Source: Paramacrobiotus metropolitanus
Taxonomy: Eukaryota > Tardigrada > Eutardigrada > Parachela > Macrobiotidae
Direction: 5' to 3'
NCBI RefSeq assembly: GCF_019649055.1
Contig: NW_026570243.1
Location: 930,001-994,000, forward strand
Length of the DNA stretch: 64,000 bases
Position numbers and translations under genes: made by a program. Shown one piece after another: positions 1 through 64,000 of this stretch (positions within the stretch are counted from its first letter, which is position 1; the number at the start of each line of letters is the position of its first letter). The notes under the pieces were generated by a model. The model searched no databases, was not told the origin of the DNA, and saw only the letters and a list, made by a program, of their open reading frames with translations.

Positions 1-1432
1 GAAGACCCCGGCCAATCCGGCGTCCGGCCTCAGGCAACAACGGCCACACACAGACCCGCTCACCGCCGCGATCATCGGGCAAGAACGGTTTGGACATGGC
101 CGGCCATCTGACACCCGGTGGTCAGGGACAGGGTGATGGGCGCAGTAGTGCGACGCATACGGTGCCCTCGACGCCGTCGGATATGACCATCAGTGCTCCG
201 TCGTCCAGGTCGGTTGGTACTTACAGAGCATCGTAATAAGCGGGAGTCACGAATTGTTACTGCCCGTGATAACTAAAAGTGATTTAAAAATTAAATATGT
301 ACAGTAACTCTGCGTTTGTTTTCGTAGTTCATTAATCTCGTAATTCATCAGCTAATTTACTTTCAGTTGGGACTTTTAAAGGATGCGTAAGTTATTTTGT
401 CAAGGTTTTGAAGTATGGTAATGATGTTATTTTTTCCCGCAGATCCGGAGTTAACGATGCCACGCCGCTGAGTAAACGCCCCTCGCGTTTGGAATCTCCC
501 GCGTCGACGCTCTCCATGTCTCCATCGGGCGTGAGTAATTCCCGTAAAGCCCAGGTAATGCAGACGCCGGTGGAAGCACCGAAGAGCATTGTGGCCGCCT
601 CACCACCCCATCGGATCGACATACCGCGTATCTATTCCGCGGTGAATACCACCGCCCCCACCAGCCCCTTTCCCCGGAGTAACGCCAACCAGATGATTAT
701 GGATGATGGTGTGGAATCGGACCAGAATAGGTATGTGTACCGGCTTTGCTGAAATTTGATTAGAATTATTTCTAGCATTCTCGGCTGACGTTCGCGCGGC
801 TTTGGTAAAAAGCGAGAACCGACATTACGGGATTCCCAATAAAAAGTTCTGCTGTTTCATGATATTTGTACTGTTTGTGATTTGCGCGTTGTATTATCGT
901 CACTGGTTAACTTCAGAAAACAGATGTTTTGGTCAGAGCCGTTCTACTACGATCTTGGTTGTATTATTGGGAAGAAGCCACTATTAAAAGCAATAAGAGT
1001 ATTTATTGACACACTAAACAAGCATCTTGTCCGTTAACAAGCGATAAAATTTGACTGATATCCTTCCTGTGCAAACTGTTACGCTTTTTGCGTCACTTAG
1101 TACTTGTCACACTGGAAATTAATTGTATTAACATTTTGTTTGATTGTTACAGTGAAAATGGTTTGTCTCGATTGCAGGTCCATGTCGTCAACACATTCGA
1201 AATTACGGGTACGTCAAGTTAAAAGGGCCAACACTAATTTGCAGTTTCACGAGTTACTTGTTTATCTATGCGTTTTTTGTACACGTTTATTGTTGTTACA
1301 TTGCAGAATGTGAATATTCTCAGTGCGACGTTGAATCTCGTGAAGGAGTTGGATGCGGACAGTCTGCAGATCCTGCAGCTGGACATCAACAACCGGCTAA
1401 ACGATCTGGACTCGCGATCTTCGGCTGATTAG
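1..1432 (+). CDS. 3' end of a Ser/Pro-rich protein gene (5' part outside the window)
   Basis: I do not recognise this gene. Four exons join in phase: 1-208 (enters from outside; GT donor of weak consensus), 443-730, 1178-1208 and 1307-1432, ending in TAG at 1430-1432. Each internal acceptor follows a pyrimidine-rich stretch ending in CAG. The predicted C-terminal portion is rich in Ser, Pro, Thr and Arg and looks disordered over most of its length. It closes with a short predicted helix (NVNILSATLNLVKELDADSL is its start) that has a leucine heptad-like spacing and could be a small coiled coil or docking helix. The GC content of the exons is clearly higher than that of the introns. Exon phases are seen directly; function is unknown. 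Confidence 0.6.
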
Positions 1433-2639
1433 CCCGGCGTGCAGTGTGTTTTGTGGTGTTTTCAGTTTTCTTAGCCTGTCGATTCTTTTACCTCTTTTAC
1501 AGTGTCATGGTGTTTTTTTGCAACATTGATGGTTTAAGGCTTCCGGTGTGCTGCGGTGGCATACGAGTGATGTTTGCAAAGCGAAGAACGTACAAATATT
1601 CTTACTTTACTAAGTTTGCTTTAAATTTTATTAACTGAAATCTCTAAAATTGCAGTGTGAATGCTACTGCTGTTTTTTGCACTTTTGTTTCTCTCTAAAG
1701 GCGCTCCTCGTTTTGCTTTCCTGATTACTGATCTGAATTTGGCTGGTTTGTAACTTTTCTGTGGTTTTGTAATTTTCCGTGGTCTTGCCGGTTTGATGGT
1801 TTTCTTTGTTATTGATGCAGTAAAATTTGTAACAAGATGTTTGCGATGAAAAACATGACCGCCCAATTTCACGGCAGAAAAGGAGAATTTTAACTTTAAG
1901 GGCTGTTTGGTGAACTGCTGCCTAAAGCCTACTCATATAAAAAACCTCTTGTTTTTAACCTTTCGAAATTTAGTTAAATCAACGTTCATGTAGATCCAGT
2001 GCATCCGCCGCCATCCGGATTATGGTTTTTCGACGCTGTATCAAGTTATCAGTGATCTTTTTTAAGCCCCAATAAAATATGGTTAAAATTTTGAATTACC
2101 ATTCGCGGATTTTATTATTAATACTTTTCCCAATAAAATACGTTCTGAAGAAGATATAGTAAAGTCTTCACATCCGTATTAAGGAAAACGCCAGTTACTC
2201 TATCTGTAGAACTGAGAAAAGAAAATGTTTTTGTGTGAAGTTTTGAACCAAGTTGCTTTTGAGCGGATGCAGCATCCGCCCATGGTGCGGCTCGCTTTTG
2301 TTTGCAGTCAACTGTTCCGCCACTTTGCCGGCGAATCCGAGTGTGCCACGCCATTAACCGCATAGCCTCTTTAAATCGCAACACTCGTTCTGTACTTGCA
2401 TCTGTATGTTTCCCGTTTACCTAAACGTACTGCGATCAGCTGAAATTTCATTTTAAAAAAAACATTTTCAGATTTGATAGCATTTAAGTTTTTATAGATC
2501 ATTGTACACAGAGTTGGTATCTTACGGTACGCGTGGGGCTGCGCCGGTTCGGAATGGATGGTCTTAAATGCCAGTCTAAACGTCAAGTACGGACTACAGA
2601 ATTCCTCATAATTTTTTTTCAACTTTTTTCTGTCCGATT
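1433..2639. other. 3' UTR and spacer between the first gene and the SEC11-like gene
   Basis: AT-rich sequence without a convincing coding exon. An AATAAA polyadenylation-type signal lies at about 2071-2076. A short 5' exon of the SEC11-like gene could be hidden here, but I cannot place one. Confidence 0.4.
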
Positions 2640-4048
2640 ATGCAGATTCTCTGTGAGATCCTGAATTTCGTCATAACGGGGACGACAATTCTGATGTTTT
2701 GGAAGGGATTAATGGTCTTTACGAACTGTACCAGTCCCCTTCTCGTTGTCTTAAGGTAAGTATAATACTGTACTTCTAGTTTAAGTTTCTGTCTTACGTC
2801 TTACCGGCATATATAACTACCGAAAAAGTAGTTTTATTCTGCATATTGCCTTTCCTCCACGTTGAGTTTAGCCATTTTTGTTGAAGTACAATTTTTTCGG
2901 TATCGTATTTGATTCACATGTAAAACAGTAACTGCTATAAATTTAAATGTACAACCATTATCAATTTCGAAGAGCAGCGACAACTGCCTTTCCCGCGGCG
3001 ATATTGCGTTTCTGGTGAATCATTCACCGGACTCGATTAAGGTTGGGGACGTTATTGTTTTCACACTGGAAGGACGCGATATTCCAATTGTACACCGCGT
3101 TATGCAACTACACAACGAGTAGGTACAAGTACACAATTATTGTCCCATTTTGTACATGTGGTGCAGATTTTCTTTTAGCTACTCCGGTGGTTACTTACTA
3201 AACTAATTCATTAAGTAAGTACAGATAAGTAAACCATTAAAACCCACTTCACTGTACAAAGGCCAGTGTTTTACCGTCCCATAGTTTTATTCGCTTTTTG
3301 CTCATTAGCAAATGAAACCTTATTTCTTTTAGTGGTCAATTTGTGTTAAAATACTAGTTGAATGATCGCTTTAATTGTTTTAGATAAATTTGAACTCATC
3401 CAAACGGTTGGTTCTACCTTTTTTACGAAAGAATGTTAAAATTTAGATTTGAAAATTTTAAGACGTACTTCTAAGAAATTGTCCTTGATGTAGGGAAGAT
3501 GATAAAGTTGCTATTGTTCGTAGCGGTGAAGGGGACATAAAGTTTCTTACGAAAGGTGACGAAAACTGGGTGGACGATCGAGGCTTGTATCCACAGGGAC
3601 AAATGTGGCTGCAGCCGAAGGATGTTGTCGGCCGAGTGGTCGGGCAAGTGACACGCTATATTCTATAATATATTTATAATTATATTTTACGTTACCGTTA
3701 AGTGTTTTTGTCAAAATCGAGGAAGATCTTTAATGCATTACTTGGGGATCTAGAAATTAATGTATAAGTGATAAAATAAACTTACATGCGTACTCGATAA
3801 AGTAATCGAACGTCTCACGCTCTGCAGATATATTCCTTCCGTTGGAACAATATTAATCAAGATAAATGAGTATCCCAAAATGCAGGTATGTATTTAATAT
3901 GTTTCCGTATACATTTATTAAACTAATTTTGAGCTATCTCCAGTTGCATCCTGCCGTCTTAAAAAAATTTACGAAGATCGTGCTGTTCTTGCAGTTCATC
4001 CTGCTGATTGTGCTTGCCGGACATGCGATATTACACCGGAAAGGTTGA
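2640..4048 (+). CDS. SEC11-like signal peptidase subunit with altered catalytic-serine motif
   Basis: Five exons keep a single frame of 173 codons: 2640-2755, 2975-3118, 3494-3643, 3828-3885 and 3995-4048. The donor of the third intron is GC (GC-AG intron). The protein follows the eukaryotic SEC11 family from end to end: an N-terminal membrane segment ending in [10 protein letters not shown], the [19 protein letters not shown] block, IPIVHRV with the catalytic His, IKFLTKGD and VDDRGLY with the conserved Asp residues, then a C-terminal hydrophobic helix ending near HRKG. SEC11 is the catalytic subunit of the ER signal peptidase. The box that normally holds the nucleophilic serine (SGSMEP in the family) reads SSDNCLS here and is two residues shorter, so activity is doubtful. 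The ATG at 2640 would leave almost no cytosolic N-terminus, so a short upstream exon may be missing. An alternative last exon from about 4113 would extend the C-terminus. Confidence 0.85.
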
Positions 4049-6640
4049 TGACGTGTTATGGAGGTCTTTCCTTTCCTTTATTGATGTGCGCATGTCCTTC
4101 TTTTATTTAGGTCATTGGAACCATTATTTTCTGGTTTGGTTAATCCTAGCGGCTGTGGTGATGAAAGTTGGTTATTAACAATTTTCAGACTGATAGAAAA
4201 AGGTCAGTATTACCGCTGCATCGAAATTTGTTAAAAGCTAGTTTACGGCATATGCACTGGAGTGCACTGCACATTTTGTGGTAGGTACTCCGTACTCGTA
4301 CTGTAATTGTACGATGACGTATAAGTCATTTTTGCTGTGAATATTTTTCAGGATAATTAAATACACCGATGACCTTTTTTCGCGATTCATATGACGCTGG
4401 AGCTTAAACGTATAACTATGCCGATCAATATACGGTAACTTGCGCAAGGCTATTCCATACAGGTTAACACTTGCAGAATGACGTCGTGGTTCCGGATAGA
4501 AAAAAAGAGCAAATTTGGCCAATTAAAAGATCCACAAGGGGAAAGCGGACCGCAAAGGCGACTCAGCAGGCTGTTCATCAGCCTGCTCGATCTCTGTATT
4601 TGGAAACTGGCTCTTTGCATTTTGTCTAGCTGATTACGTAGTTTAGTCTGTATTTTGCCATTAATTTTACTTTGTTTTATCGAAGCTTGATTTTCTGTTT
4701 TAAAATTTTATAAGAGAATAAAAGCACTCCTTCTTGCACGTTGCTAACTCGAAAGCGCTAACTATAAGTATAGTATACAAATATCTGTAAACGTATTTAA
4801 TTTTGTTTGAAACGAACTACTGGTATTTATTTTCGAAATGGAGTACGTGTTATATTAGGGGCGGTCGGATAAAATTGATTAGCCGGCAAAGAACCGGTCT
4901 TAATTAGAAACTAACCAGCCATTACGCTATACGGAGCTATACGTACATGAGAGTACTTTTTTATTCTTATGGCTTCTTCGTACACCTACTTCGCCAGTGA
5001 AGTGGAAAATGAAAAGTTAGATTCGTAAATCACTGTGTCAGTAAATTCCCTTTATGTACTGTATATGTGAGAAATTTATTAAGTTGAGTCACCAATGGTT
5101 TACGAATAAAAATTGTAAAAAGGATATAGCGGTAACTATATGCGAAGCGCTCTGTAAAAGCGCTTTTTCTATGGCAATATATTTGAACCAGTAAAATAGC
5201 TAGGTGGCAAAAATGGATAGCTATGGAATATGGACATTGCTAAAATAATGGATACGCACAGAAACACTGATTGTCATACGACATACATTTTGTACTAATA
5301 CCTCATGATACCGTTTAGCTTGTCTGAACATATCCCGCGGCCAGGTGTTCGGTGATCAAATTAACAGTATCATTAACGGTCAGCAAGAATTTTGTGTTGC
5401 TCCCGGGCTACACATGCGTGTTTTATTTATGACAAAAATTGCATTACAACTTGATAACGAGGATATATTATTGGAAGTTAATCTGCACCAGAGGGCATTA
5501 AAGGGGACGGCATGGATAACGATTCCGATGTTTTATTGCCTATAACTTTCAAAAATCATATGATTTTCCGCTTTTTAGTTTGCGAAATGTACTAATATCA
5601 CCGATCAATCATAAGTTAAGTATAAAAACCGGTGAAGCAGTACACCGATAAATTTTAAATTTTAAGATTCTCCTGTCGAATTAGCGAACAGTGTTTGCTG
5701 TTCAGAGCCCTGCCAATCCTTAATTTGAAAGCCAAAAATTTGTCTCATGGGGGTGGCAGCAGCACTTTTGTTACTTATAAATTTATGACTATAAAAATGA
5801 GCGATATTGGCGACATATTTTAGCGCACAATTTGAGCAACTTACTATTAAGAACCAATTTCAGACAAATATACAAAGGTCATCGGTTGGATCAGGTGCAC
5901 GTGTTGACCGTACAAGCTCATCAACGTACGCGCCCATATAACGTTTAAATATGATCGAAGGTGATCGGCGAAGTGGTACCATTTATTTGCTCGATAGTTG
6001 TTTAAAAAATTGTGTTTTCAAACTCTATAAAGGTTGCACTGCAGGAAACATTTATCTGTAAAGCGGTACACGTAGATGCAGTATGCATGCACATCAAAAC
6101 AATTTAAAACGTGAGGCGTCAATCAATAGGCTGGAAGCGTTGATATGATGTTCATACTCACGAAAATTGCAACTGCTACACAGATATGCGTTTAAGTGTT
6201 GTGTAAATTCTGCATTTGCTGTAGAAGTTTGTATACATACAGGCTGTACAAGCATCTGTACAATACATACTTACGATTAGTACTACACTTAATTGTTCCA
6301 TTATTGCAGCTGCACCGAATATCGGCTTTTCTGAGCATATAAGGGCTTTATTCTCGGTAAAAGCTGCCATCAAAACCGAAACCCGATTCACAATTCTTAT
6401 TACATTATGAAATATTTATTGCAGTCAGTTGCTTGTTGCTTATACGTGTACGAAAAAAGTGTGCATCTCTTTTGGCACCATAAACCCGTATCAAAATTTC
6501 CGGAAGCAGTGGTAATATTATACTCATGCACTACCAAATATGCTCTTCGTACATGGATATTTTCCAGTCTCATGTATACACCCTACCAAGATCACTGTAC
6601 TTAACAATTTATAGCGACTCGAACAAAGGTTGAATTACTG
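4049..6640. other. Intergenic region
   Basis: About 2.6 kb of AT-rich sequence. Short open frames on both strands lack splice context or family similarity. I see no gene here beyond a possible alternative last exon of the SEC11-like gene at 4113-4180. Confidence 0.4.
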
Positions 6641-8744
6641 ATGGCAAACGTTTTTGAAGAGCACAAAGATGTCGGCTGTTGGGTGGCCATTACGGAGAAT
6701 CTGTCCCGAATTCATCCATGTGTCGGGCAAAACGTTTCGTCTTTGCTGTACCACATGGGTCAACACCAACCGAGCGAATATGCAATGCTCGTGGGATTTC
6801 CGCTGCTGCTTACCATCGGCCTGATTACGAATACTCTATATGTTATATTCGTTTTATCCGGGCAGAAGGAATCTACTAAAACGGTGTACCTCACTGTACT
6901 GGCTATCTCTGGGAGTTTTCTTCTGTATGCATAATTTCTTAACGTATGGTACTGCATTGTTACTGATGCGTTACTCATATCGTATGTTTATTTCTGTAGA
7001 TTGTTCGAAGTACCACGATTCGTTCATGTCAGTCTCCCGACGGCCGCAGTCCGGCCGCATTTTGCATCCTTTATGACGCACAGTGTGGGATTGCAACTTT
7101 TTGGAGAATGTTCGTTTATGCTCATTTCCAATTGGTAAGCAGTGAGTTTTAAAATAGAATCAGACCACGAGATAAATTACTCATTGGACCGTGAGTTAAA
7201 TTTTAGGTGACCCCTCCGTACACTATCTTTCACTCCGCGCACTACTTTTTGCACTACCTTTCATTCGGTACACCACCTTTGCTAGCACTACCTTTGACTC
7301 CGTACACTAACGCTCGGCACAACCGTTATTTGCGTGCACGTCCTTTTATTTTTTGAATATTTTCACATTAAAGTTACTTTCGGAACTGCCGTTTTTTTCG
7401 TTAACAGCTGTCATTCCTGTGTATTTCAAAGCATCACCAGCAGTTATAAAATCGAATTCCCATGAGTAAGTAACTCTCGGCGCTCGTGTGCCGGTTTTTC
7501 TTCGCCCAGTTTTGGACAGTGCCGTTTTTGAACGAATTTTTGACCAGGTCAGTTTCGCAAACTCTCTGTGTAAGAAATTGCCGCTGGGTCTTTTCCATAC
7601 AAAGGGAATATCTCCCGCGAACGCCAGCGCGTACTACCGATAACGTAACGATCGTTTTTTGAGCGGCAACTTTCTTCACCCTGATTTCAGTAAGATCTTC
7701 GCCGTAATTACTTGTATATTTTGATTTTCGAGTGTGGTAGAGTACCGAGTGAAAGAAAGTGTCAAAGGTAGTTTATCGTAAGAAAGATAGTGCCCAAAAT
7801 GGTAGTGCACGGAATGAAAGGTTATGCAAAAGGTAGTGTATAGAGTAAAATATAGGGAAAGGTGGTTTAGGTGAGTGGTCACCTAAATTTTAAATCTTCT
7901 TAATAAATATGAATTCTAGGACGGTTATTGCATTTTCTTTGGAAAGGATTATCGTCATTTCCAATCCCGTCCGTTTTCATCGCGGTGTGCGGAAGAAATA
8001 TGCCGTCATTGTCATTACCATCATCACTGCCATTGCTTTGGGCTTATCCATCGCTAGCACTTATTTGTATTACAAGTCAATCTGGGGAACTGGACTGATG
8101 GATGATAACCTCTGCATCGCAAAAAGCTACCGCTTGGAGCTGGGAGAGGTTCTCAGCCTAAGCAAAATGCTGTTTTTCATGCAGGTATTGCACCTACGCT
8201 AAATGCAGCAGTTTCATCAACTATAGTGTACATACACATATAGACAAATTTTTTTATATTTTTTGCTATTTCGTTAACGTACCCACACTATATATGCTTC
8301 GTTTTTCGTCAGGGTTTGTTCGCCACCGTTCTTGTGCCGCTGATAACCTTTATATTCATGATCATCTCCACCACCATTTTACTAATTCTGCTTGTACGAG
8401 CGCGAGCTCGGAAAAAGGATCTGCAGAATGGGCAAAAAGTCGATATCCGCTGGTCAGCACAACTGTCCAGCGACGGAACTCGGGCGCTTCTGCGGACCTT
8501 GGCTGGCTATTTCATCACGCAGGCGCCGCGGGTCGTCTTTCTCAGCTACCGTGCAACATCCGCTCTGCGCAACTGCTACGCCTTGTTGGCTATCAATATG
8601 CTAATGCAAAACCGCGCTGCTCCAGTAATCCATGTTCTGTTTCTGGTCAATTACGCTGTGACCTTTCTGTATCATAGTAATCTCATCAAGGATTTCAAAA
8701 AACGCTGGCGCGAGAGAAAAGAGAAAAATAAAACTAAAACTTAG
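6641..8744 (+). CDS. Rhodopsin-type (peptide-receptor-like) G-protein-coupled receptor
   Basis: Four exons join in phase to 371 residues: 6641-6924, 7000-7134, 7920-8184 and 8313-8744. The N-terminus is extracellular with an N-glycosylation sequon (NLS). TM1 is YAMLVGFPLLLTIGLITNTL, which contains the GLITN equivalent of GxxxN. TM2 follows TKTVYLTVLA. The end of TM3 carries SLERI in place of DRY and is followed by TM4. TM5 begins GLFATVLVPLITFIFMI, a basic intracellular loop 3 follows, and TM7 ends NYAVTFLYHSNLIKDFKKRW, which corresponds to the NPxxY/helix-8 region of invertebrate neuropeptide (FMRFamide/myosuppressin-type) receptors. It should act at the plasma membrane through G proteins; the ligand cannot be inferred. 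Intron 2 is long because a foldback element sits in it. A decayed second copy lies at 12063-12430. Confidence 0.85.
7193..7895. mobile_element. Foldback/MITE-like element inside intron 2 of the GPCR gene
   Basis: The left end (around 7195-7216, TTTTAGGTGACC) and right end (around 7877-7895, GGTCACCTAAA) are inverted copies. Inside each end is an array of degenerate CACTACCTTT-CAYTC units, in opposite orientation on the two sides (left about 7220-7310, right about 7735-7870). The internal 350 bp or so is unique and has no gene that I recognise. This structure (inverted ends built of short tandem repeats) is typical of non-autonomous foldback DNA elements. Confidence 0.7.
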
Positions 8745-8984
8745 CAATATTCTTGACCTGTTTACCTGGAATTTCTTTTGACTGTACAGAAAATTTTGGA
8801 CGTTTGCCTGTACCTGTATGTGTATTTATTACACACCGGGCAGTATTTGTATTGTGGAGGTTGCGCAAACAAGCGTGCTACGCAGAGCAGTTGTTTAATT
8901 TGGAGCGGTCTGAGAAATTTGGCTTTACAATTCATTAAAATGTAAAGATTTTTCTGTAATTTGTCTAACCAAAAGTCCGTGCGC

Positions 8985-9115
8985 GGCAGTAGTGGGCTGC
9001 TTCACATCCGTTAATTAGGCGTTATTTTCTAAGTATTTGCATGCAACTTTCAATGATCTAACCTAGGCTCTTTTGTTGTCGAGCATTCTTTCCGTTACTC
9101 AAAGAGATACAAAGT
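8985..9115. other. Paralogous empty site of the Polinton insertion (5' part of tandem unit 1)
   Basis: This stretch matches the sequence on both sides of the large element. Positions 9001-9048 resemble 12455-12505 (CATCCGTTNATTAGGCGT and TTTGCATGCAACTT). Positions 9055-9095 (GATCTAACCTAGGCTCTTTT) resemble 34096-34140 (GTCTAACCTGCGCCTTTTT). It therefore shows what the target looked like without the insertion. Confidence 0.8.
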
Positions 9116-9395
9116 GCCAGAACACCATTACCAGTGGCAGTATGCTCTGTATCATTATGCAAGCTTATCAGCGAAAAGAATCGAAATGCAACCGGTAGCA
9201 ACCGTCAAACAGTGCAACGACGTTTATTTTAATGTGATAGCTGGTTCGCAATTCTGACTTCGAGAGATTATTATTACCTTTGCTGCCTGGATGATCTGAA
9301 GGATAATTTCAATACTGCAGCACAGGAGAAATCACGGCTTGTCAATACTTACTAATTACTATTTCAGTAGCCAGTCGGTCAAACTTGAGAATAGC

Positions 9396-11910
9396 ATGGA
9401 CCAGACTAGTATGGACAGCAACCAAGACGGTGCCTGCGGGAACCCGGTATTGGTTGATGGAGAAGTTCCATCCAGTCGTTCGTTCTTAACGGGAGATATC
9501 GTCATGACCTTAGAGCCATGGATCTGGGCTATGTCGAGCTTGGCGGCTTACAAAGTCCACTGTGCCTACTGTTTTTCCGTCGGCAAGAAACTGCTAGTGT
9601 GCTCAGAATGTAAGCTGCATCAGTACTGCAGCAAGTTTTGTCAGGTAACCTCCTAACATTAAAGATTGTCCTTTAAATTCGTAGGCTTTTCGTAAATTTA
9701 TCTGCACGTAGCAAAATACGCACGTCTGAAGGGATCTCTTGCAGACAGCCGACTGGAAAGCGGAGCATAAGAAGGATTGCGCCGGTATCAAAGTAGTGAT
9801 TAAATTCCACAAATCAGAGACTGATCATAAAGAGACTGCTACTAATGGCTGTTATGACACATTCCCTTGCTGTACCGTCATGATCGCCAAGATGGTGCGG
9901 AGAATCCAGGTATTCGATGTACCTACAATCTACTAAACCTCTAAGCCGGTTGCAAAACGTGCGTAAAAGGACTGCGATAAGCAGTGTATTTGTACCGGAG
10001 TGTGGCATCAGTACTTATACATCTTCAGGAAATTGGAACCTGGGGTTGGTGAATTGTTCAAAACATATAGCGCCCCTTCGTAAATGATCGCTCGATGAGA
10101 AAAGTTCAATTACAGCACATAAACAATACTGATTGCAGCTAAATGTGGTAGAAGCGCTGCCTGGGTTGGAAAAAATGTCAGCCAGCGATGTTCTGAGTCT
10201 GTTCCCCGAAAGTCCTAACACCAAGGTCGCCTCTACGAAGAACGAAGCTCTGTAAGCTACTTCTGAGTCTGTACAAGTGCAGTACAACATTAATTAAATT
10301 TCATAACAGGTAATTCTGTATTCAACCAACTCAAACTGTGCTACCTAGTTGCGGCCTGCGTTCACTGAGCAACTTGTTGACAGGCTCTTTATATTGCCGG
10401 GTAATACGGGGATCTTCATGGTGACCGATGCTCATAGTGAGAGAAAAATGGTTCACGATTTGGCGACTATGCTCGGCACGACACCAACGGACTTCTTGAA
10501 ATATATGAAAATTATTTGTCACAATAACTTTTTCATGGTGGACAAAGTCAGACCACATCGGCCGGACGTCATTGCTCTCTTCCCTCAAGCGCCGCGTTAC
10601 GCCATGACCCCGGTATGCTGGGACGTCAATGTGACTATGCATGTACAAGGAAGGCACATGGCTATTATTGCTACCGAGGATATTCCCAGCTATACGGGCC
10701 TCCATGATGTATGGTTTGTTATTAGGGACGCCATTTAAATTAGGGACGCGCTTTTTTCAACCGGCGCAGCAGCATGTATGCTATGCATTCCGAGTGACCG
10801 CGCGCAGCATAGTAATAAACACAAAAGTATTGTTTGCACCACAGTGACATGGTGCCATGGCCATGGTGACACTGTTCCGTGTGGAAAGTCGTACGGCGAA
10901 ATATGTGCGCATCCCTAATTCGATTACCTGGATTGTGTATCTGTAGCTTCGTTGCAACGAATATGGGCCCAGACCCCGGAATGATCCGTACACTATGACG
11001 CGAGAACAACGCCGTGACCTTTTGAACTGCAGTACCAACGTCCTTGCGAATGCGGGAAATGCACAGCAAACTACGTTAGTATTTACTAGTAGTCATAACT
11101 GTTTTAGGTATCTTGTTTTTATGCCATTTAAATGTGTTTTCAATTTGCTCCAGGAAGCGGAAATTAACCCGATAAAGTGCGCCACCGCTGGATGCAGCGA
11201 GCGACTTCCCAGTGATGAACGAGCGCTAGAACCTTGTCCACAATGCGGCGCACTGAATATTGAGCGGCTGGAGCTGTATCGTAGTTTCGCAACAAGATAC
11301 GAGAAGATTCGCAATCCAGAAGCACCCGAGGTCACCCGGCTATCCCACGAGATGGATGCTGCTGGTATCCTTCATCCCGATGCACATCTGCGTTATGTCT
11401 GTGGTTGGCACCGAGCGCGTCAGTACGCGGACAACAAGCGTCGCTTAGAAGAAGGCTGGAAAATGCTGCAGGATTTCAGCGCTTGTATTCGGTAAATGCA
11501 GTGATCGACCAAATTGAAATAACAAGCCAACTTTAATAGAATAAGTATATTTTAGTAACATTTATCCGAAATACAATACTGATCGCGCGTATAACTTGGA
11601 ATGGATAGCGGCAGCAGCTGAGAATGTTCTATCGAATAAAACCAACCATGCAAACGTTCGTTCAGCGCATCGCGATCAAAAACTCAGAATGGAATCCGAT
11701 TTTGTGGACACTCTCGACAAGATGCACGGGTGCCACATGGAAACGGCTCATATCCTGGGTAAGATTGCCCCGGACTCTGAATCGGCTAAAAATGCCGCTG
11801 CAAGGTTGGAGACCGAGACGTGGTTCGATTTCGAGAAAGAATCAACTCCTGAAAACGATGCTATGGCCCAAAACCAGCTTAATGAAGATGGGAAGGATAA
11901 CCTCGGATAG
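9396..11910 (+). pseudogene. SMYD-like MYND/SET protein, copy A (frame-damaged)
   Basis: Exons recognised: 9396-9644 (MYND zinc finger, CSECKLHQYCSKFCQ), 9745-9909, 10139-10251, about 10349-10704 (SET-like core), the post-SET segment near 10995-11070, 11154-11491 and 11556-11910 (helical C-terminal domain). SMYD proteins are lysine methyltransferases in which MYND splits SET. Here the SET core looks degenerate: the region expected to hold the NHSCxPN signature reads AMTPVCWDVN, and the GEExxxxY motif is replaced by SYTGLHD. The Cys cluster of post-SET is out of frame in this copy (break near 11030), and the exon 3/4 junction does not keep phase. A small MITE-like insertion lies in the intron at 10720-10920. 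Copy B at 34513-36903 has the same exon structure. Both may be pseudogenes or non-enzymatic relatives. Confidence 0.7.
10720..10920. mobile_element. Small MITE-like insertion in SMYD-like copy A
   Basis: About 180-200 bp present here but absent from the matching intron of copy B. It is bounded by ATTAGGGACGC (10720 and again 10739) and the inverted GCGCATCCCTAAT (about 10908-10920). Near its centre is a nested palindrome around CCATGGCCATGG. Confidence 0.6.
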
Positions 11911-12062
11911 TACTCGTACGTAATGTAGCAGTTGGGCCGACTTGAATTAGTTAACGAACAGTTTTATTGGTTTTTAACCAGTACTTGTGAAAGTGTTATA
12001 CAGTAACTCCTGATGTACGTACTGTAAATATGTAGTTCATAAACCACTACTTTCTGCTACGC

Positions 12063-12430
12063 GACAAGGCGTTATTGCCTTTTCATTGGAAAGGATTGTT
12101 TGTTATAACCAATTTCCAATCTCATTCGTTTTCCTCACGGTGTGTCGTCAAATATACCGTCCTTGTCATATAACTTACTAGCGGTGGTTGTTAACCACAT
12201 TATTGCACGAGCGCGAGCGCCAATACCATTGGGTAATGGTATTGGGTTTGTGGAATTGGAAAAGCGTGACGTACGCTCTTCGTGGCGTCAGACAAATTGA
12301 TGCTCTTGACGAAGGCTTATTGCAACACCTCGCGCTTCGCGCTCGGTGCAAAAAAGTGGCAGTGCACAACTGGGATGTAGCTATTTTTGATGGAAAGTTC
12401 AATATTATCAAGCTATGCAACAAATAAACT
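12063..12430 (+). pseudogene. Decayed copy of the GPCR exon 3-4 region
   Basis: Positions 12066-12170 align by eye with GPCR exon 3 (7917-8020): CATTGGAAAGGATT, a related CCAATYYC, then a shared coastline through CGGTGTG and ATACCGTCNTTGTCAT. Positions 12184-12225 match the start of exon 4, including GCACGAGCGCGAGC. The rest is rearranged and the reading frame is lost. It is the GPCR part of the second tandem [GPCR + SMYD-like] unit. Confidence 0.7.
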
Positions 12431-12509
12431 GGAATAAAACACTACGGTTGTCTGCTTCATATCCGTTCATTAGGCGTCATCTTCTTAGTATTTGCATGCA
12501 ACTTGTATA

Positions 12510-12515
12510 GTCTAA
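12510..12515. repeat. Left copy of 6-bp target-site duplication (GTCTAA)
   Basis: GTCTAA directly precedes the AG that begins the left terminal repeat. The same hexamer follows the right terminal repeat at 34096-34101. Six-bp duplications are the known signature of Polinton integration. Confidence 0.9.
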
Positions 12516-12672
12516 AGTAGTAGGTGGGATAACATACAGCTCCTAGTGGTCATCTAGCGGAGTTGTGATTACATACAGCTGCTAGTGGTCATCTAGCGGA
12601 GTTGTGACAATAGTAGCCAACTCGGTATTTTGACCGGGTGGAGGGAAGAAGAGCCCGGGGGGGGGTGTTTGT
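12516..12672 (+). repeat. Left terminal inverted repeat of the Polinton
   Basis: About 155 bp, with two direct copies of a roughly 43-bp subunit containing CTAGTGGTCATCTAGCGGAG, then CAACTCGGTATTTTGACCGG and a run of nine G. The inverted counterpart is 33896-34095. Confidence 0.92.
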
Positions 12673-12814
12673 GTAATGTTCTGTCACGTGTAATGTAAGT
12701 AACTACTGCTCGTGATACTGTTCGAGTGGACCGTAAAGTTATCGAAACACAACGTTAGGAAACAGGACCGTCTTGAGTTTTATTCAGCAAGCTTGATTAT
12801 AAAAATATGTGTAA

Positions 12815-14765
12815 CTACGGCAACAAAGTTTTCGGTAGCGACAACTTTTTGCGTTTTACATAGTACTCTGGGGCAACCGCTGTAAAGTCAGCTCCATAAC
12901 CATAATCTAGCCGATGGAAACGTTTACCGCTGAACTCCATACTGGCAACCACACCGATCGGTTGTTCTGCTGGCCACTTCATCAGTTTGGCATACGCTGT
13001 AAAAGAGAACTGGAACATACATGTAGAAACTTGCACGAGCAGTAATGTATATTCAGTATATGTACAAGCCTGTCGACAAATTGAGCATGTCTAAAACCAA
13101 AAGAATGACGAATATGTAATTTACTCGCTATAATTACGTATTCGTTTCCTAATATTATGTACACAACAATATAATGGTGCAGTATACTCAATAAAGCGAC
13201 AGTAGCAAAAGAATGATAGGAATTTACGGGTTACGCATAAAAGTTCATACTCTGGCGCGTTATCCAATAATTTTAAACACACCTGATATTTTCATGAAAA
13301 AGCAAAATAATTTCCTAGCGAAAGGTAGCTAGAAAACTGCCGATGGAGTAAGCACAATGAGACTGCGGTGTGTATCTGTGTAAAGCGATAAACTTAGTGT
13401 ACGAACCATTATTTAAGCGTCAAACTAGTACTAATACCGCTCTACCTGTGCCTTTACATGGTCAGTTTGTCAATCAGCTGGTGCATCATACAACAATTTA
13501 ATAATGGTAACGTGCACTGCGTCATACCTCCATAACGACTCGTATTATACTCGTACTTGTAGCACCCAAGTCCGGCTTCGTTGACGAGTATGGCACACAG
13601 GATTTCGGGCGCTTCGACCGAATGCGACGTCTCAGCAGTTTGCAGTGCGTGTGGAGCTCCAATTCCCGACGTGTAAACTCAACGCATTCACGATCTTGGA
13701 TACCCATGATACAGTAACAGAAAACTGTTCTGGATGCCAAAAACATCGTAACCACTCACATGCAAACTCGAAGGTTACAACCTGTGCACAACAAACAAAA
13801 AAAAGATGACTTATTAAGGAATGGATGTGGTTAATCAGTTCATGATTTGTACCCGTACATTTGTTTGCGTATCATACGTATTCATCTGAATTGGTTTTGA
13901 CCAGCCGTCGAGAGTCGGCTCATGATGTAGCTGTGTGCATTTATTCACCAGTTTCAACTGTTCCACAAATTGACACCAGTCTTAAGCGAAACAGCTGCCG
14001 CTGCTATTATAGTGATAGGCGACTACGAATAGAAGAACAAAATCAGTGAAATTCTCTGGAGTTAGCAGGATAGTGACAGTAACCTTTACTAAAACGGAAT
14101 TTAATTTCATGGTCCAGCCATGAAATAAAAAATGCAGCATGTCTATAAATCGCCAGCACTGGGTTCGAACAGAAGTGCACACGGGTTCTGACACTTTAAT
14201 TAAGGTAACAGAGCAACATACCGTTGTTCAGAACGACAGAGAGCGTATAGTGCCAGGAGCTTCCGGCCATGTAGTAAAAGGGCACGATCACCAGACTGGC
14301 CCTCATGATCTGGTTTAATGCTTCCGGATCACTCAGCTTTGCGTCTCCGATCATATCGTCGAGCTTACCGGGCATTTCGGCCAGACCACCCAGATGCTTT
14401 ATAGCATTTACACCGAAATACACGACCGTATTTGTACTGTTTGTTGTCCCCACGATGACACAGCAAATGATCATGTCGATATGCTCGACATATATTGGAG
14501 GAAAAAGCGGCTTAAAACAGTTGGTAAAGATGTGGCATATCTCCAGTGCCCTTTTACGACTGTATTCTCTTTTGTATGTTACGAAACATTTTTCGACGAC
14601 TTCAGTAACGTTCACGCATACATTTGCGTTACATGCGTACAAATGATGGAATACTTCTACCGCCGAACTGAAAACTGTTTTACACCGATCATTCGATAAG
14701 AACTTATTGGTAAAGCAACTTAAAAGTTCTTTTGACTGCGCCATTTTTGTACACCTGATGTTCAC
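12815..14765 (-). CDS. Unknown multi-exon gene at the left end of the Polinton
   Basis: I do not recognise this gene. The best exon runs from 14765 (or the ATG at 14744) down to 14222, ending at a good GT donor (GTATGT). It encodes about 180 residues with alternating hydrophobic segments (for example MIICCVIVGTTN and ASLVIVPFYYMAGSSWHYTL). A second likely exon lies between about 13781 and 13528 (donor GTATGA), rich in Arg/Lys near HCKLLRRRIRSKRPK. A last exon, 12996-12815, follows the acceptor TTTTACAG and ends in TAG. The intervening exon(s) between 13530 and 14220 and the phases are not resolved. A multipass membrane protein is possible. No standard Polinton core gene matches, so this may be a captured host gene. 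Confidence 0.4.
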
Positions 14766-15302
14766 AAACAGAATAAAACAAGGAAAAGTTAAATTAGAGA
14801 AAATTACAAAAGTTTGTGTGTTTGAATTTAGTGTTGCTTGAGAACGTAACCTTCAAGTAAGATTTTGTTTGTTCACGTTACAGACAACAGAGTACAGTAA
14901 GTGCGAAAATCGAAGTATCAAAAGCTAAAAGCTTAACTTACGTTTTATTGTAGAAGTCGAACAGTAGCAAAAAGAAACGTAGCAGCTGTTTACGCACAAG
15001 TAATATTACGAGTATAATAATAAAGTAACTAGGAAATACGTACTGCTGTTGTTTGCAGACAGTTTCTTGTTATGTTAGTCCTTCCTGTTCATGTTTGATT
15101 AACACCATAATATTCACATGATACAAAAACAAATTCAGGACTTTGTTTACACTTTGCAAAAGTAATAAAACTGCACCATGAGTTATCTTTTTCTGATACT
15201 GTTGCCGTTATATTTGTAAATATTATAAAAAATACCGTAAAAGAAGAAATTTTACCAGCATTTTCAGAGAAAGCAAATTGTAAAAGTAAAACCGTAAATC
15301 AC
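14766..15302. other. Non-coding spacer between two minus-strand genes of the Polinton
   Basis: About 540 bp of AT-rich sequence; I see no gene or repeat in it. Confidence 0.4.
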
Positions 15303-16364
15303 TTAGCAGTTATTTAACGACGCGGAGGCACTTTCGATGTAATAGCTCTTGGTGCTGTATGGCATACTCTGATGGAAGGCCGCACTTCGATGATGTTGAT
15401 AAGCGTATTCCGGGATGAGATCTACGAAAATAAAACATAAATGTTTTCATGACAGTAGAAAATAAAGGAAAACATGGAAAATAGAAGAAATATTACTCCT
15501 TACCACGCAGGTTCAAGATGCCAATGAGTCGCAGCTCAGGGGGGCCGTTGAGAATACGGGTTGTTAATCGCAGGAGGTTTACCAGTTGGGACTCCATTTG
15601 GTGGTGGCGGTTCCCCATCGCAGCCGTCTGATAATACGGTTGCGGTTGTTGAGAAAAGTAGGTGATAGTGTTGTTCGGCGGTGGAGACTCGGGTGAATCA
15701 ACCAGAAGGGGTGAAACGTTCGGTGTTGGACGTACGTATGTGGGAACTGGGGATTCGGATGACCTTTGTGCTACTGGAGAAAGACTCGAGGAAGACAGGA
15801 TGGTACTGGGCGACGGCGGGCTGGAAATCGGGGAATATGACTCCATTGCCTCGGCCACCCGAGCCGCGGTTCTCGGGGACCGGTGTACCACTAAGGCCTG
15901 GGAAGATGAGGAGGGTATGGCACGAGCCCACTGGGGGATTTCCCAATACGGAGGAAGGCTTAAAGAGCTGAGAACTGGTTGACCACTGTGAAGGACTGGC
16001 AGGAGCGGTACGGTGGCGCTGGCTCTTGGTGACACTACGGTTGATGGTACGGCAACTGCTGCTGACATTGGTCTGAATGGACTCACCGTACGGGAAGCTG
16101 CTGACGGAGGGAGCCAGGAACGTAGCATTTGGAGGAACTCTTGCGTCAGGTGAAGGTTGGGAGGAGAGGATACGATGGCACCTGATAAACTAACCTCGCG
16201 GTGGGGGGCAGTGGGTGGAGACCCCGTGGTGGAATGCAGTAAGGTGTCGGGGGGCGATGGTGGGTCGTACGGCGAACATATGGACGATGAAATGGCGCGT
16301 TCCGATTGTCCATGGCAAGGACGGTTAGGACACCGTATAGCGTGAGCAAGACTACTGTATACAT
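15303..16364 (-). CDS. Ser/Pro-rich, possibly secreted protein encoded in the Polinton
   Basis: A long exon (16364 to 15504) and a short last exon (15421-15303) join in phase across a GTAAGG donor and TTCGTAG acceptor. The ATG at 16364 lies about 70 bp from a TATATAAAG box on the same strand (16442-16434). It opens a frame with a signal-peptide-like start, MYTVVLLTLYGVLTVLA, followed by a Pro/Arg-rich stretch. The 211-codon frame that starts at 16128 lies in a different frame from that ATG, so there is a frame break or unrecognised splice around 16130-16330. The C-terminal part is mostly Ser and Pro with SQQPQPYYQ-like segments, then a short helix and YAYQHHRSAAFHQSMPY. No family is recognised. 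Possible roles are a surface or entry-associated protein, which is only a guess from the leader and composition. Confidence 0.45.
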
Positions 16365-16433
16365 CTTGTACTAATGTGCTTAAATTGTTCTAAGAAACAA
16401 CAAACGGACCGAAGATCTCACCCTCGGTTGATT

Positions 16434-16580
16434 CTTTATATACCGGGAGAGATAACCGAAACCGATTCATTTTTTGTACGAGATAATCGGTTTTGATTAA
16501 TTGCACTTGATGTTGCTTAGCACCAGATAATCAAAAACGATTACCCCTAAAAATGAGCCAAAATCCTGGAGGATATAAAA
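16434..16580. promoter_or_regulatory. Bidirectional promoter 1: three TAATC-N6-GATTA palindromes between divergent TATA boxes
   Basis: Palindromic 16-mers at 16453-16468, 16484-16499 and 16528-16543. TATATAAAG on the minus strand at 16442-16434 faces the Ser/Pro-rich gene, and TATAAAA on the plus strand at 16574-16580 lies 56 bp before the ATG of the next gene. Confidence 0.75.
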
Positions 16581-16629
16581 GGTCACCAGAAACAATGACA
16601 CTTTGTGACCTTTCGTTTTCGCATAAAAG

Positions 16630-17991
16630 ATGGATGAACTAGATGAATTTTTTGCATCGCTTAACAGTACGGTAAATGATCCGCCTTCCTCTGGCAATGC
16701 AGGGGGAGGAATTGACTACAATTGGCTGGATAACTTATGCAGTGAAATTAACGAGTCCTTGTGCTCTCAAGAACCTCGTACAGCACTCGCTTTGCCTTCG
16801 GCCAACCCGGTTAATCACATCGTTGAAGAATCTACTACCGATTATGGTTGGTTGGATGAATGGATGAAAGAAGTGAACTTATCAAACTTTCCAGAGTTAG
16901 GTGAGGCCTGGCAGCAGCAATAAGATAATAAAAAACAGTTTCTTAACACCCAACAGGTAATATTAATTTCAGTAAAAAATATCTAATATTATTAAATCCT
17001 TCACAGGCGATTTTTCTACCATCAATTTTGAGTTTTCGGGAGATTCGGATGCACCAGCCGATACCACGGACGGTACGTTTCTGGTCGATCAGAACGGAGG
17101 GCAACACAACAATGCTGCAGCAATTCAGCAGCAGAACACCGTGGCAGAATTCTTTCATGAACGTAAGACCCACAATCCGATAAATAATACTAAATTAAAT
17201 ATAAAAAAAAATCAGAGAATAATCATAGGATTAATAGAATTTCATAAATTTTAAAAAACGAACGTATTACAAAAATTTTAAAAATTATAAATCAAATTTT
17301 AAAGATGATAAGAATAAATAACAAAAAAAATTGTCCTGTTTACAGAGCAGTACATGGACGTCGAGGAACAGTTTGCTGTCAGCTGCGCGCCTGAAGACCG
17401 GACTACGAGTAAGTATTATTAAATAAATATTTAGTTTTATGATTAATCTATCTGGATTTTTGTTTAGACAGCGAGGCTGTCTCCTACGATTTCAGCGCGC
17501 CGTCTACCGTCACCGTTGTGGGCCAAGGGCAAGCTGGCGGAAATTGGGTGTCCGAAGCGGTCGCCCTGACGCTGATAGATCCTCCCTCCCGTGTCTGGGT
17601 GCGGACTAATCAAGAAGCCAGCCATCACGAACTGATTCCTCTTCAGCTGCGCCAGGTTCCATGGGATGTGGAGGCGGAAAACCTCCTGATGTACTTTGGA
17701 GGCGACATCAATTGGACTGGCTGGTTTAGCCACGCGATGTTGGTATTTTTCACCAAGCGCAGTATTCTGGAAATAACTCGAGAAGAGCTACAGATTTTGT
17801 TAAAATACCTGTTTGATGGTGGATGGCAGCATGATGCTGTGCATGCCGTCGACGCAACCAATGGTAAAGATGTGCCGGTGCCACCGTATCGCCGCTTTAG
17901 CCGCACCCTTATCGCGTGGTACAAAAATTTTGCAGCTGGGACTAAGCGGGGGCAAAAGTTGGTAACATCATTTGACTCTGACCCGTGTTAA
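16630..17991 (+). CDS. Acidic-N-terminus protein, candidate Polinton transcription regulator
   Basis: Four exons join in phase to 337 residues: 16630-16900, 17007-17162, 17346-17408 and 17468-17991. The N-terminal 150 residues are acidic and low in complexity. They contain a twofold repeat, DYNWLDNLCSEIN and DYGWLDEWMKEVN, whose mix of acidic, aromatic and leucine residues resembles acidic transactivation motifs. The last exon encodes a compact C-terminal domain of about 170 residues (from TVTVVGQGQAGGNW to LVTSFDSDPC) rich in Trp and with several basic residues; I do not recognise its fold. The gene is intact, has its own TATA box and palindrome array, and is placed first on the plus strand, just before the polymerase. 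A role as the activator that reads the TAATC palindromes is inference only. It could equally be a replication accessory protein. Confidence 0.65.
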
Positions 17992-18186
17992 TCATTTTAA
18001 TACGTTTGAAGGTTCCGTCAATATCAATCTCGCAGCTGTAGAGTCTTTACTGAAGCAACAGCCTGTACTCTCTGTGCTTTTAACGGATAATGTGGTAGTT
18101 CCTGGGCTGTTTTAACCAGGGTCTGTTTTCTAAAACGATGATGTTGCAACCATAATATTGAGGCGTGAAAACAAAACGTCAAAAGA

Positions 18187-18412
18187 TGATCGGATACGAT
18201 TACCCGCATCTCTACGATCACTAGTAGTACAAAAAAATAATCGGTTCTGGTTATCCTTACTCTACGCTACTATTACTGGTAGTACAAAAAGATAATCAGT
18301 TTTGATTATCCAGTTGACTGAGTTGTACAAGATGTAATCGGTTTTGATTACCTGTATTACAAAAGCTGTTTTGGGAGATAATCAAAATCAATTATGTGTC
18401 CTGGTATAAAAG
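18187..18412 (+). promoter_or_regulatory. Promoter 2: five TAATC-N6-GATTA-type palindromes plus TATA box before DNA polymerase
   Basis: Palindromes at 18187-18202, 18238-18253, 18293-18308, 18335-18350 and 18379-18394. TATAAAAG at 18405-18412 lies about 60 bp before the polymerase ATG. Confidence 0.75.
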
Positions 18413-18466
18413 AACTCTCCCGCAAGATGAAATTCATAGTATTCTGTCTTTTGTTCTTTCAAAATC

Positions 18467-21400
18467 ATGGATGACCTTAACAACGATATTCCATATGCTG
18501 TGGAAGATTTCATTAACGTTGAATGTACTGGTGAGAAATTTTCCAAAAAATACGGGTTACATTTCAAGTGTTTTTCTGTAAAAGTGTCTGAGCTGGAGAA
18601 ATTACCTTTTTCGGATGTGCCTATTGTTATAACCCAGATTTTAGAGAACATACTAGACACGCTCCTGGAAGATGTCGGACCGAGTGAAATGGTCAGGATG
18701 CGCTTAGATTCAAAATGCCTGAGCCGACCAATTTGGACACCACCAATCCAGCGGTCGCAACTGACGGTGGACCGGTGGATGGCGGTGGTCGCTCGTGTGT
18801 TACACTCTTACGAAGAGTTCGTTATTGATGAGTCTTTTGAGATCTCCCTTCAAGATACGGATATTCCTAAAGGTAAGTGTAATCGTGAGGTTCCTGCTTT
18901 ACTACGGAGACGACTGGAAAAGATGAGGTCAGTGGTGGTTATCAAAAATTCGGACGAGATTTGCCTTGCCCGCGCCTTAGTTATTGGGAAGGCTCATGCT
19001 GACGAAAACAAGAACCTTTATCGGAAGTTATTACGAGGGCAAAAACTACAAACCAAAGAAGCTCAGTGCCTGATATACCGAGCGGGTTTCACCGAACAAG
19101 AATTCAATCTTCGACACCTGCATAAATTCCAAGAAATTTTACATCAATATCAGATTATTGTTGTCAGTGTGGATCACGCGAATTTAATTGTCTTCAAAGG
19201 TCCCTCACAGAAGAAAAAGATTATTCTGCTGCATCACGACCGTCATTTCGACTTGCTGAATTCCCTACCAGCATTTTTCCAGAAAAGATATTGGTGCTAT
19301 TCGTGCGACAAAGGATACTCGAACCGAGAAAACCATCGCTGTTCTAACATTTGCAAGGCTTGCCTTCGATCCACATGCCTATCGGATTCGAGGACTATGG
19401 TCCATTGCAATGATTGCAACCGCGACTTTTCGGCTCGGACGGCTACACACAGCACAAACAAGCGGCTACAAAGGGCAAGCCATCTCAAAAAAGTATTTGC
19501 GGTACGGTGTTTGTTTGCAAGAAGTGTCTACGGATAGTCTCGATGAAACGAAGAAAGCCTGGAAACACTCACCAATGTGGAGAAGTGTTCTGCAAAACCT
19601 GTCAAATTCATAACCTACCGCTGTCGCACCAGTGCTACATGAAACCACACAAGATTGATGCCGACGAACTGGAAACTGAATGCGAACGCGGATTTTTTGT
19701 ACTTTGACTTTGAAACCTATGTTGAGAAAGACGGAACTCTGGTACCAAATCTAGCTGTAAGCTCTAATATAATGCTATATCCTTCGTAGAAACGGTATAT
19801 TACTTTGTATTTTAACTGGTTCTAGGTGGTGCAGACGACAACGGTTGTGAATGGGTCTTCCCTGAAGAAAATACACCTCTCAGCGGTGATATCACGAACG
19901 AGTTGTGTGCCTTTCTGTTCAGTGAAAAACACCGGGACCATTTCATTATTGCGCATAATTTTAAGGTGCTAATTCAGTTGCCAATTCTGTTTTAAATCAA
20001 CCTAATTTATTTAACTGACGGCATTTTTCTTGCAGTCTTTCGATGGATACTTCATTCTTAATTGGATACTTAAAAACGGCATCGTTCCGAAAGTTATTCT
20101 GAATGGTGGAAAAATACTGCAGCTTGACGTGCCCCAGCTGAACATCCGGTTTCGAGACAGTATTAATTATAATCCTCAAAGTCTGGCAAAATGGCCAGCC
20201 ACGTTTGGCTTACCAGAAATTAGCAAAGGAACGTTCCCGCACCGGTTTAACCGGAGAGAAAACTGGGATCAGGTGGTTCCATTCCCAACACTGGATGATT
20301 ACGGGTACCAATCTATGAACAGCAAAACGAAAGAGTCTTTTGAACGATGGTATGAAAAAGAAAAGCAGGAAAAGAATAACCTATTCGATTTCCGAGAAGA
20401 ATTCGTCAATTATTGTAAGATGGACGTTACGGTTCTTCGGCTGTGATGCCAACAATTTCGAAAGCTCTTTCAAGAAATAAGCCAAGGTCTGTGCCCGTTT
20501 GTCTCCTCATTAACCATTGCCGGACTGTGCAATCGATATTGGCGATCTTTCATGTTGAAACCCGAACAAATTGGATTATTGCCTCATGGACTGAACGCTC
20601 GAAATCGGCACCAGTCAGTAAAGGCAAAGAAATGGTTATCGTGGGTCGAAGAGGAATCCAACCGCCCCGTGCAGTCTGGGATAAACAGTTCCGAATACAG
20701 AGTGGGACCCTACTACGTCGACGGTTATTGTCAGGATATCAACATGGTGTACGAGTTTTACGGTTGCCTATTCCATGGCTGTCCAAAGTGCGTTGCGCCT
20801 ACAACGATGCACCCGTTCCGCAACCTGCCTATGTGCGACATTTATAAAGAAACTATGGACCGAGAAGAATACATACGAAAACAGGGCTACGGTCTCACTA
20901 GCATTTGGGAGCACAACTATGACGAGGAGCTAAAATCAAATCCCGACATGAGAGCTTTTGTTTCGCGTTTACATTTTACCGAACGACTGGACCCCGCAAT
21001 GCTTTTTATGGAGGAAGAACAAACGCTGTGAAGCTCCTTCATCAAGTGGCTGCATATGAGCAGATCTGCTACTTTGACGTCAATAGCGAGTACCCATTCG
21101 TTAACAAAAACAGGCGTTATCCTGTTGGACATCCCATTATAATTACAAAGAATTTCCAGGATATACGGTCCTACTTCGGTGTGGTTTCGTGTGAAGTTTT
21201 ACCACCTGGAGACCTGCAGTATCCTGTTTTACCTTATCGTTCTGGTGGTAAGCTAACGTTTCCTCTGTGCCGAACTTGTATGGAAAAGCATCTGAACACC
21301 AAATGTCAGCACGCTGACTGTGAGCGTAGTATTACTGGCACCTGGTGTACACCGGAGATTCAGAAAGCTTTGGACAATGGGTACAGTATTGTGAGGATCT

Positions 21401-22512
21401 TTGAAGTATGGCACTTCGACAAGCATGAAGATCATCTGTTCGAAAACTACATCAATCAATTCCTCAAACTGAAAACCGAGGCCAGCGGTTGGCCGGCTGA
21501 AGTCCAAACTCCAAAGTGAGCAAGAGAAGCGGAAATATATTAAAGATTTCAAGGAACATGAAAACGTTGACTTGGAATACAATAGAATCAGTCCAAATCC
21601 TGGTCTGAGAGCACTGGCAAAATTATGTCTGAACAGGTAAACGTTTGGAAAGATGCCGTTATTTTTAGTTATTAATATTTTATTTTCAGTTTTCGGGGCC
21701 GGCTTGGAATGGAGGACAACAAACTGAACACCATGTACATCAGCGAACCGGAGAAATTTTACGACATGCTGCTGTCTGGAAAGCGTCACGTCCATTCATA
21801 TGACCTTTTTACGGAAGATGTTGTACAAATAACGTACACCACTGAAAACGAATTCGTTGATCGTAACCCAAACACAAATGTTATTTTGGCGGCGTAAGTA
21901 AAAATATGTCTTCTTTCAATAAAAAAATTTAATTAAATCTGAGTTTTTACGTTATTTTAGATTTACAACGTGCTGGGCACGGTTGCATCTGCTAAAATTT
22001 ATGGAGATGGTGGAAGGCCGTTTACTGTACTTTGATACAGGTTCGCCGCCCCGGTCGTCTGTTTGTCAATAAATGATAAATATTTATCCTATAAACTTTT
22101 ATTAGATTCAATATTTTTTGTGACTCGGCCCGGACTTACGGACCCACCTACTGGTATTTTTCTTGGCGACCTGACGAACGAGCTAAAACCTGGACAACAT
22201 ATTGTGGAGTTTGTCAGTTTGGGAGCAAAGACCTATGCATACGTCACCAACGATGGACAAAGTGTGGTAAAAGTTAAAGGATTTACCATTAATGGACGAA
22301 CCAGCGAAAAACTTAATTTTAAAATGATGTTAGACATGCTGGCAAACCGCAGCGTTGTCAATGTGGATTATCCTGATATTTTGCAACGCAACAAGTCTAA
22401 AATGACTATTCATAATACGAGCATGGTCAAACGATTTCAAGTAACGTATGACAAAAGACGAATAGTTTATGATCAGTATAATACCGTTCCGTATGGATAC
22501 AAGGTTGCTTAG
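18467..22512 (+). CDS. polB: Protein-primed family B DNA polymerase of the Polinton (multiple introns, frame-broken)
   Basis: This replicates the element's DNA from its ends. The N-terminal third has paired Cys/His clusters (CYSCDKGYSN, CKACLRSTC, CNDCNRDF, CKKCLRI, CGEVFCKTC) typical of Polinton polymerases. The 3'-5' exonuclease motifs follow: FDFETYVEKDG, AHNF joined across an intron to SFDGYFIL, and YCKMDV. The polymerase motifs are DVNSEYP (motif A), KLCLNS joined to FRGRLG (motif B) and YFDTDS (motif C). Motif C is split by the intron at about 22041-22105 and is restored by splicing. Other introns: about 19756-19828, 19966-20036, 21640-21689 and 21896-21960. The frame is broken near 19,428, 19,693, 19,838, 21,002 and 21,510, and an in-frame TGA stands at 20444-20446. 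Several breaks lie in homopolymer runs, so they may be assembly errors. As read, no full-length product is possible. Confidence 0.92.
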
Positions 22513-22585
22513 AGCAATGATTTATTAAATTCATCGATCATTTCCTGAATCTCATGTACCGCTTCCGCTAACTAAGCAAACTGTT

Positions 22586-23471
22586 TCAGTCCCAAAAATT
22601 ACATTTACCCGATGGAAAAAGCACTGCACGGCCAACATTGAGTTTAACGGCCAGACCACTGAACAGTTCAGGCGTATATTCCAAACGAAAGTACGTACTA
22701 AATTTTTCAATATGCAAACGGTAAGAAAATGCATGATTACCAACAATATTTACTACACGGTAGTTGGTAACAATACAGGTAACACCAATACTAGCCAGAA
22801 TTTCGGCAAAGTGCTGCACTAGCTCGCGAGCTTCAGGCTCAGACCGCGCACCATTTACGGTAATCTTACCATTGCGGTACAGCTGGCAGTGAGCTTTGTA
22901 GGGCAAAAGGATTCGAAGGAGCAGTCCGGAAAACTTTGGGGAATGTACTGTGCCATCGGAAGAAGTTCTTCAATTTTCCTCAGGTCCAGGGTAGTGTTTA
23001 AATCCGCAACGGCAACAACATTGGTGATTTTGGGCATCGCAGTGGTACCACAGGGCGAAGCGGACGGCTTTGCGTAGAGTTGAGACGGGAGCGAGGTAAG
23101 CTTATGATACGGTGGGCAGCCCAGGGATTCCAAATTTCTTACTACCGGTAAGTACTGTTCTAACAACCGGCCCTTTTCAAGCCCCTTGGCGAAAAAACGC
23201 ACTTGGCTGGGTCGACCAATTCGTCGGAAGACGTCCTCCAAGGCGCAGGTCACTTGATTATGTCGATATTCTCCTTCCGTGTTCCACAGTAGGCCGTGTG
23301 AGTGGCGCGCTTGTCTTTTCAGTTCGGCGATGTGCTGGTTTGCAAAACGTGGTAGCGTAAACGTGTACAGGTTTGTTCCGCTTTGTCCGGGCAGTAAAAG
23401 GCGAGCTGTTTGATGTATTTACCGCCATTGATAACGAACCAGTCGGTATCCAGTATGCAAGGCGTAGCCAT
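22586..23471 (-). CDS. TATA-binding-protein-like protein fused to an uncharacterised N-terminal domain
   Basis: The gene runs from the ATG at 23471 to a stop at 22586. The C-terminal half follows the TBP core closely. First repeat: PKITNVVAVADLNTTLDLRK then YIPQSFPDC and YRNGKITVNGARSEPEA. Second repeat: YRVVNIVGNHAFSY then YTPELFSGL and FPSGKC. The protein ends right after the second FPSGK, so the last TBP strand and helix are missing. The N-terminal half (DTDWFVINGGKYIKQLAFYC, then NLESLGCPPYHKL) looks like an RNase-H/DEDD-like domain common in unannotated invertebrate mobile-element proteins. That assignment is weaker. The frame is broken near 23,370 and near 22,912. TBP binds TATA boxes and nucleates RNA polymerase II (or I/III) initiation, and the element's promoters hold canonical TATA boxes. 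I know of no standard Polinton gene of this type. Confidence 0.75.
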
Positions 23472-23626
23472 TTCTACTACAATAAAAGCAGCAAAAAATA
23501 AAGTGAAGAATTATTTAATAAAGCAACCAAAACAAGCTTGCCTTTGTGCAAATGATGCGTTCCTTTTGAGAGCTGATTCATTACACTCGTACTTGTAGTA
23601 CTAAACACATTTTGTACTAGTAGAAG

Positions 23627-23965
23627 TAATCAGAAACGATTATCTTTCGTACATAATCGAAACCGATTATACAGATAATCGAAACCGATTATACAGATAA
23701 TCAAAATTGGTTATACAGATAATCAAAACTGGTTATACAGGTAATTAAATACGGTTATGCAGATAATCAAAACCGATTATGCAGATAATCAAAACTGGTT
23801 ATACAGGTAATCGAAACCGGTTATACAGATAATCAATACCGGTTATACAGGTAATCAGAAACGATTATCTTCTGTACGAGTAGAGGTAATCCAAAACGAT
23901 TACCTACGTCCTCACGAAATATGGAAGTACGATTACCAAGCAAGCGGCGGTGACCCTATATAAAG
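23627..23965 (+). promoter_or_regulatory. Promoter 3: twelve TAATC-N6-GATTA palindromes at about 22-bp period plus TATA box
   Basis: Units of the form TAATCGAAACCGATTA (many with GGTTA as right half) run from 23627 to 23902. Most start 22 bp apart with a TACAGA linker, so they sit on nearly the same helical face. TATATAAAG at 23957-23965 lies about 70 bp before the ATG at 24033. Confidence 0.8.
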
Positions 23966-24032
23966 TCGGTGCTGTAGCGTAGTCTCACGAACAGTTGTTT
24001 TTACTTTTCTTTCCTAACTTTGATTTCTCCAC

Positions 24033-24984
24033 CATGGAATTTATGGATCTGTTGACATCCCAACGACCAGCCGCTGCCATCAAGCCAAACGCAAAGGTCA
24101 AGAAGAAGGAGGCAAGTCGGAGGTGAAGAAGAGCAAGCCCGACAACTTACCAGTTACGGTTCCCACGCATCCGCGGTTTGCTTTCACGCAATTGGGGAAG
24201 CCGGTGTACCGCTTGGGCAACGACAAGTTCGTCTACGTGGGACCGAACAGCGACGAAAGATCAGTACGATTCGTGTAGTTTTGGAGAATGGAAAGAGCAG
24301 CCGGACAATTCCTGGAAAGCCAGCTACGGGAAGAATGTCTCGCTGTCGAAGACCGGTTTTCTCCGCTTGGCCGCACTCATGCTGACCGAGAAAGCCGACA
24401 TGGATGAAGCGGCCCGGGCCAGCGCAGCCGAAACCGGACGCCTGACACCACTGTATTTGTTGGACACTAACATGTACTTTGGTTGGAGCCGTTTCAGTGG
24501 CACCAACGTAGCTACAATCCGACGTTTTGAAGTAAAGGGTGGCGATATGATTCCTACTCGCTACGGTATCTCTTTCGGTGAACGATGCTATGACGGTCTG
24601 AAGAGTTTGATGAAGGACCTGCAGCAGTTTAAGGACATTGCCAAAATCCAAAAAGAACAGGGTACCCAGGACCCAGTCAAAGAAGGATTAGCATATCCCA
24701 TGCTCTGCGAAAACATTGCCGAAGTATTGACGCCTTTGGTGAAGCAGTTGGATAATGGAACCTATAGCCGTTGTCCGGATGGTGACTATCAACCTTCCGA
24801 CATCGAATGGAACGGAGCTGTGGAGCGGCTGTTGGAATTGCGTATGGTGCATGGTATCTTGTTTGGACTGGACAAGCTAGGGATTGAACAAGCTATTGAT
24901 CTGGACGTTGCTAGTTATTTGGCTAAAAATGCTGAATCCATTCGTGCCAGTGTTGGGGCTAATATTTGTGCCAAATATTACTGA
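24033..24984 (+). CDS. PC4/SUB1-like (single-stranded DNA / transcription coactivator-like) protein, frame-broken
   Basis: The gene starts at ATG 24033 (MEFMDLLTSQRP) with a Lys-rich leader, like PC4 proteins. Two PC4-like modules are visible: SFGEWKEQPDNSWKASYGKN followed by VSLSKTGFLRLAALM, and a better match TIRRFEVKGGDMIPTRYGIS followed by FGERCYDGLKSLM. PC4 modules bind single-stranded DNA and assist RNA polymerase II transcription. The last hundred residues are helical and unassigned. The frame is broken near 24,108 and near 24,257; downstream of the second break the frame is open to the stop at 24984. The gene is preceded by the largest palindrome array in the element. It could act in replication as an ssDNA-binding protein instead of in transcription. 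Confidence 0.55.
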
Positions 24985-25038
24985 AGTGTTGTTTTTTCAT
25001 CTACTCGTACGAATAACGGAACCGGGTCAGTGAATTTT

Positions 25039-25595
25039 TTATTTCATTAAGCGCTTGCACATTTGTCGGAGAAGAGCTCCATCCACCATGGTTGTATTAT
25101 TGTCGAAAAAAGAATTAACATACTGACAAACCATTTTGTCGTTGCTTATTCGGCTATCCGTAAACAAATGCACAATATTAGTATATGATTCACCACTACA
25201 ACGTCGTAGAATAAAAAACAAACAGTACTGTCCACAGACAGTGCTAAATTCAGACTGAAACTGTTCATTTTGTAGAGTTATTTCATTGACGGCCACCAGT
25301 GACGCAAAATGCGGAGAGTAGCTTTTCAAAGTTTTCCCGTACGAATCAAACATTTCCATTTTACCGGCCTGTTCCTGGTACAGTGCAATCCAATGTTCGC
25401 CTTCTTGGCCGGCTGGGTCGGTATTCACTACACACGCTCCTGGAAAAGGTGCCAGTGTCGCTGGAACTTGATCGCTGGCGTAGACCCCACGAAATACGGC
25501 TGTTGTCTGAGGATTCCCATGGAGGGCCGAGGTAATTTCCTGTGTATTGATGTTGTAAAGTCCGCAATCAGCTGACGATGCTGGATGATTTCAAT
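25039..25595 (-). CDS. Adenovirus-type cysteine protease (maturation protease)
   Basis: The catalytic triad is readable: His in GEHWIALY, Asp in MEMFDSYGK and Cys in STVCGQYCLFF. Upstream in the same frame, without ATG but open back to about 25595, the sequence continues as ADCGLYNINTQE, FRGVYASDQIP and ACVVNTDPAGQ, the normal N-terminal half of this family. The enzyme processes capsid and core proteins during virion maturation in adenoviruses and is a Polinton core gene. No start codon is visible in this frame because it runs into the 3' end of the capsid gene; either the start is lost or the capsid/protease junction holds a frame break. The stop is at 25039. Confidence 0.88.
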
Positions 25596-26880
25596 AATGC
25601 TGTCATAGACTAGCATGCACACCATCATAATGGTACTTTTTAGTGGTTTTCCGAACGACACGGAGGCACTCAGGTTTCCCTGTTTTATCAGTGTCAGTGG
25701 TCCACGACCGGTATGTCCTGGAGTCAGGTCGAATCCAAAAACGGTGTATCCGTCGTTATATTGGGTCCGATTGAACGGTAAGCCGCCTTGCAAGCTGGGT
25801 CGGTGTCCCAGTGTGTCCAGCAGCCCGTCGTAGCACTCCAAAGATAAATTATGGGTAAAATCGGCAGTGTAAGGTTTCGTAGGGTAGCTCTGGCCGTCCA
25901 CTTCGACGCTGATCTGTGTAATGTTGAAGTGTTGGAAGTTGAAAGGATTTTTCTTTTGCGATCCGTGAAAGTCTTCGCTGTCCACAAAACCAATAAAGAC
26001 AACCTTGGGAATTTGTCCAATCTGCAGATTGCTAATTACGGTGCTTTGGGTTCGTTGGGGAATGTCCGACACACGCATCACTACGCGTTCGATATGATAC
26101 TTGACCGTCTTTTTCAACAGTTCTCCAGCGACGGCGGTCAGAAAGTCCGGTGATGGAATGTAGCGACGTACTGACAAACGCGCGTTACGGATAAATGGTT
26201 TGAAGGTCTTGGTGGTGTCCGTATCCCATACGCGTAGGGCAAACTCTGGTCGACTTACCACTAGGCGAATATTGACGGGAACACCGGGTGCACAGCGGTT
26301 TGCTCTGATCAAAAAGGTCCGAAAACAGCTTACCGGAAAGCTGCACGTAGTGTCCCGCATTAAATAGTGCCGCTCGATTTTTTTCACCGTTATTGGCGGT
26401 TTCACTGTTGAAGGAACCTGGGCTATCGTAATAGAAAGCGGCGGATGTCAGTTGGCTTTGTTGGGCGTCCAGTGTGTGGGACAACAGTGATTCCAAGTAA
26501 GCGCGGTACGGGTAAAACGTTACGGCATCCGAGATCAGTCGGTTGGCTACCGTGACATGGCATGAGGAAAACAGGGAGTGCAGAAGGTTGTTAACTGGTG
26601 CCACTCCATCTGCCGTTGTGATGAGTTCCCATTCACCTGTGGTCTTACGGACTTTAATGCCCACTTCTAATTCCAGGATCATGTCCGCTAAACTTAATAG
26701 TCCGGAGGTGCTAGGTGGAATGAAGAAATTGATGTCACCGGCCGATCCGTTGTCCGTTAAGATGGTAGTGGGGTTGAGCTTCTCATGCTCGGTGCGCTAT
26801 CCGTCCGTTAAAGTTGCCGGTAATGCAAAGAGTTGGTTCTCCAGCTGCATGGCCGGCTCCAAATTTTCCATCATCAACAT
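25428..26880 (-). CDS. Polinton major capsid protein (double jelly roll), frame-broken
   Basis: This is the hexon-type shell protein. The start is at ATG 26880 (MLMMENLEPAMQLENQLF). Family blocks seen: FFIPPSTSGLLSLADMILEL, PVNNLLHSLFSS, TFYPYRAYLESLLSHTLDAQ, PVNIRLVVSRPEFAL, GFVDSEDFHGSQKKNPFNFQ and, near the C-terminus, LVYDSIIEIIQHRQ. An in-frame TAG stands near 26,798 and the frame changes near 26,310. The last frame stays open to 25428, past the expected protein end (about 25560), because it overlaps the protease in another frame. Adjacent minor capsid genes lie immediately upstream on the same strand. Confidence 0.9.
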
Positions 26881-26891
26881 GGCTATTTTTT

Positions 26892-27290
26892 TCAGAAGAA
26901 ATCGGGGATATTGGTAGGAGGAATACGTTTAACTCTTTGAACTTTACGTCGAACTCGTCGTTTTTTCCGGACACCTTCACCTTCTTGAGAAGCGAATCGT
27001 TTTCCAATGGCTGTTCCCGCACGCGAGGCTACCTCTTTAATAGCCCCGGTCGCCGCTTCTTGCAGGTGAGGGGTAGCCGCTTCAAAAGCGGCTTTGGCAT
27101 GCGGTGCTGCTTTCCGTAATATGGGTTGAACAAATCCTGATAGCTTGGCAAACAGATTTTTCAAAATTTGGGGAAACCCCGATCCGTTTTGGAGGGTTCC
27201 TCGATAACGGATCAGTGCGCTGCCACCCGTTTGACTGACAAAGACGTTTTCGTATCGCCGGGGATCCGGCACGTACGCCACGAGAGGCAT
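26892..27290 (-). CDS. Small basic minor capsid protein (adenovirus pVI/pX-like position and composition)
   Basis: 132 residues, intact. The N-terminus has a Gly/Tyr/Arg motif (GGSALIRYRGTLQNGSG). Next come amphipathic helices rich in Ala (AKAAFEAATPHLQEAATGAI) and a strongly basic tail (RKKRRVRRKVQRVKR) that could bind DNA or serve as a nuclear signal. Polintons usually carry such a gene next to the capsid genes, with helices like the membrane-lytic part of adenovirus VI; that analogy is inference. It sits 11 bp upstream of the major capsid start and 1 bp after the penton-like gene, so the block is packed like a viral late region. Confidence 0.65.
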   Translation of the reverse strand: MPLVAYVPDPRRYENVFVSQTGGSALIRYRGTLQNGSGFPQILKNLFAKLSGFVQPILRKAAPHAKAAFEAATPHLQEAATGAIKEVASRAGTAIGKRFASQEGEGVRKKRRVRRKVQRVKRIPPTNIPDFF

Positions 27291-27291
27291 T

Positions 27292-28261
27292 CTAATATAG
27301 TCGTTGTGGTCGGAAATGCAGCTTTACCAGAGATTTTCCGGTTTGGAACTTGGCGTCGTCTCCCAGGTCATTGGCAATGGTCAGTTTAATGGTTTCGAAG
27401 TGTTGTCGTAATACAGGGACGTAGTGCGGAATGTCGAATCTGGCCTCGACAATTTGATTGACTTCTCCTCTAATAGGCACGGAACGCAAAAACTGCGCTG
27501 CGGTATCGCCGATCAAGCTGTAGTCGGCCACATCACTAGACAAACAGGCTCTGATTTCCGAGTAGGGTATTGACCGGTCGCTCCGAAATAAAGCTGGTCA
27601 ATTTGGGGTTAGGGGGCTTGGCCAGAAATGATAGGTACTGGATACTGACGTTCTTCGTTTCAAATGGAAATGGACCGGTCATTCCATTGCTGTTACTTTC
27701 CATTGGTACATCCGGTTTTAGTACATCATGTTCAAATCCGAGCATTTTCTGTAGGACTATCGACGACGGAGGAAAGACAATAGAAACCCGATCGTTACCA
27801 ATATTCAATCGGACCCGATGATCGGTGGCGGTCAGCAGTTGAACGGTGAAAGCTCTGTCGGCAGTCAAGGCGCTCTTGTCAGCGTGTACTGTGTCGTCCA
27901 CCATGTACGATCCCACTTTGGGTACCAGTGAATTGATGGTTTTTAATAGCAAATCGGCATCCTTGTAATTTCCAGGAGGGATAGTGATCTCGTCGGTATG
28001 GACAACTTGGTCCGCGGCCTCCAAAAAATTCGCTTCATCTTTCTTTAATCTGAATTCTTTAACGATGTGCACCTCAATCTTTTGCTCAACTGGAAGAGTA
28101 AAAAAGGAGTTGAGGTACTGTAATTCAACCAGGGCCATTTCCCATTTTCCTTTCAGGGTAATGGGATGCTTCAGTTTGGTCGTCCAATTGGACGGGGTGT
28201 TGCTGGGGTCCGTAGCCACATCGCTCGGCAGCGTCACGTAGAACGGTGCTCGTTCATACAT
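27292..28261 (-). CDS. Penton-like minor capsid protein (single jelly roll), one frame break
   Basis: It starts at ATG 28261 (MYERAPFYVTLPSDVATDPS) and shows the Polinton minor-capsid pattern: NWTTKLKHPITLKGKWEMAL near the N-terminus, ITIPPGNYKDADLLLKTIN in the middle, and DIPHYVPVLRQHFETIKLTI then GKSLVKLHF at the C-terminus. The frame changes near 27,545, between the LGNQSLFV and SSDVADYSLIGDT parts; otherwise it is open to 27292. This protein occupies the vertices of the particle. Its start overlaps the 3' end of the integrase/chromodomain frame by about 28 bp. Confidence 0.85.
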
Positions 28262-29349
28262 GATGCCTTTATCCAGGAATCGTGTTCAGGTCCGTAACCT
28301 AACCACCGTACTAATATCTTTTCTCCACGGCGCTTAATAACGCGGTCGAGGGTATGTTCCTTCTGTTCCGGTTGCGATACTTTGGAAAGTTCGTGTTCGT
28401 AGAATGTTCCTTGGATAGGCTGGTCTTAGTAATCCTGTAGTCCGTATAACGGTACTGTATGCGATATGACTTTACTAATGTAGAACACCTCCTCCTTAAA
28501 TCGATACGTATAGCCTTTTTCCACCTTTGTTTTGTGCACGGCAATGCGAACCGCATCACCGACTTTGAACCGAGGTCGCCGGGTCTTATTCATAGGATAC
28601 AACTTGTTGAACACTGCCAATGAATTGTGTTGTGTGACGTCAATGGGTCGCAATCCATGGGCTCGATGTTTCGAATGGTTATACGAGTACACAAAATCTT
28701 GCAGTTTGTCAATGTACCGCGTCGACACTCGCGCTCGGAACAGGCGAAACATCCGTGTTTTGATGGTGCGAATGACGCGTTCGGCCATGGCACATTTTAT
28801 GTCTTCGTTTTCCGATGTGAAGAAATGAATCTTTTTTTCTTTCAGAAAAGTCTTGACGGTGGCGTTTACAACTTCGGTTCCTTTATCGTATTGCAGCTTC
28901 TCCGGTTCGCCGAGTTCTTCAAAGGCCTGTGACAAGGCGTTTTTGGTTTCTTTGGCCGTTTTGGTTTTCATTGGTTGAATGCTTAGCTTTTTGGAAAAGC
29001 AATCAATCACAAAGAGAAGGTGTTTGAATCCGTCATTTTCTTTGGAATATTTTGACAAATCAGCCAGATCCGCTTGATACTGCTGGCGAAGGTTGGTCAC
29101 TACGATCCGATTGCGCGCAAACCGCCGGCGATTTTCTTTGGTCACAGTGTACGCATCGATCTCCTGCAGAATCTCCTGTGCTTTCCGTCTGTTGGCTCTG
29201 GTCTTGAGACTTCTTCGAAACCTTTCTACGCTTCCAAGACCGCCGGGGTCGCGTGGGTTGAGGTATCGCTTCATTAGCTTCTCCATCTGCTTTGTTACAA
29301 CAGGTGGACACGCAATTGATCTTAAATATTCGGCATAATCGTAATACAC
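28234..29349 (-). CDS. Retroviral-type integrase with C-terminal chromodomain (in-frame stop between them)
   Basis: The rve catalytic core shows its three acidic residues: the first in ADLADLSKYS, the second in QYDKGTEVV and the Glu in AERVIRTIKTRM. The N-terminal YLNPRDPGGLGSVERF and the YTVTKENRRRFARNRIVV blocks are typical of Polinton integrases. The main frame ends with TAA at 28428-28426. The same frame goes on afterwards and encodes a chromodomain (DRVIKRRGEKILVRWLGYGP, then HDSWIKAS) up to 28234. No clear HHCC zinc knuckle is seen upstream. The start is uncertain: the frame opens at 29349 with a non-ATG codon, and an ATG in another frame lies at 29386. The enzyme would insert the element with 6-bp duplications, in agreement with the flanks. 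Confidence 0.92.
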
Positions 29350-29367
29350 TAGGCAGCAAGCTAGCCA

Positions 29368-30207
29368 TTACGTCAGAGTAATCCACTGGATTCTGGACGC
29401 ACCCGATCCTTTTTGAATAGTACGGGAGCGCAGCTTCCTCACACTGCCTCCAATCTGGTCCGCTTTTCTCTTTTTACCGTGAAAGGGAGTGGTGACCGGA
29501 AATAGAGGTCGCCGCGGTCGCTTGTATGGATATGTTGGGTTCACCTTGTCTTCGGGCTGCCGTTTCCGACCTTTCCGCGGTGCTGTCGGGGCAAACAACG
29601 CTATGCGCGCTGTTTTGGTTGGTCGCACTTCACCGCTGTCGTCTTGAAAATACCGCTTGCGTCCTTTCTTCGGCAGTGTTGGTGGAAACAAAGCAATGCG
29701 TGCTGCCTTTGGTCTATTGCTGTCTTCCGTATCGTTTTCCAAGTCCCGCTTTTGGCCTTTGGTAGGTAGATCTGACGGAAATAATGGTTGTCGAGGCTGC
29801 TTAGCAGGCTTCGTTGACTCATCGGTTTCTTCCAACAGTTTACGCTTGCGAGGTACTGGATGTGATGGGAGCGACGAAACTGTTGGCGGTCGTAGCGCTC
29901 GGTGTGCAGAGGCTACCGGCTGCTTTTCGGAAGCTATCGGTGGTGGTTGTGCGGCAACGTCAGTTGATAATTCCAAAGGATTTTCATCGGGTAGGGCTTT
30001 TTGTTTAAGAGCGAGGAACCGTTCCAGAATGCTGCTTAACTGGCTAGCTTTTTCAAATTCACTTATATCGGTTCGTTGCAGTGTTTTCGCCACTAGCGCA
30101 TCCAACGTTATGACACTGTGAGCTTCTGGGGGCTCCTTGTTGATCTGGAGCTGGTTCTGCATCCGGTTCTCCATCACACGCCGTGGTACTATGAAGAATT
30201 CATCCAT
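29368..30207 (-). CDS. Basic core-type protein with tandem basic/hydrophobic repeats
   Basis: 279 residues, intact, ATG 30207. The N-terminal helical region (SVITLDALVAKTLQRTDISE and following) is like the structural protein encoded next to the integrase in many Polintons. From about residue 120 it becomes a set of four or five imperfect repeats of around 30 residues, each with a GxKR basic cluster, an acidic stretch and a closing ARIALF/PRRPLF motif. The C-terminus is again basic. The composition suggests a DNA-condensing core protein (compare adenovirus V/VII), which is inference. The start overlaps the preceding small gene by 8 bp, consistent with a compact co-ordinated block. Confidence 0.6.
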   Translation of the reverse strand: MDEFFIVPRRVMENRMQNQLQINKEPPEAHSVITLDALVAKTLQRTDISEFEKASQLSSILERFLALKQKALPDENPLELSTDVAAQPPPIASEKQPVASAHRALRPPTVSSLPSHPVPRKRKLLEETDESTKPAKQPRQPLFPSDLPTKGQKRDLENDTEDSNRPKAARIALFPPTLPKKGRKRYFQDDSGEVRPTKTARIALFAPTAPRKGRKRQPEDKVNPTYPYKRPRRPLFPVTTPFHGKKRKADQIGGSVRKLRSRTIQKGSGASRIQWITLT

Positions 30208-30526
30208 TGCCGATCAACGATGTTAAAACTCCAGCAATGACAGGTAAGATGGCTCCAGTGAATCCTCCTTGTTGAAATATTTTCCGTTTTTCTTTGAGCG
30301 GATACCGGCGCAGGGCAATCAGCTTTAATGCTTTCCGGTGGCGTTTACATTTCTCTGCCCGCGCTGTAGACAAATTCACAGTATTTTTTACAATGTTGAC
30401 AGCGACCTCTTCCAGTGCTTTTAGTTGGGTCTTGGTCAGGTAGCTCATCAAGACCTTGCGCTGCTGCGGCTTTAGGTGTTGAAGAGTAATTATGAAAGGT
30501 GCCAGAGCTTTCACGCGTTTGGACAT
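30200..30526 (-). CDS. Conserved small Polinton protein with QxGGF motif and hydrophobic C-terminus
   Basis: 108 residues, intact. The pattern LKPQQRKVLMSYLTKTQLKA, EVAVNIVKNTVNL, KRHRKALKLIALRRYPLKEK, QQGGFTG and a hydrophobic end (AILPVIAGVLTSLIG) is one I associate with a small uncharacterised protein found in many Polintons and adintoviruses. It may be a minor virion or membrane-associated protein; function unknown. Its start overlaps the ATPase end by 16 bp and its end overlaps the core protein start by 8 bp. Confidence 0.6.
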   Translation of the reverse strand: MSKRVKALAPFIITLQHLKPQQRKVLMSYLTKTQLKALEEVAVNIVKNTVNLSTARAEKCKRHRKALKLIALRRYPLKEKRKIFQQGGFTGAILPVIAGVLTSLIGNG

Positions 30527-31200
30527 TTTGGCAGGTCGTTGGTACGGTTTCGGTCGAGATAAATACGCATCTGTTGATTCGGTAGCACGTGCGAACGATC
30601 CCTTAAATAGTCGAAGCAGTTGGGGCGTAAGTCCAAGACAAGCGGTTGATATGCCTCTGTTGTGACTTTATTGTATGCGTCCACCAAATGCTTGTGTCCT
30701 GTTTGACGAGCCAATAAGGAGATCTGATTGATATCACGCACGTTCTTAAATAGTACCAGGTACTGGGAGTTCAGCATTATGTCCCGCATAGTCTTTCCTT
30801 GTTTGTACAGGTTTTGAAGGAGCATGATGACAGAAATATTCTTATGATGTATTCCACGGGTAAAGAGGTCCGAGCACCGCACGTCTTTACACAGATCCGT
30901 AGCCAGGCCATCAATGACGACTAAAGTATGGTTGTCGCTATCGATAGATTGCACCACTGAGAAGAGGTCATCCAAACCATGTAGGAACTCAACTTGTGCA
31001 ACGTCTTTTCGTAGTTCGTCAAAACCTTTCTGCCACTGACCATAACAATATAGTATCCGAGTTGGTGGGCGATCGAAAACCGCTGAACTGTTTTTTAGCA
31101 ACGTGAAAACAAACTGCGTTTTACCCGACATTGTAGGTCCACAAACACACATACCAAAAGAAACGCAAAAGCGCGGATAATCATTTATTATTCCAAACAT
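30511..31200 (-). CDS. FtsK/A32-type genome-packaging ATPase
   Basis: 229 residues, intact, from ATG 31200 (MFGIINDYPRF). Walker A is GPTMSGKT at about residues 21-28, and Walker B is LVVIDGLATD at about 94-103. A conserved downstream block follows (HHKNISVIMLLQNLYKQGK, then LNSQYLVLFKNVRD). The family pumps DNA into the preformed capsid and is a Polinton hallmark gene. A TATTTAAG box lies about 40 bp upstream (around 31246-31238 on the minus strand), a likely start of a short late-type transcript. Its stop overlaps the next gene. Confidence 0.92.
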   Translation of the reverse strand: MFGIINDYPRFCVSFGMCVCGPTMSGKTQFVFTLLKNSSAVFDRPPTRILYCYGQWQKGFDELRKDVAQVEFLHGLDDLFSVVQSIDSDNHTLVVIDGLATDLCKDVRCSDLFTRGIHHKNISVIMLLQNLYKQGKTMRDIMLNSQYLVLFKNVRDINQISLLARQTGHKHLVDAYNKVTTEAYQPLVLDLRPNCFDYLRDRSHVLPNQQMRIYLDRNRTNDLPKCPNA

Positions 31201-31253
31201 TTTTGATTCCGAAATAATTCACACCAGTAAGCTCGACGGCTTAAATAAGCTAT

Positions 31254-32132
31254 TTATGCAAAAAACATTTTAATTTTTTCCAAAATCAGCTGACGGCAAA
31301 GCGGGCATTCCTGTACGCGACCAGCACATTCGGTGCAACAAATTGCATGCCCACACGGTGAAAAACAGATTGAAACGTTTTTATTCAAACATACGCTGCA
31401 CTCCTTTTCCAGCTGACAGTTTTCGTCCAGTCGTGCTTCGATGATACGGGCCTTGATTTTATTTGCCGCTCTCACGAGGTCCTGGATGCGGTTGAAACGT
31501 TGAAACTGTTGGACAGCCTTTATTAGGTACGTGTAATGCACACCTTCGTCCCTGGCGAGCGCCACCAAAAAATCCATTCGATTCTTGCGCAGGCTACCCG
31601 CCCACTTCAGTTTATCCATGTTGTGAAACCGTCGAACCTCCTGAATGAATCACAGGCCTTTCTTCTCCAATAAATATTCACACCGAGGTTCATATTTGGC
31701 TTGCTCGATCCACGGGTCGTCATCGCGTGTCCACTGCATCAGTTTACGCCCGCAACAAAAGCACTGCACCTGATCCCATATTCCCTCCATGAAAAAAAAC
31801 CCGGCATTGGCCATATCCATTGGGCGCTGGCTAATGACTTGCCCCGGCGATTTAGCGTACGTGGCAAATCGATCGCGGTATTCCTTCATGGCCGGAACAT
31901 ACACCTCACCATCCGCCACTAGAGCAGCGAACGAGCATTCCGGACTGATACGTCGGTGCTCGAACTTTGGCAGGTCACCGATCATCCAGTTGAAATGAAC
32001 CATCCGGCACAGCACGCACTTTACTTCGTCTCCTTCTCCTGTGTAGATGAAACCAGCTTCCGCAAGGGACCGCGGTGAAACGTACGACAAGGGCCATTTG
32101 TCAAATGTCTTTAGGCGATCTTCCAAACTCAT
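31254..32132 (-). CDS. IAP-like protein: two BIR domains and a RING, split by an in-frame TGA
   Basis: From ATG 32132 the frame encodes two BIR zinc modules: BIR1 with KTFDKWP, AGFIYTGEGDEVKCVLC and EHRRISPEC, and BIR2 with ANAGFFFMEGIWDQVQCFCC and a WIEQAKYEPRC end. It stops at TGA 31652-31650. Ten codons later the same frame reopens at ATG 31619 and encodes a helical linker and a C3HC4 RING (CSVCLNKNVSICFSPCGHAI then CPLC). BIR-BIR-RING is the usual inhibitor-of-apoptosis layout, so this is either one gene interrupted by a nonsense codon or two adjacent genes. In the family, BIRs bind caspases and RING is a ubiquitin ligase. A divergent 73-bp promoter is shared with the small gene at 32206. 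Confidence 0.88.
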
Positions 32133-32205
32133 CTGTCGTTCGGCAGCCTGTACAAAAATGTCTATTTAAGGACTGCGGTCGTACTCGTACTTTATCGGCT
32201 TCACA
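32133..32205. promoter_or_regulatory. Short divergent promoter between IAP and small membrane protein
   Basis: Only 73 bp separate the two ATGs. CTATTTAAGG (about 32162-32171) contains the symmetric TTTAAA and could serve as a TATA-like box in both directions. No TAATC palindrome occurs here. Confidence 0.45.
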
Positions 32206-32391
32206 ATGGCTAACTTGCAGCATATGATGTGCTTGGGTCGCAATGTCGAGCAAAAATGCGAAAAAGTTCTTTTAATTATTTTGTACGTTGTGTTTTTTAT
32301 TGTATTCGGTACATTTATTGTTACGGACGGAATTGGGAAAATTCTACAAACTGATCACTGGAATAAAACTTTACGGAATGGTACATCATGA
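32206..32391 (+). CDS. Small single-pass membrane protein
   Basis: 61 residues, ATG 32206. A short N-terminal part with two Cys is followed by one strong transmembrane helix (VLLIILYVVFFIVFGTFIV) and a hydrophilic tail with an N-glycosylation sequon (NGT) at the C-terminus. A TATTTAAGG box lies about 40 bp upstream. It is too short for family assignment. Its place beside the IAP and ANP32-like genes suggests an accessory role. Confidence 0.5.
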   Translation: MANLQHMMCLGRNVEQKCEKVLLIILYVVFFIVFGTFIVTDGIGKILQTDHWNKTLRNGTS

Positions 32392-32515
32392 CTTACCGAC
32401 GTGACGGCGGAACAAAAGCGGGTAGGATGACAATCACGAACGGTCATGTTAAATCGTGCACAGTAATTCATTGAAAAAGCATTGCGTTACTGACCTTTGC
32501 CGATCTTTTTGGCTG

Positions 32516-32700
32516 CTTTATATATTATTTTGGGTATAATCAGAAACGATCATCTTTGATAGGATAATCGATTTTGGTTACTTTAACTCGTACGTCAGAT
32601 AATCAGAACCGATTATACGTACTATCGTTACCATAGAGTACTAGGATAATCAGAAACGATTATCCTTCTCAAAACAGACTATCCTGTTCAGTATATAAAG
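32516..32700. promoter_or_regulatory. Promoter 4: four TAATC-N6-GATTA palindromes between divergent TATA boxes
   Basis: Palindromes at 32537-32552, 32565-32580, 32600-32615 and 32647-32662. TATATAAAG occurs on the minus strand at 32524-32516 and on the plus strand at 32692-32700, the latter 76-84 bp before the ANP32-like ATG. No minus-strand gene with an ATG close to the left box is evident. Confidence 0.75.
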
Positions 32701-32775
32701 GTAGAGCTGGCACTGCGTTCCTTGCAGTCTTTTTTTTCAAATTACCTGTTTTTCTTAATCGATAAATCGCTAAGA

Positions 32776-33436
32776 ATGCCTACAACTTCTCTCGCTCACA
32801 AAGAGGTAGCTTACCGCAACTTATTTAGCAAGCTGAGCCCCCAAACACCGGAAATGGTGTTCGACGGGAAACAGGTTCCGCCATCTGTCCTTCCTGGGTT
32901 CGCCAAGTTCCAGGGAATGGAAAAGCTCAGCCTTATTGATTGTAATCTCTGGTCCTTGGAGGGGATGCCACGCCTGCCCAATCTGCGCGTTCTAATGTTG
33001 GGCGACAACCACCTAGAAGACCTGAGCGTCATACCAGCGTGCTTCCCCAACTTGGAGAAGCTGTCCATCGTCGGGAACAAGTTCGGGCACCGCGATGAAT
33101 TGGAACCGTTGACGCGTCTTCCGAAGCTACGCGCACTGGATGTGGAAGGCAACGACCTATGCGAGATCCGCGGCCACGATCGTTGGATGGTAGATACGTT
33201 CCCTCGGGTTAAGCAGTTCATCATCACCGCTTACGATGTCGACAGCGATGAAGACGATAACGACGACATTTCCTGGTTTCTCAGCGGTAAGTCGATAGCT
33301 CTACTTTTTGAAAAATCCTTTTATTAATACTACAATTGTAGACGAAGCCATGGATGCCGATAACGAGGAAGAGGATGAAGGCGATGCCTTTGAGGGACCT
33401 GGAGAATCGGTGCCAGAGGTCATCACAATTGATTAG
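32776..33436 (+). CDS. ANP32-like leucine-rich-repeat protein with acidic tail, captured in the Polinton
   Basis: Two exons (32776-33286 and 33342-33436, GTAAGT...TTGTAG) give an intact 201-residue protein. The layout is that of ANP32 (acidic nuclear phosphoprotein 32): an N-terminal cap with TPEMVFDGK, then LRRs at MEKLSLIDCNLWSLEGMPRL, NLRVLMLGDNHLEDLSVIPA and NLEKLSIVGNKF, a final LRR/cap with LPKLRALDVEGNDL and FPRVKQF, and an acidic tail (DSDEDDNDD, then DNEEEDEGDAFEG). ANP32 proteins regulate histone acetylation, mRNA export and PP2A, and are host cofactors of some viral polymerases. The intron and the likeness to a host family suggest capture from an animal genome. The gene has its own palindrome array and TATA box, so it seems wired into the element's regulation. 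Confidence 0.8.
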
Positions 33437-33895
33437 TGCCTGGAGACTGTAAGCGGATCTGTTTTCGCATTTTTGTTTTTTTTTAAAGAAAATTTTTTTT
33501 CTAAAAATAACTTTTGTTTTTCAGATCACGCATTGGAATTTTTTATAATATTAATTCCCTTGGTTTTGTTCTAACTTATTTACCATTGCGCCCTTGCTGG
33601 CCTGATACTGGTGTCGAACAATAAAATTGAAAATATTTGATTATAGTGCAAAGCATTACGATACAATTTTCTATTTTAAAACGAACACATAGATTACGAT
33701 AACCAAAAAATATAACACACACACACACACATAAAAGTAGCTTTTGTTTTCTGATTCTGTTTTATCTTATAAAGTTATGGCGTGTTTGAAAAGAACCCAA
33801 AAAAAACCGCACCTCTAAGTGTTAAATAATATACGTTGCCGAGTGACTGCGCACGATACATTATATAATATGCAATACGTACTAATATGTTATAA
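33437..33895. other. Non-coding stretch between the ANP32-like gene and the right terminal repeat
   Basis: AT-rich, with homopolymer runs, an AATAAAA signal (about 33620) and a short AC microsatellite at about 33714-33732. No gene seen. Confidence 0.5.
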
Positions 33896-34095
33896 AACCC
33901 CCCCCCCGGGCCTTCTTTCTCCACCCGGTCAAAATACCGAGTTGGCTACTATTGTCACAACTCCGCTAGATGACCACTAGCAGCTGTATCATGCAGCTGC
34001 AGGGTCATCTAGGAGTTGTGATTACATACAGCCTGTATGTAATCACAACTCCGCTAGATGACCACTAGGAGCTGTATGTTATCCCGCCTACTACT
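33896..34095 (-). repeat. Right terminal inverted repeat of the Polinton
   Basis: Inverted copy of 12516-12672 with the same outer 60 bp, CTAGTGGTCATCTAGCGGAG subunit and GC-run. It is about 45 bp longer because of an internal inverted partial duplication of the subunit (around 33990-34050). Confidence 0.92.
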
Positions 34096-34101
34096 GTCTA
34101 A
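34096..34101. repeat. Right copy of 6-bp target-site duplication (GTCTAA)
   Basis: GTCTAA directly follows the terminal CT of the right repeat and equals 12510-12515. Confidence 0.9.
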
Positions 34102-34512
34102 CCTGCGCCTTTTTGTTGTCCAACATCCCTTTCGTTACGGCGGTTACGCACACCTATAGACACAAAGAACTGTACGAGAGCACACGTTTAATACTCGTAC
34201 CTGCGGCAGTACAATACGCACAGGTTATGAGCGTTTACAGCGAGACTATGACTTGTGGAATTAAAGGATCGAAATGCAGCCTGCCAGCAGGTAGTACCCG
34301 TCGAACATTTGCAGCGATGTTCATAATTAACAGACTCTAATGATTAGAATGTGATCATGCTAGCTGGTTCGCAGTTCTAACGTCGAGTTATTATTACTGT
34401 CATTCTGCCTGAATGATCGGAATGATAATTTCTTCATTACGGTATAGCGGAATCACGGTTTGTCTGCATATTACCAAAACGCAGTAGCCAATCGGTCAGG
34501 CTCGAGACTAGC

Positions 34513-36903
34513 ATGGACGCCAACAAACCCAATGCCAGCGAGAACCCGGTATCAGATGCAGCTCCACCCAGTCGCTCGTTCTCAGCGGGGGATATCGTCA
34601 TGACCTTGAATCCATGGGTCTGGGCTATGGGCATACCTGCTTACAAAATCCAGTGCGCGGGTTGTTTTTCGGTCGGCAAAAAACTGCTGGTGTGTTCGGG
34701 ATGTAAGCTGCATCAGTACTGCAGCAAGTCTTGCCAGGTACCCTCTTGAGATTGTTCATAAATTCGTGGATATTTTGTTCAGTTTTTCTGCACGGTATAT
34801 ACCAACGGAAACACGTCTGAAAAGATGTTTCACTGCAGATAGCCGACTGGAAAGCGGAGCATAAAAAGGATTGTGCCGGTCTCAAAGTAATAGCTGAACA
34901 CTACAAGTCAGAGACTGATGATGACAGAATGCCTTGTTGTGTCATTATGATCGCCAAGATGTTACAGAGGATTCAGGTATTCGCTGCGCCTTTCCTTGTC
35001 TGGGCTTTGTACGGATTGTACCGATATTTCGCAATTCACAGCCGACACAGTGATAATACGTTAGTTTATGTATACTTACCGCATTCGTACGAATATAACT
35101 GTTTGCAGCTGAACGTGACTGAAACGCTGCCTGGGTTGGAAACGATGTCAGCCAGCGAGGTTTTGAATTTGTTCCCCGAAAGTCCCAACAATAAGATCGC
35201 CTCTGTGCCTCAGTGCGAATCTTTGTAAGCGGTCTGCACTTCTAAGTTTATGCTACATTAATCAAAATTTAACTTTTTGCTCAACACAGCGTACCAATTA
35301 GGGAAGGAATTTAGAAAACCAACCAGTGCTCACAGAATAATTTTTGTTGATAGGCTCTTTCTGCCCGGTAATACGGAATTCTTGATGGTGGGCAATGCTC
35401 ATAGCGAGGGAAAAGCTATTCACAAACTGGCGACTATGATCGGCACGTCCACGACCGACTTCATGAGATGTCTGAAAATTATCTGCCATAATAGCGTTTA
35501 CATGGAGGATAAAGTCAGACCACAGCGGCCGTACGTCGTGGCTCTATTCCTCAGTCGCCACGTCATGCCATGACCCCGGTGTGCTGGGATATCAATGTGA
35601 CTATGCATGTTCAAGGAAAGCATCTGGTTGTTATAGCCACCGAGGACATACCCACCTATACTGGCCTTCATGATGTACTAGAACAATGTGTTTTTAATTG
35701 TTGCCCGTAAATTCTGCAGCTCCTTCTACAGATCGGCTTGTTTGTAGCTTCGCACCAACGAGAATGGCAAGCCACCGTCCCGCAAAGACATGTACACTAT
35801 GACTCGAGACGAACGCCGTGACCTTTTCCAACTGCAGCACCAATTCCCTTGCGAATGTGGCAAATGCACAACAAACTACGTAAGTAACAGGCAGAGTCAG
35901 CTGAATAATATACATAGCATTTTCGATGTGATTATACAACATATGACAAAGCGTTAAATGCTTCGTTTTCATGCATTAACGCAAACAAGCGTTTCTGTGT
36001 TCAAACTCATTCCTGGTGATATACGCGCGTGCACTGATTACAGTAATTTGTACCCGATTTCCAAGTTTTTATCAGACATTTTACTTGTACCTACGTAATT
36101 TTTTTTGTCAGGAAGCGGAAATTAACCCACTAAAATGTACCACCGTTGGATGCAGCGAGCGGCTGCCCAGCGATAACCGAGCGTTAGAACCTTGTCCGCA
36201 ATGCGGCGCCCTTAACAGTGAGCGACTGGAACTGTATCGCAGTTTTGCAACAAGGTACGAGAAGATTCGCACGGCAGAAGCACCCAACGTCACACGGCTG
36301 TCGCTAGAACTTGATATCGATGATGCCGATATTCTTCATCCCGATGCACATCTGCGCTATGTGTGTGGTTGGGACCGAGCACGTCAGTATGCGGACGATG
36401 ACCGGCGTTTGGAAGAAGGCTGGAGAATGATGCAGGATTTCAGCGTTTGTATTCGGTAATCAAGTTCATCGGCACACCAAACTGAAAGTTGAAAGCAAAT
36501 AACGGAAGTGTGGTTTTTTAGTAATATTTATCCGAAATACAGCGTTGCCCGCGTATTCCACCTGGAGAAGATAGCGGAGGCCACTGGGAAAGTTTTCAAG
36601 GATGCAGTTGACCGTTCACGCGCGCGGTCAGAAGAACCCGACCAAAGACTTCGATTGGAGCCCGCTGTAGTGGACATTCTAGCCAAATTACACGGATATA
36701 CCGAAGAAATAGCTCATATCTTGGGTAAGATTGCCCCGGATTCGTCACTGACTCAATATGCCGCTGAAAGATGCTTACAGACCGAGGAATGGCTACATGT
36801 CCAGAGAGAGCGAAACTCTGAAATTGATTCTAAGGGCCAAAGCAAGCTTGATGAATATGGAAAGGATATTTCCGCATGTTGTAATGTTGGGGAGACCGAC
36901 TAA
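34513..36903 (+). pseudogene. SMYD-like MYND/SET protein, copy B (frame break in SET region)
   Basis: Same exon plan as copy A: 34513-34737 (MYND, CSGCKLHQYCSKSCQ), 34839-34976, 35109-35224, 35336 to about 35670 (SET-like), a post-SET exon ending about 35877 with CECGKC, 36112-36455 and 36522-36903. Post-SET Cys residues are in frame here, unlike in copy A. The SET-like exon loses its frame near 35,555, just before the region where the substrate/cofactor signature should be. That signature is in any case degenerate in both copies. The C-terminal helical domain (VFHLEKIAEATGKVF...) is well kept. The region 34102-34450 before it repeats 9055-9390 before copy A. Copy B belongs to the second tandem unit, split from its GPCR remnant by the Polinton. 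Confidence 0.7.
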
Positions 36904-37085
36904 CATACAATAATCCTTTGAATGGTTTTTACTGGTAAAATTGACACACTTCTTGATGTACAGCAGTCATTAAGCCGTTACTGTCTTTTCTAAGCGTGAA
37001 ATCATTGAAAAACTGTAAACGAGTAAAATGTGCGATTGGTTTCTTCAAATTCTAAGTAATACAGTAATGTACTCCTGATACTTAC

Positions 37086-37297
37086 CAGACGGCAGTATGT
37101 AGTGCTGAAGTCACAACTTTGACGTAGGTTCGAGGAAGGAAATTTATATCAATTGCAAAAAGGTCAAGCGGACTATCAAAATAATGCTGCACAAAGTTCA
37201 AAAACAGAAATAGTATGTAGCCTGACACCCAAAACGTAAACAGTACTGTACTCGAAAAAAGTCGCGTCGCATAAGTAATCCGTATAGTATCCACACT
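37086..37297 (-). CDS. Isolated exon of an unknown membrane protein
   Basis: Open frame on the minus strand bounded by a plausible acceptor (TTGTTAG, near 37298) and a strong donor (GTAAGTAT, complement of 37085-37078). It encodes a hydrophobic helix (FSSTVLFTFWVSGYILFLFL) followed by SPLDLFAIDINFLPRTYVKV. The last part is loosely reminiscent of the TM7 region of invertebrate gustatory-type receptors, which is a weak impression. Neighbouring exons are not found. Confidence 0.3.
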
Positions 37298-37965
37298 AAC
37301 AATATAAGTGACAGTACAACAATACTGTATCCATATTTTTCAGGTATGAGGTATCTATAGATAGTGTAGATAATTACTGTTTGTACTTATGGGTTACTTG
37401 TACGTCGCGAGTCTCGCGACGATTCAGAATATGCAGGGTCTCAAAAATTTTGAAACATACGCGCGATGAGTATCGAACTATAAGTACGTCATTACTGCTC
37501 CTTTGCCGCTCATGTGGCAGTTAATCTAGCGAATCTTTTCAAATAAAGAAAATTTTCACCAAACCTTTGCGACTTATACCGAATTTTGTTTTGCGAAGTC
37601 GTGTACGGACCTGCATGCACGCTCATGTGATATTATAATTAACGATGAGTGTCCTGCGGTGCGGTGCTGAACATCTCCCGCACAGATTTGTTTTCTGAAT
37701 GACCTCCGCTGTTAAGTGACGGCTCTTTTGCATGGCTAACCATCTCTGCGCGTAACGGAGCATGATGGCGTGAGCACGCACCCGTGCCGGTTACCGAAGG
37801 CATCTACCGTACAACCCTAGCAATTATTCGTTTGTGCCGTAGAAAATGGTAACTCTTGCAAAGTGTTTGTGGTGGATACGTAAATATTCGTTACTTCCCA
37901 GCTGAAATTAATTTTATTAATTGGGATTGGTTTGTCATGGAAGGAATAAGTATATAACTGACAAA
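37298..37965. other. Intergenic spacer
   Basis: No gene seen. A TATA-like AGTATATAAC lies just upstream of the ATG at 37966. Confidence 0.4.
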
Positions 37966-38568
37966 ATGCGGTATCGCCGGTTCCGATATTCCACTACAAC
38001 AATAACCATCGTTTCCGTCGCCGTTTTCGTCACGGTTTTTAATATCTGCCTCATCGTTCTTTATCTGTTTTCTGTCCCCCCCTTGCGCTTTGCCACTTCC
38101 GGAGGGATATATGCGTATTCAACCCGAAATGTTTTTCCACCACTGTTTGACAGTAATGCAACGGACCCCGAACCGGAATGCGGGGAGAGCAAAGGGAAAT
38201 TATTAAAGACCGGTTGGGCGTTGAAACTGCTCAATGTGGCCATGAAAGAGCTGCGCCGCTACCGGAAACGGGAACTGGAGAATATGGAAGCGGGAAGGGA
38301 GCCGAATGGCTACGCTGACATCTTCACGGATCTACAACCGATCTTGGCGGCGTTCACGGCAGACGGCGAGAAGCCGAACCTTATGGCACTGTTGCCCAAG
38401 ATACTGTCGGTTTACTTCAAAATCAAGAACTCTGGAATGTTCGATTCCAGTCCGGGGAACGGCTTTGAGAAGAATGACCAGCAGAATGTGAATCCGCAAA
38501 ATCTCCCTTTAGTTGATTTTGAACTGCTTGATAAGCTTTTGGCCCTTAAAAGTGGCAAATTGAAATAG
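37966..38568 (+). CDS. Type II single-pass membrane protein of unknown function
   Basis: 200 residues in one exon from ATG 37966 (MRYRRFRYSTTT). A short basic N-terminus precedes a transmembrane helix (ITIVSVAVFVTVFNICLIVL), which predicts a cytosolic N-terminus and a luminal or extracellular C-terminal domain. That domain has a glycosylation sequon (NAT), a single Cys, and helical segments (WALKLLNVAMKELRRYRKRE, then DLQPILAAF and LMALLPKILSVYF). The coding part is markedly more GC-rich than the flanks. A polyadenylation-type AATAAA follows at about 38619. The family is not recognised; it may be lineage-specific. Confidence 0.6.
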   Translation: MRYRRFRYSTTTITIVSVAVFVTVFNICLIVLYLFSVPPLRFATSGGIYAYSTRNVFPPLFDSNATDPEPECGESKGKLLKTGWALKLLNVAMKELRRYRKRELENMEAGREPNGYADIFTDLQPILAAFTADGEKPNLMALLPKILSVYFKIKNSGMFDSSPGNGFEKNDQQNVNPQNLPLVDFELLDKLLALKSGKLK

Positions 38569-41500
38569 ATGTACACATATGCATTATTTTAAGTACGTAC
38601 GAAATGCTTTTGTTGCTAATAAATTTTGCATTGTATAGCACGCATCGTGATTAACAGTACAAGTTATGATTGTATGTACGTATATCGTATAAAATTATCG
38701 TACAAGGTGGCTAATTGATTTATGGTATTTCCACGACTTTCCTGTAATATCCTTAAAACTGTACGAACTACGAATTACATAATGGCTTTGCGCCGGACAA
38801 GCCGGGCACACAGAATTCGGCTTTGAGCCCCAAATGTCCAGAGCCGGTAGCATCACATTTTTTATATTTTTTTACCAGTTTTTATTTTGTTCGACGTTTT
38901 CATACTTTCTTAACCATTTAATTTGAGCAGAAAGCGAAATGGCTCTAATTTTCTGAACTGTAGGGTTTTAGGCTTTAATAGCTGCATTTTTGTGTTTTTA
39001 GATCTTCTTCTTTTTGATCGTTTGATTACTGAAACGTTTACGGTATTAAAAAGATGATCAGGCGGGCAAACCGTACTTTCAGATATTTTCGCCGAATTTA
39101 TGGCAGATAATTTTAGTTAAATAAGTGATTATTTATAATACCTAGTTGGCATAACTTACCAAGAAAGGCCAAATAACGCACCAAATGTAGCAATCGCAAG
39201 AAAAGTTATTAGTAAATTCACTGGTCGGCTTTACGTGCTTTATGTCCTAATCTCATGAGCTTTCCCGCTGCTTCTCCAGAGTTGGTGTTTTGGAACCCGC
39301 GCTTTCCCCTTTGTACTGGCAGTATTCTGGTATGCCAGGTGCCGATACCTTGTCAAACAATGCCGGTTTTGGCAACAACACCAAGGCGCAGCCCAGCTTC
39401 GCCTTACCCACAAACATCCCATCCAGACGGAATTCAAAAAAACGCTGGACTGCCGCGTGTTCTACTCAGCTGACTAGTGCCTGTAATTCTAGGATTCTGC
39501 ACTACTTTGTACATTTGAAATAAAATTTAAGTGGAAGGAAGCCACTTCACAAGGAAAACAGCGGAAAACCAGTACGTAATTTCTCACGTAATCCCGCGCC
39601 GGGGCGTATATATTCGGTGCGCAAAATCAAATTCTATACGCCCGGTTTAAATTTGTCGGGGTGCATAGCAGTCACCAAACTTAATTGATTTCTTATATGA
39701 ATATTGAGTATTATACAGTATTATATATATTATATAGTATTATAGTATTATATACTCGTATTGGTTTTCTTCCAACCGTTTTATTTGAAATTGTTTCATA
39801 AACTATGCAATGAAATTTCACAAATTTCATTTTCATAAATTTCAAAAAAATATATACGTAATGCTCATGGGTATTTCTTCTTTAAAATACAGCGGTGTAT
39901 GTGCTTAAAGTGCGAAGCTTATGGTTACCTCTTGCCGGCATGAACAAATCTGATAAAACAATAAAGCTGGAAATAATTACTTAACTAGCGTTTTCTACTC
40001 GGTTAAATTAACTCATCTCAGTCAGCAACAGAACGATTAAAAAGAATGAGATCAGTCATGAATTTATTTTGAAACATGTACGCCTATCAACGGAAGAAAT
40101 AAGCAATCTGTCGCTGCCAGCTCAACCTCGCGGTAACAAAAAGCGTCATTGTTCAATCGAACATGCACACAAGGCGTCGAGTGGCCTTCACGAATTTTGA
40201 CCCTCCCGCTGTTGTCATTTAATTAAAGCTTTATGAGAATTATGAGGAATGGAATGCAGATTGCTATTATAAATTCCATTGAAGTGACGCGTTGTTTTTT
40301 GAGTATATATGTGTAACAATAATCACGTGTAGTTGGCATTATTTACATAATTACTAATTTAAGAGATGCTCATAATCTCGTTAGTCTTGAAATTGTTAGT
40401 CAGAGCACCGACATGGCGCCGGTTTTATTAGGAGTGTGAAAATGCAACCAAAGTTACAATTATGTAAACGCTTGTTAACTGCGTGTAGGTGCTGCCGGCT
40501 CATGGTCGTCGATTCCGGATATTTTGTGCTCATAGAAGATGCGATTAAAGTTATGCAGTTACCAAAACTTTTCGTAACATGCGGCACTGGTGTTAATTGA
40601 TTCGGAATTCGAATAAGTTGCTGATATAATTATTCAGAGAAACATTACTGTTAAATATTTCAAAAAGGAAGTCAATACTATGTACGCACAAGTATAATAC
40701 ATGCGCCGGTAACAATAGTGGTTGCCGAAATTACAGTGTTAAATGTAACGAGTCGCCGCGCCTGCTTCCATCGATATTTTACATTTTTTAAATTAATTAA
40801 TACATTTTCATACCAGTGAACTTAAAAAATTCGTGTTGTGTATTACGATATAAATTACAATGCCTTTTACCACAAATAATTCCAGTGTATGTTGTGGGAC
40901 ATTCCAGCTATTATTTTATTGAAACAGTCTTTTTATTTTATTGAAACTATCTTTCCCCGTGACATCCACAAGCTAGCAAAAACTTATATTGAATTTATAC
41001 TTTATACTTTATTTATACTTTAAGTATTGAATTTATACTTTAAAGTATTGAATGAATTCTTGTACTGCTGATAAACATGTGCATAAATACCGAACATTAG
41101 TCACTGCCGTTGTCAAACAAATGACCATAAATGCGGGTAAAACAATCGTTAAAGAACAGAGCAGTTAAAGAACCAACTTGTTAACGGTTCTGTGTACATA
41201 ACAACAAAAACCACATTTGAACGAACCAAAAAGAGAAAGTTTCTACGGCCATTAAAGATCGACAGGGTTTTTCGTGATTCGAATAGAGTACAGTAATTAC
41301 ATTCACGAATTGTTGTCGGAAGTTGTTTCTGCATGTACGGTGGTCAGTTTTATAGCAAGTAATGGATGGACAGCGGAACTGCGTTCGCACGCTCTGTATC
41401 TTGGGAACTCGTATTAAGACTAATAATTTGTCCGCTGTTCTGCACCATACTGGGACAATGTTCACATGAACAAGTATCTTGAACCGATAAACATATTATT

Positions 41501-42458
41501 TCGTTTATGTCTTATAACCTCATCTTGTGCTGCACGAGAACTAAAAGAAAATTTGAAAGTTTCTCCACAATAAAATTAAAGTTGAGCCACAAACTGACGC
41601 TTCGCACGTTTTAGCGTTTTATCTTATGCAATTTTGCCCGCCATTTTGCGCTGCTTCTTGCAAAGAGCTTATACGTATAGAAATATAAAATCTTTAACAA
41701 GTTATTTTGTTTTTTTAAATCTGATATAACTTTCGAAAGCTCTCGAATGACTCAAAAGCAAACAATTGACACCAGCGTACTGCGCACCAAGCCGGTGATC
41801 CATTGTTGCAGGGCCGCCGCATCACGCTGACGCAAGAGTAACGTACTAGCCAATCACAACACATACGTAACCGACCACCTTGTTGCCGCTGCAGCCGGCA
41901 TATACCAGCCACCACCAGCCTGCACAAGCATAAACATACTCACCGTACACACCTGATACACGTACTTATAAGCAAGGTTCTTCATCCTCCTGACCTAATT
42001 TAAATGGCTCAAATTAACCAAGCATTTCGGTTTTTCTGCAAACGCCGGTCTTAACCTTATTTGCTGTAGCACCGCTACTGCACACACAGACATACAGCCG
42101 CGCGTGTTAAACCGTTGCAGGTGAAACCGCGTCTACACTGGGACGGTGTTAATTATTTGCCGGTGTATAGGCTGCAGATGGTAATCGTCATACCGTGGTT
42201 ACTGACAATGGGGGATAGCCGGCCCGTTTAATTTCGATATAATTTTTACTGTGTGTTATTATGCTTTTTTCTCACATTATCCAATCATCGTTATGACGCC
42301 GTAAATGCGTTCATGATCGGTGTTTTTATGGTCATCTTGCGGAGGTTTATTTAATGCACCTGACGGTCGCGACTGCGTTGGGTTTTTTTATCAGAGTGTC
42401 TCGCGCATATTTCCGGTGTCTTTGGTCAGTTGGATCTATATACTTCTAGTCGACAATC
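38569..42458. other. Gene-poor region with AT-rich simple repeats
   Basis: About 3.9 kb. At 39712-39760 is a TATTATA-rich tract, and at 40985-41045 a short repeat of TTTATACTTTA/AGTATTGAA units. One open stretch with good codon composition, 39282-39520, follows a possible acceptor (TTCTCCAG) and could be a last exon (EPALSPLYWQYSGMPGADTL...). I found no partner exons, so I do not call it a gene. Confidence 0.35.
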
Positions 42459-45400
42459 ATGCATTATTGGAATTACTATCTGTTGTTGGTCGGTTGGTTG
42501 GCGGTCAGTGTCCAGTGTGTCAAACAGAGGGAAATTGATTTTTTTCCCTGGAACAGCACAAGGACAAAACGGGGCGGCGGGGATCTGGAAATGTCGGCAT
42601 CAGAGAAACAAAAAATGGTGACATTTATTCAGAATGGGATGACCGATGCCTTCAAAGAGGCGCAGGATGAAATGGCCGCTTCCAATGCCGTGCCCGAACG
42701 GCAGAGCTTGTGCTGTATGTACTAATGAGCTTATATATATGTGACCAAAAGAATAACCGCATATAGTGATTTTCTAATTCATTTTTTGTTCTGGAATAAT
42801 ACCATTTAAATGAAGGTTAAATTATATAATTATGTAATTTTGGTATTGAATTCAGGTACTTCTGCCAAAGCTGAACGGCGCAAATTGTTAACTAAACTAT
42901 TTTATCGGCATAATTACTACTTTCAAAATTTACAGAAGATCATATTAAATTTCATGAGACATAATTGCTGTTGGTTCTACAACGCAGTGAGTTTATGGAA
43001 ACGACATACTTAAATCGGATATAACTTGTATCAATAATTATCTCCGTAATGTTGCGATAAATGATAAAAGAACTGTTCCGGCTTAAATTTACTTGCTTAA
43101 TTTTTAAAAAATGTTTGACGTTTACAAAATTATTGTACAAGTTATGTTAATTTCTGTGGTTGTTATTTAGTCCAAATATGTTGTTATTCATTTGTTCGTC
43201 ATTGTATATTTATACACCTTCGACATGTAAGATATTTCGGCTGCAGACGTTTTGCTCTGTTTGCATTACTTATGCAGTAAAGTTTTTGTGGCCAAATTAA
43301 TCTGCGGCTTTTTTTACGTATTGAGCTAGTTGAGCGGCATTTATCGCGTCATAGTGATAGTTTGCTGTTTTTGAATGTTAATAAAACACCAATAAAACTC
43401 GAACTTATGGCTGGTTATGACCCCGTTCAACGGCCCATATCTTCGGACAAAACCACGAATGTGCCATAACGCGCGACGTTTTGTAGAAAATTCAGCAATT
43501 CTTCTTTCTGTTTGTCAAAAATTTACCAAGACGTATGGATTTAATTCAATATAATAAAACTCATTAAATTATGCAGTCACATTTCGTTTTCTTGAAAATT
43601 AATAATGCTGGCGAGAAACAGACTGTTTCACTTACTTAAAAGCAGCAATACGCCCATAAATTTATGAAATTTTAGCAAGAAAATAAAAATTAGCAAAACA
43701 TATAACATATATGGCGGATTTTTGATTAAACGGTTTTTGAATCAGAGAAGAAATAGCACCTGTTGCATGGTGTCAGACAAGATTTGTTTGATCTGCCGGA
43801 TTCTGACACTGAATCCATGTGCTCCGCTTTCGAATGAAAACGAGTGTGATGGTGTAAATTGGTAGTTGATTAATGGTATCGCACTTAACCTTACAGTTAA
43901 CACGATTGTTTGCTCAACCGTTAAATATTACTGCTTATGCAAATACAGCCTCGCACGAGATATGTTTGGTCAATATTTACCAAGACCTCCACAGGTGGTA
44001 AAAGTGTAAATGGATACCTTTGTCAATGGGACCCGTCAGATTTTTTATCCAGCCACCAAAATAAACTTAACATCGTATCATTGCTCGGTGTACTGTTGCA
44101 CTGTACATATTTTAATCTAATTACAATTAATGAAGCGATTTGCTAATGATTTATTTCTTTTCTTTGATTCTTTCAGCGCAACAACAAGTTCCAGGACGCA
44201 GTATGATGTCCCAGATACGTGCCAATAAATTCAACTGGCCCAAAGAGAAATCCATGGAGATGGGCGTGCCGGCACGGATGGCTGAAGTGGCCATGGGGAA
44301 ACTGATGGACAAGTGAGCGTTTACTTTAGCACCTGAGCGAATTAAGAGGAGAGAGAAAGCGAAAATATAATAATACAAAAAAACGTCACCCATTTAAGCG
44401 GTACACAGTGGTGGGCGCTGATGTCAGACGAGTATGTGTGTGTGTATGTTGATGCAGCTGCTGACGGCGAACGGCAACAATAAAATCAACGGACGCTAAG
44501 AATAATAGTCGCGGCCATTGTCATACATGCAATCATATTATGACGGCTTTCGTAATGGGCGCCTCTCGAAGAAAATTATTATGTCTTCCAGAAGCAACAT
44601 GGACCGCGGACATATGGCGCAGGCCATGGCGGAGATTGACGCCAGACAGACGCCCATTGGTCGCTTCTGTGTCAACCGCGACCAGCGACCCTGTGATCCG
44701 GGCAAACGCTACCGGGAACTGGATGGCTGGTGCAACAATCTCAGACTGCCCTTCTGGGGCGCTGCACTCACACCGGTTATCCGCGTAACTCCGCCGCGGT
44801 ACGACGATGGTAAATTGGATTAATTTAAAAAAGAATTATTTAAAGAGTTCTGGCTGGCTATATTTTCTCTGCTTATGACTACGCACGGATTTCGGAATTG
44901 GGAAGCCATTTACTGACATTCGTATAAGACAGCTGAGCATGAAATATGCGGAAACTAGTTTCAGCAAAGTTCAGACAACCTTGTAAACTTACACATCTAT
45001 CGAGACAGTTTAAATTTTCTGACTGGTTAGACCTTACTATTCTGTGTATTTCTAGTTATTGTCATATGTATTTTAATCAGTCTCTAATCTTCTCCGCAGC
45101 TTATAGTAGAAGCAAATGCTTAAAATATAGATTGTAAGTTTTGTTTTTAATCAGTTTATTTGTTTGCAGGGATCAGTGTGCCGCGCACCCTGTCGGTGGT
45201 AATGGGCAACCGGGGTCGTGAACTGCTGCCGGGAGCGCGTGACATCAGTACGACCCTCAGCCAGGGTACAGACCGTGCCCATCCAACCGTAACCTTAATG
45301 GTCGCGCATTTCGGCCAGTTTTTGGATCATGATTTCGTCAACAGTTGAGTGACAGTGGCCGGTCTGGCCAAGCGTGTACCACTGTATGCATGTCGTACAA

Positions 45401-48400
45401 TATACCCGGCTTGTTAGTGTATTTTTTCTCATTTTCTCCTCTCAGTCGCGCCGTAATCTGGTTGTTCTTTTGGCCCTCTAAACACTAATTAACTGCACAC
45501 AACCGACAACGTACGCTAATTAGCTACTGTCTGGGTGTTCGTTTGGTTTTTTATCCTTGTTTAATTTCGCTCTCTCATGCACTCACTGACTCTCTCTGCT
45601 TTTGCAGCACCAATCAGTCTTGTGCAGAATCAGCGCGGTGAAGCAGCACCACCACAATGCTGCAACGTACCAGCGGCCTGTCGTGATGCCAGTTGTTTCC
45701 CCATTGATATACCGGCCAATGATCGCTTTTATGCTCAATTCGGTAGGTAAACTGATTTCGTGCGTTAAGTCAATAGTAAACAAATCCGGTCGCTGCTGCG
45801 CATTCTGCAACCGCGTACTGTGAGAAAGTAGCGAGATTTATAAAGAATTAACGGCTCATGTAATGGAATTACGAAGCGAGACTGGTCTGACCACATGAGC
45901 AAGTCACACATTTTGACAGAATAATATAATACAAATTTTAAAAAATTAATAAAGCTATTGTCTATAGCGTATTGTAAAACCCTATTCGGAATTTGTATAA
46001 CAAATTCCATGTGAATTGGTCAATTCAGCAAATTCAGATTTTGTGACATCAATAATCAATTGCAACGTTTCTTATTAGTTATCCATTAATTACTCGTATC
46101 TTGATTGGCTGCTATAGTATCTAGCAGCTGCTCGTAAATGCACAGTCAGTCGCACCGTACAGTATTCGTACAGTAACTTTAATTCAAAAGATAACAGAAC
46201 TCAATCGCAGTACGTACAGATATTTGATTTGTAAAAGTGTGTCAGGTTTTTTTAAAACCTCAAAACTGCTCGCTATCGCGCGATGAAGTAAGCTACTATT
46301 GTTCACGTTTTTGTGTTTCCGGACTTTTAATTGCTCTAATCGCAAATCCGTTCCGCAAGGCTGTTAAGTTCTTCCGTTGCAGGCGTGAAGTGCATGGAAT
46401 TCGTCCGTTCATTGCCGGCTCCCAAACCCGACTGCACAATGGGTACAGTGTGTCTGTCCGTGCGCCTTGATTGGCCAATAAAACTAACACCCTTCGTGTA
46501 ATGCTAATTATGACCCGTCCCAATTAGGCCCACGTGATCCCATGAACCAGAACACGCACTTCATCGATCTGTCGCAAGTGTACGGTCCGTCGGCCGACGA
46601 GAACAAGGCACTGCGCGCCGGTGAACGCGGCGGATTACGCATCAACACCTCACCCTTGGCCATTGATTTCCGTATGATGCTCATGCCGGCTGATAAGGAC
46701 ACTCTGGACTGTCAGCGTCTGGATGAATCGAGGGCGTGCTTCAAAGCCGGAGACAATCGTGTCAACATTCAGACAGCCTTGACGGCCCTTCACACCGTAA
46801 GATCCTGATGTTGTTATCTATTATCCACACTAGACAGACACTCGTAAGGACCCTGGTACACCTCAACTTGAATTAATGACGGCTGATGAGTACTGCATTC
46901 GTGGTTCTTCACTAAACATGCAAATCCAATAAGCCAATCACTAATCACTGTAATCAAATCGAAAGCACCAGTACGTGGAACACGTACAGAGTACAGACGT
47001 GCGACTGGGCGAGGTTACAAGAATCTGTTCGGGTGATTGCTAGAAGTTTGCGCCCGACCTGAGTTTAGGAGACTGCCCAATCGAACTAACTCACAAAATG
47101 ATATTGGATTTTCTCAGCTGTGCCTCAGTTATTTTGTCCTTGGTGTAAACCGAAATTTTGGTGCTTAGCTTACCGGTGTATTGTAGATTTGGTTGCGAGA
47201 GCACAACCGGATTTCCGACTTCCTATGGAATAACCGTCAAGACCTGCCGGACGATATCTTATTCGAGGTAAACAGGCCGACAGTCACATCCAGTTAAACC
47301 TGCAAATCGTCTTCTTGTTGCATCTTGCACCACTCACCCCTACTTGTTTTCGGTGTGAGAGCGCGAGATATGAATAATCATTAAAATGATAAAACGTTAT
47401 TATTGATCAGTCGCTTATACTGTACGTTAACAACTATAGATATTTTGAACTGTGAAATCCTTACAAATTTGTAATTATTTTAGGAAACCCGGCGTATCAT
47501 GATCGGTCAATGGCAGGCCATCGTGTGGGGCGAATTCGTTCCCGTACTGATCGGAGACCGTATTGCACTGGATGAACGCAATGGAAACCGATTGGTGGCG
47601 GAAGGTGTTTTCAACGGATACAATGATAACGTCAATCCAGGAACATGGATCGAAATGTCAACCGCAGCCTACCGGTATAACCATGCACATGCACCTTTTT
47701 GAACCTTGTGCACAGCATGATGAATTCCTGCGGTCGTTTTAGTAGTCCATACGTTAATACATCTTTCGTATTGAAGGTTACACACTTTGATTCAAAACTG
47801 GCTGCCCATCAAGAGAAAATTCAATGAGAGCTTCAAACCATTCCACGAATTCTTCTTCACACCCTATTACATGTATGAACCAGGTGCGTTGGACAATCTG
47901 GCGGAGGGATTGTGCCACGAAAACGTCCAGTCCTTCGACAACCAGATCACACCGGAAATGCAAGAGCATCTCTTCCAGGCGGTGGACGAGCCCTTCGGAC
48001 TGGATATCTTCGCCCTCAACATACAGCGCGGCCGTGATCATGGTAAATTTCTGGCACTGATTGTAGCATGATTGCATGAATACGTACAGTAGCATACGCA
48101 ACTGTGGACAATCGTAGTGAAGTGGGACTTACAGTTGTTAGTGTGGGAGTTACCGATCGGTGTGACTTGTCTCTAGGAGTTATAACAAACCGAATGCGTA
48201 TAAAATTTTGAGCGATGTAAAGATATATTTTTTGAATAAACATGTAGATTTTATGGGCGTGTGCATCTTCAGATTTTATTTCATCAGGTTTGGCAACGTA
48301 CAACGATGTCCGTGAATTTTGTGGTTTACCGCGCGCGAGGTCATTTAAAGACTTGGAAGACGTGATGCAGCCCAAGGCGATTGTTGCTCTGGCCAAAGTG

Positions 48401-49328
48401 TACAGGTACATTGTGCCCATTTTTAGACGTTATTAATTTTCCAAGCACAACAGGATGTTTCTAAATTTGTACACTTTTCTAAATTTTTAGTAATCATGAC
48501 ATGTAAATGTGGTGCTAATTACTGTAATGCTTTATTTTATTTGGCTTTTTGTTTTTTACTTGCAGGCACGTGGACGATATCGTAAGTCCTAGCGAACCGC
48601 TACCTTTTTTGGACTGACAATATATATCGATAAAATATTTTCAACAGGATTTCTACGCCGGTGGAATAAGCGAAAACCCGGTGAATCGTGGTGACGGCTT
48701 GGTCGGGCCGAGTTTTGCGTGTATCATTGCCGGTCAGTTCCGTGACTGGCGAGTGGGCGATCGGTTCTGGTACGAAAATCCAGGCCAGTTCCTTCCAGGT
48801 ATGATGACTGTGTAAAGGAACACCCGTCTCGCATTGACAGCTACTTTGCTTTGGCATAATAGTTATAGATTTCATTTGTGGTCCGATTTGAATAATCGAT
48901 TTATGATGAGACTTAACGTATAATATACGTATGTGTGCTTATTTACAGAGCAACTAAAAGAACTTCAAAAATCATCCTTAGCCGGAGTTATATGTGCTAA
49001 TACCAATATTAAAATGATTCAACCCAGAGTATTTTTGGATTCACATGATAAATTGTAAGTACGATATTATTATGATGCAGTTATCTCGAATGACATGTAC
49101 CGCGTATTCCATAAGTTGATATTACGATTTTTCTTTTTCAGAAATCCAAGAATTCCATGTGCAAACATGCCGCAGATGGATTTGTCTAAATTTTTAATAT
49201 CGGTAAATAGTTGATTTTCGCAGAATAATTTAGAAATGATTAAGAAGGATATAGTTAACCGTTTTAGTTTTTGTATAGTAAATTTTTTATCCGTGTTCGA
49301 TTAGCTTCCCGGTGGACCAAGAGGATAA
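42459..49328 (+). CDS. Secreted animal haem peroxidase (peroxidasin/chorion-peroxidase-like)
   Basis: Sixteen exons keep one frame of 753 residues: 42459-42714, 44177-44312, 44592-44809, 45170-45343, 45608-45742, 46383-46442, 46528-46796, 47187-47267, 47484-47674, 47777-48042, 48288-48405, 48566-48581, 48648-48798, 48949-49054, 49142-49202 and 49305-49328. A signal peptide ([15 protein letters not shown]) is followed by a propeptide with a furin-type RTKR site. Family motifs: the distal His in GQFLDHDF, the [15 protein letters not shown] region, [12 protein letters not shown], the catalytic Arg region [11 protein letters not shown], and [17 protein letters not shown]. The proximal His falls at the exon 9/10 junction, which reads AAYRLHTLI by phase, one residue shorter than the usual RxGHT. 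Alternatively, read-through of exon 9 gives RYNH. It oxidises substrates with H2O2 outside the cell, for example in cuticle or egg-shell crosslinking or defence; the role here is not known. Confidence 0.9.
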
Positions 49329-50146
49329 GCGACGCAAGCGGAACTTGATATAATTTTGTTACTTCGGCGTATGAATCTCGCACAGAGCGACACATTTGTG
49401 GCGGATTTACATGGCGTCTTGCAATTGTTACGGCTGCGACATGATGACCTTTCCCGTTAGATGTCTAATTGGCAAGGGTTGGCGTCTGCGCTCAACTCTC
49501 TCTTTCGCTGGGTTTTTCATTACCACATAGCAGATATAGATAGTACTGGACTCTGTTTATCTGCTTAGCCTTTTTGTATACACCTTTTTTCTGTTGCTGC
49601 TACATACAGCCTTTTTTTATCTGATGTTCCATAACTGTGTGCTAAAATTTTTGTATACACTCCGTTTATATTGAACAACAAAAATTGATTCATCAAACAG
49701 TTAAAGATGTTCTAACGACTTATTAAATTTACGAAAAGTTGAGTTTACATTTTAGTTCGCGTACGTGCCCTATGTTAGAGAATATTTTGCGTACCATATT
49801 TGTACAGTAAGCATTTTTCATGCGTTTTCAGCTCATGACACCGTGTACGTAGTACCATGATCTTTTACACTGCATTCTTTTTGCAAAACGATCGAGTTTT
49901 GTCTTTTTATCAAATATGCCCTGTCAGTTATAACACAGATCGACATCGCACAAAATTAAAGTCATAACAATTATTAATAATAAAACCGCAGAAGAATAAC
50001 ATTGTAGCGCTAAATTCTATAATAAAGATGTAGACAACGTTGTCCGTATGGATTTTCAGTGGTGTTGAATGTGTTTTTGTAACTGAAAACTGGCAAAAAC
50101 GAACATACAGACTATCCGTAGCAGTAGACCTTTGTCATAAGTAAAA
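49329..50146. other. Convergent 3' spacer between peroxidase and transporter
   Basis: The two genes point at each other. AT-rich, with several polyadenylation-type signals (for example AATAAA near 49979 and 50020). No gene seen. Confidence 0.5.
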
Positions 50147-53100
50147 CTAATAATTTCTACGATCGTATCCGTAGCTGTTATTCTGGTAACCATTATTGTA
50201 GTTGTTGGTGCTGCTGTACTGGTCCCCTTGTGCCCAAGGATCGTCATCCTGGACCTGTTCTGTGCGGGTAACGTAGTTGTAGCCGGCATCCGGCTGGGTA
50301 CCATACCCTTCTTCCACTGCTCCGTAACCGCCGCCTTTGCCGGCTGCAATTGAAGATATGCTAGTTACCGGGCTCTTAATTAATGACGCTTACACAAATA
50401 TACAAAATTTAACGATTTAATTACACCATTTTCATATAAACAAAAATTTGTAATAATAAATACTAACAGGCAAAAAAATAATATAGAGTATAGACGTGTT
50501 GTAAAGTTATCCGTAAGTTCAGCTAAACAGATACTGAACGCGTTTAATACCGCTTTTGGAAGCGCAGCAATGCTGTAGTAGTTTGCAGTTAATGTTTACT
50601 ACGAGTTAATGTTTACTCGTATAATTCTGTAAATCTTGTTTTAGGTGTAACTGCGCGAACATACCAGTGCCATAATTTATTGCATTCTGGTTATAATTGC
50701 CGCCCTGCAGGCTCTGGTGCCAGGCGTTGGTTTCTTCGGCAGGAGGATCCGCCCACGGTTGCTTCTCACCGGATGCAAATATTCCGTAGAAGATCACACC
50801 GCAGATATGTATTACGGCGGCAATCAGAAACACTTTCTCCCATTCTTCCGGACTCTACTCACGTATGACCCATCAATAAATACAAAATTGTATAAATACG
50901 TTTATTTATAACATGTGCTATATGCTCGATACAGGATGCTACTCTGTATATGCTGCACGTACGTGATGGGCAGTTAGACTTTCGGTAACAAGTGGACACA
51001 TGAGACCGGAAATTGTGCCGACACCGTTAGAGAACCCCATTAAAATACTGGCATAGCGCGGTGCAATATCCAAATGGTTTACATTGAAACCTGCAGAAAA
51101 GAGTAATCCATAATTACACCACATGCTGAACATGCCATACCGCGCTACATTTTAAAAAACAGAATGGTGCCCGAACATGATTAACTTGATACTGCATATG
51201 TTAATTAGAACAAATTCTTCACTTAGACTGCTTTAGTGTCGATCAGTTCTTGAAGCGTTGCTTACTGGTGCGCCATTGAGAATGTAGAGTTTACACATTT
51301 TTATCTTGTTCGAAGACTTTTGGCTGTAATATATATCAGTGCATTATGTTATTTCTGTACCGTTACGAGTACCTGAAATAGCGAATCCACTGCAGCCGAC
51401 AGCGACAATTAGCGATGTTATGGCGAGACCCTCACTTCTCGCGTAGGCAACAACCAGGAGAAAAATTGCTTCCCCGCCAAACCCTGCAAAAGCGCAATAA
51501 CTATGATCGCTCATATTGGCATTGCGTTACGTTATAATACTGCAACTACAGTTACAGTGTGTGAAAGCAATTTTTTTCTTCGAGGTCGTTCGAATCTCAA
51601 TTAAATACTTGACATTATGTAAAAAGCCGGGCACATGTTACCAAAATTGTGTACGTAAACCCATTCCAACTTTCTGTTTTGCTCAGTTTGTTGCAGTTAT
51701 ATGTAGCCAAATGCTTACCTCCGCAATTGAAGACTTTACGCACAGTCGTTGTCGTCCAATATCGCCGACGCAACCAATCGGCAAGCATCCCGCCAAATGG
51801 GACAATAATTGACATCAGCAAATGTGGCAGAGCTCCCAGAGCTCCAGACTGCATTATAAAGAGTTCTTGGTAAATTAAAGGATTCTCATTTATACTGAAT
51901 CTGTTTCTGTAAATACAGCTCTTTAGTAACCATTCTTAATATGATCACTTACCGCCGAAATATGGTAGCCGAAAACGTTATTGAAGTACAATGGCTGGCT
52001 GATCAACAGCAGATAGAATGTCCAACTGCGGCAGAAATTGGCCACGACGATGGCCCATACCGGCATGGATGTGAAAAACTTCCTCCAAGGCGTCATAGCG
52101 AATGACTGCAAGTGTTACTGTTTTACAGGCGAATAGTTGTAATAATATCCTCTAACGATGTAGAACATCCGAAATAAGCCGATTTGCATCTGCGTACTAT
52201 AAAACTAACTTTGTGCTGACTTTATTTGGCTTGCTTCGCTAACCGAATTGAGAAAACTTGCTTTGTCTCTATATCTTGTACTTTTACATTACATTTCATA
52301 AAGCACTAACTTGTCGTCTTTAACTTTTGCCACATTTCAGCATGAATACAGCACGAGTCTTTTACAGTAGCAGGTGCAAGCGTAAACTTCGCTAGCTCAT
52401 AACGTAAGGCACAATAGTTAGTTCCGCTTGGCAATGCCGGTGAATACGGTTTTATCACTGACTTTTTGAAAAATTGTAAAATTAGTGTTCAAATATTAAC
52501 AATCTGTCAGGAAAAAAATTGAACCACTAATACCGTATCAACTTTTTTTTGTTGCCCAAGACGAAACTGCAAAATTCCTTTGAACAAGAGCGAAGATGTA
52601 CAGTCACTACACTACGTTGCCGTTCATTTTGATGACCGCCTGTATCGTGATACAGGATGGACCTTTGTTTACTGCATAATGAAACTATGGCTGTTTCAGA
52701 TGTAGATTTCTATATTGCTGCTTTTTTTGTCCCTGAAATTATTGCTTGTATTCGTTTGTGCCTTTACGATACTTGTGTATTACGAGGATATGGAGTGTGG
52801 ATTCGGCGCAAAGTTTGGGACATATCAGCATTAGTAGCATAATCCGATATTTATTTCCATATGTCGCAGTAACTTACCATGGGGCCATGCGAGAATCCGG
52901 ATTGTTCGCCGATACTTTCTTCGATAAAAATCTTTTCCGCCTGGGTTATCGTGGGATGTGTGGCCGGCTTTTCAAAGCAAAAAAAATGCCACAACACGTA
53001 CCATAGGATGCCCAGAACACCTGTACAACAACAAAATACAAATGCATATTGTATCTTCACATCAGTATCGGCAGATTATGTTACACTGTGTTAATAAAGA

Positions 53101-55216
53101 ACTACAAATACCCAATTCTTAAAGCAGATGCCTTGTCGCTTGATGAATTGCTTTGTAGTTACGAATTTATAGATCTAAAGAAACTGAGCCAAGGGAGAGG
53201 AGCTTCGTATTATAAGTTGAAAGGAAGCAGTTAATAAATCAGTAACCTCATGCAATATTTGTTAAACGCATGTTTCAGGCAAACAAGTTCAGTAGAATTA
53301 AAATCGTCTACAAAGTGCAAAACATGTATTTCACGAAGTGCAAAAAATCATATTTCGCCGTATGCACTACGGAATGGGCAGATATGTACCGTAAAAGTAG
53401 AAGCAGGATGACCATCCGACATATTCCGTGAGAAAGCCGGAGATGGGCAGGCCTAGTACGGCGCCGGCATACGATCCGCAGAACGCAATGGTAGCCAGTC
53501 GACTGCGCTCCAACGGTGGGGCCCACCAGCGCCAGATCCCGTGACACGCCGGATAGGTCACTCCCTGCGGCCATGACACACCGCGGTAATATGATGCAAT
53601 CCACATGCTTCATATTATATAATCGCCTTATGCCGTCATACTTTCACTAATTATTCGGCTTATCAGCACATTGTTGCGCAAATTGGATGGCTAATTAAGT
53701 TAGCTCACCGCAGTAAGAGTAGCGCTTAGGAAGGCCTAGGTACGATAATGCATAACACCTGGTTGACCTTTGGGGTATACGCACCTCCACAAGACCCTGG
53801 AGGATTTTGAGGATCATCACCACACCGTAATGCGTCTTGGCAGCAGCCGGAATTAATAGATTCATGAAGGATGATGCGCAGATGGCTATGCCAAAGACGC
53901 TGTGTAAAACGTGATAAAAGCATTTCAAAACCGTGCATAGCTGTATGATATGTAGGAATGTACGAAACCGTAAATTATGTAATATAATATAATACAATAA
54001 TGAATAAACTATACAATTTATAATATAAAACAAAATAAAGTGTATAATATGTCAAACTTGTACCATACCGGTTCGCAGGATATCTGGCTGCCAGGTAGCC
54101 ACCCGGTATTTGTGTTATGAGATATCCCCAAAAGAACGAACTTTCTACAATGCCGGTTGTTTTCTGATCCCAGTCGAATTCCGGTTCCTATGAATTCCAT
54201 AAAGAAATGTTTACCTGTATGCTTCCACAGAACCCGTGCGATGAAATACATCGTAGCAACAAACCTTTCTGAGCTACGAATGAACTCACTTGTATAACAA
54301 GATCTCCTTTGACGGTGTAGATGGTCTTATTACTGACCATGGCTATCACAGCCACCCCCATATTGCAACGGATTCCAAAAAGAATTAAAAATCCCAGGCC
54401 GCTCAGCAGCGCTACAGTATACCGTTTCCTGCAATAAAAAAGTCGGATTAACTTTTTTATAAAAGAAGCCACAACGCAAAATATTTTCAACAGTGGAAAT
54501 ATGTGCAAGTGCAGGCTCTTATAAGTCACAATTTTGTAATACTTGTATTTTAAGCCTGGTGTAACTTACGTTACAGATCTAACTGACCACTGAGAATTCC
54601 GTCATTTTTTATTATCTTCTTATTTTAGCTTTTTAATTTGTGGCAGTATTATTGTGCAGAAGTTCATTTTTGATTAATTCATACACTTTGCAATAAAATT
54701 GCAGTACTGTATGTGTAAAGCATGCCGGTGCTGTTTCTTTCAAGCGTTTTTAATCCAATTACCATATTAACACATACATCTGCAAGATACCAATGAAATC
54801 TCAACTGATTGAGTGTGCGCGTAAGCAAAAAGTTCCGTTCAATCAAAATGCGCAGTTTAAAAGCCGTTGCAAATTATTTGCAACTATCTGCAGCTAAATG
54901 GAAATTTTTCCCAAATAGTTTTTTGCGTCAAAAATAAAACTTGAGTAATCTGAACTTACGTGATATTGCAGCATTTTCCACACCAGTTAGGGAACTCCGG
55001 ACGGATTAATAACCGCTTTTGCATTTCGATCTGCTCCGGTGAGTACATGTAATTAGGGCCCGTGTAAGGCTGTGATAGGTCGGCATCTTCCATTTCTTCA
55101 TCCTTCAGTAGTGTTTTTTCGTCCTGCTTCTTCCCAAATAATCTGCAACCAGTTATGCGTACACTATATGTGACCTTGCTGCTACACTTTATCATCTTTT
55201 TAAAGGTTTTATCCAT
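50147..55216 (-). CDS. SLC17-family transporter, vesicular glutamate transporter-like
   Basis: Twelve exons join in phase to 618 residues: 55216-54960, 54428-54290, 54187-54069, 53899-53785, 53564-53390, 53020-52878, 52105-51953, 51848-51719, 51483-51373, 51090-50963, 50854-50665 and 50343-50147. The sequence follows VGLUT through all twelve membrane spans: [20 protein letters not shown] (TM1), [26 protein letters not shown] then [61 protein letters not shown], and [13 protein letters not shown] before the tail. VGLUTs load glutamate into synaptic vesicles and can carry phosphate. Two residues important for glutamate transport differ here: the His before SFFWGY is Glu, and the Arg before ILQGLVE is Lys, while the TM1 Arg, the TM4 Glu and the TM7 Arg remain. 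The C-terminal tail is rich in Tyr, Asn and Gly. Another SLC17 substrate is possible. Confidence 0.9.
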
Positions 55217-58200
55217 TTTACACTATTAGAAGCTCTACAGTACTGGCGAACGTACGAGAACTGCAGATGCATTGGGACAATTCCGTGAACAGGAAACGTT
55301 ATGCAACTTAAAATCTTCTTTTTTTATGTCGGATTAAGTCGAACAAATTTTTCTTATTAACAGACTACATTTGTGTAATATGATAGACTGCTTTATATAC
55401 ATAATATAGTAATAACAGTTGCCAGCAAAGCACCTCGGGAAGATTTCAGACACCCGTGACAATTAAGTCAAGCATTTATGCCGTGTACGTCACGAGAAAG
55501 CACAATCAAATCAATAATGCTACGAAGCATTACATAACGATTTTAAAAATCATAGGGGTTTTATTCTCAGTATACTTGCGCAAGATACACAGTCTTATGC
55601 ACAATAATGTACCTGTAATATAAAATCTTGTTAGCTGGAACTTAGATATCACTGCCCAGACGCAAAGCATGTATTTTGTGTTCCCGTACCCGAGACTGCT
55701 GATTTAACTGTCCCGGTTAAATCAACGCAAAACTACACATCTTTTTTTTATGTTCGGATAATGACTACCAGTACAGTTATGTGTTAGGGCGTAGAGTCCT
55801 CGTCGTTGTTGATAAATACACGTGTTTGTCTGTACGAGACAATAATTGAAGGAGGAACGTCAATCGTTTAGGTGATCATGCGCCCGGACATTTTAGAATA
55901 AGGTCAACGTAGAACACTGGCGGATATGATGCAACGGTGCTGCATCGTAACAAGCAAAATGCATGAATGTTTTCCCATTATCAAAGCCTGACACTCCTTA
56001 GCTAACAATAACGTATTACATTTTATACGTATGTCCAAAAAACAATTTTAATTTCACAAGCTATCTTAAATGCAATTTACCAGTAACTCTGTTCGCGACA
56101 CAACAAACTAAAGCTGTACCGCAATATTTATAGCACGCACCTTATGAACATGGTTATACAAGTAATTTAATCCAACAACAGTATCAGTTGGTCAATCGAT
56201 CAACTTTTTTTTAAATTCTCCAAATCAAAAGTACAAAGTTCTTTAATCGGATTTCTTAAAATCACTTCGTCTATGATCAGAGCTATGACAATCCATAATC
56301 CATCTTAGCAAACCAAATTTTTACAACATCCATGCAATATACATATGCAACATCCAGAGGATGGAACTTTAGAGAGTACTGTACACAGAGTAAGGGGCTT
56401 CCTGCTGAACTGTCTACACAGCGGGAGGTAATTGTCACTTTTTATCAACACCTTGGAAAAGGGAAAAAAGTGTCATCCGGTGCTGTTTCTCCAGCTAATT
56501 CCTGCACCGGTTCTCTGGTGCGGAAATGCTTCACAATGCACCTTCCACTCATGCGTTATGTTTGGTCTGCGTACCACACCAGCATTGGCGTACGTGACCT
56601 ATTGTCCAGTCAGTAACAGGGTTACCGTTCCTTCAGGGAAATGTACCGACGATCATCGTGTTTCTTAGGCATAAATGCGACGTTAATGTTAATTTCTCCT
56701 TAAAATATAGCGCGTAATGTGATTAAAAATTCACTACAATTATGTTAAAATGTCAACGTTTGCGTGTACAGACAGATGATGCCAGCGTCGACTTTGATGC
56801 TTTTCAGGAGAATTCTGTAATCTGTTCTAAATTATATATTGCACATGACAGCATAATCAGTTTGCTTAACTGTTAATCTCTAGTTTAGAAAATGATATTT
56901 TATGTAAAGGTTAAGATTAACTGTAAAAGTTATGTATCACCGGAGCACTGTGCGTAATAAAACGGTGGCGCATACGTAAGCGATTTCATAGCCAGACGAT
57001 GGTACGCCCTGCGCGTGGTGACGGCATGTATAATAAAAGTCGATCATGTCAATTTGCTTAAAAGTTGGCCGCATTAAGAAGATGTGTGGTCAATTAAATT
57101 TAAATATCACTGGTCTGAAAAGCGTGGATAATATTGAGTTAGTTTTAATGCACATCTCGCGCCGGCGCCATTGGCGCGCCGATCGATGACAGGACGACAT
57201 AATATGCTTTTCAATAATCACACAGATCACCCCACAATTGCGTTATGTAAAGTGCTACAAAGATACAATGACGCATTGACGCAATGCCGGTATCGGTCAA
57301 ATTTGCTGAATTAATCAAAACCCGCTTAAAAACACGAAATTGTGGATGCCACAATATTACAGTAACATTTTTCTGAACACTTTTGATGTAACGATTAGGG
57401 GATTCTAATGAAACGGGTGTAAAAACGTTGATAAAACCGCATTGCTTATACGGCGAAGATGCGCGTCGGCAGTTTGCCGTGGCACGCCGATCTGTGCGTT
57501 ATTTACTTAACCATTGCTCAAATAAGTGATTGTGTGTGCGCTGGATGTGACAGTGAAAATGTGTTGACAGTGTATATAATATCCCGCGACTTTTCAGCTC
57601 CCTCATCCCCCCAAGATCAGGCCGGTCGCGGGACAAAAGAGGAGAAGAAAATTCAATAAAATGCAATTCCTGGCGCACAGTGACGAATATGGTGAATGGC
57701 GGGACGCTGGGTGCCGGGTATTGTTTCCCACCGGAAACGGAATCCCGCCAATGAATCGCGCCGGCTGTAAGCAACAGCAGCAGCGATGCCGATATATGTA
57801 CTATATATACAGTTGCACAGAAAAGGAGGGAATGAATTGTGTATTACGTCGGCGATGGGCTAATAAAGCTCGGCCTCTCTCGACGTTCTATCCTCACTCC
57901 AATCACTTAGTGTTTAGACGGGACTCCGATCAAGCACGGTCCATAGATGTGTAATATGATGCACTCAGGGATCGCCAGCAACAAATTAAAAACACATAGA
58001 GTGCAATCGCTCTACGCAGCCCCAACTCCGGGCATTTCTCATACTTAACGCGGGGGACGCGTCAGTGCATCCAGAATGGATGACGTAATAACCGGACAAG
58101 ATAAACAACGCTTTCAATGTACTCCAATGTTAATGATCAATACGGGTTTGTTCCGAAAGCAACGTTAGACGTGATTACATGAAAGGTCACTGTGGGAAGG

Positions 58201-61200
58201 ACCGCAGGCGTATGGTTCTTTGTGGTAATCGCGTATAGGATACTGGTTATATCTGTGCAGTGTAAGCCGTAGTGATACGAGTGATGACTGTAATGTCGCG
58301 ATGTAAACATGAATAAAGATCGGTTCTGTGCATAATGCACAGAGTACATTACCATGAATACAGTAAAGACGCTTTTGATAAGGTATCAAATACGAATCCC
58401 AAATCTGTAAATTGTAATACTGTTCATTTCAGATAGGACTTTGCATTTAACTCCTACTTACAAACTTAACAAAAATTAACAAACAAGAATGTACGGCAAA
58501 TGTAGTGTGAAGGCTTCGTAACTAAAAAAGGCCAGTCCTGCGCAAGGGTCTCGATTAGCTGGTGATCGTATGGTGTTGTTTAACTGTTTTGGCAGACAAG
58601 GGATATCCCATGAAACGTTGCAAACATATTCCAGTGCGAATGAAAATCGTTTATGTTTTGAGAACAAGCGGAAATTTCGGCGGGACGGCACCGGAGACGG
58701 CCTCCATAATGCCGGACACGCGGCGATAAGGAGGCCACGGCACATTCCCACTTAATACGCTGGCCCATTACATCACTTCCGGTTGGCCACAGCACACAGT
58801 TACACGTTTTTCCAACACACACATTCGCATGAGACGGCTGCATGGCCGTACGCGAGACACTTTCATTATGGCACGTCCATGTTCTGCCGCGCCAGTGGGT
58901 CGTAAGTAATCGTTTGCGCTTTGCCATCACCAGGGCGCTAAAAAGGCCAGCAGCACCAGTCGGGCCATCGCGGCCAACACACACTACTCTTTTTAATAGA
59001 AAATCATTTTTTGCCGCGCTTCGAAACGATTATCTCCCGCCGATAAGGTGGTCATAAAGGAAAATGGCTGCAGCTTTTTCTCCTCCAGTGCCGGCTGTGG
59101 AATATCGTCGGTGTATATATATGGGCGAGTATATAAACGTATGATTATACATATCGAAATGGGGAACTGCCGGATGAACAAGGGAGGAAGATTATTTTAT
59201 TTCATGCATGTTAATCTTGATTATATCGCTCTTGCGTGCCGGTTAGGGAGAGTAGTTGCAAAGACTTTCCAATGGGACGTAATGTGCGTGCTTTATTCGC
59301 TTGGAAAAACACATAAAAAAGGATATCATGGTACCCATCCGCAAATCTGAATACAGATAATAGCGGAACCCTAAGTGAACTATCAGAAACTGAATTGTTC
59401 GAATCATGGAGTTAAGAAAACGTTTGCGCCTATCAGCAATTGACAAAAGCAAAATTTGCCATCTTTTAACGTACTTAAATTTAGAATGTATAAGATTCGG
59501 CCAAAATTTAATTGCGGCACAAGCACAACGGCTTGCTGAGATATTTTACTCTTTCATTTTAGTTTGCCCGTGTCAGAAATAGTGGTTGTTTTGACACGCT
59601 AACCTGCTCACATTCGTAATTGCATATCTTTGGCCATGGTACATAACTGAATGTTTATTTTAAATTATGGAGCAGAAAACTTTTCATGTGGTATAGTGGT
59701 TGGGATATTATGTTGATCAAAAATTACGCATCCAAAGAATTATACTATTGAGACTTATTTGCGCCGGCCAAAGTATTATGATTTACAAAAACTAAGGAAC
59801 CAATACAATAGCCATAATGTACCAATGTGTATTATAATGATCATATGCGCGGCGAGAATGAGGGCAAACTGGTAGGCACAGCCCGGCTTTGGAAAAACAC
59901 AACAAATTATGATCGTTAAGTGTGAATACCTCGTACTCGTACGTGTTACTTGCCATGAAAGCGCCGGCAAAGATAATACAGAGTACTGTAATTATTTCAA
60001 CGTGCACTGCGTTCTTTTTGCGAACTGTTATTATAAGCAGTTCACCGTCCCGCGAAAATGCGACTAGCCCATACCTACATTACAGATTACTGTCAAGAAG
60101 ACGCCCTGTAATCGACACCTTTCCCTAAGGAAGCAGTCCCACTAAAACACCGTTCACGAAAGGGTATAATATACACAAACGTGCATACGAGTACACAAAC
60201 AAACAGCAACAACGCGTCGCAGTGCTAGCCACGCAAGCGAGTGTGTCCTATAACATGGAACGCAATACAACGCGCATTCAGGGCCCATTACAAAGGCTAA
60301 TGCGGTCATGCGTATGATGCTTGGGAAAAAGAGACCGCCGATGTGATCAGCAGCCGTACTCTCAGTCCTGTATGTCGCACAACAAAAGGGACGCTGTCAT
60401 CGGCCCGTTGTAGCTTTGTGAATTAACCGCGTGCCAGTTAATGGGAAAATGGAAAAAAGATTAATCTCCAGTCAGGGACGATGGTGGTGGCGTATTAAAT
60501 ATATATCTGTATGTAGAATATCGCAGACACTGCAGCCCGTTATAATAGCCGCGCGCGCCGCTGATGCCGGGTTATTCAGCCGATGTACACTCGTTAGCCA
60601 ATTTGGCTCAGGGATTGAGCCGGGGATAGAACTGCGCGACGGGGCTGGAGTTAAGCCACATGGATTACACTGGGAGGATTTTGGGTTTCTCCTGGACAGT
60701 TGGATGCTACTAAATGTTTTGTCGTGGGGGAAGAAAGAAAAGACGGGATTTAATAGAAATTCTTCGCATTGCTGTTGTTCAAGTAAACAATGTTTTGAGC
60801 TCCATAAAAACTGCAATACATTAGTACTCTTTTTGGTCTATTAAAGCCTTAAAGGCATGTACTGTAAATTTTGCTTACAAATTATGTTTACATAAACACG
60901 GGTAACAGATACACGCGCGGGTTTGTTACCTTTGCTTATAAAATAATTCTGACCAGGTACAGAGGACAAAAATTTCGATTTATTTTCAAATGTAATTTCT
61001 TTCAGGTCTGTTTTATTTATTTTGGAAAATATCAGTGCTGAAGCTCCAAACAAAGAAGCGCGGCAAAATATTTGAATCAAATTTGTTCTTCAGTATCTAT
61101 CCTGAGCAAACTCTCCGTGGTAATCGTGACGGATGTTGCAATATGGCGTGAATTGCGTCGAGGAAAGAAAGACGGGTCACTGCTATATTTTACTGGTCTC

Positions 61201-62043
61201 CAGAGTGGCTCATAAGGTAACGCACACCCTCAACATAAGTGCAAAATTGCTGACAATCAAGCTCATTTCCCTTCAACATCCTGTACTGACATGCTAGGCT
61301 AGCATTACAGAAAATGATTACGTTAATTTCCGCGCTTTCCACCCCCTCGGTTGCAGCAACTGTCCGGGAGAAAATGAGAATGAATGGAATAAATAAACTT
61401 CCATATTTCAGTCCAGCAACTGTACTATATGTATACGGCAATATTTGTGGAATAATCAGTTTCTCTGAATAATAGAGTAATTTTCATGTGTTTGTGTGGG
61501 ATCAGCGCAAAGGTCATGGCATGGGAATGTGAGAAAAGCTTAAGCGACCACGCACTTCCTTATTCAGAGCGCGACAATAATAAAATAAGAGCAACAATAT
61601 TTTCATTTAGAGCCGAGAGAAGAAACCTTTTCAAATGTTTTTGAACTGGCAATAATCCTTTCATAAGACAAACACAACAGTCACTGATAATAAATACTAA
61701 AAATTAAAATCCAGTTTTGCTGACTATTCGGCTCTTCTTTTGATTTTCTTTGTAGATATCTTCGCAACACCAAAATATTTCTTTAAACAATGATTATAAA
61801 AAACAAGCAAAATGCAGCATATTTAAAATAAATATAATTTGTAAGATAACTGACATATTAAATTCGGTAAATACAAATGGGATAATTTTGGAACTATGTA
61901 CGTACTGAAGATCTGCAGCAATTACTTGACTCACAATCGGCGACCTCTTAATTAGAAATCATCGACGTGAGATAAATAAACGGAAACAAGCTAATTATGA
62001 TGGGCTTCCTTAAGCGGAAGCCAGTAAAACGTAACGTCCGTCT
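55217..62043. other. Gene-poor region
   Basis: About 6.8 kb. Open frames such as 57661-57954 (plus) and 58580-58984 (minus) lack splice context, codon bias or family similarity. I see no supported gene, RNA gene or long repeat. The stretch probably includes the 5' region of the SLC17 gene (no clear TATA box was found). Confidence 0.4.
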
Positions 62044-62211
62044 TTAAGTCGACGCTCTACCGAGGGCGACATACCGCTTCAGTTGGTACTTGGCAATAGA
62101 TCCGGCATCTTTAGATGAATTAATCAAGCGTTCCTTAATGTAGCCAGCCCCGCCGCCCATACCGGCGGCACGGCCATATGACGACGAGTCCAGATCAACA
62201 AAGTCCGACAT
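62044..62211 (-). CDS. Possible small protein (55 residues)
   Basis: From ATG 62211 in a fair start context (AAAATGTCG) to a TAA at 62044. The product begins MSDFVDLDSSSYGRAAGMGG and continues with a Lys/Arg-bearing helix (SIAKYQLKRYVALGR). Its GC-rich codons stand out from AT-rich flanks. Not recognised; it could be a small mitochondrial or membrane-associated protein or one exon of a larger gene. Confidence 0.4.
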   Translation of the reverse strand: MSDFVDLDSSSYGRAAGMGGGAGYIKERLINSSKDAGSIAKYQLKRYVALGRAST

Positions 62212-62232
62212 TTTATGCGATCGTGCGCGCAC

Positions 62233-64000
62233 TGCACAATTTACCCGCCTCTAATGATAGATACGCGACGTCCAACGTAAAAAAGGTTAAATAATTAATT
62301 AAGCCCGTATTCAGAAACCCGCTTTCAACCGGGCGAAACAAACACTAGCCGTAATTGCCGAATTAAACTAGCGCGTCACGCGTATATAAACAATACGGGG
62401 ATTATATACTCTCTATACGTATATATTATATATAAATGAATCCGCCGCGCTAAAAAGTTTATGCGGCATTTTTGCCTGGAATTGGTGGTGGTGGTGCGCG
62501 CGTAATGGCAACGGTTGGTAAGTAACAAAATCCTGGCAACGGCGGGGGGAACAAGCGGTTGGGACAAGGTTGGGAGGCTTTAAGCGAAAGCTGTCATTTT
62601 CAATTTGCTCGGGAGAATGCTGTGCTCCACGCAGGTCCGGGATGGGTGCATTAGCAGGCGGATATATATGTACTGTACCAACGGCTGCCGGCCTTGTATA
62701 CAGTGTACATGGGGTGCGCGCGCGGCGTGTGTAATGGATGCGAGAAATGGTGTTTGTGTGTGTTGGCGGGTGCACACATGCTGGCACGCTGATAAGAAAG
62801 GCCGTAAACCTTTCCCTACACCGAACCCAGTTTCCTGGGGAATAATATTCTTTTCATGGTGTGATGCTGGATGAGTAATAATGCGCGTAAGCATAGATAT
62901 ACAGTCAAGATGGATTATTTGAATGAAATTGCCGTCAGCAAGGTTTATTAATTTTGTACACCGCTGTTAGGTCCGCTACTCTTAGTCACCTTTACTAATA
63001 TTCCCCGCTGAATGATGCAATATCTTTTGTAAAGTATTTATAAGAATGAGTAAATGAGCCAATCGTAATTAAATGCTCTAAGAAACTACTAAATAATTCT
63101 TACTGTTTTACGACACACCCGGCAATTAAACAGGCGTCGAAGTAAATATAATATTAATCAATATTTCTGCCAAAAATTGTTGCACAATTCGTCGCACATA
63201 ATGATTATTATTTATTATACAATATATTAAACACGTTTTGTCCTTATAATTAATAAATTACCTTACAGTTTTTTTTGGAATGATTATTTAAATTCTAATT
63301 TTTAAACCACTGAAAACTCTTCCGGTAGTGTAGCTTTTCATTTGGGATTTAGCACGCACAGTTCACAACAGTGCTCCCAAAAATACATTGGTATCCAGCA
63401 ACAGCACCACTGCGAACCGCGTCTCTATTTGTGTACCGAGCTCCATCGAGGACGTCACTTAGGGAAAATGAAAATATTTTCAATAGAGTCTACGCACAAA
63501 AGGCCCCGCCACTGACAATGGCGCGAATGATATGTGCAACACCCAAGCACGTTATCCCCTTTTTGTGCGTAACCGAGTCGCGGCGGCATCCGTCTATACT
63601 GTATATATCTAACGCCGGAGAGTGCACTCCGTGTTATATGCGGGACTGCGCAATATAAACAAGCACTGGGATGGAAATGCAATATTATGTTCCACGGCTG
63701 GACCCACCAAAATGTGCCGCGCGGAAGTCAGTGTTGCCCAAAACGTGCCACTATCCAAACGCCGTTTCCGGTGACGTCAGCGCGGAAGTTTTGCCATCCG
63801 CAGCAAAAGTCTAATCCATGTCCGCGTCCAAGTGCTCTTGACGGACAGATTATTAGCCGGTTTAAAGTCTTATCAAAAAGTATGGATTTTTACTGCCACT
63901 GGTGTTAGATGTGGAAATTTGTTATACTCGCATTTGATACATAATACACATTTGTGCATTCCAAGGTTACCTGCACAGCCTGAGATCGTAACTATCTTTT
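62233..64000. other. Intergenic region at the right edge
   Basis: TA-rich tract near 62380-62440 (possible TATA region for the small minus-strand frame), then sequence without a supported gene. Confidence 0.35.

Follow-up and report, generated by a model that had tools for sequence, protein, structure and literature searches.

Polintons have long been regarded as ancestral, or otherwise related, to many eukaryotic DNA viruses, and to our knowledge little is known of how their genes are expressed. The DNA studied here (the window, i.e., the whole stretch of 64,000 nucleotides that was analysed) had been read in a preliminary description as holding a gene for a TATA-binding protein (TBP)-like protein inside a Polinton. 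This raises the question of whether a mobile element carries a TBP of its own, and whether it employs it to initiate transcription of its own genes. An element TBP paired with a conserved variant box would make a concrete initiation system, consisting of one protein, one 8-bp site and one gene set.

The window contains a Polinton

The element begins with AGTAGTAGG, ends with CCTACTACT and is flanked by identical GTCTAA 6-mers at 12510-12515 and 34096-34101. It shares with Polintons/Mavericks and adintoviruses the terminal inverted repeats, the 6-bp target-site duplication, and genes for PolB, a retroviral-type integrase, an A32-like ATPase and an adenain-like protease (Table 1). Among the corresponding Pfam profiles, PF03175 and PF00665 scored above cut-off, while PF04665 and PF00770 matched below it. 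The PolB stretch 18467-19537 has at least 116 matches in the same genome and the packaging ATPase at least 151. Capsid genes gave no convincing Pfam match in the window; jelly-roll candidates at 25428-26682 and 27536-28261 are placed by position only, and the pieces next to the protease are what we take, from position, to be the major capsid protein (MCP). The PC4-like gene has a recognizable start codon and a frame that is broken somewhere along the stretch, and a relative at L003:2520-3233 matches PF02229 above cut-off (E 1.9e-8). Its product might act as a coactivator or bind single-stranded DNA. In many copies, this gene lies divergently from the EXO-TBP gene pair described below.

Table 1 Features of the window and the evidence by which they were placed.
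Feature	Position	Strand	Evidence or remark
Polinton element, 21,580 bp	12516..34095	.	inverted repeats and 6-bp target-site duplication GTCTAA
Left terminal inverted repeat	12516..12664	+	repeat comparison
Right terminal inverted repeat	33898..34095	-	repeat comparison
Canonical TATAAAAG, 62 nt before PolB start (18467)	18405..18412	+	
PolB region, interrupted or spliced ORFs	18467..22512	+	PF03175 E 3.7e-17 on 20030-20446; 3' limit by eye
TBP gene remnant, both TBP repeats recognizable in pieces	22509..23037	-	PF00352; relatives; far end by eye
EXO ORF, predicted DnaQ-type exonuclease (RNase H-like) fold	22970..23471	-	overlaps TBP start; interrupted; 3' limit inferred from relatives
TAATC-N6-GATTA palindrome array, overlapping 22-bp tandem repeat	23627..23902	+	between EXO/TBP and PC4-like gene
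Canonical TATATAAA, 77 nt before PC4-like start	23957..23964	+	
PC4 (transcription coactivator p15)-like C-terminal domain gene, divergent neighbour	24034..24984	+	PF02229 E 9.4e-4 on 24178-24984, below cut-off
Protease (adenain-like) and presumed major-capsid pieces	25039..26682	-	PF00770 E 0.0021 on 25039-25428, below cut-off
Integrase (rve)	28426..29349	-	PF00665 E 5.8e-12
TATTTAAG box, 42 nt before integrase ATG, inside upstream frame	29321..29328	-	synonymous sites frozen
Packaging ATPase (A32-like)	30511..31200	-	PF04665 E 7.4e-4, below cut-off
TATTTAAG inside ATPase codons Y-L-R, 83 nt before 108-aa gene	30602..30609	-	
TATTTAAG box, 47 nt before ATPase start codon	31240..31247	-	

The element carries a TATA-binding protein gene

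Two minus-strand pieces of the window match the TBP family profile PF00352 above its curated cut-off of 22.9 bits, at 22586-22906 (E 4.7e-14, 52.4 bits) and at 22855-23253 (E 3.8e-6, 27.1 bits); the TBP start codon lies at 23037. The protein had been described as ending early after the SGK strand of the second repeat. Instead, the window frame is interrupted there, the second repeat resumes beyond the break and related copies carry it complete, i.e., the copy in the window is decayed. Relatives with an open frame of the kind that we call type I encode TBP cores of roughly 170-205 aa. Type-II Polinton TBPs (L012:4174-5244, L013, L021) have a long C-terminal tail, in which an acidic motif is repeated around TLxQCxKLVAQ and which by eye resembles an activation domain.

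We then asked how tightly such genes are associated with Polintons across the genome (169.8 Mb, 533 contigs). The PF00352 search scored 150 of 493 candidates and listed 150 matches, which merged into 122 loci with the host TBP included. At least 97 of these 122 loci have a listed ATPase, integrase or PC4-like match within 12 kb, and such 12-kb zones make up 2.9% of the genome. Two further TBP queries extended the combined list to at least 206 entries, counting the host TBP and possibly some fragments, and at least 133 of these lie within 14 kb of a listed ATPase. Conversely, a TBP lies no more than 14 kb from at least 129 of the 150 Polinton ATPases listed. Our data strongly support the proposal of the preliminary description that a mobile element carries its own TBP; we read the gene as coding for a compact TATA-binding protein that belongs to the Polinton and not to the host. 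Scans of viral contigs for TBP and ATPase confirmed nothing, and a profile protein search for TBP relatives was dominated by archaeal-like TBPs.

Sequence comparison with the PDB retrieved archaeal and eukaryotic TBPs, with a best E of 7.4e-21 for the relative L014. An AlphaFold model of the metagenomic relative P0001 (pLDDT 97) predicts the two-repeat saddle that characterizes the family, superposing on the human TBP core 1cdw with a TM score of 0.91 and an rmsd of 1.4; all 44 PDB matches of this model at E <=0.001 are TBPs or TBP complexes. Residues were counted in 27 type-I rows from this genome, 30 metagenome rows and 12 type-II rows. The type-I proteins retain the intercalating phenylalanines F99 (27/27), F190 (27/27) and F207 (26/27, with one gap) as well as the contact asparagines N69 (27/27) and N159 (26/27). 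The position of yeast F116 is a tyrosine in all 27 type-I and all 30 metagenome rows and a phenylalanine in 9 of the 12 type-II rows. The glutamate that contacts TFIIB, E188, is kept in 23 of 27 type-I, 30 of 30 metagenome and 12 of 12 type-II rows. The Polinton protein thus resembles cellular TBPs (PF00352; yeast, human, archaeal) in its predicted saddle, three of four intercalating phenylalanines, the asparagine pair and E188, and differs from them in the tyrosine that replaces the second phenylalanine in type I; most Polinton TBPs also lack a long tail. Most residues for DNA bending and TFIIB contact are kept, and the protein is predicted to bind and bend TATA-like DNA.

A TATTWAAG box precedes the ATPase, the integrase and a small gene

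Upstream regions of the packaging ATPase were compared in 20 fetched copies plus the window. TATTWAAG occurs in 15 of the 21, at -42 to -63, and four more have CATTTAAG at -43 to -80, which brings the total to 19 of 21; distances were counted from the beginning of the match, which in some rows misses the true start by one or a few codons. Shuffled ATPase upstreams gave box means of 0.2-0.9 with a maximum of 4, and TATAWA was found in none of the 21. As related copies share ancestry, these and the following box counts are not independent observations; the 21 upstreams fall into 16 clusters at 65%, ten of which contain TATTWAAG. The median pairwise identity of the regions is 0.51 vs 0.50 after shuffling, and their commonest 8-mer is TATTTAAG.

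The integrase presents a second case, with the box in 11 of 15 fetched copies and none in the other four. In the ten copies whose start codon could be placed, it lies at -33 to -42, and it falls within an upstream reading frame. Among 13 aligned rows (L074, L075 and L077 failed the search pattern), the codons covering the box are almost invariant (ATA 11/11, TTT 12/13, AAG 12/12, ATC 12/13), whereas the other 14 codon columns around it use two to five synonyms each. Of all our observations, these near-fixed synonymous sites speak most strongly for a function of the box. A third instance precedes the 108-aa gene, where the box lies at -82 or -83 within the codons of the ATPase in the window, L014, L015, L016, L019 and L027.

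The box is not a uniform property of all copies. The ATPases that adjoin a type-I TBP (L014, L015, L019, L026, L027) have no TATTWAAG upstream, and four of these five, all except L026, have the box before the 108-aa gene. L061 and L062, the two ATPase upstreams without any box, also have an adjoining type-I TBP. Furthermore, TATTWAAG was absent from a further 20 ATPase upstreams. These had been chosen as TBP-less Polintons, and a wider TBP search then listed an adjoining type-II TBP beside 17 of them, leaving C48, C41 and C95 with no TBP among the matches listed. The ATPase box is thus tied to one arrangement, in which the TBP lies several kb from the ATPase.

Other genes behave differently. 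In almost every copy read, TATTWAAG is missing at promoter-like distances from the MCP, penton-like, 132-aa and protease genes; penton-like genes have [CT]ATTTAAG at -132 (L014) and -117 (L015). The capsid and protease genes are packed end to end and might share an upstream start. Before EXO-TBP, the box is found in 3 of 21 upstreams (L014, L019, L031), which belong to one clade. In the window, [CT]ATTWAAG occurs 10 times in the 21.6 kb of the element and 13 times in the 42.5 kb around it, a density only slightly higher within the element.

Canonical TATA boxes are frequent before PolB and the PC4-like gene

In the preliminary description, TATA boxes were said to stand in front of the element's own genes. 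This is borne out for four plus-strand genes of the window and does not extend to the element at large: TATAWA occurs in 10 of 115 non-redundant upstreams vs 9.1 in shuffles, and we therefore rejected canonical TATA as an element-wide signal. It is, however, enriched before PolB, where TATAWA is present in 11 of 21 upstreams (shuffle mean 2.8, maximum 9) and [CT]ATTWAAG in none. The PolB start codons are unsure in 11 distant copies (L087-L097); where the match begins at or close to a start codon, TATAWA occurs in 9 of 10 upstreams. Fisher tests of PolB vs ATPase upstreams gave p 1.6e-4 for TATAWA and p 1.1e-6 for TATTWAAG. For the PC4-like gene, 15 loci picked for a usable start codon yielded TATAWA in seven, with the TATA boxes coming from two clades, and [CT]ATTWAAG in none. 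EXO upstreams have TATA in 6 of 24 on a looser pattern and TATAWA in 4 of 21, the latter count omitting L005, L006 and L007 as duplicates. Taken together, the promoter boxes are split between gene classes.

The window contains 12 copies of the palindrome TAATC-N6-GATTA where 0.1 would be expected. All are inside the element, in clusters at 16484-16543, 18293-18350, 23627-23902 and 32600-32662, at a distance of 45-70 bp upstream of the four canonical boxes. Among the loci fetched, it was limited to 4 of 20 PolB upstreams plus L007/L024, L009, L010 and L032; it is absent from 20 ATPase and 15 integrase upstreams. We regard the palindrome as a candidate operator of replication-class promoters in the clade of the window.

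A model for transcription by an element-borne TBP

As far as sequence can tell, the likely role of the protein is in transcription initiation. We think it probable, with modest confidence, that the viral TBP drives the element's own TATTWAAG promoters, which predicts both binding to the box and expression from it. The protein would bind TATTWAAG before the ATPase, the integrase and the small gene, bend it as cellular TBP does and recruit host TFIIB through the conserved stirrup glutamate, whereby host RNA polymerase II would be loaded on the virion-assembly genes. The idea of a private initiation system in the preliminary description gains indirect support, from the variant box before these three genes and not from the canonical TATA that it envisaged.

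In this model, host machinery would start the replication-class genes (PolB, PC4-like) from ordinary TATA boxes before the element TBP acts. Its widest reading, a two-phase RNA polymerase II programme with host TBP and TATA for replication genes and then the element's own old TBP lineage and TATTWAAG for virion-assembly genes, is about an even call in our judgement, if slightly less; we infer its 'early' and 'late' classes from gene function. Host TBP might also accept TATTWAAG. In either reading, our analysis suggests that Polintons could direct part of their own transcription.

Alternatively, the Polinton TBP could act as a decoy or repressor on TATA or on TFIIB that damps transcription of the host or of competing elements, with host factors reading TATTWAAG. 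We consider this unlikely. The retained DNA-contact and TFIIB-contact residues would suit such a protein too, and as canonical TATA boxes are common before the PolB and PC4-like genes of these elements, a competing TBP could regulate those; the decoy leaves unexplained, however, why ATPase upstreams lack TATAWA and have TATTWAAG in most copies. We hold it somewhat more improbable still that the protein serves replication, packaging or the choice of integration sites by bending or tethering DNA, much as TFIIIB attracts the yeast element Ty3. Such a function would fit its neighbours, an ORF with an exonuclease-like fold and a PC4-like, possibly single-strand-binding, protein, but it accounts neither for the TFIIB-contact glutamate kept in type-I, metagenome and type-II rows nor for the segregation of boxes by gene class.

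TBP and the upstream ORF lie in different frames at the readable junctions

The ORF upstream of TBP, termed EXO, had been taken for an unrelated N-terminal domain fused to it. A model of its metagenomic homologue P0159, built from four sequences only, matches DnaQ-type exonucleases; as a chain of a Maelstrom complex is among the structural matches too, the fold alone does not show exonuclease activity. P0159 and the TBP homologue P0020 are both reported on a 1,728-bp contig from the same source, which suggests that the pair may be joined outside this genome too.

In all 17 junctions at which both ORFs are readable, EXO and TBP overlap by 14-167 nt in different frames, with an offset of +1 in 12 and of +2 in five, the latter from two clades. 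As the offset varies, we rejected a fixed fusion or a conserved programmed frameshift; the one-frame stretch of the window is due to a break in this copy. An exonuclease-TBP fusion protein made through one frame, splicing or a frameshift is accordingly very improbable as a general product, also because an in-frame stop immediately precedes the start codon of TBP in L014 and L031, where no in-frame splice join was found. Single long frames do occur in L009 and L011 (403 and 407 aa), and in L009 part of the upstream domain is also seen in a different frame. Moreover, L017, L018 and L025 lack a start codon ahead of the first strand in the TBP frame, and a GGTAAGG donor, a branch-like sequence and a ACAGACAG acceptor delimit 74 nt whose removal would join EXO and TBP in frame, so that a splice-joined fusion is possible in this clade. 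Other copies have weaker candidate splice joins or none, and several carry a TBP without recognizable EXO. By eye, sequences resembling 3' splice sites (e.g. TTTCAG, TTTTCACCAG) also stand right before the EXO start codon in L011, L017, L024 and the window, suggesting a 5' UTR intron or trans-splicing.

Polinton TBPs are under selection and form a lineage of their own

The Polinton TBPs are under purifying selection. Of 42 pairs with dS 0.08-3.3, 41 gave a dN/dS (Nei-Gojobori) of 0.00-0.23; the remaining pair, L009-L010, gave 0.96, and the frame of L010 shifts near its end. The remainder of the 82 pairs comprised three with dS 0, one with dS 0.01 (ratio 0.57) and 36 that were saturated.

A maximum-likelihood tree of 82 rows separates 69 Polinton and metagenome TBPs from 13 eukaryotic, archaeal and archaeal-like rows with a support of 100/99, the depth of this split being uncertain given the program's long-branch warning. 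Among the 13 cellular-type rows group the metagenome rows P0037 and P0039. The tree omits L002, L004-L007, the window, TBP ORFs below 140 aa, P0031, P0032, P0036, P0038 and all but seven of P0040-P0158. Ten compared Polinton and metagenome TBPs are 24-30% identical to the host TBP, or 24-35% when host and yeast TBP are both counted, whereas the host TBP is 80% identical to its yeast counterpart. That a host TBP was captured and multiplied passively with the element, without function, is suggested by the interrupted window copy and is largely refuted by the low dN/dS, the low identity to host TBP and the separate clade, which leave it scarcely any probability.

Relation to known TBP-like proteins of viruses

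Compared with cellular TBP, the Polinton protein is thus divergent, borne by a mobile element and placed in its own clade. The closest functional parallel is KSHV ORF24, described in the accessible part of one report (PMC12529657) as a gammaherpesvirus TBP mimic that reads TATTWAA late boxes. By the same account, its N-terminal domain binds the polymerase, an additional domain at its C-terminus binds DNA, and the glutamates for TFIIB are missing. ORF24 and the Polinton TBP are both TBP-like proteins encoded by viruses or virus-like elements, and the TATTWAA of the ORF24 late promoters recalls the TATTWAAG of the Polintons. The type-I Polinton proteins, unlike ORF24, consist of the TBP core alone and retain E188; the multi-domain layout was not found among them. 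In Polintons, the box precedes the ATPase (15/21) and integrase (11/15) and, at a promoter-like distance, not the capsid genes, lateness being judged from gene function. If our model holds, an unrelated virus lineage has reproduced from a true TBP gene the late-promoter logic and the box of the herpesvirus mimic, and Polintons represent a second route, besides that mimic, to a TATT-type late promoter.

A TATA-binding protein gene is also reported in 59% of mirusvirus genomes (PMC10132985, consulted in part). These are eukaryotic dsDNA viruses too, likened here by description; they differ from Polintons in being large and having an HK97 capsid, and the portion of the article covered mentions no promoter pairing. 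The poxvirus factor VITF-3 (TBP/TFIIB-like) recognizes viral promoters and works with the viral RNA polymerase, according to the part of PMC12917281 that was available. The structural match to poxviruses is weak (vaccinia intermediate complex chain 8p0j_H, E 0.014). The literature covered, in partial text, dealt with Polintons/Mavericks/adintoviruses, virophages and virus-encoded TBP and included PMC10675990, PMC10132985, PMC12220804, PMC12529657, PMC11071308 and PMC11071193, with most subscription papers outside its scope; within it we found no report of a Polinton, Maverick or adintovirus TBP. The Polinton TBP lineage is ordinary in fold, while its carrier and its association with a variant box are apparently new.

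Further features of the element

At 31254-32132 on the minus strand, the Polinton encodes a BIR-domain protein (E 5.1e-38) and, separately, a RING protein (E 2.8e-12), a pair that resembles a split inhibitor of apoptosis. The element is also flanked by one repeated stretch in direct orientation, at 9464-11495 and 34560-36459, ~25 kb apart, whose copies have diverged (repeat pieces 77-86% identical).
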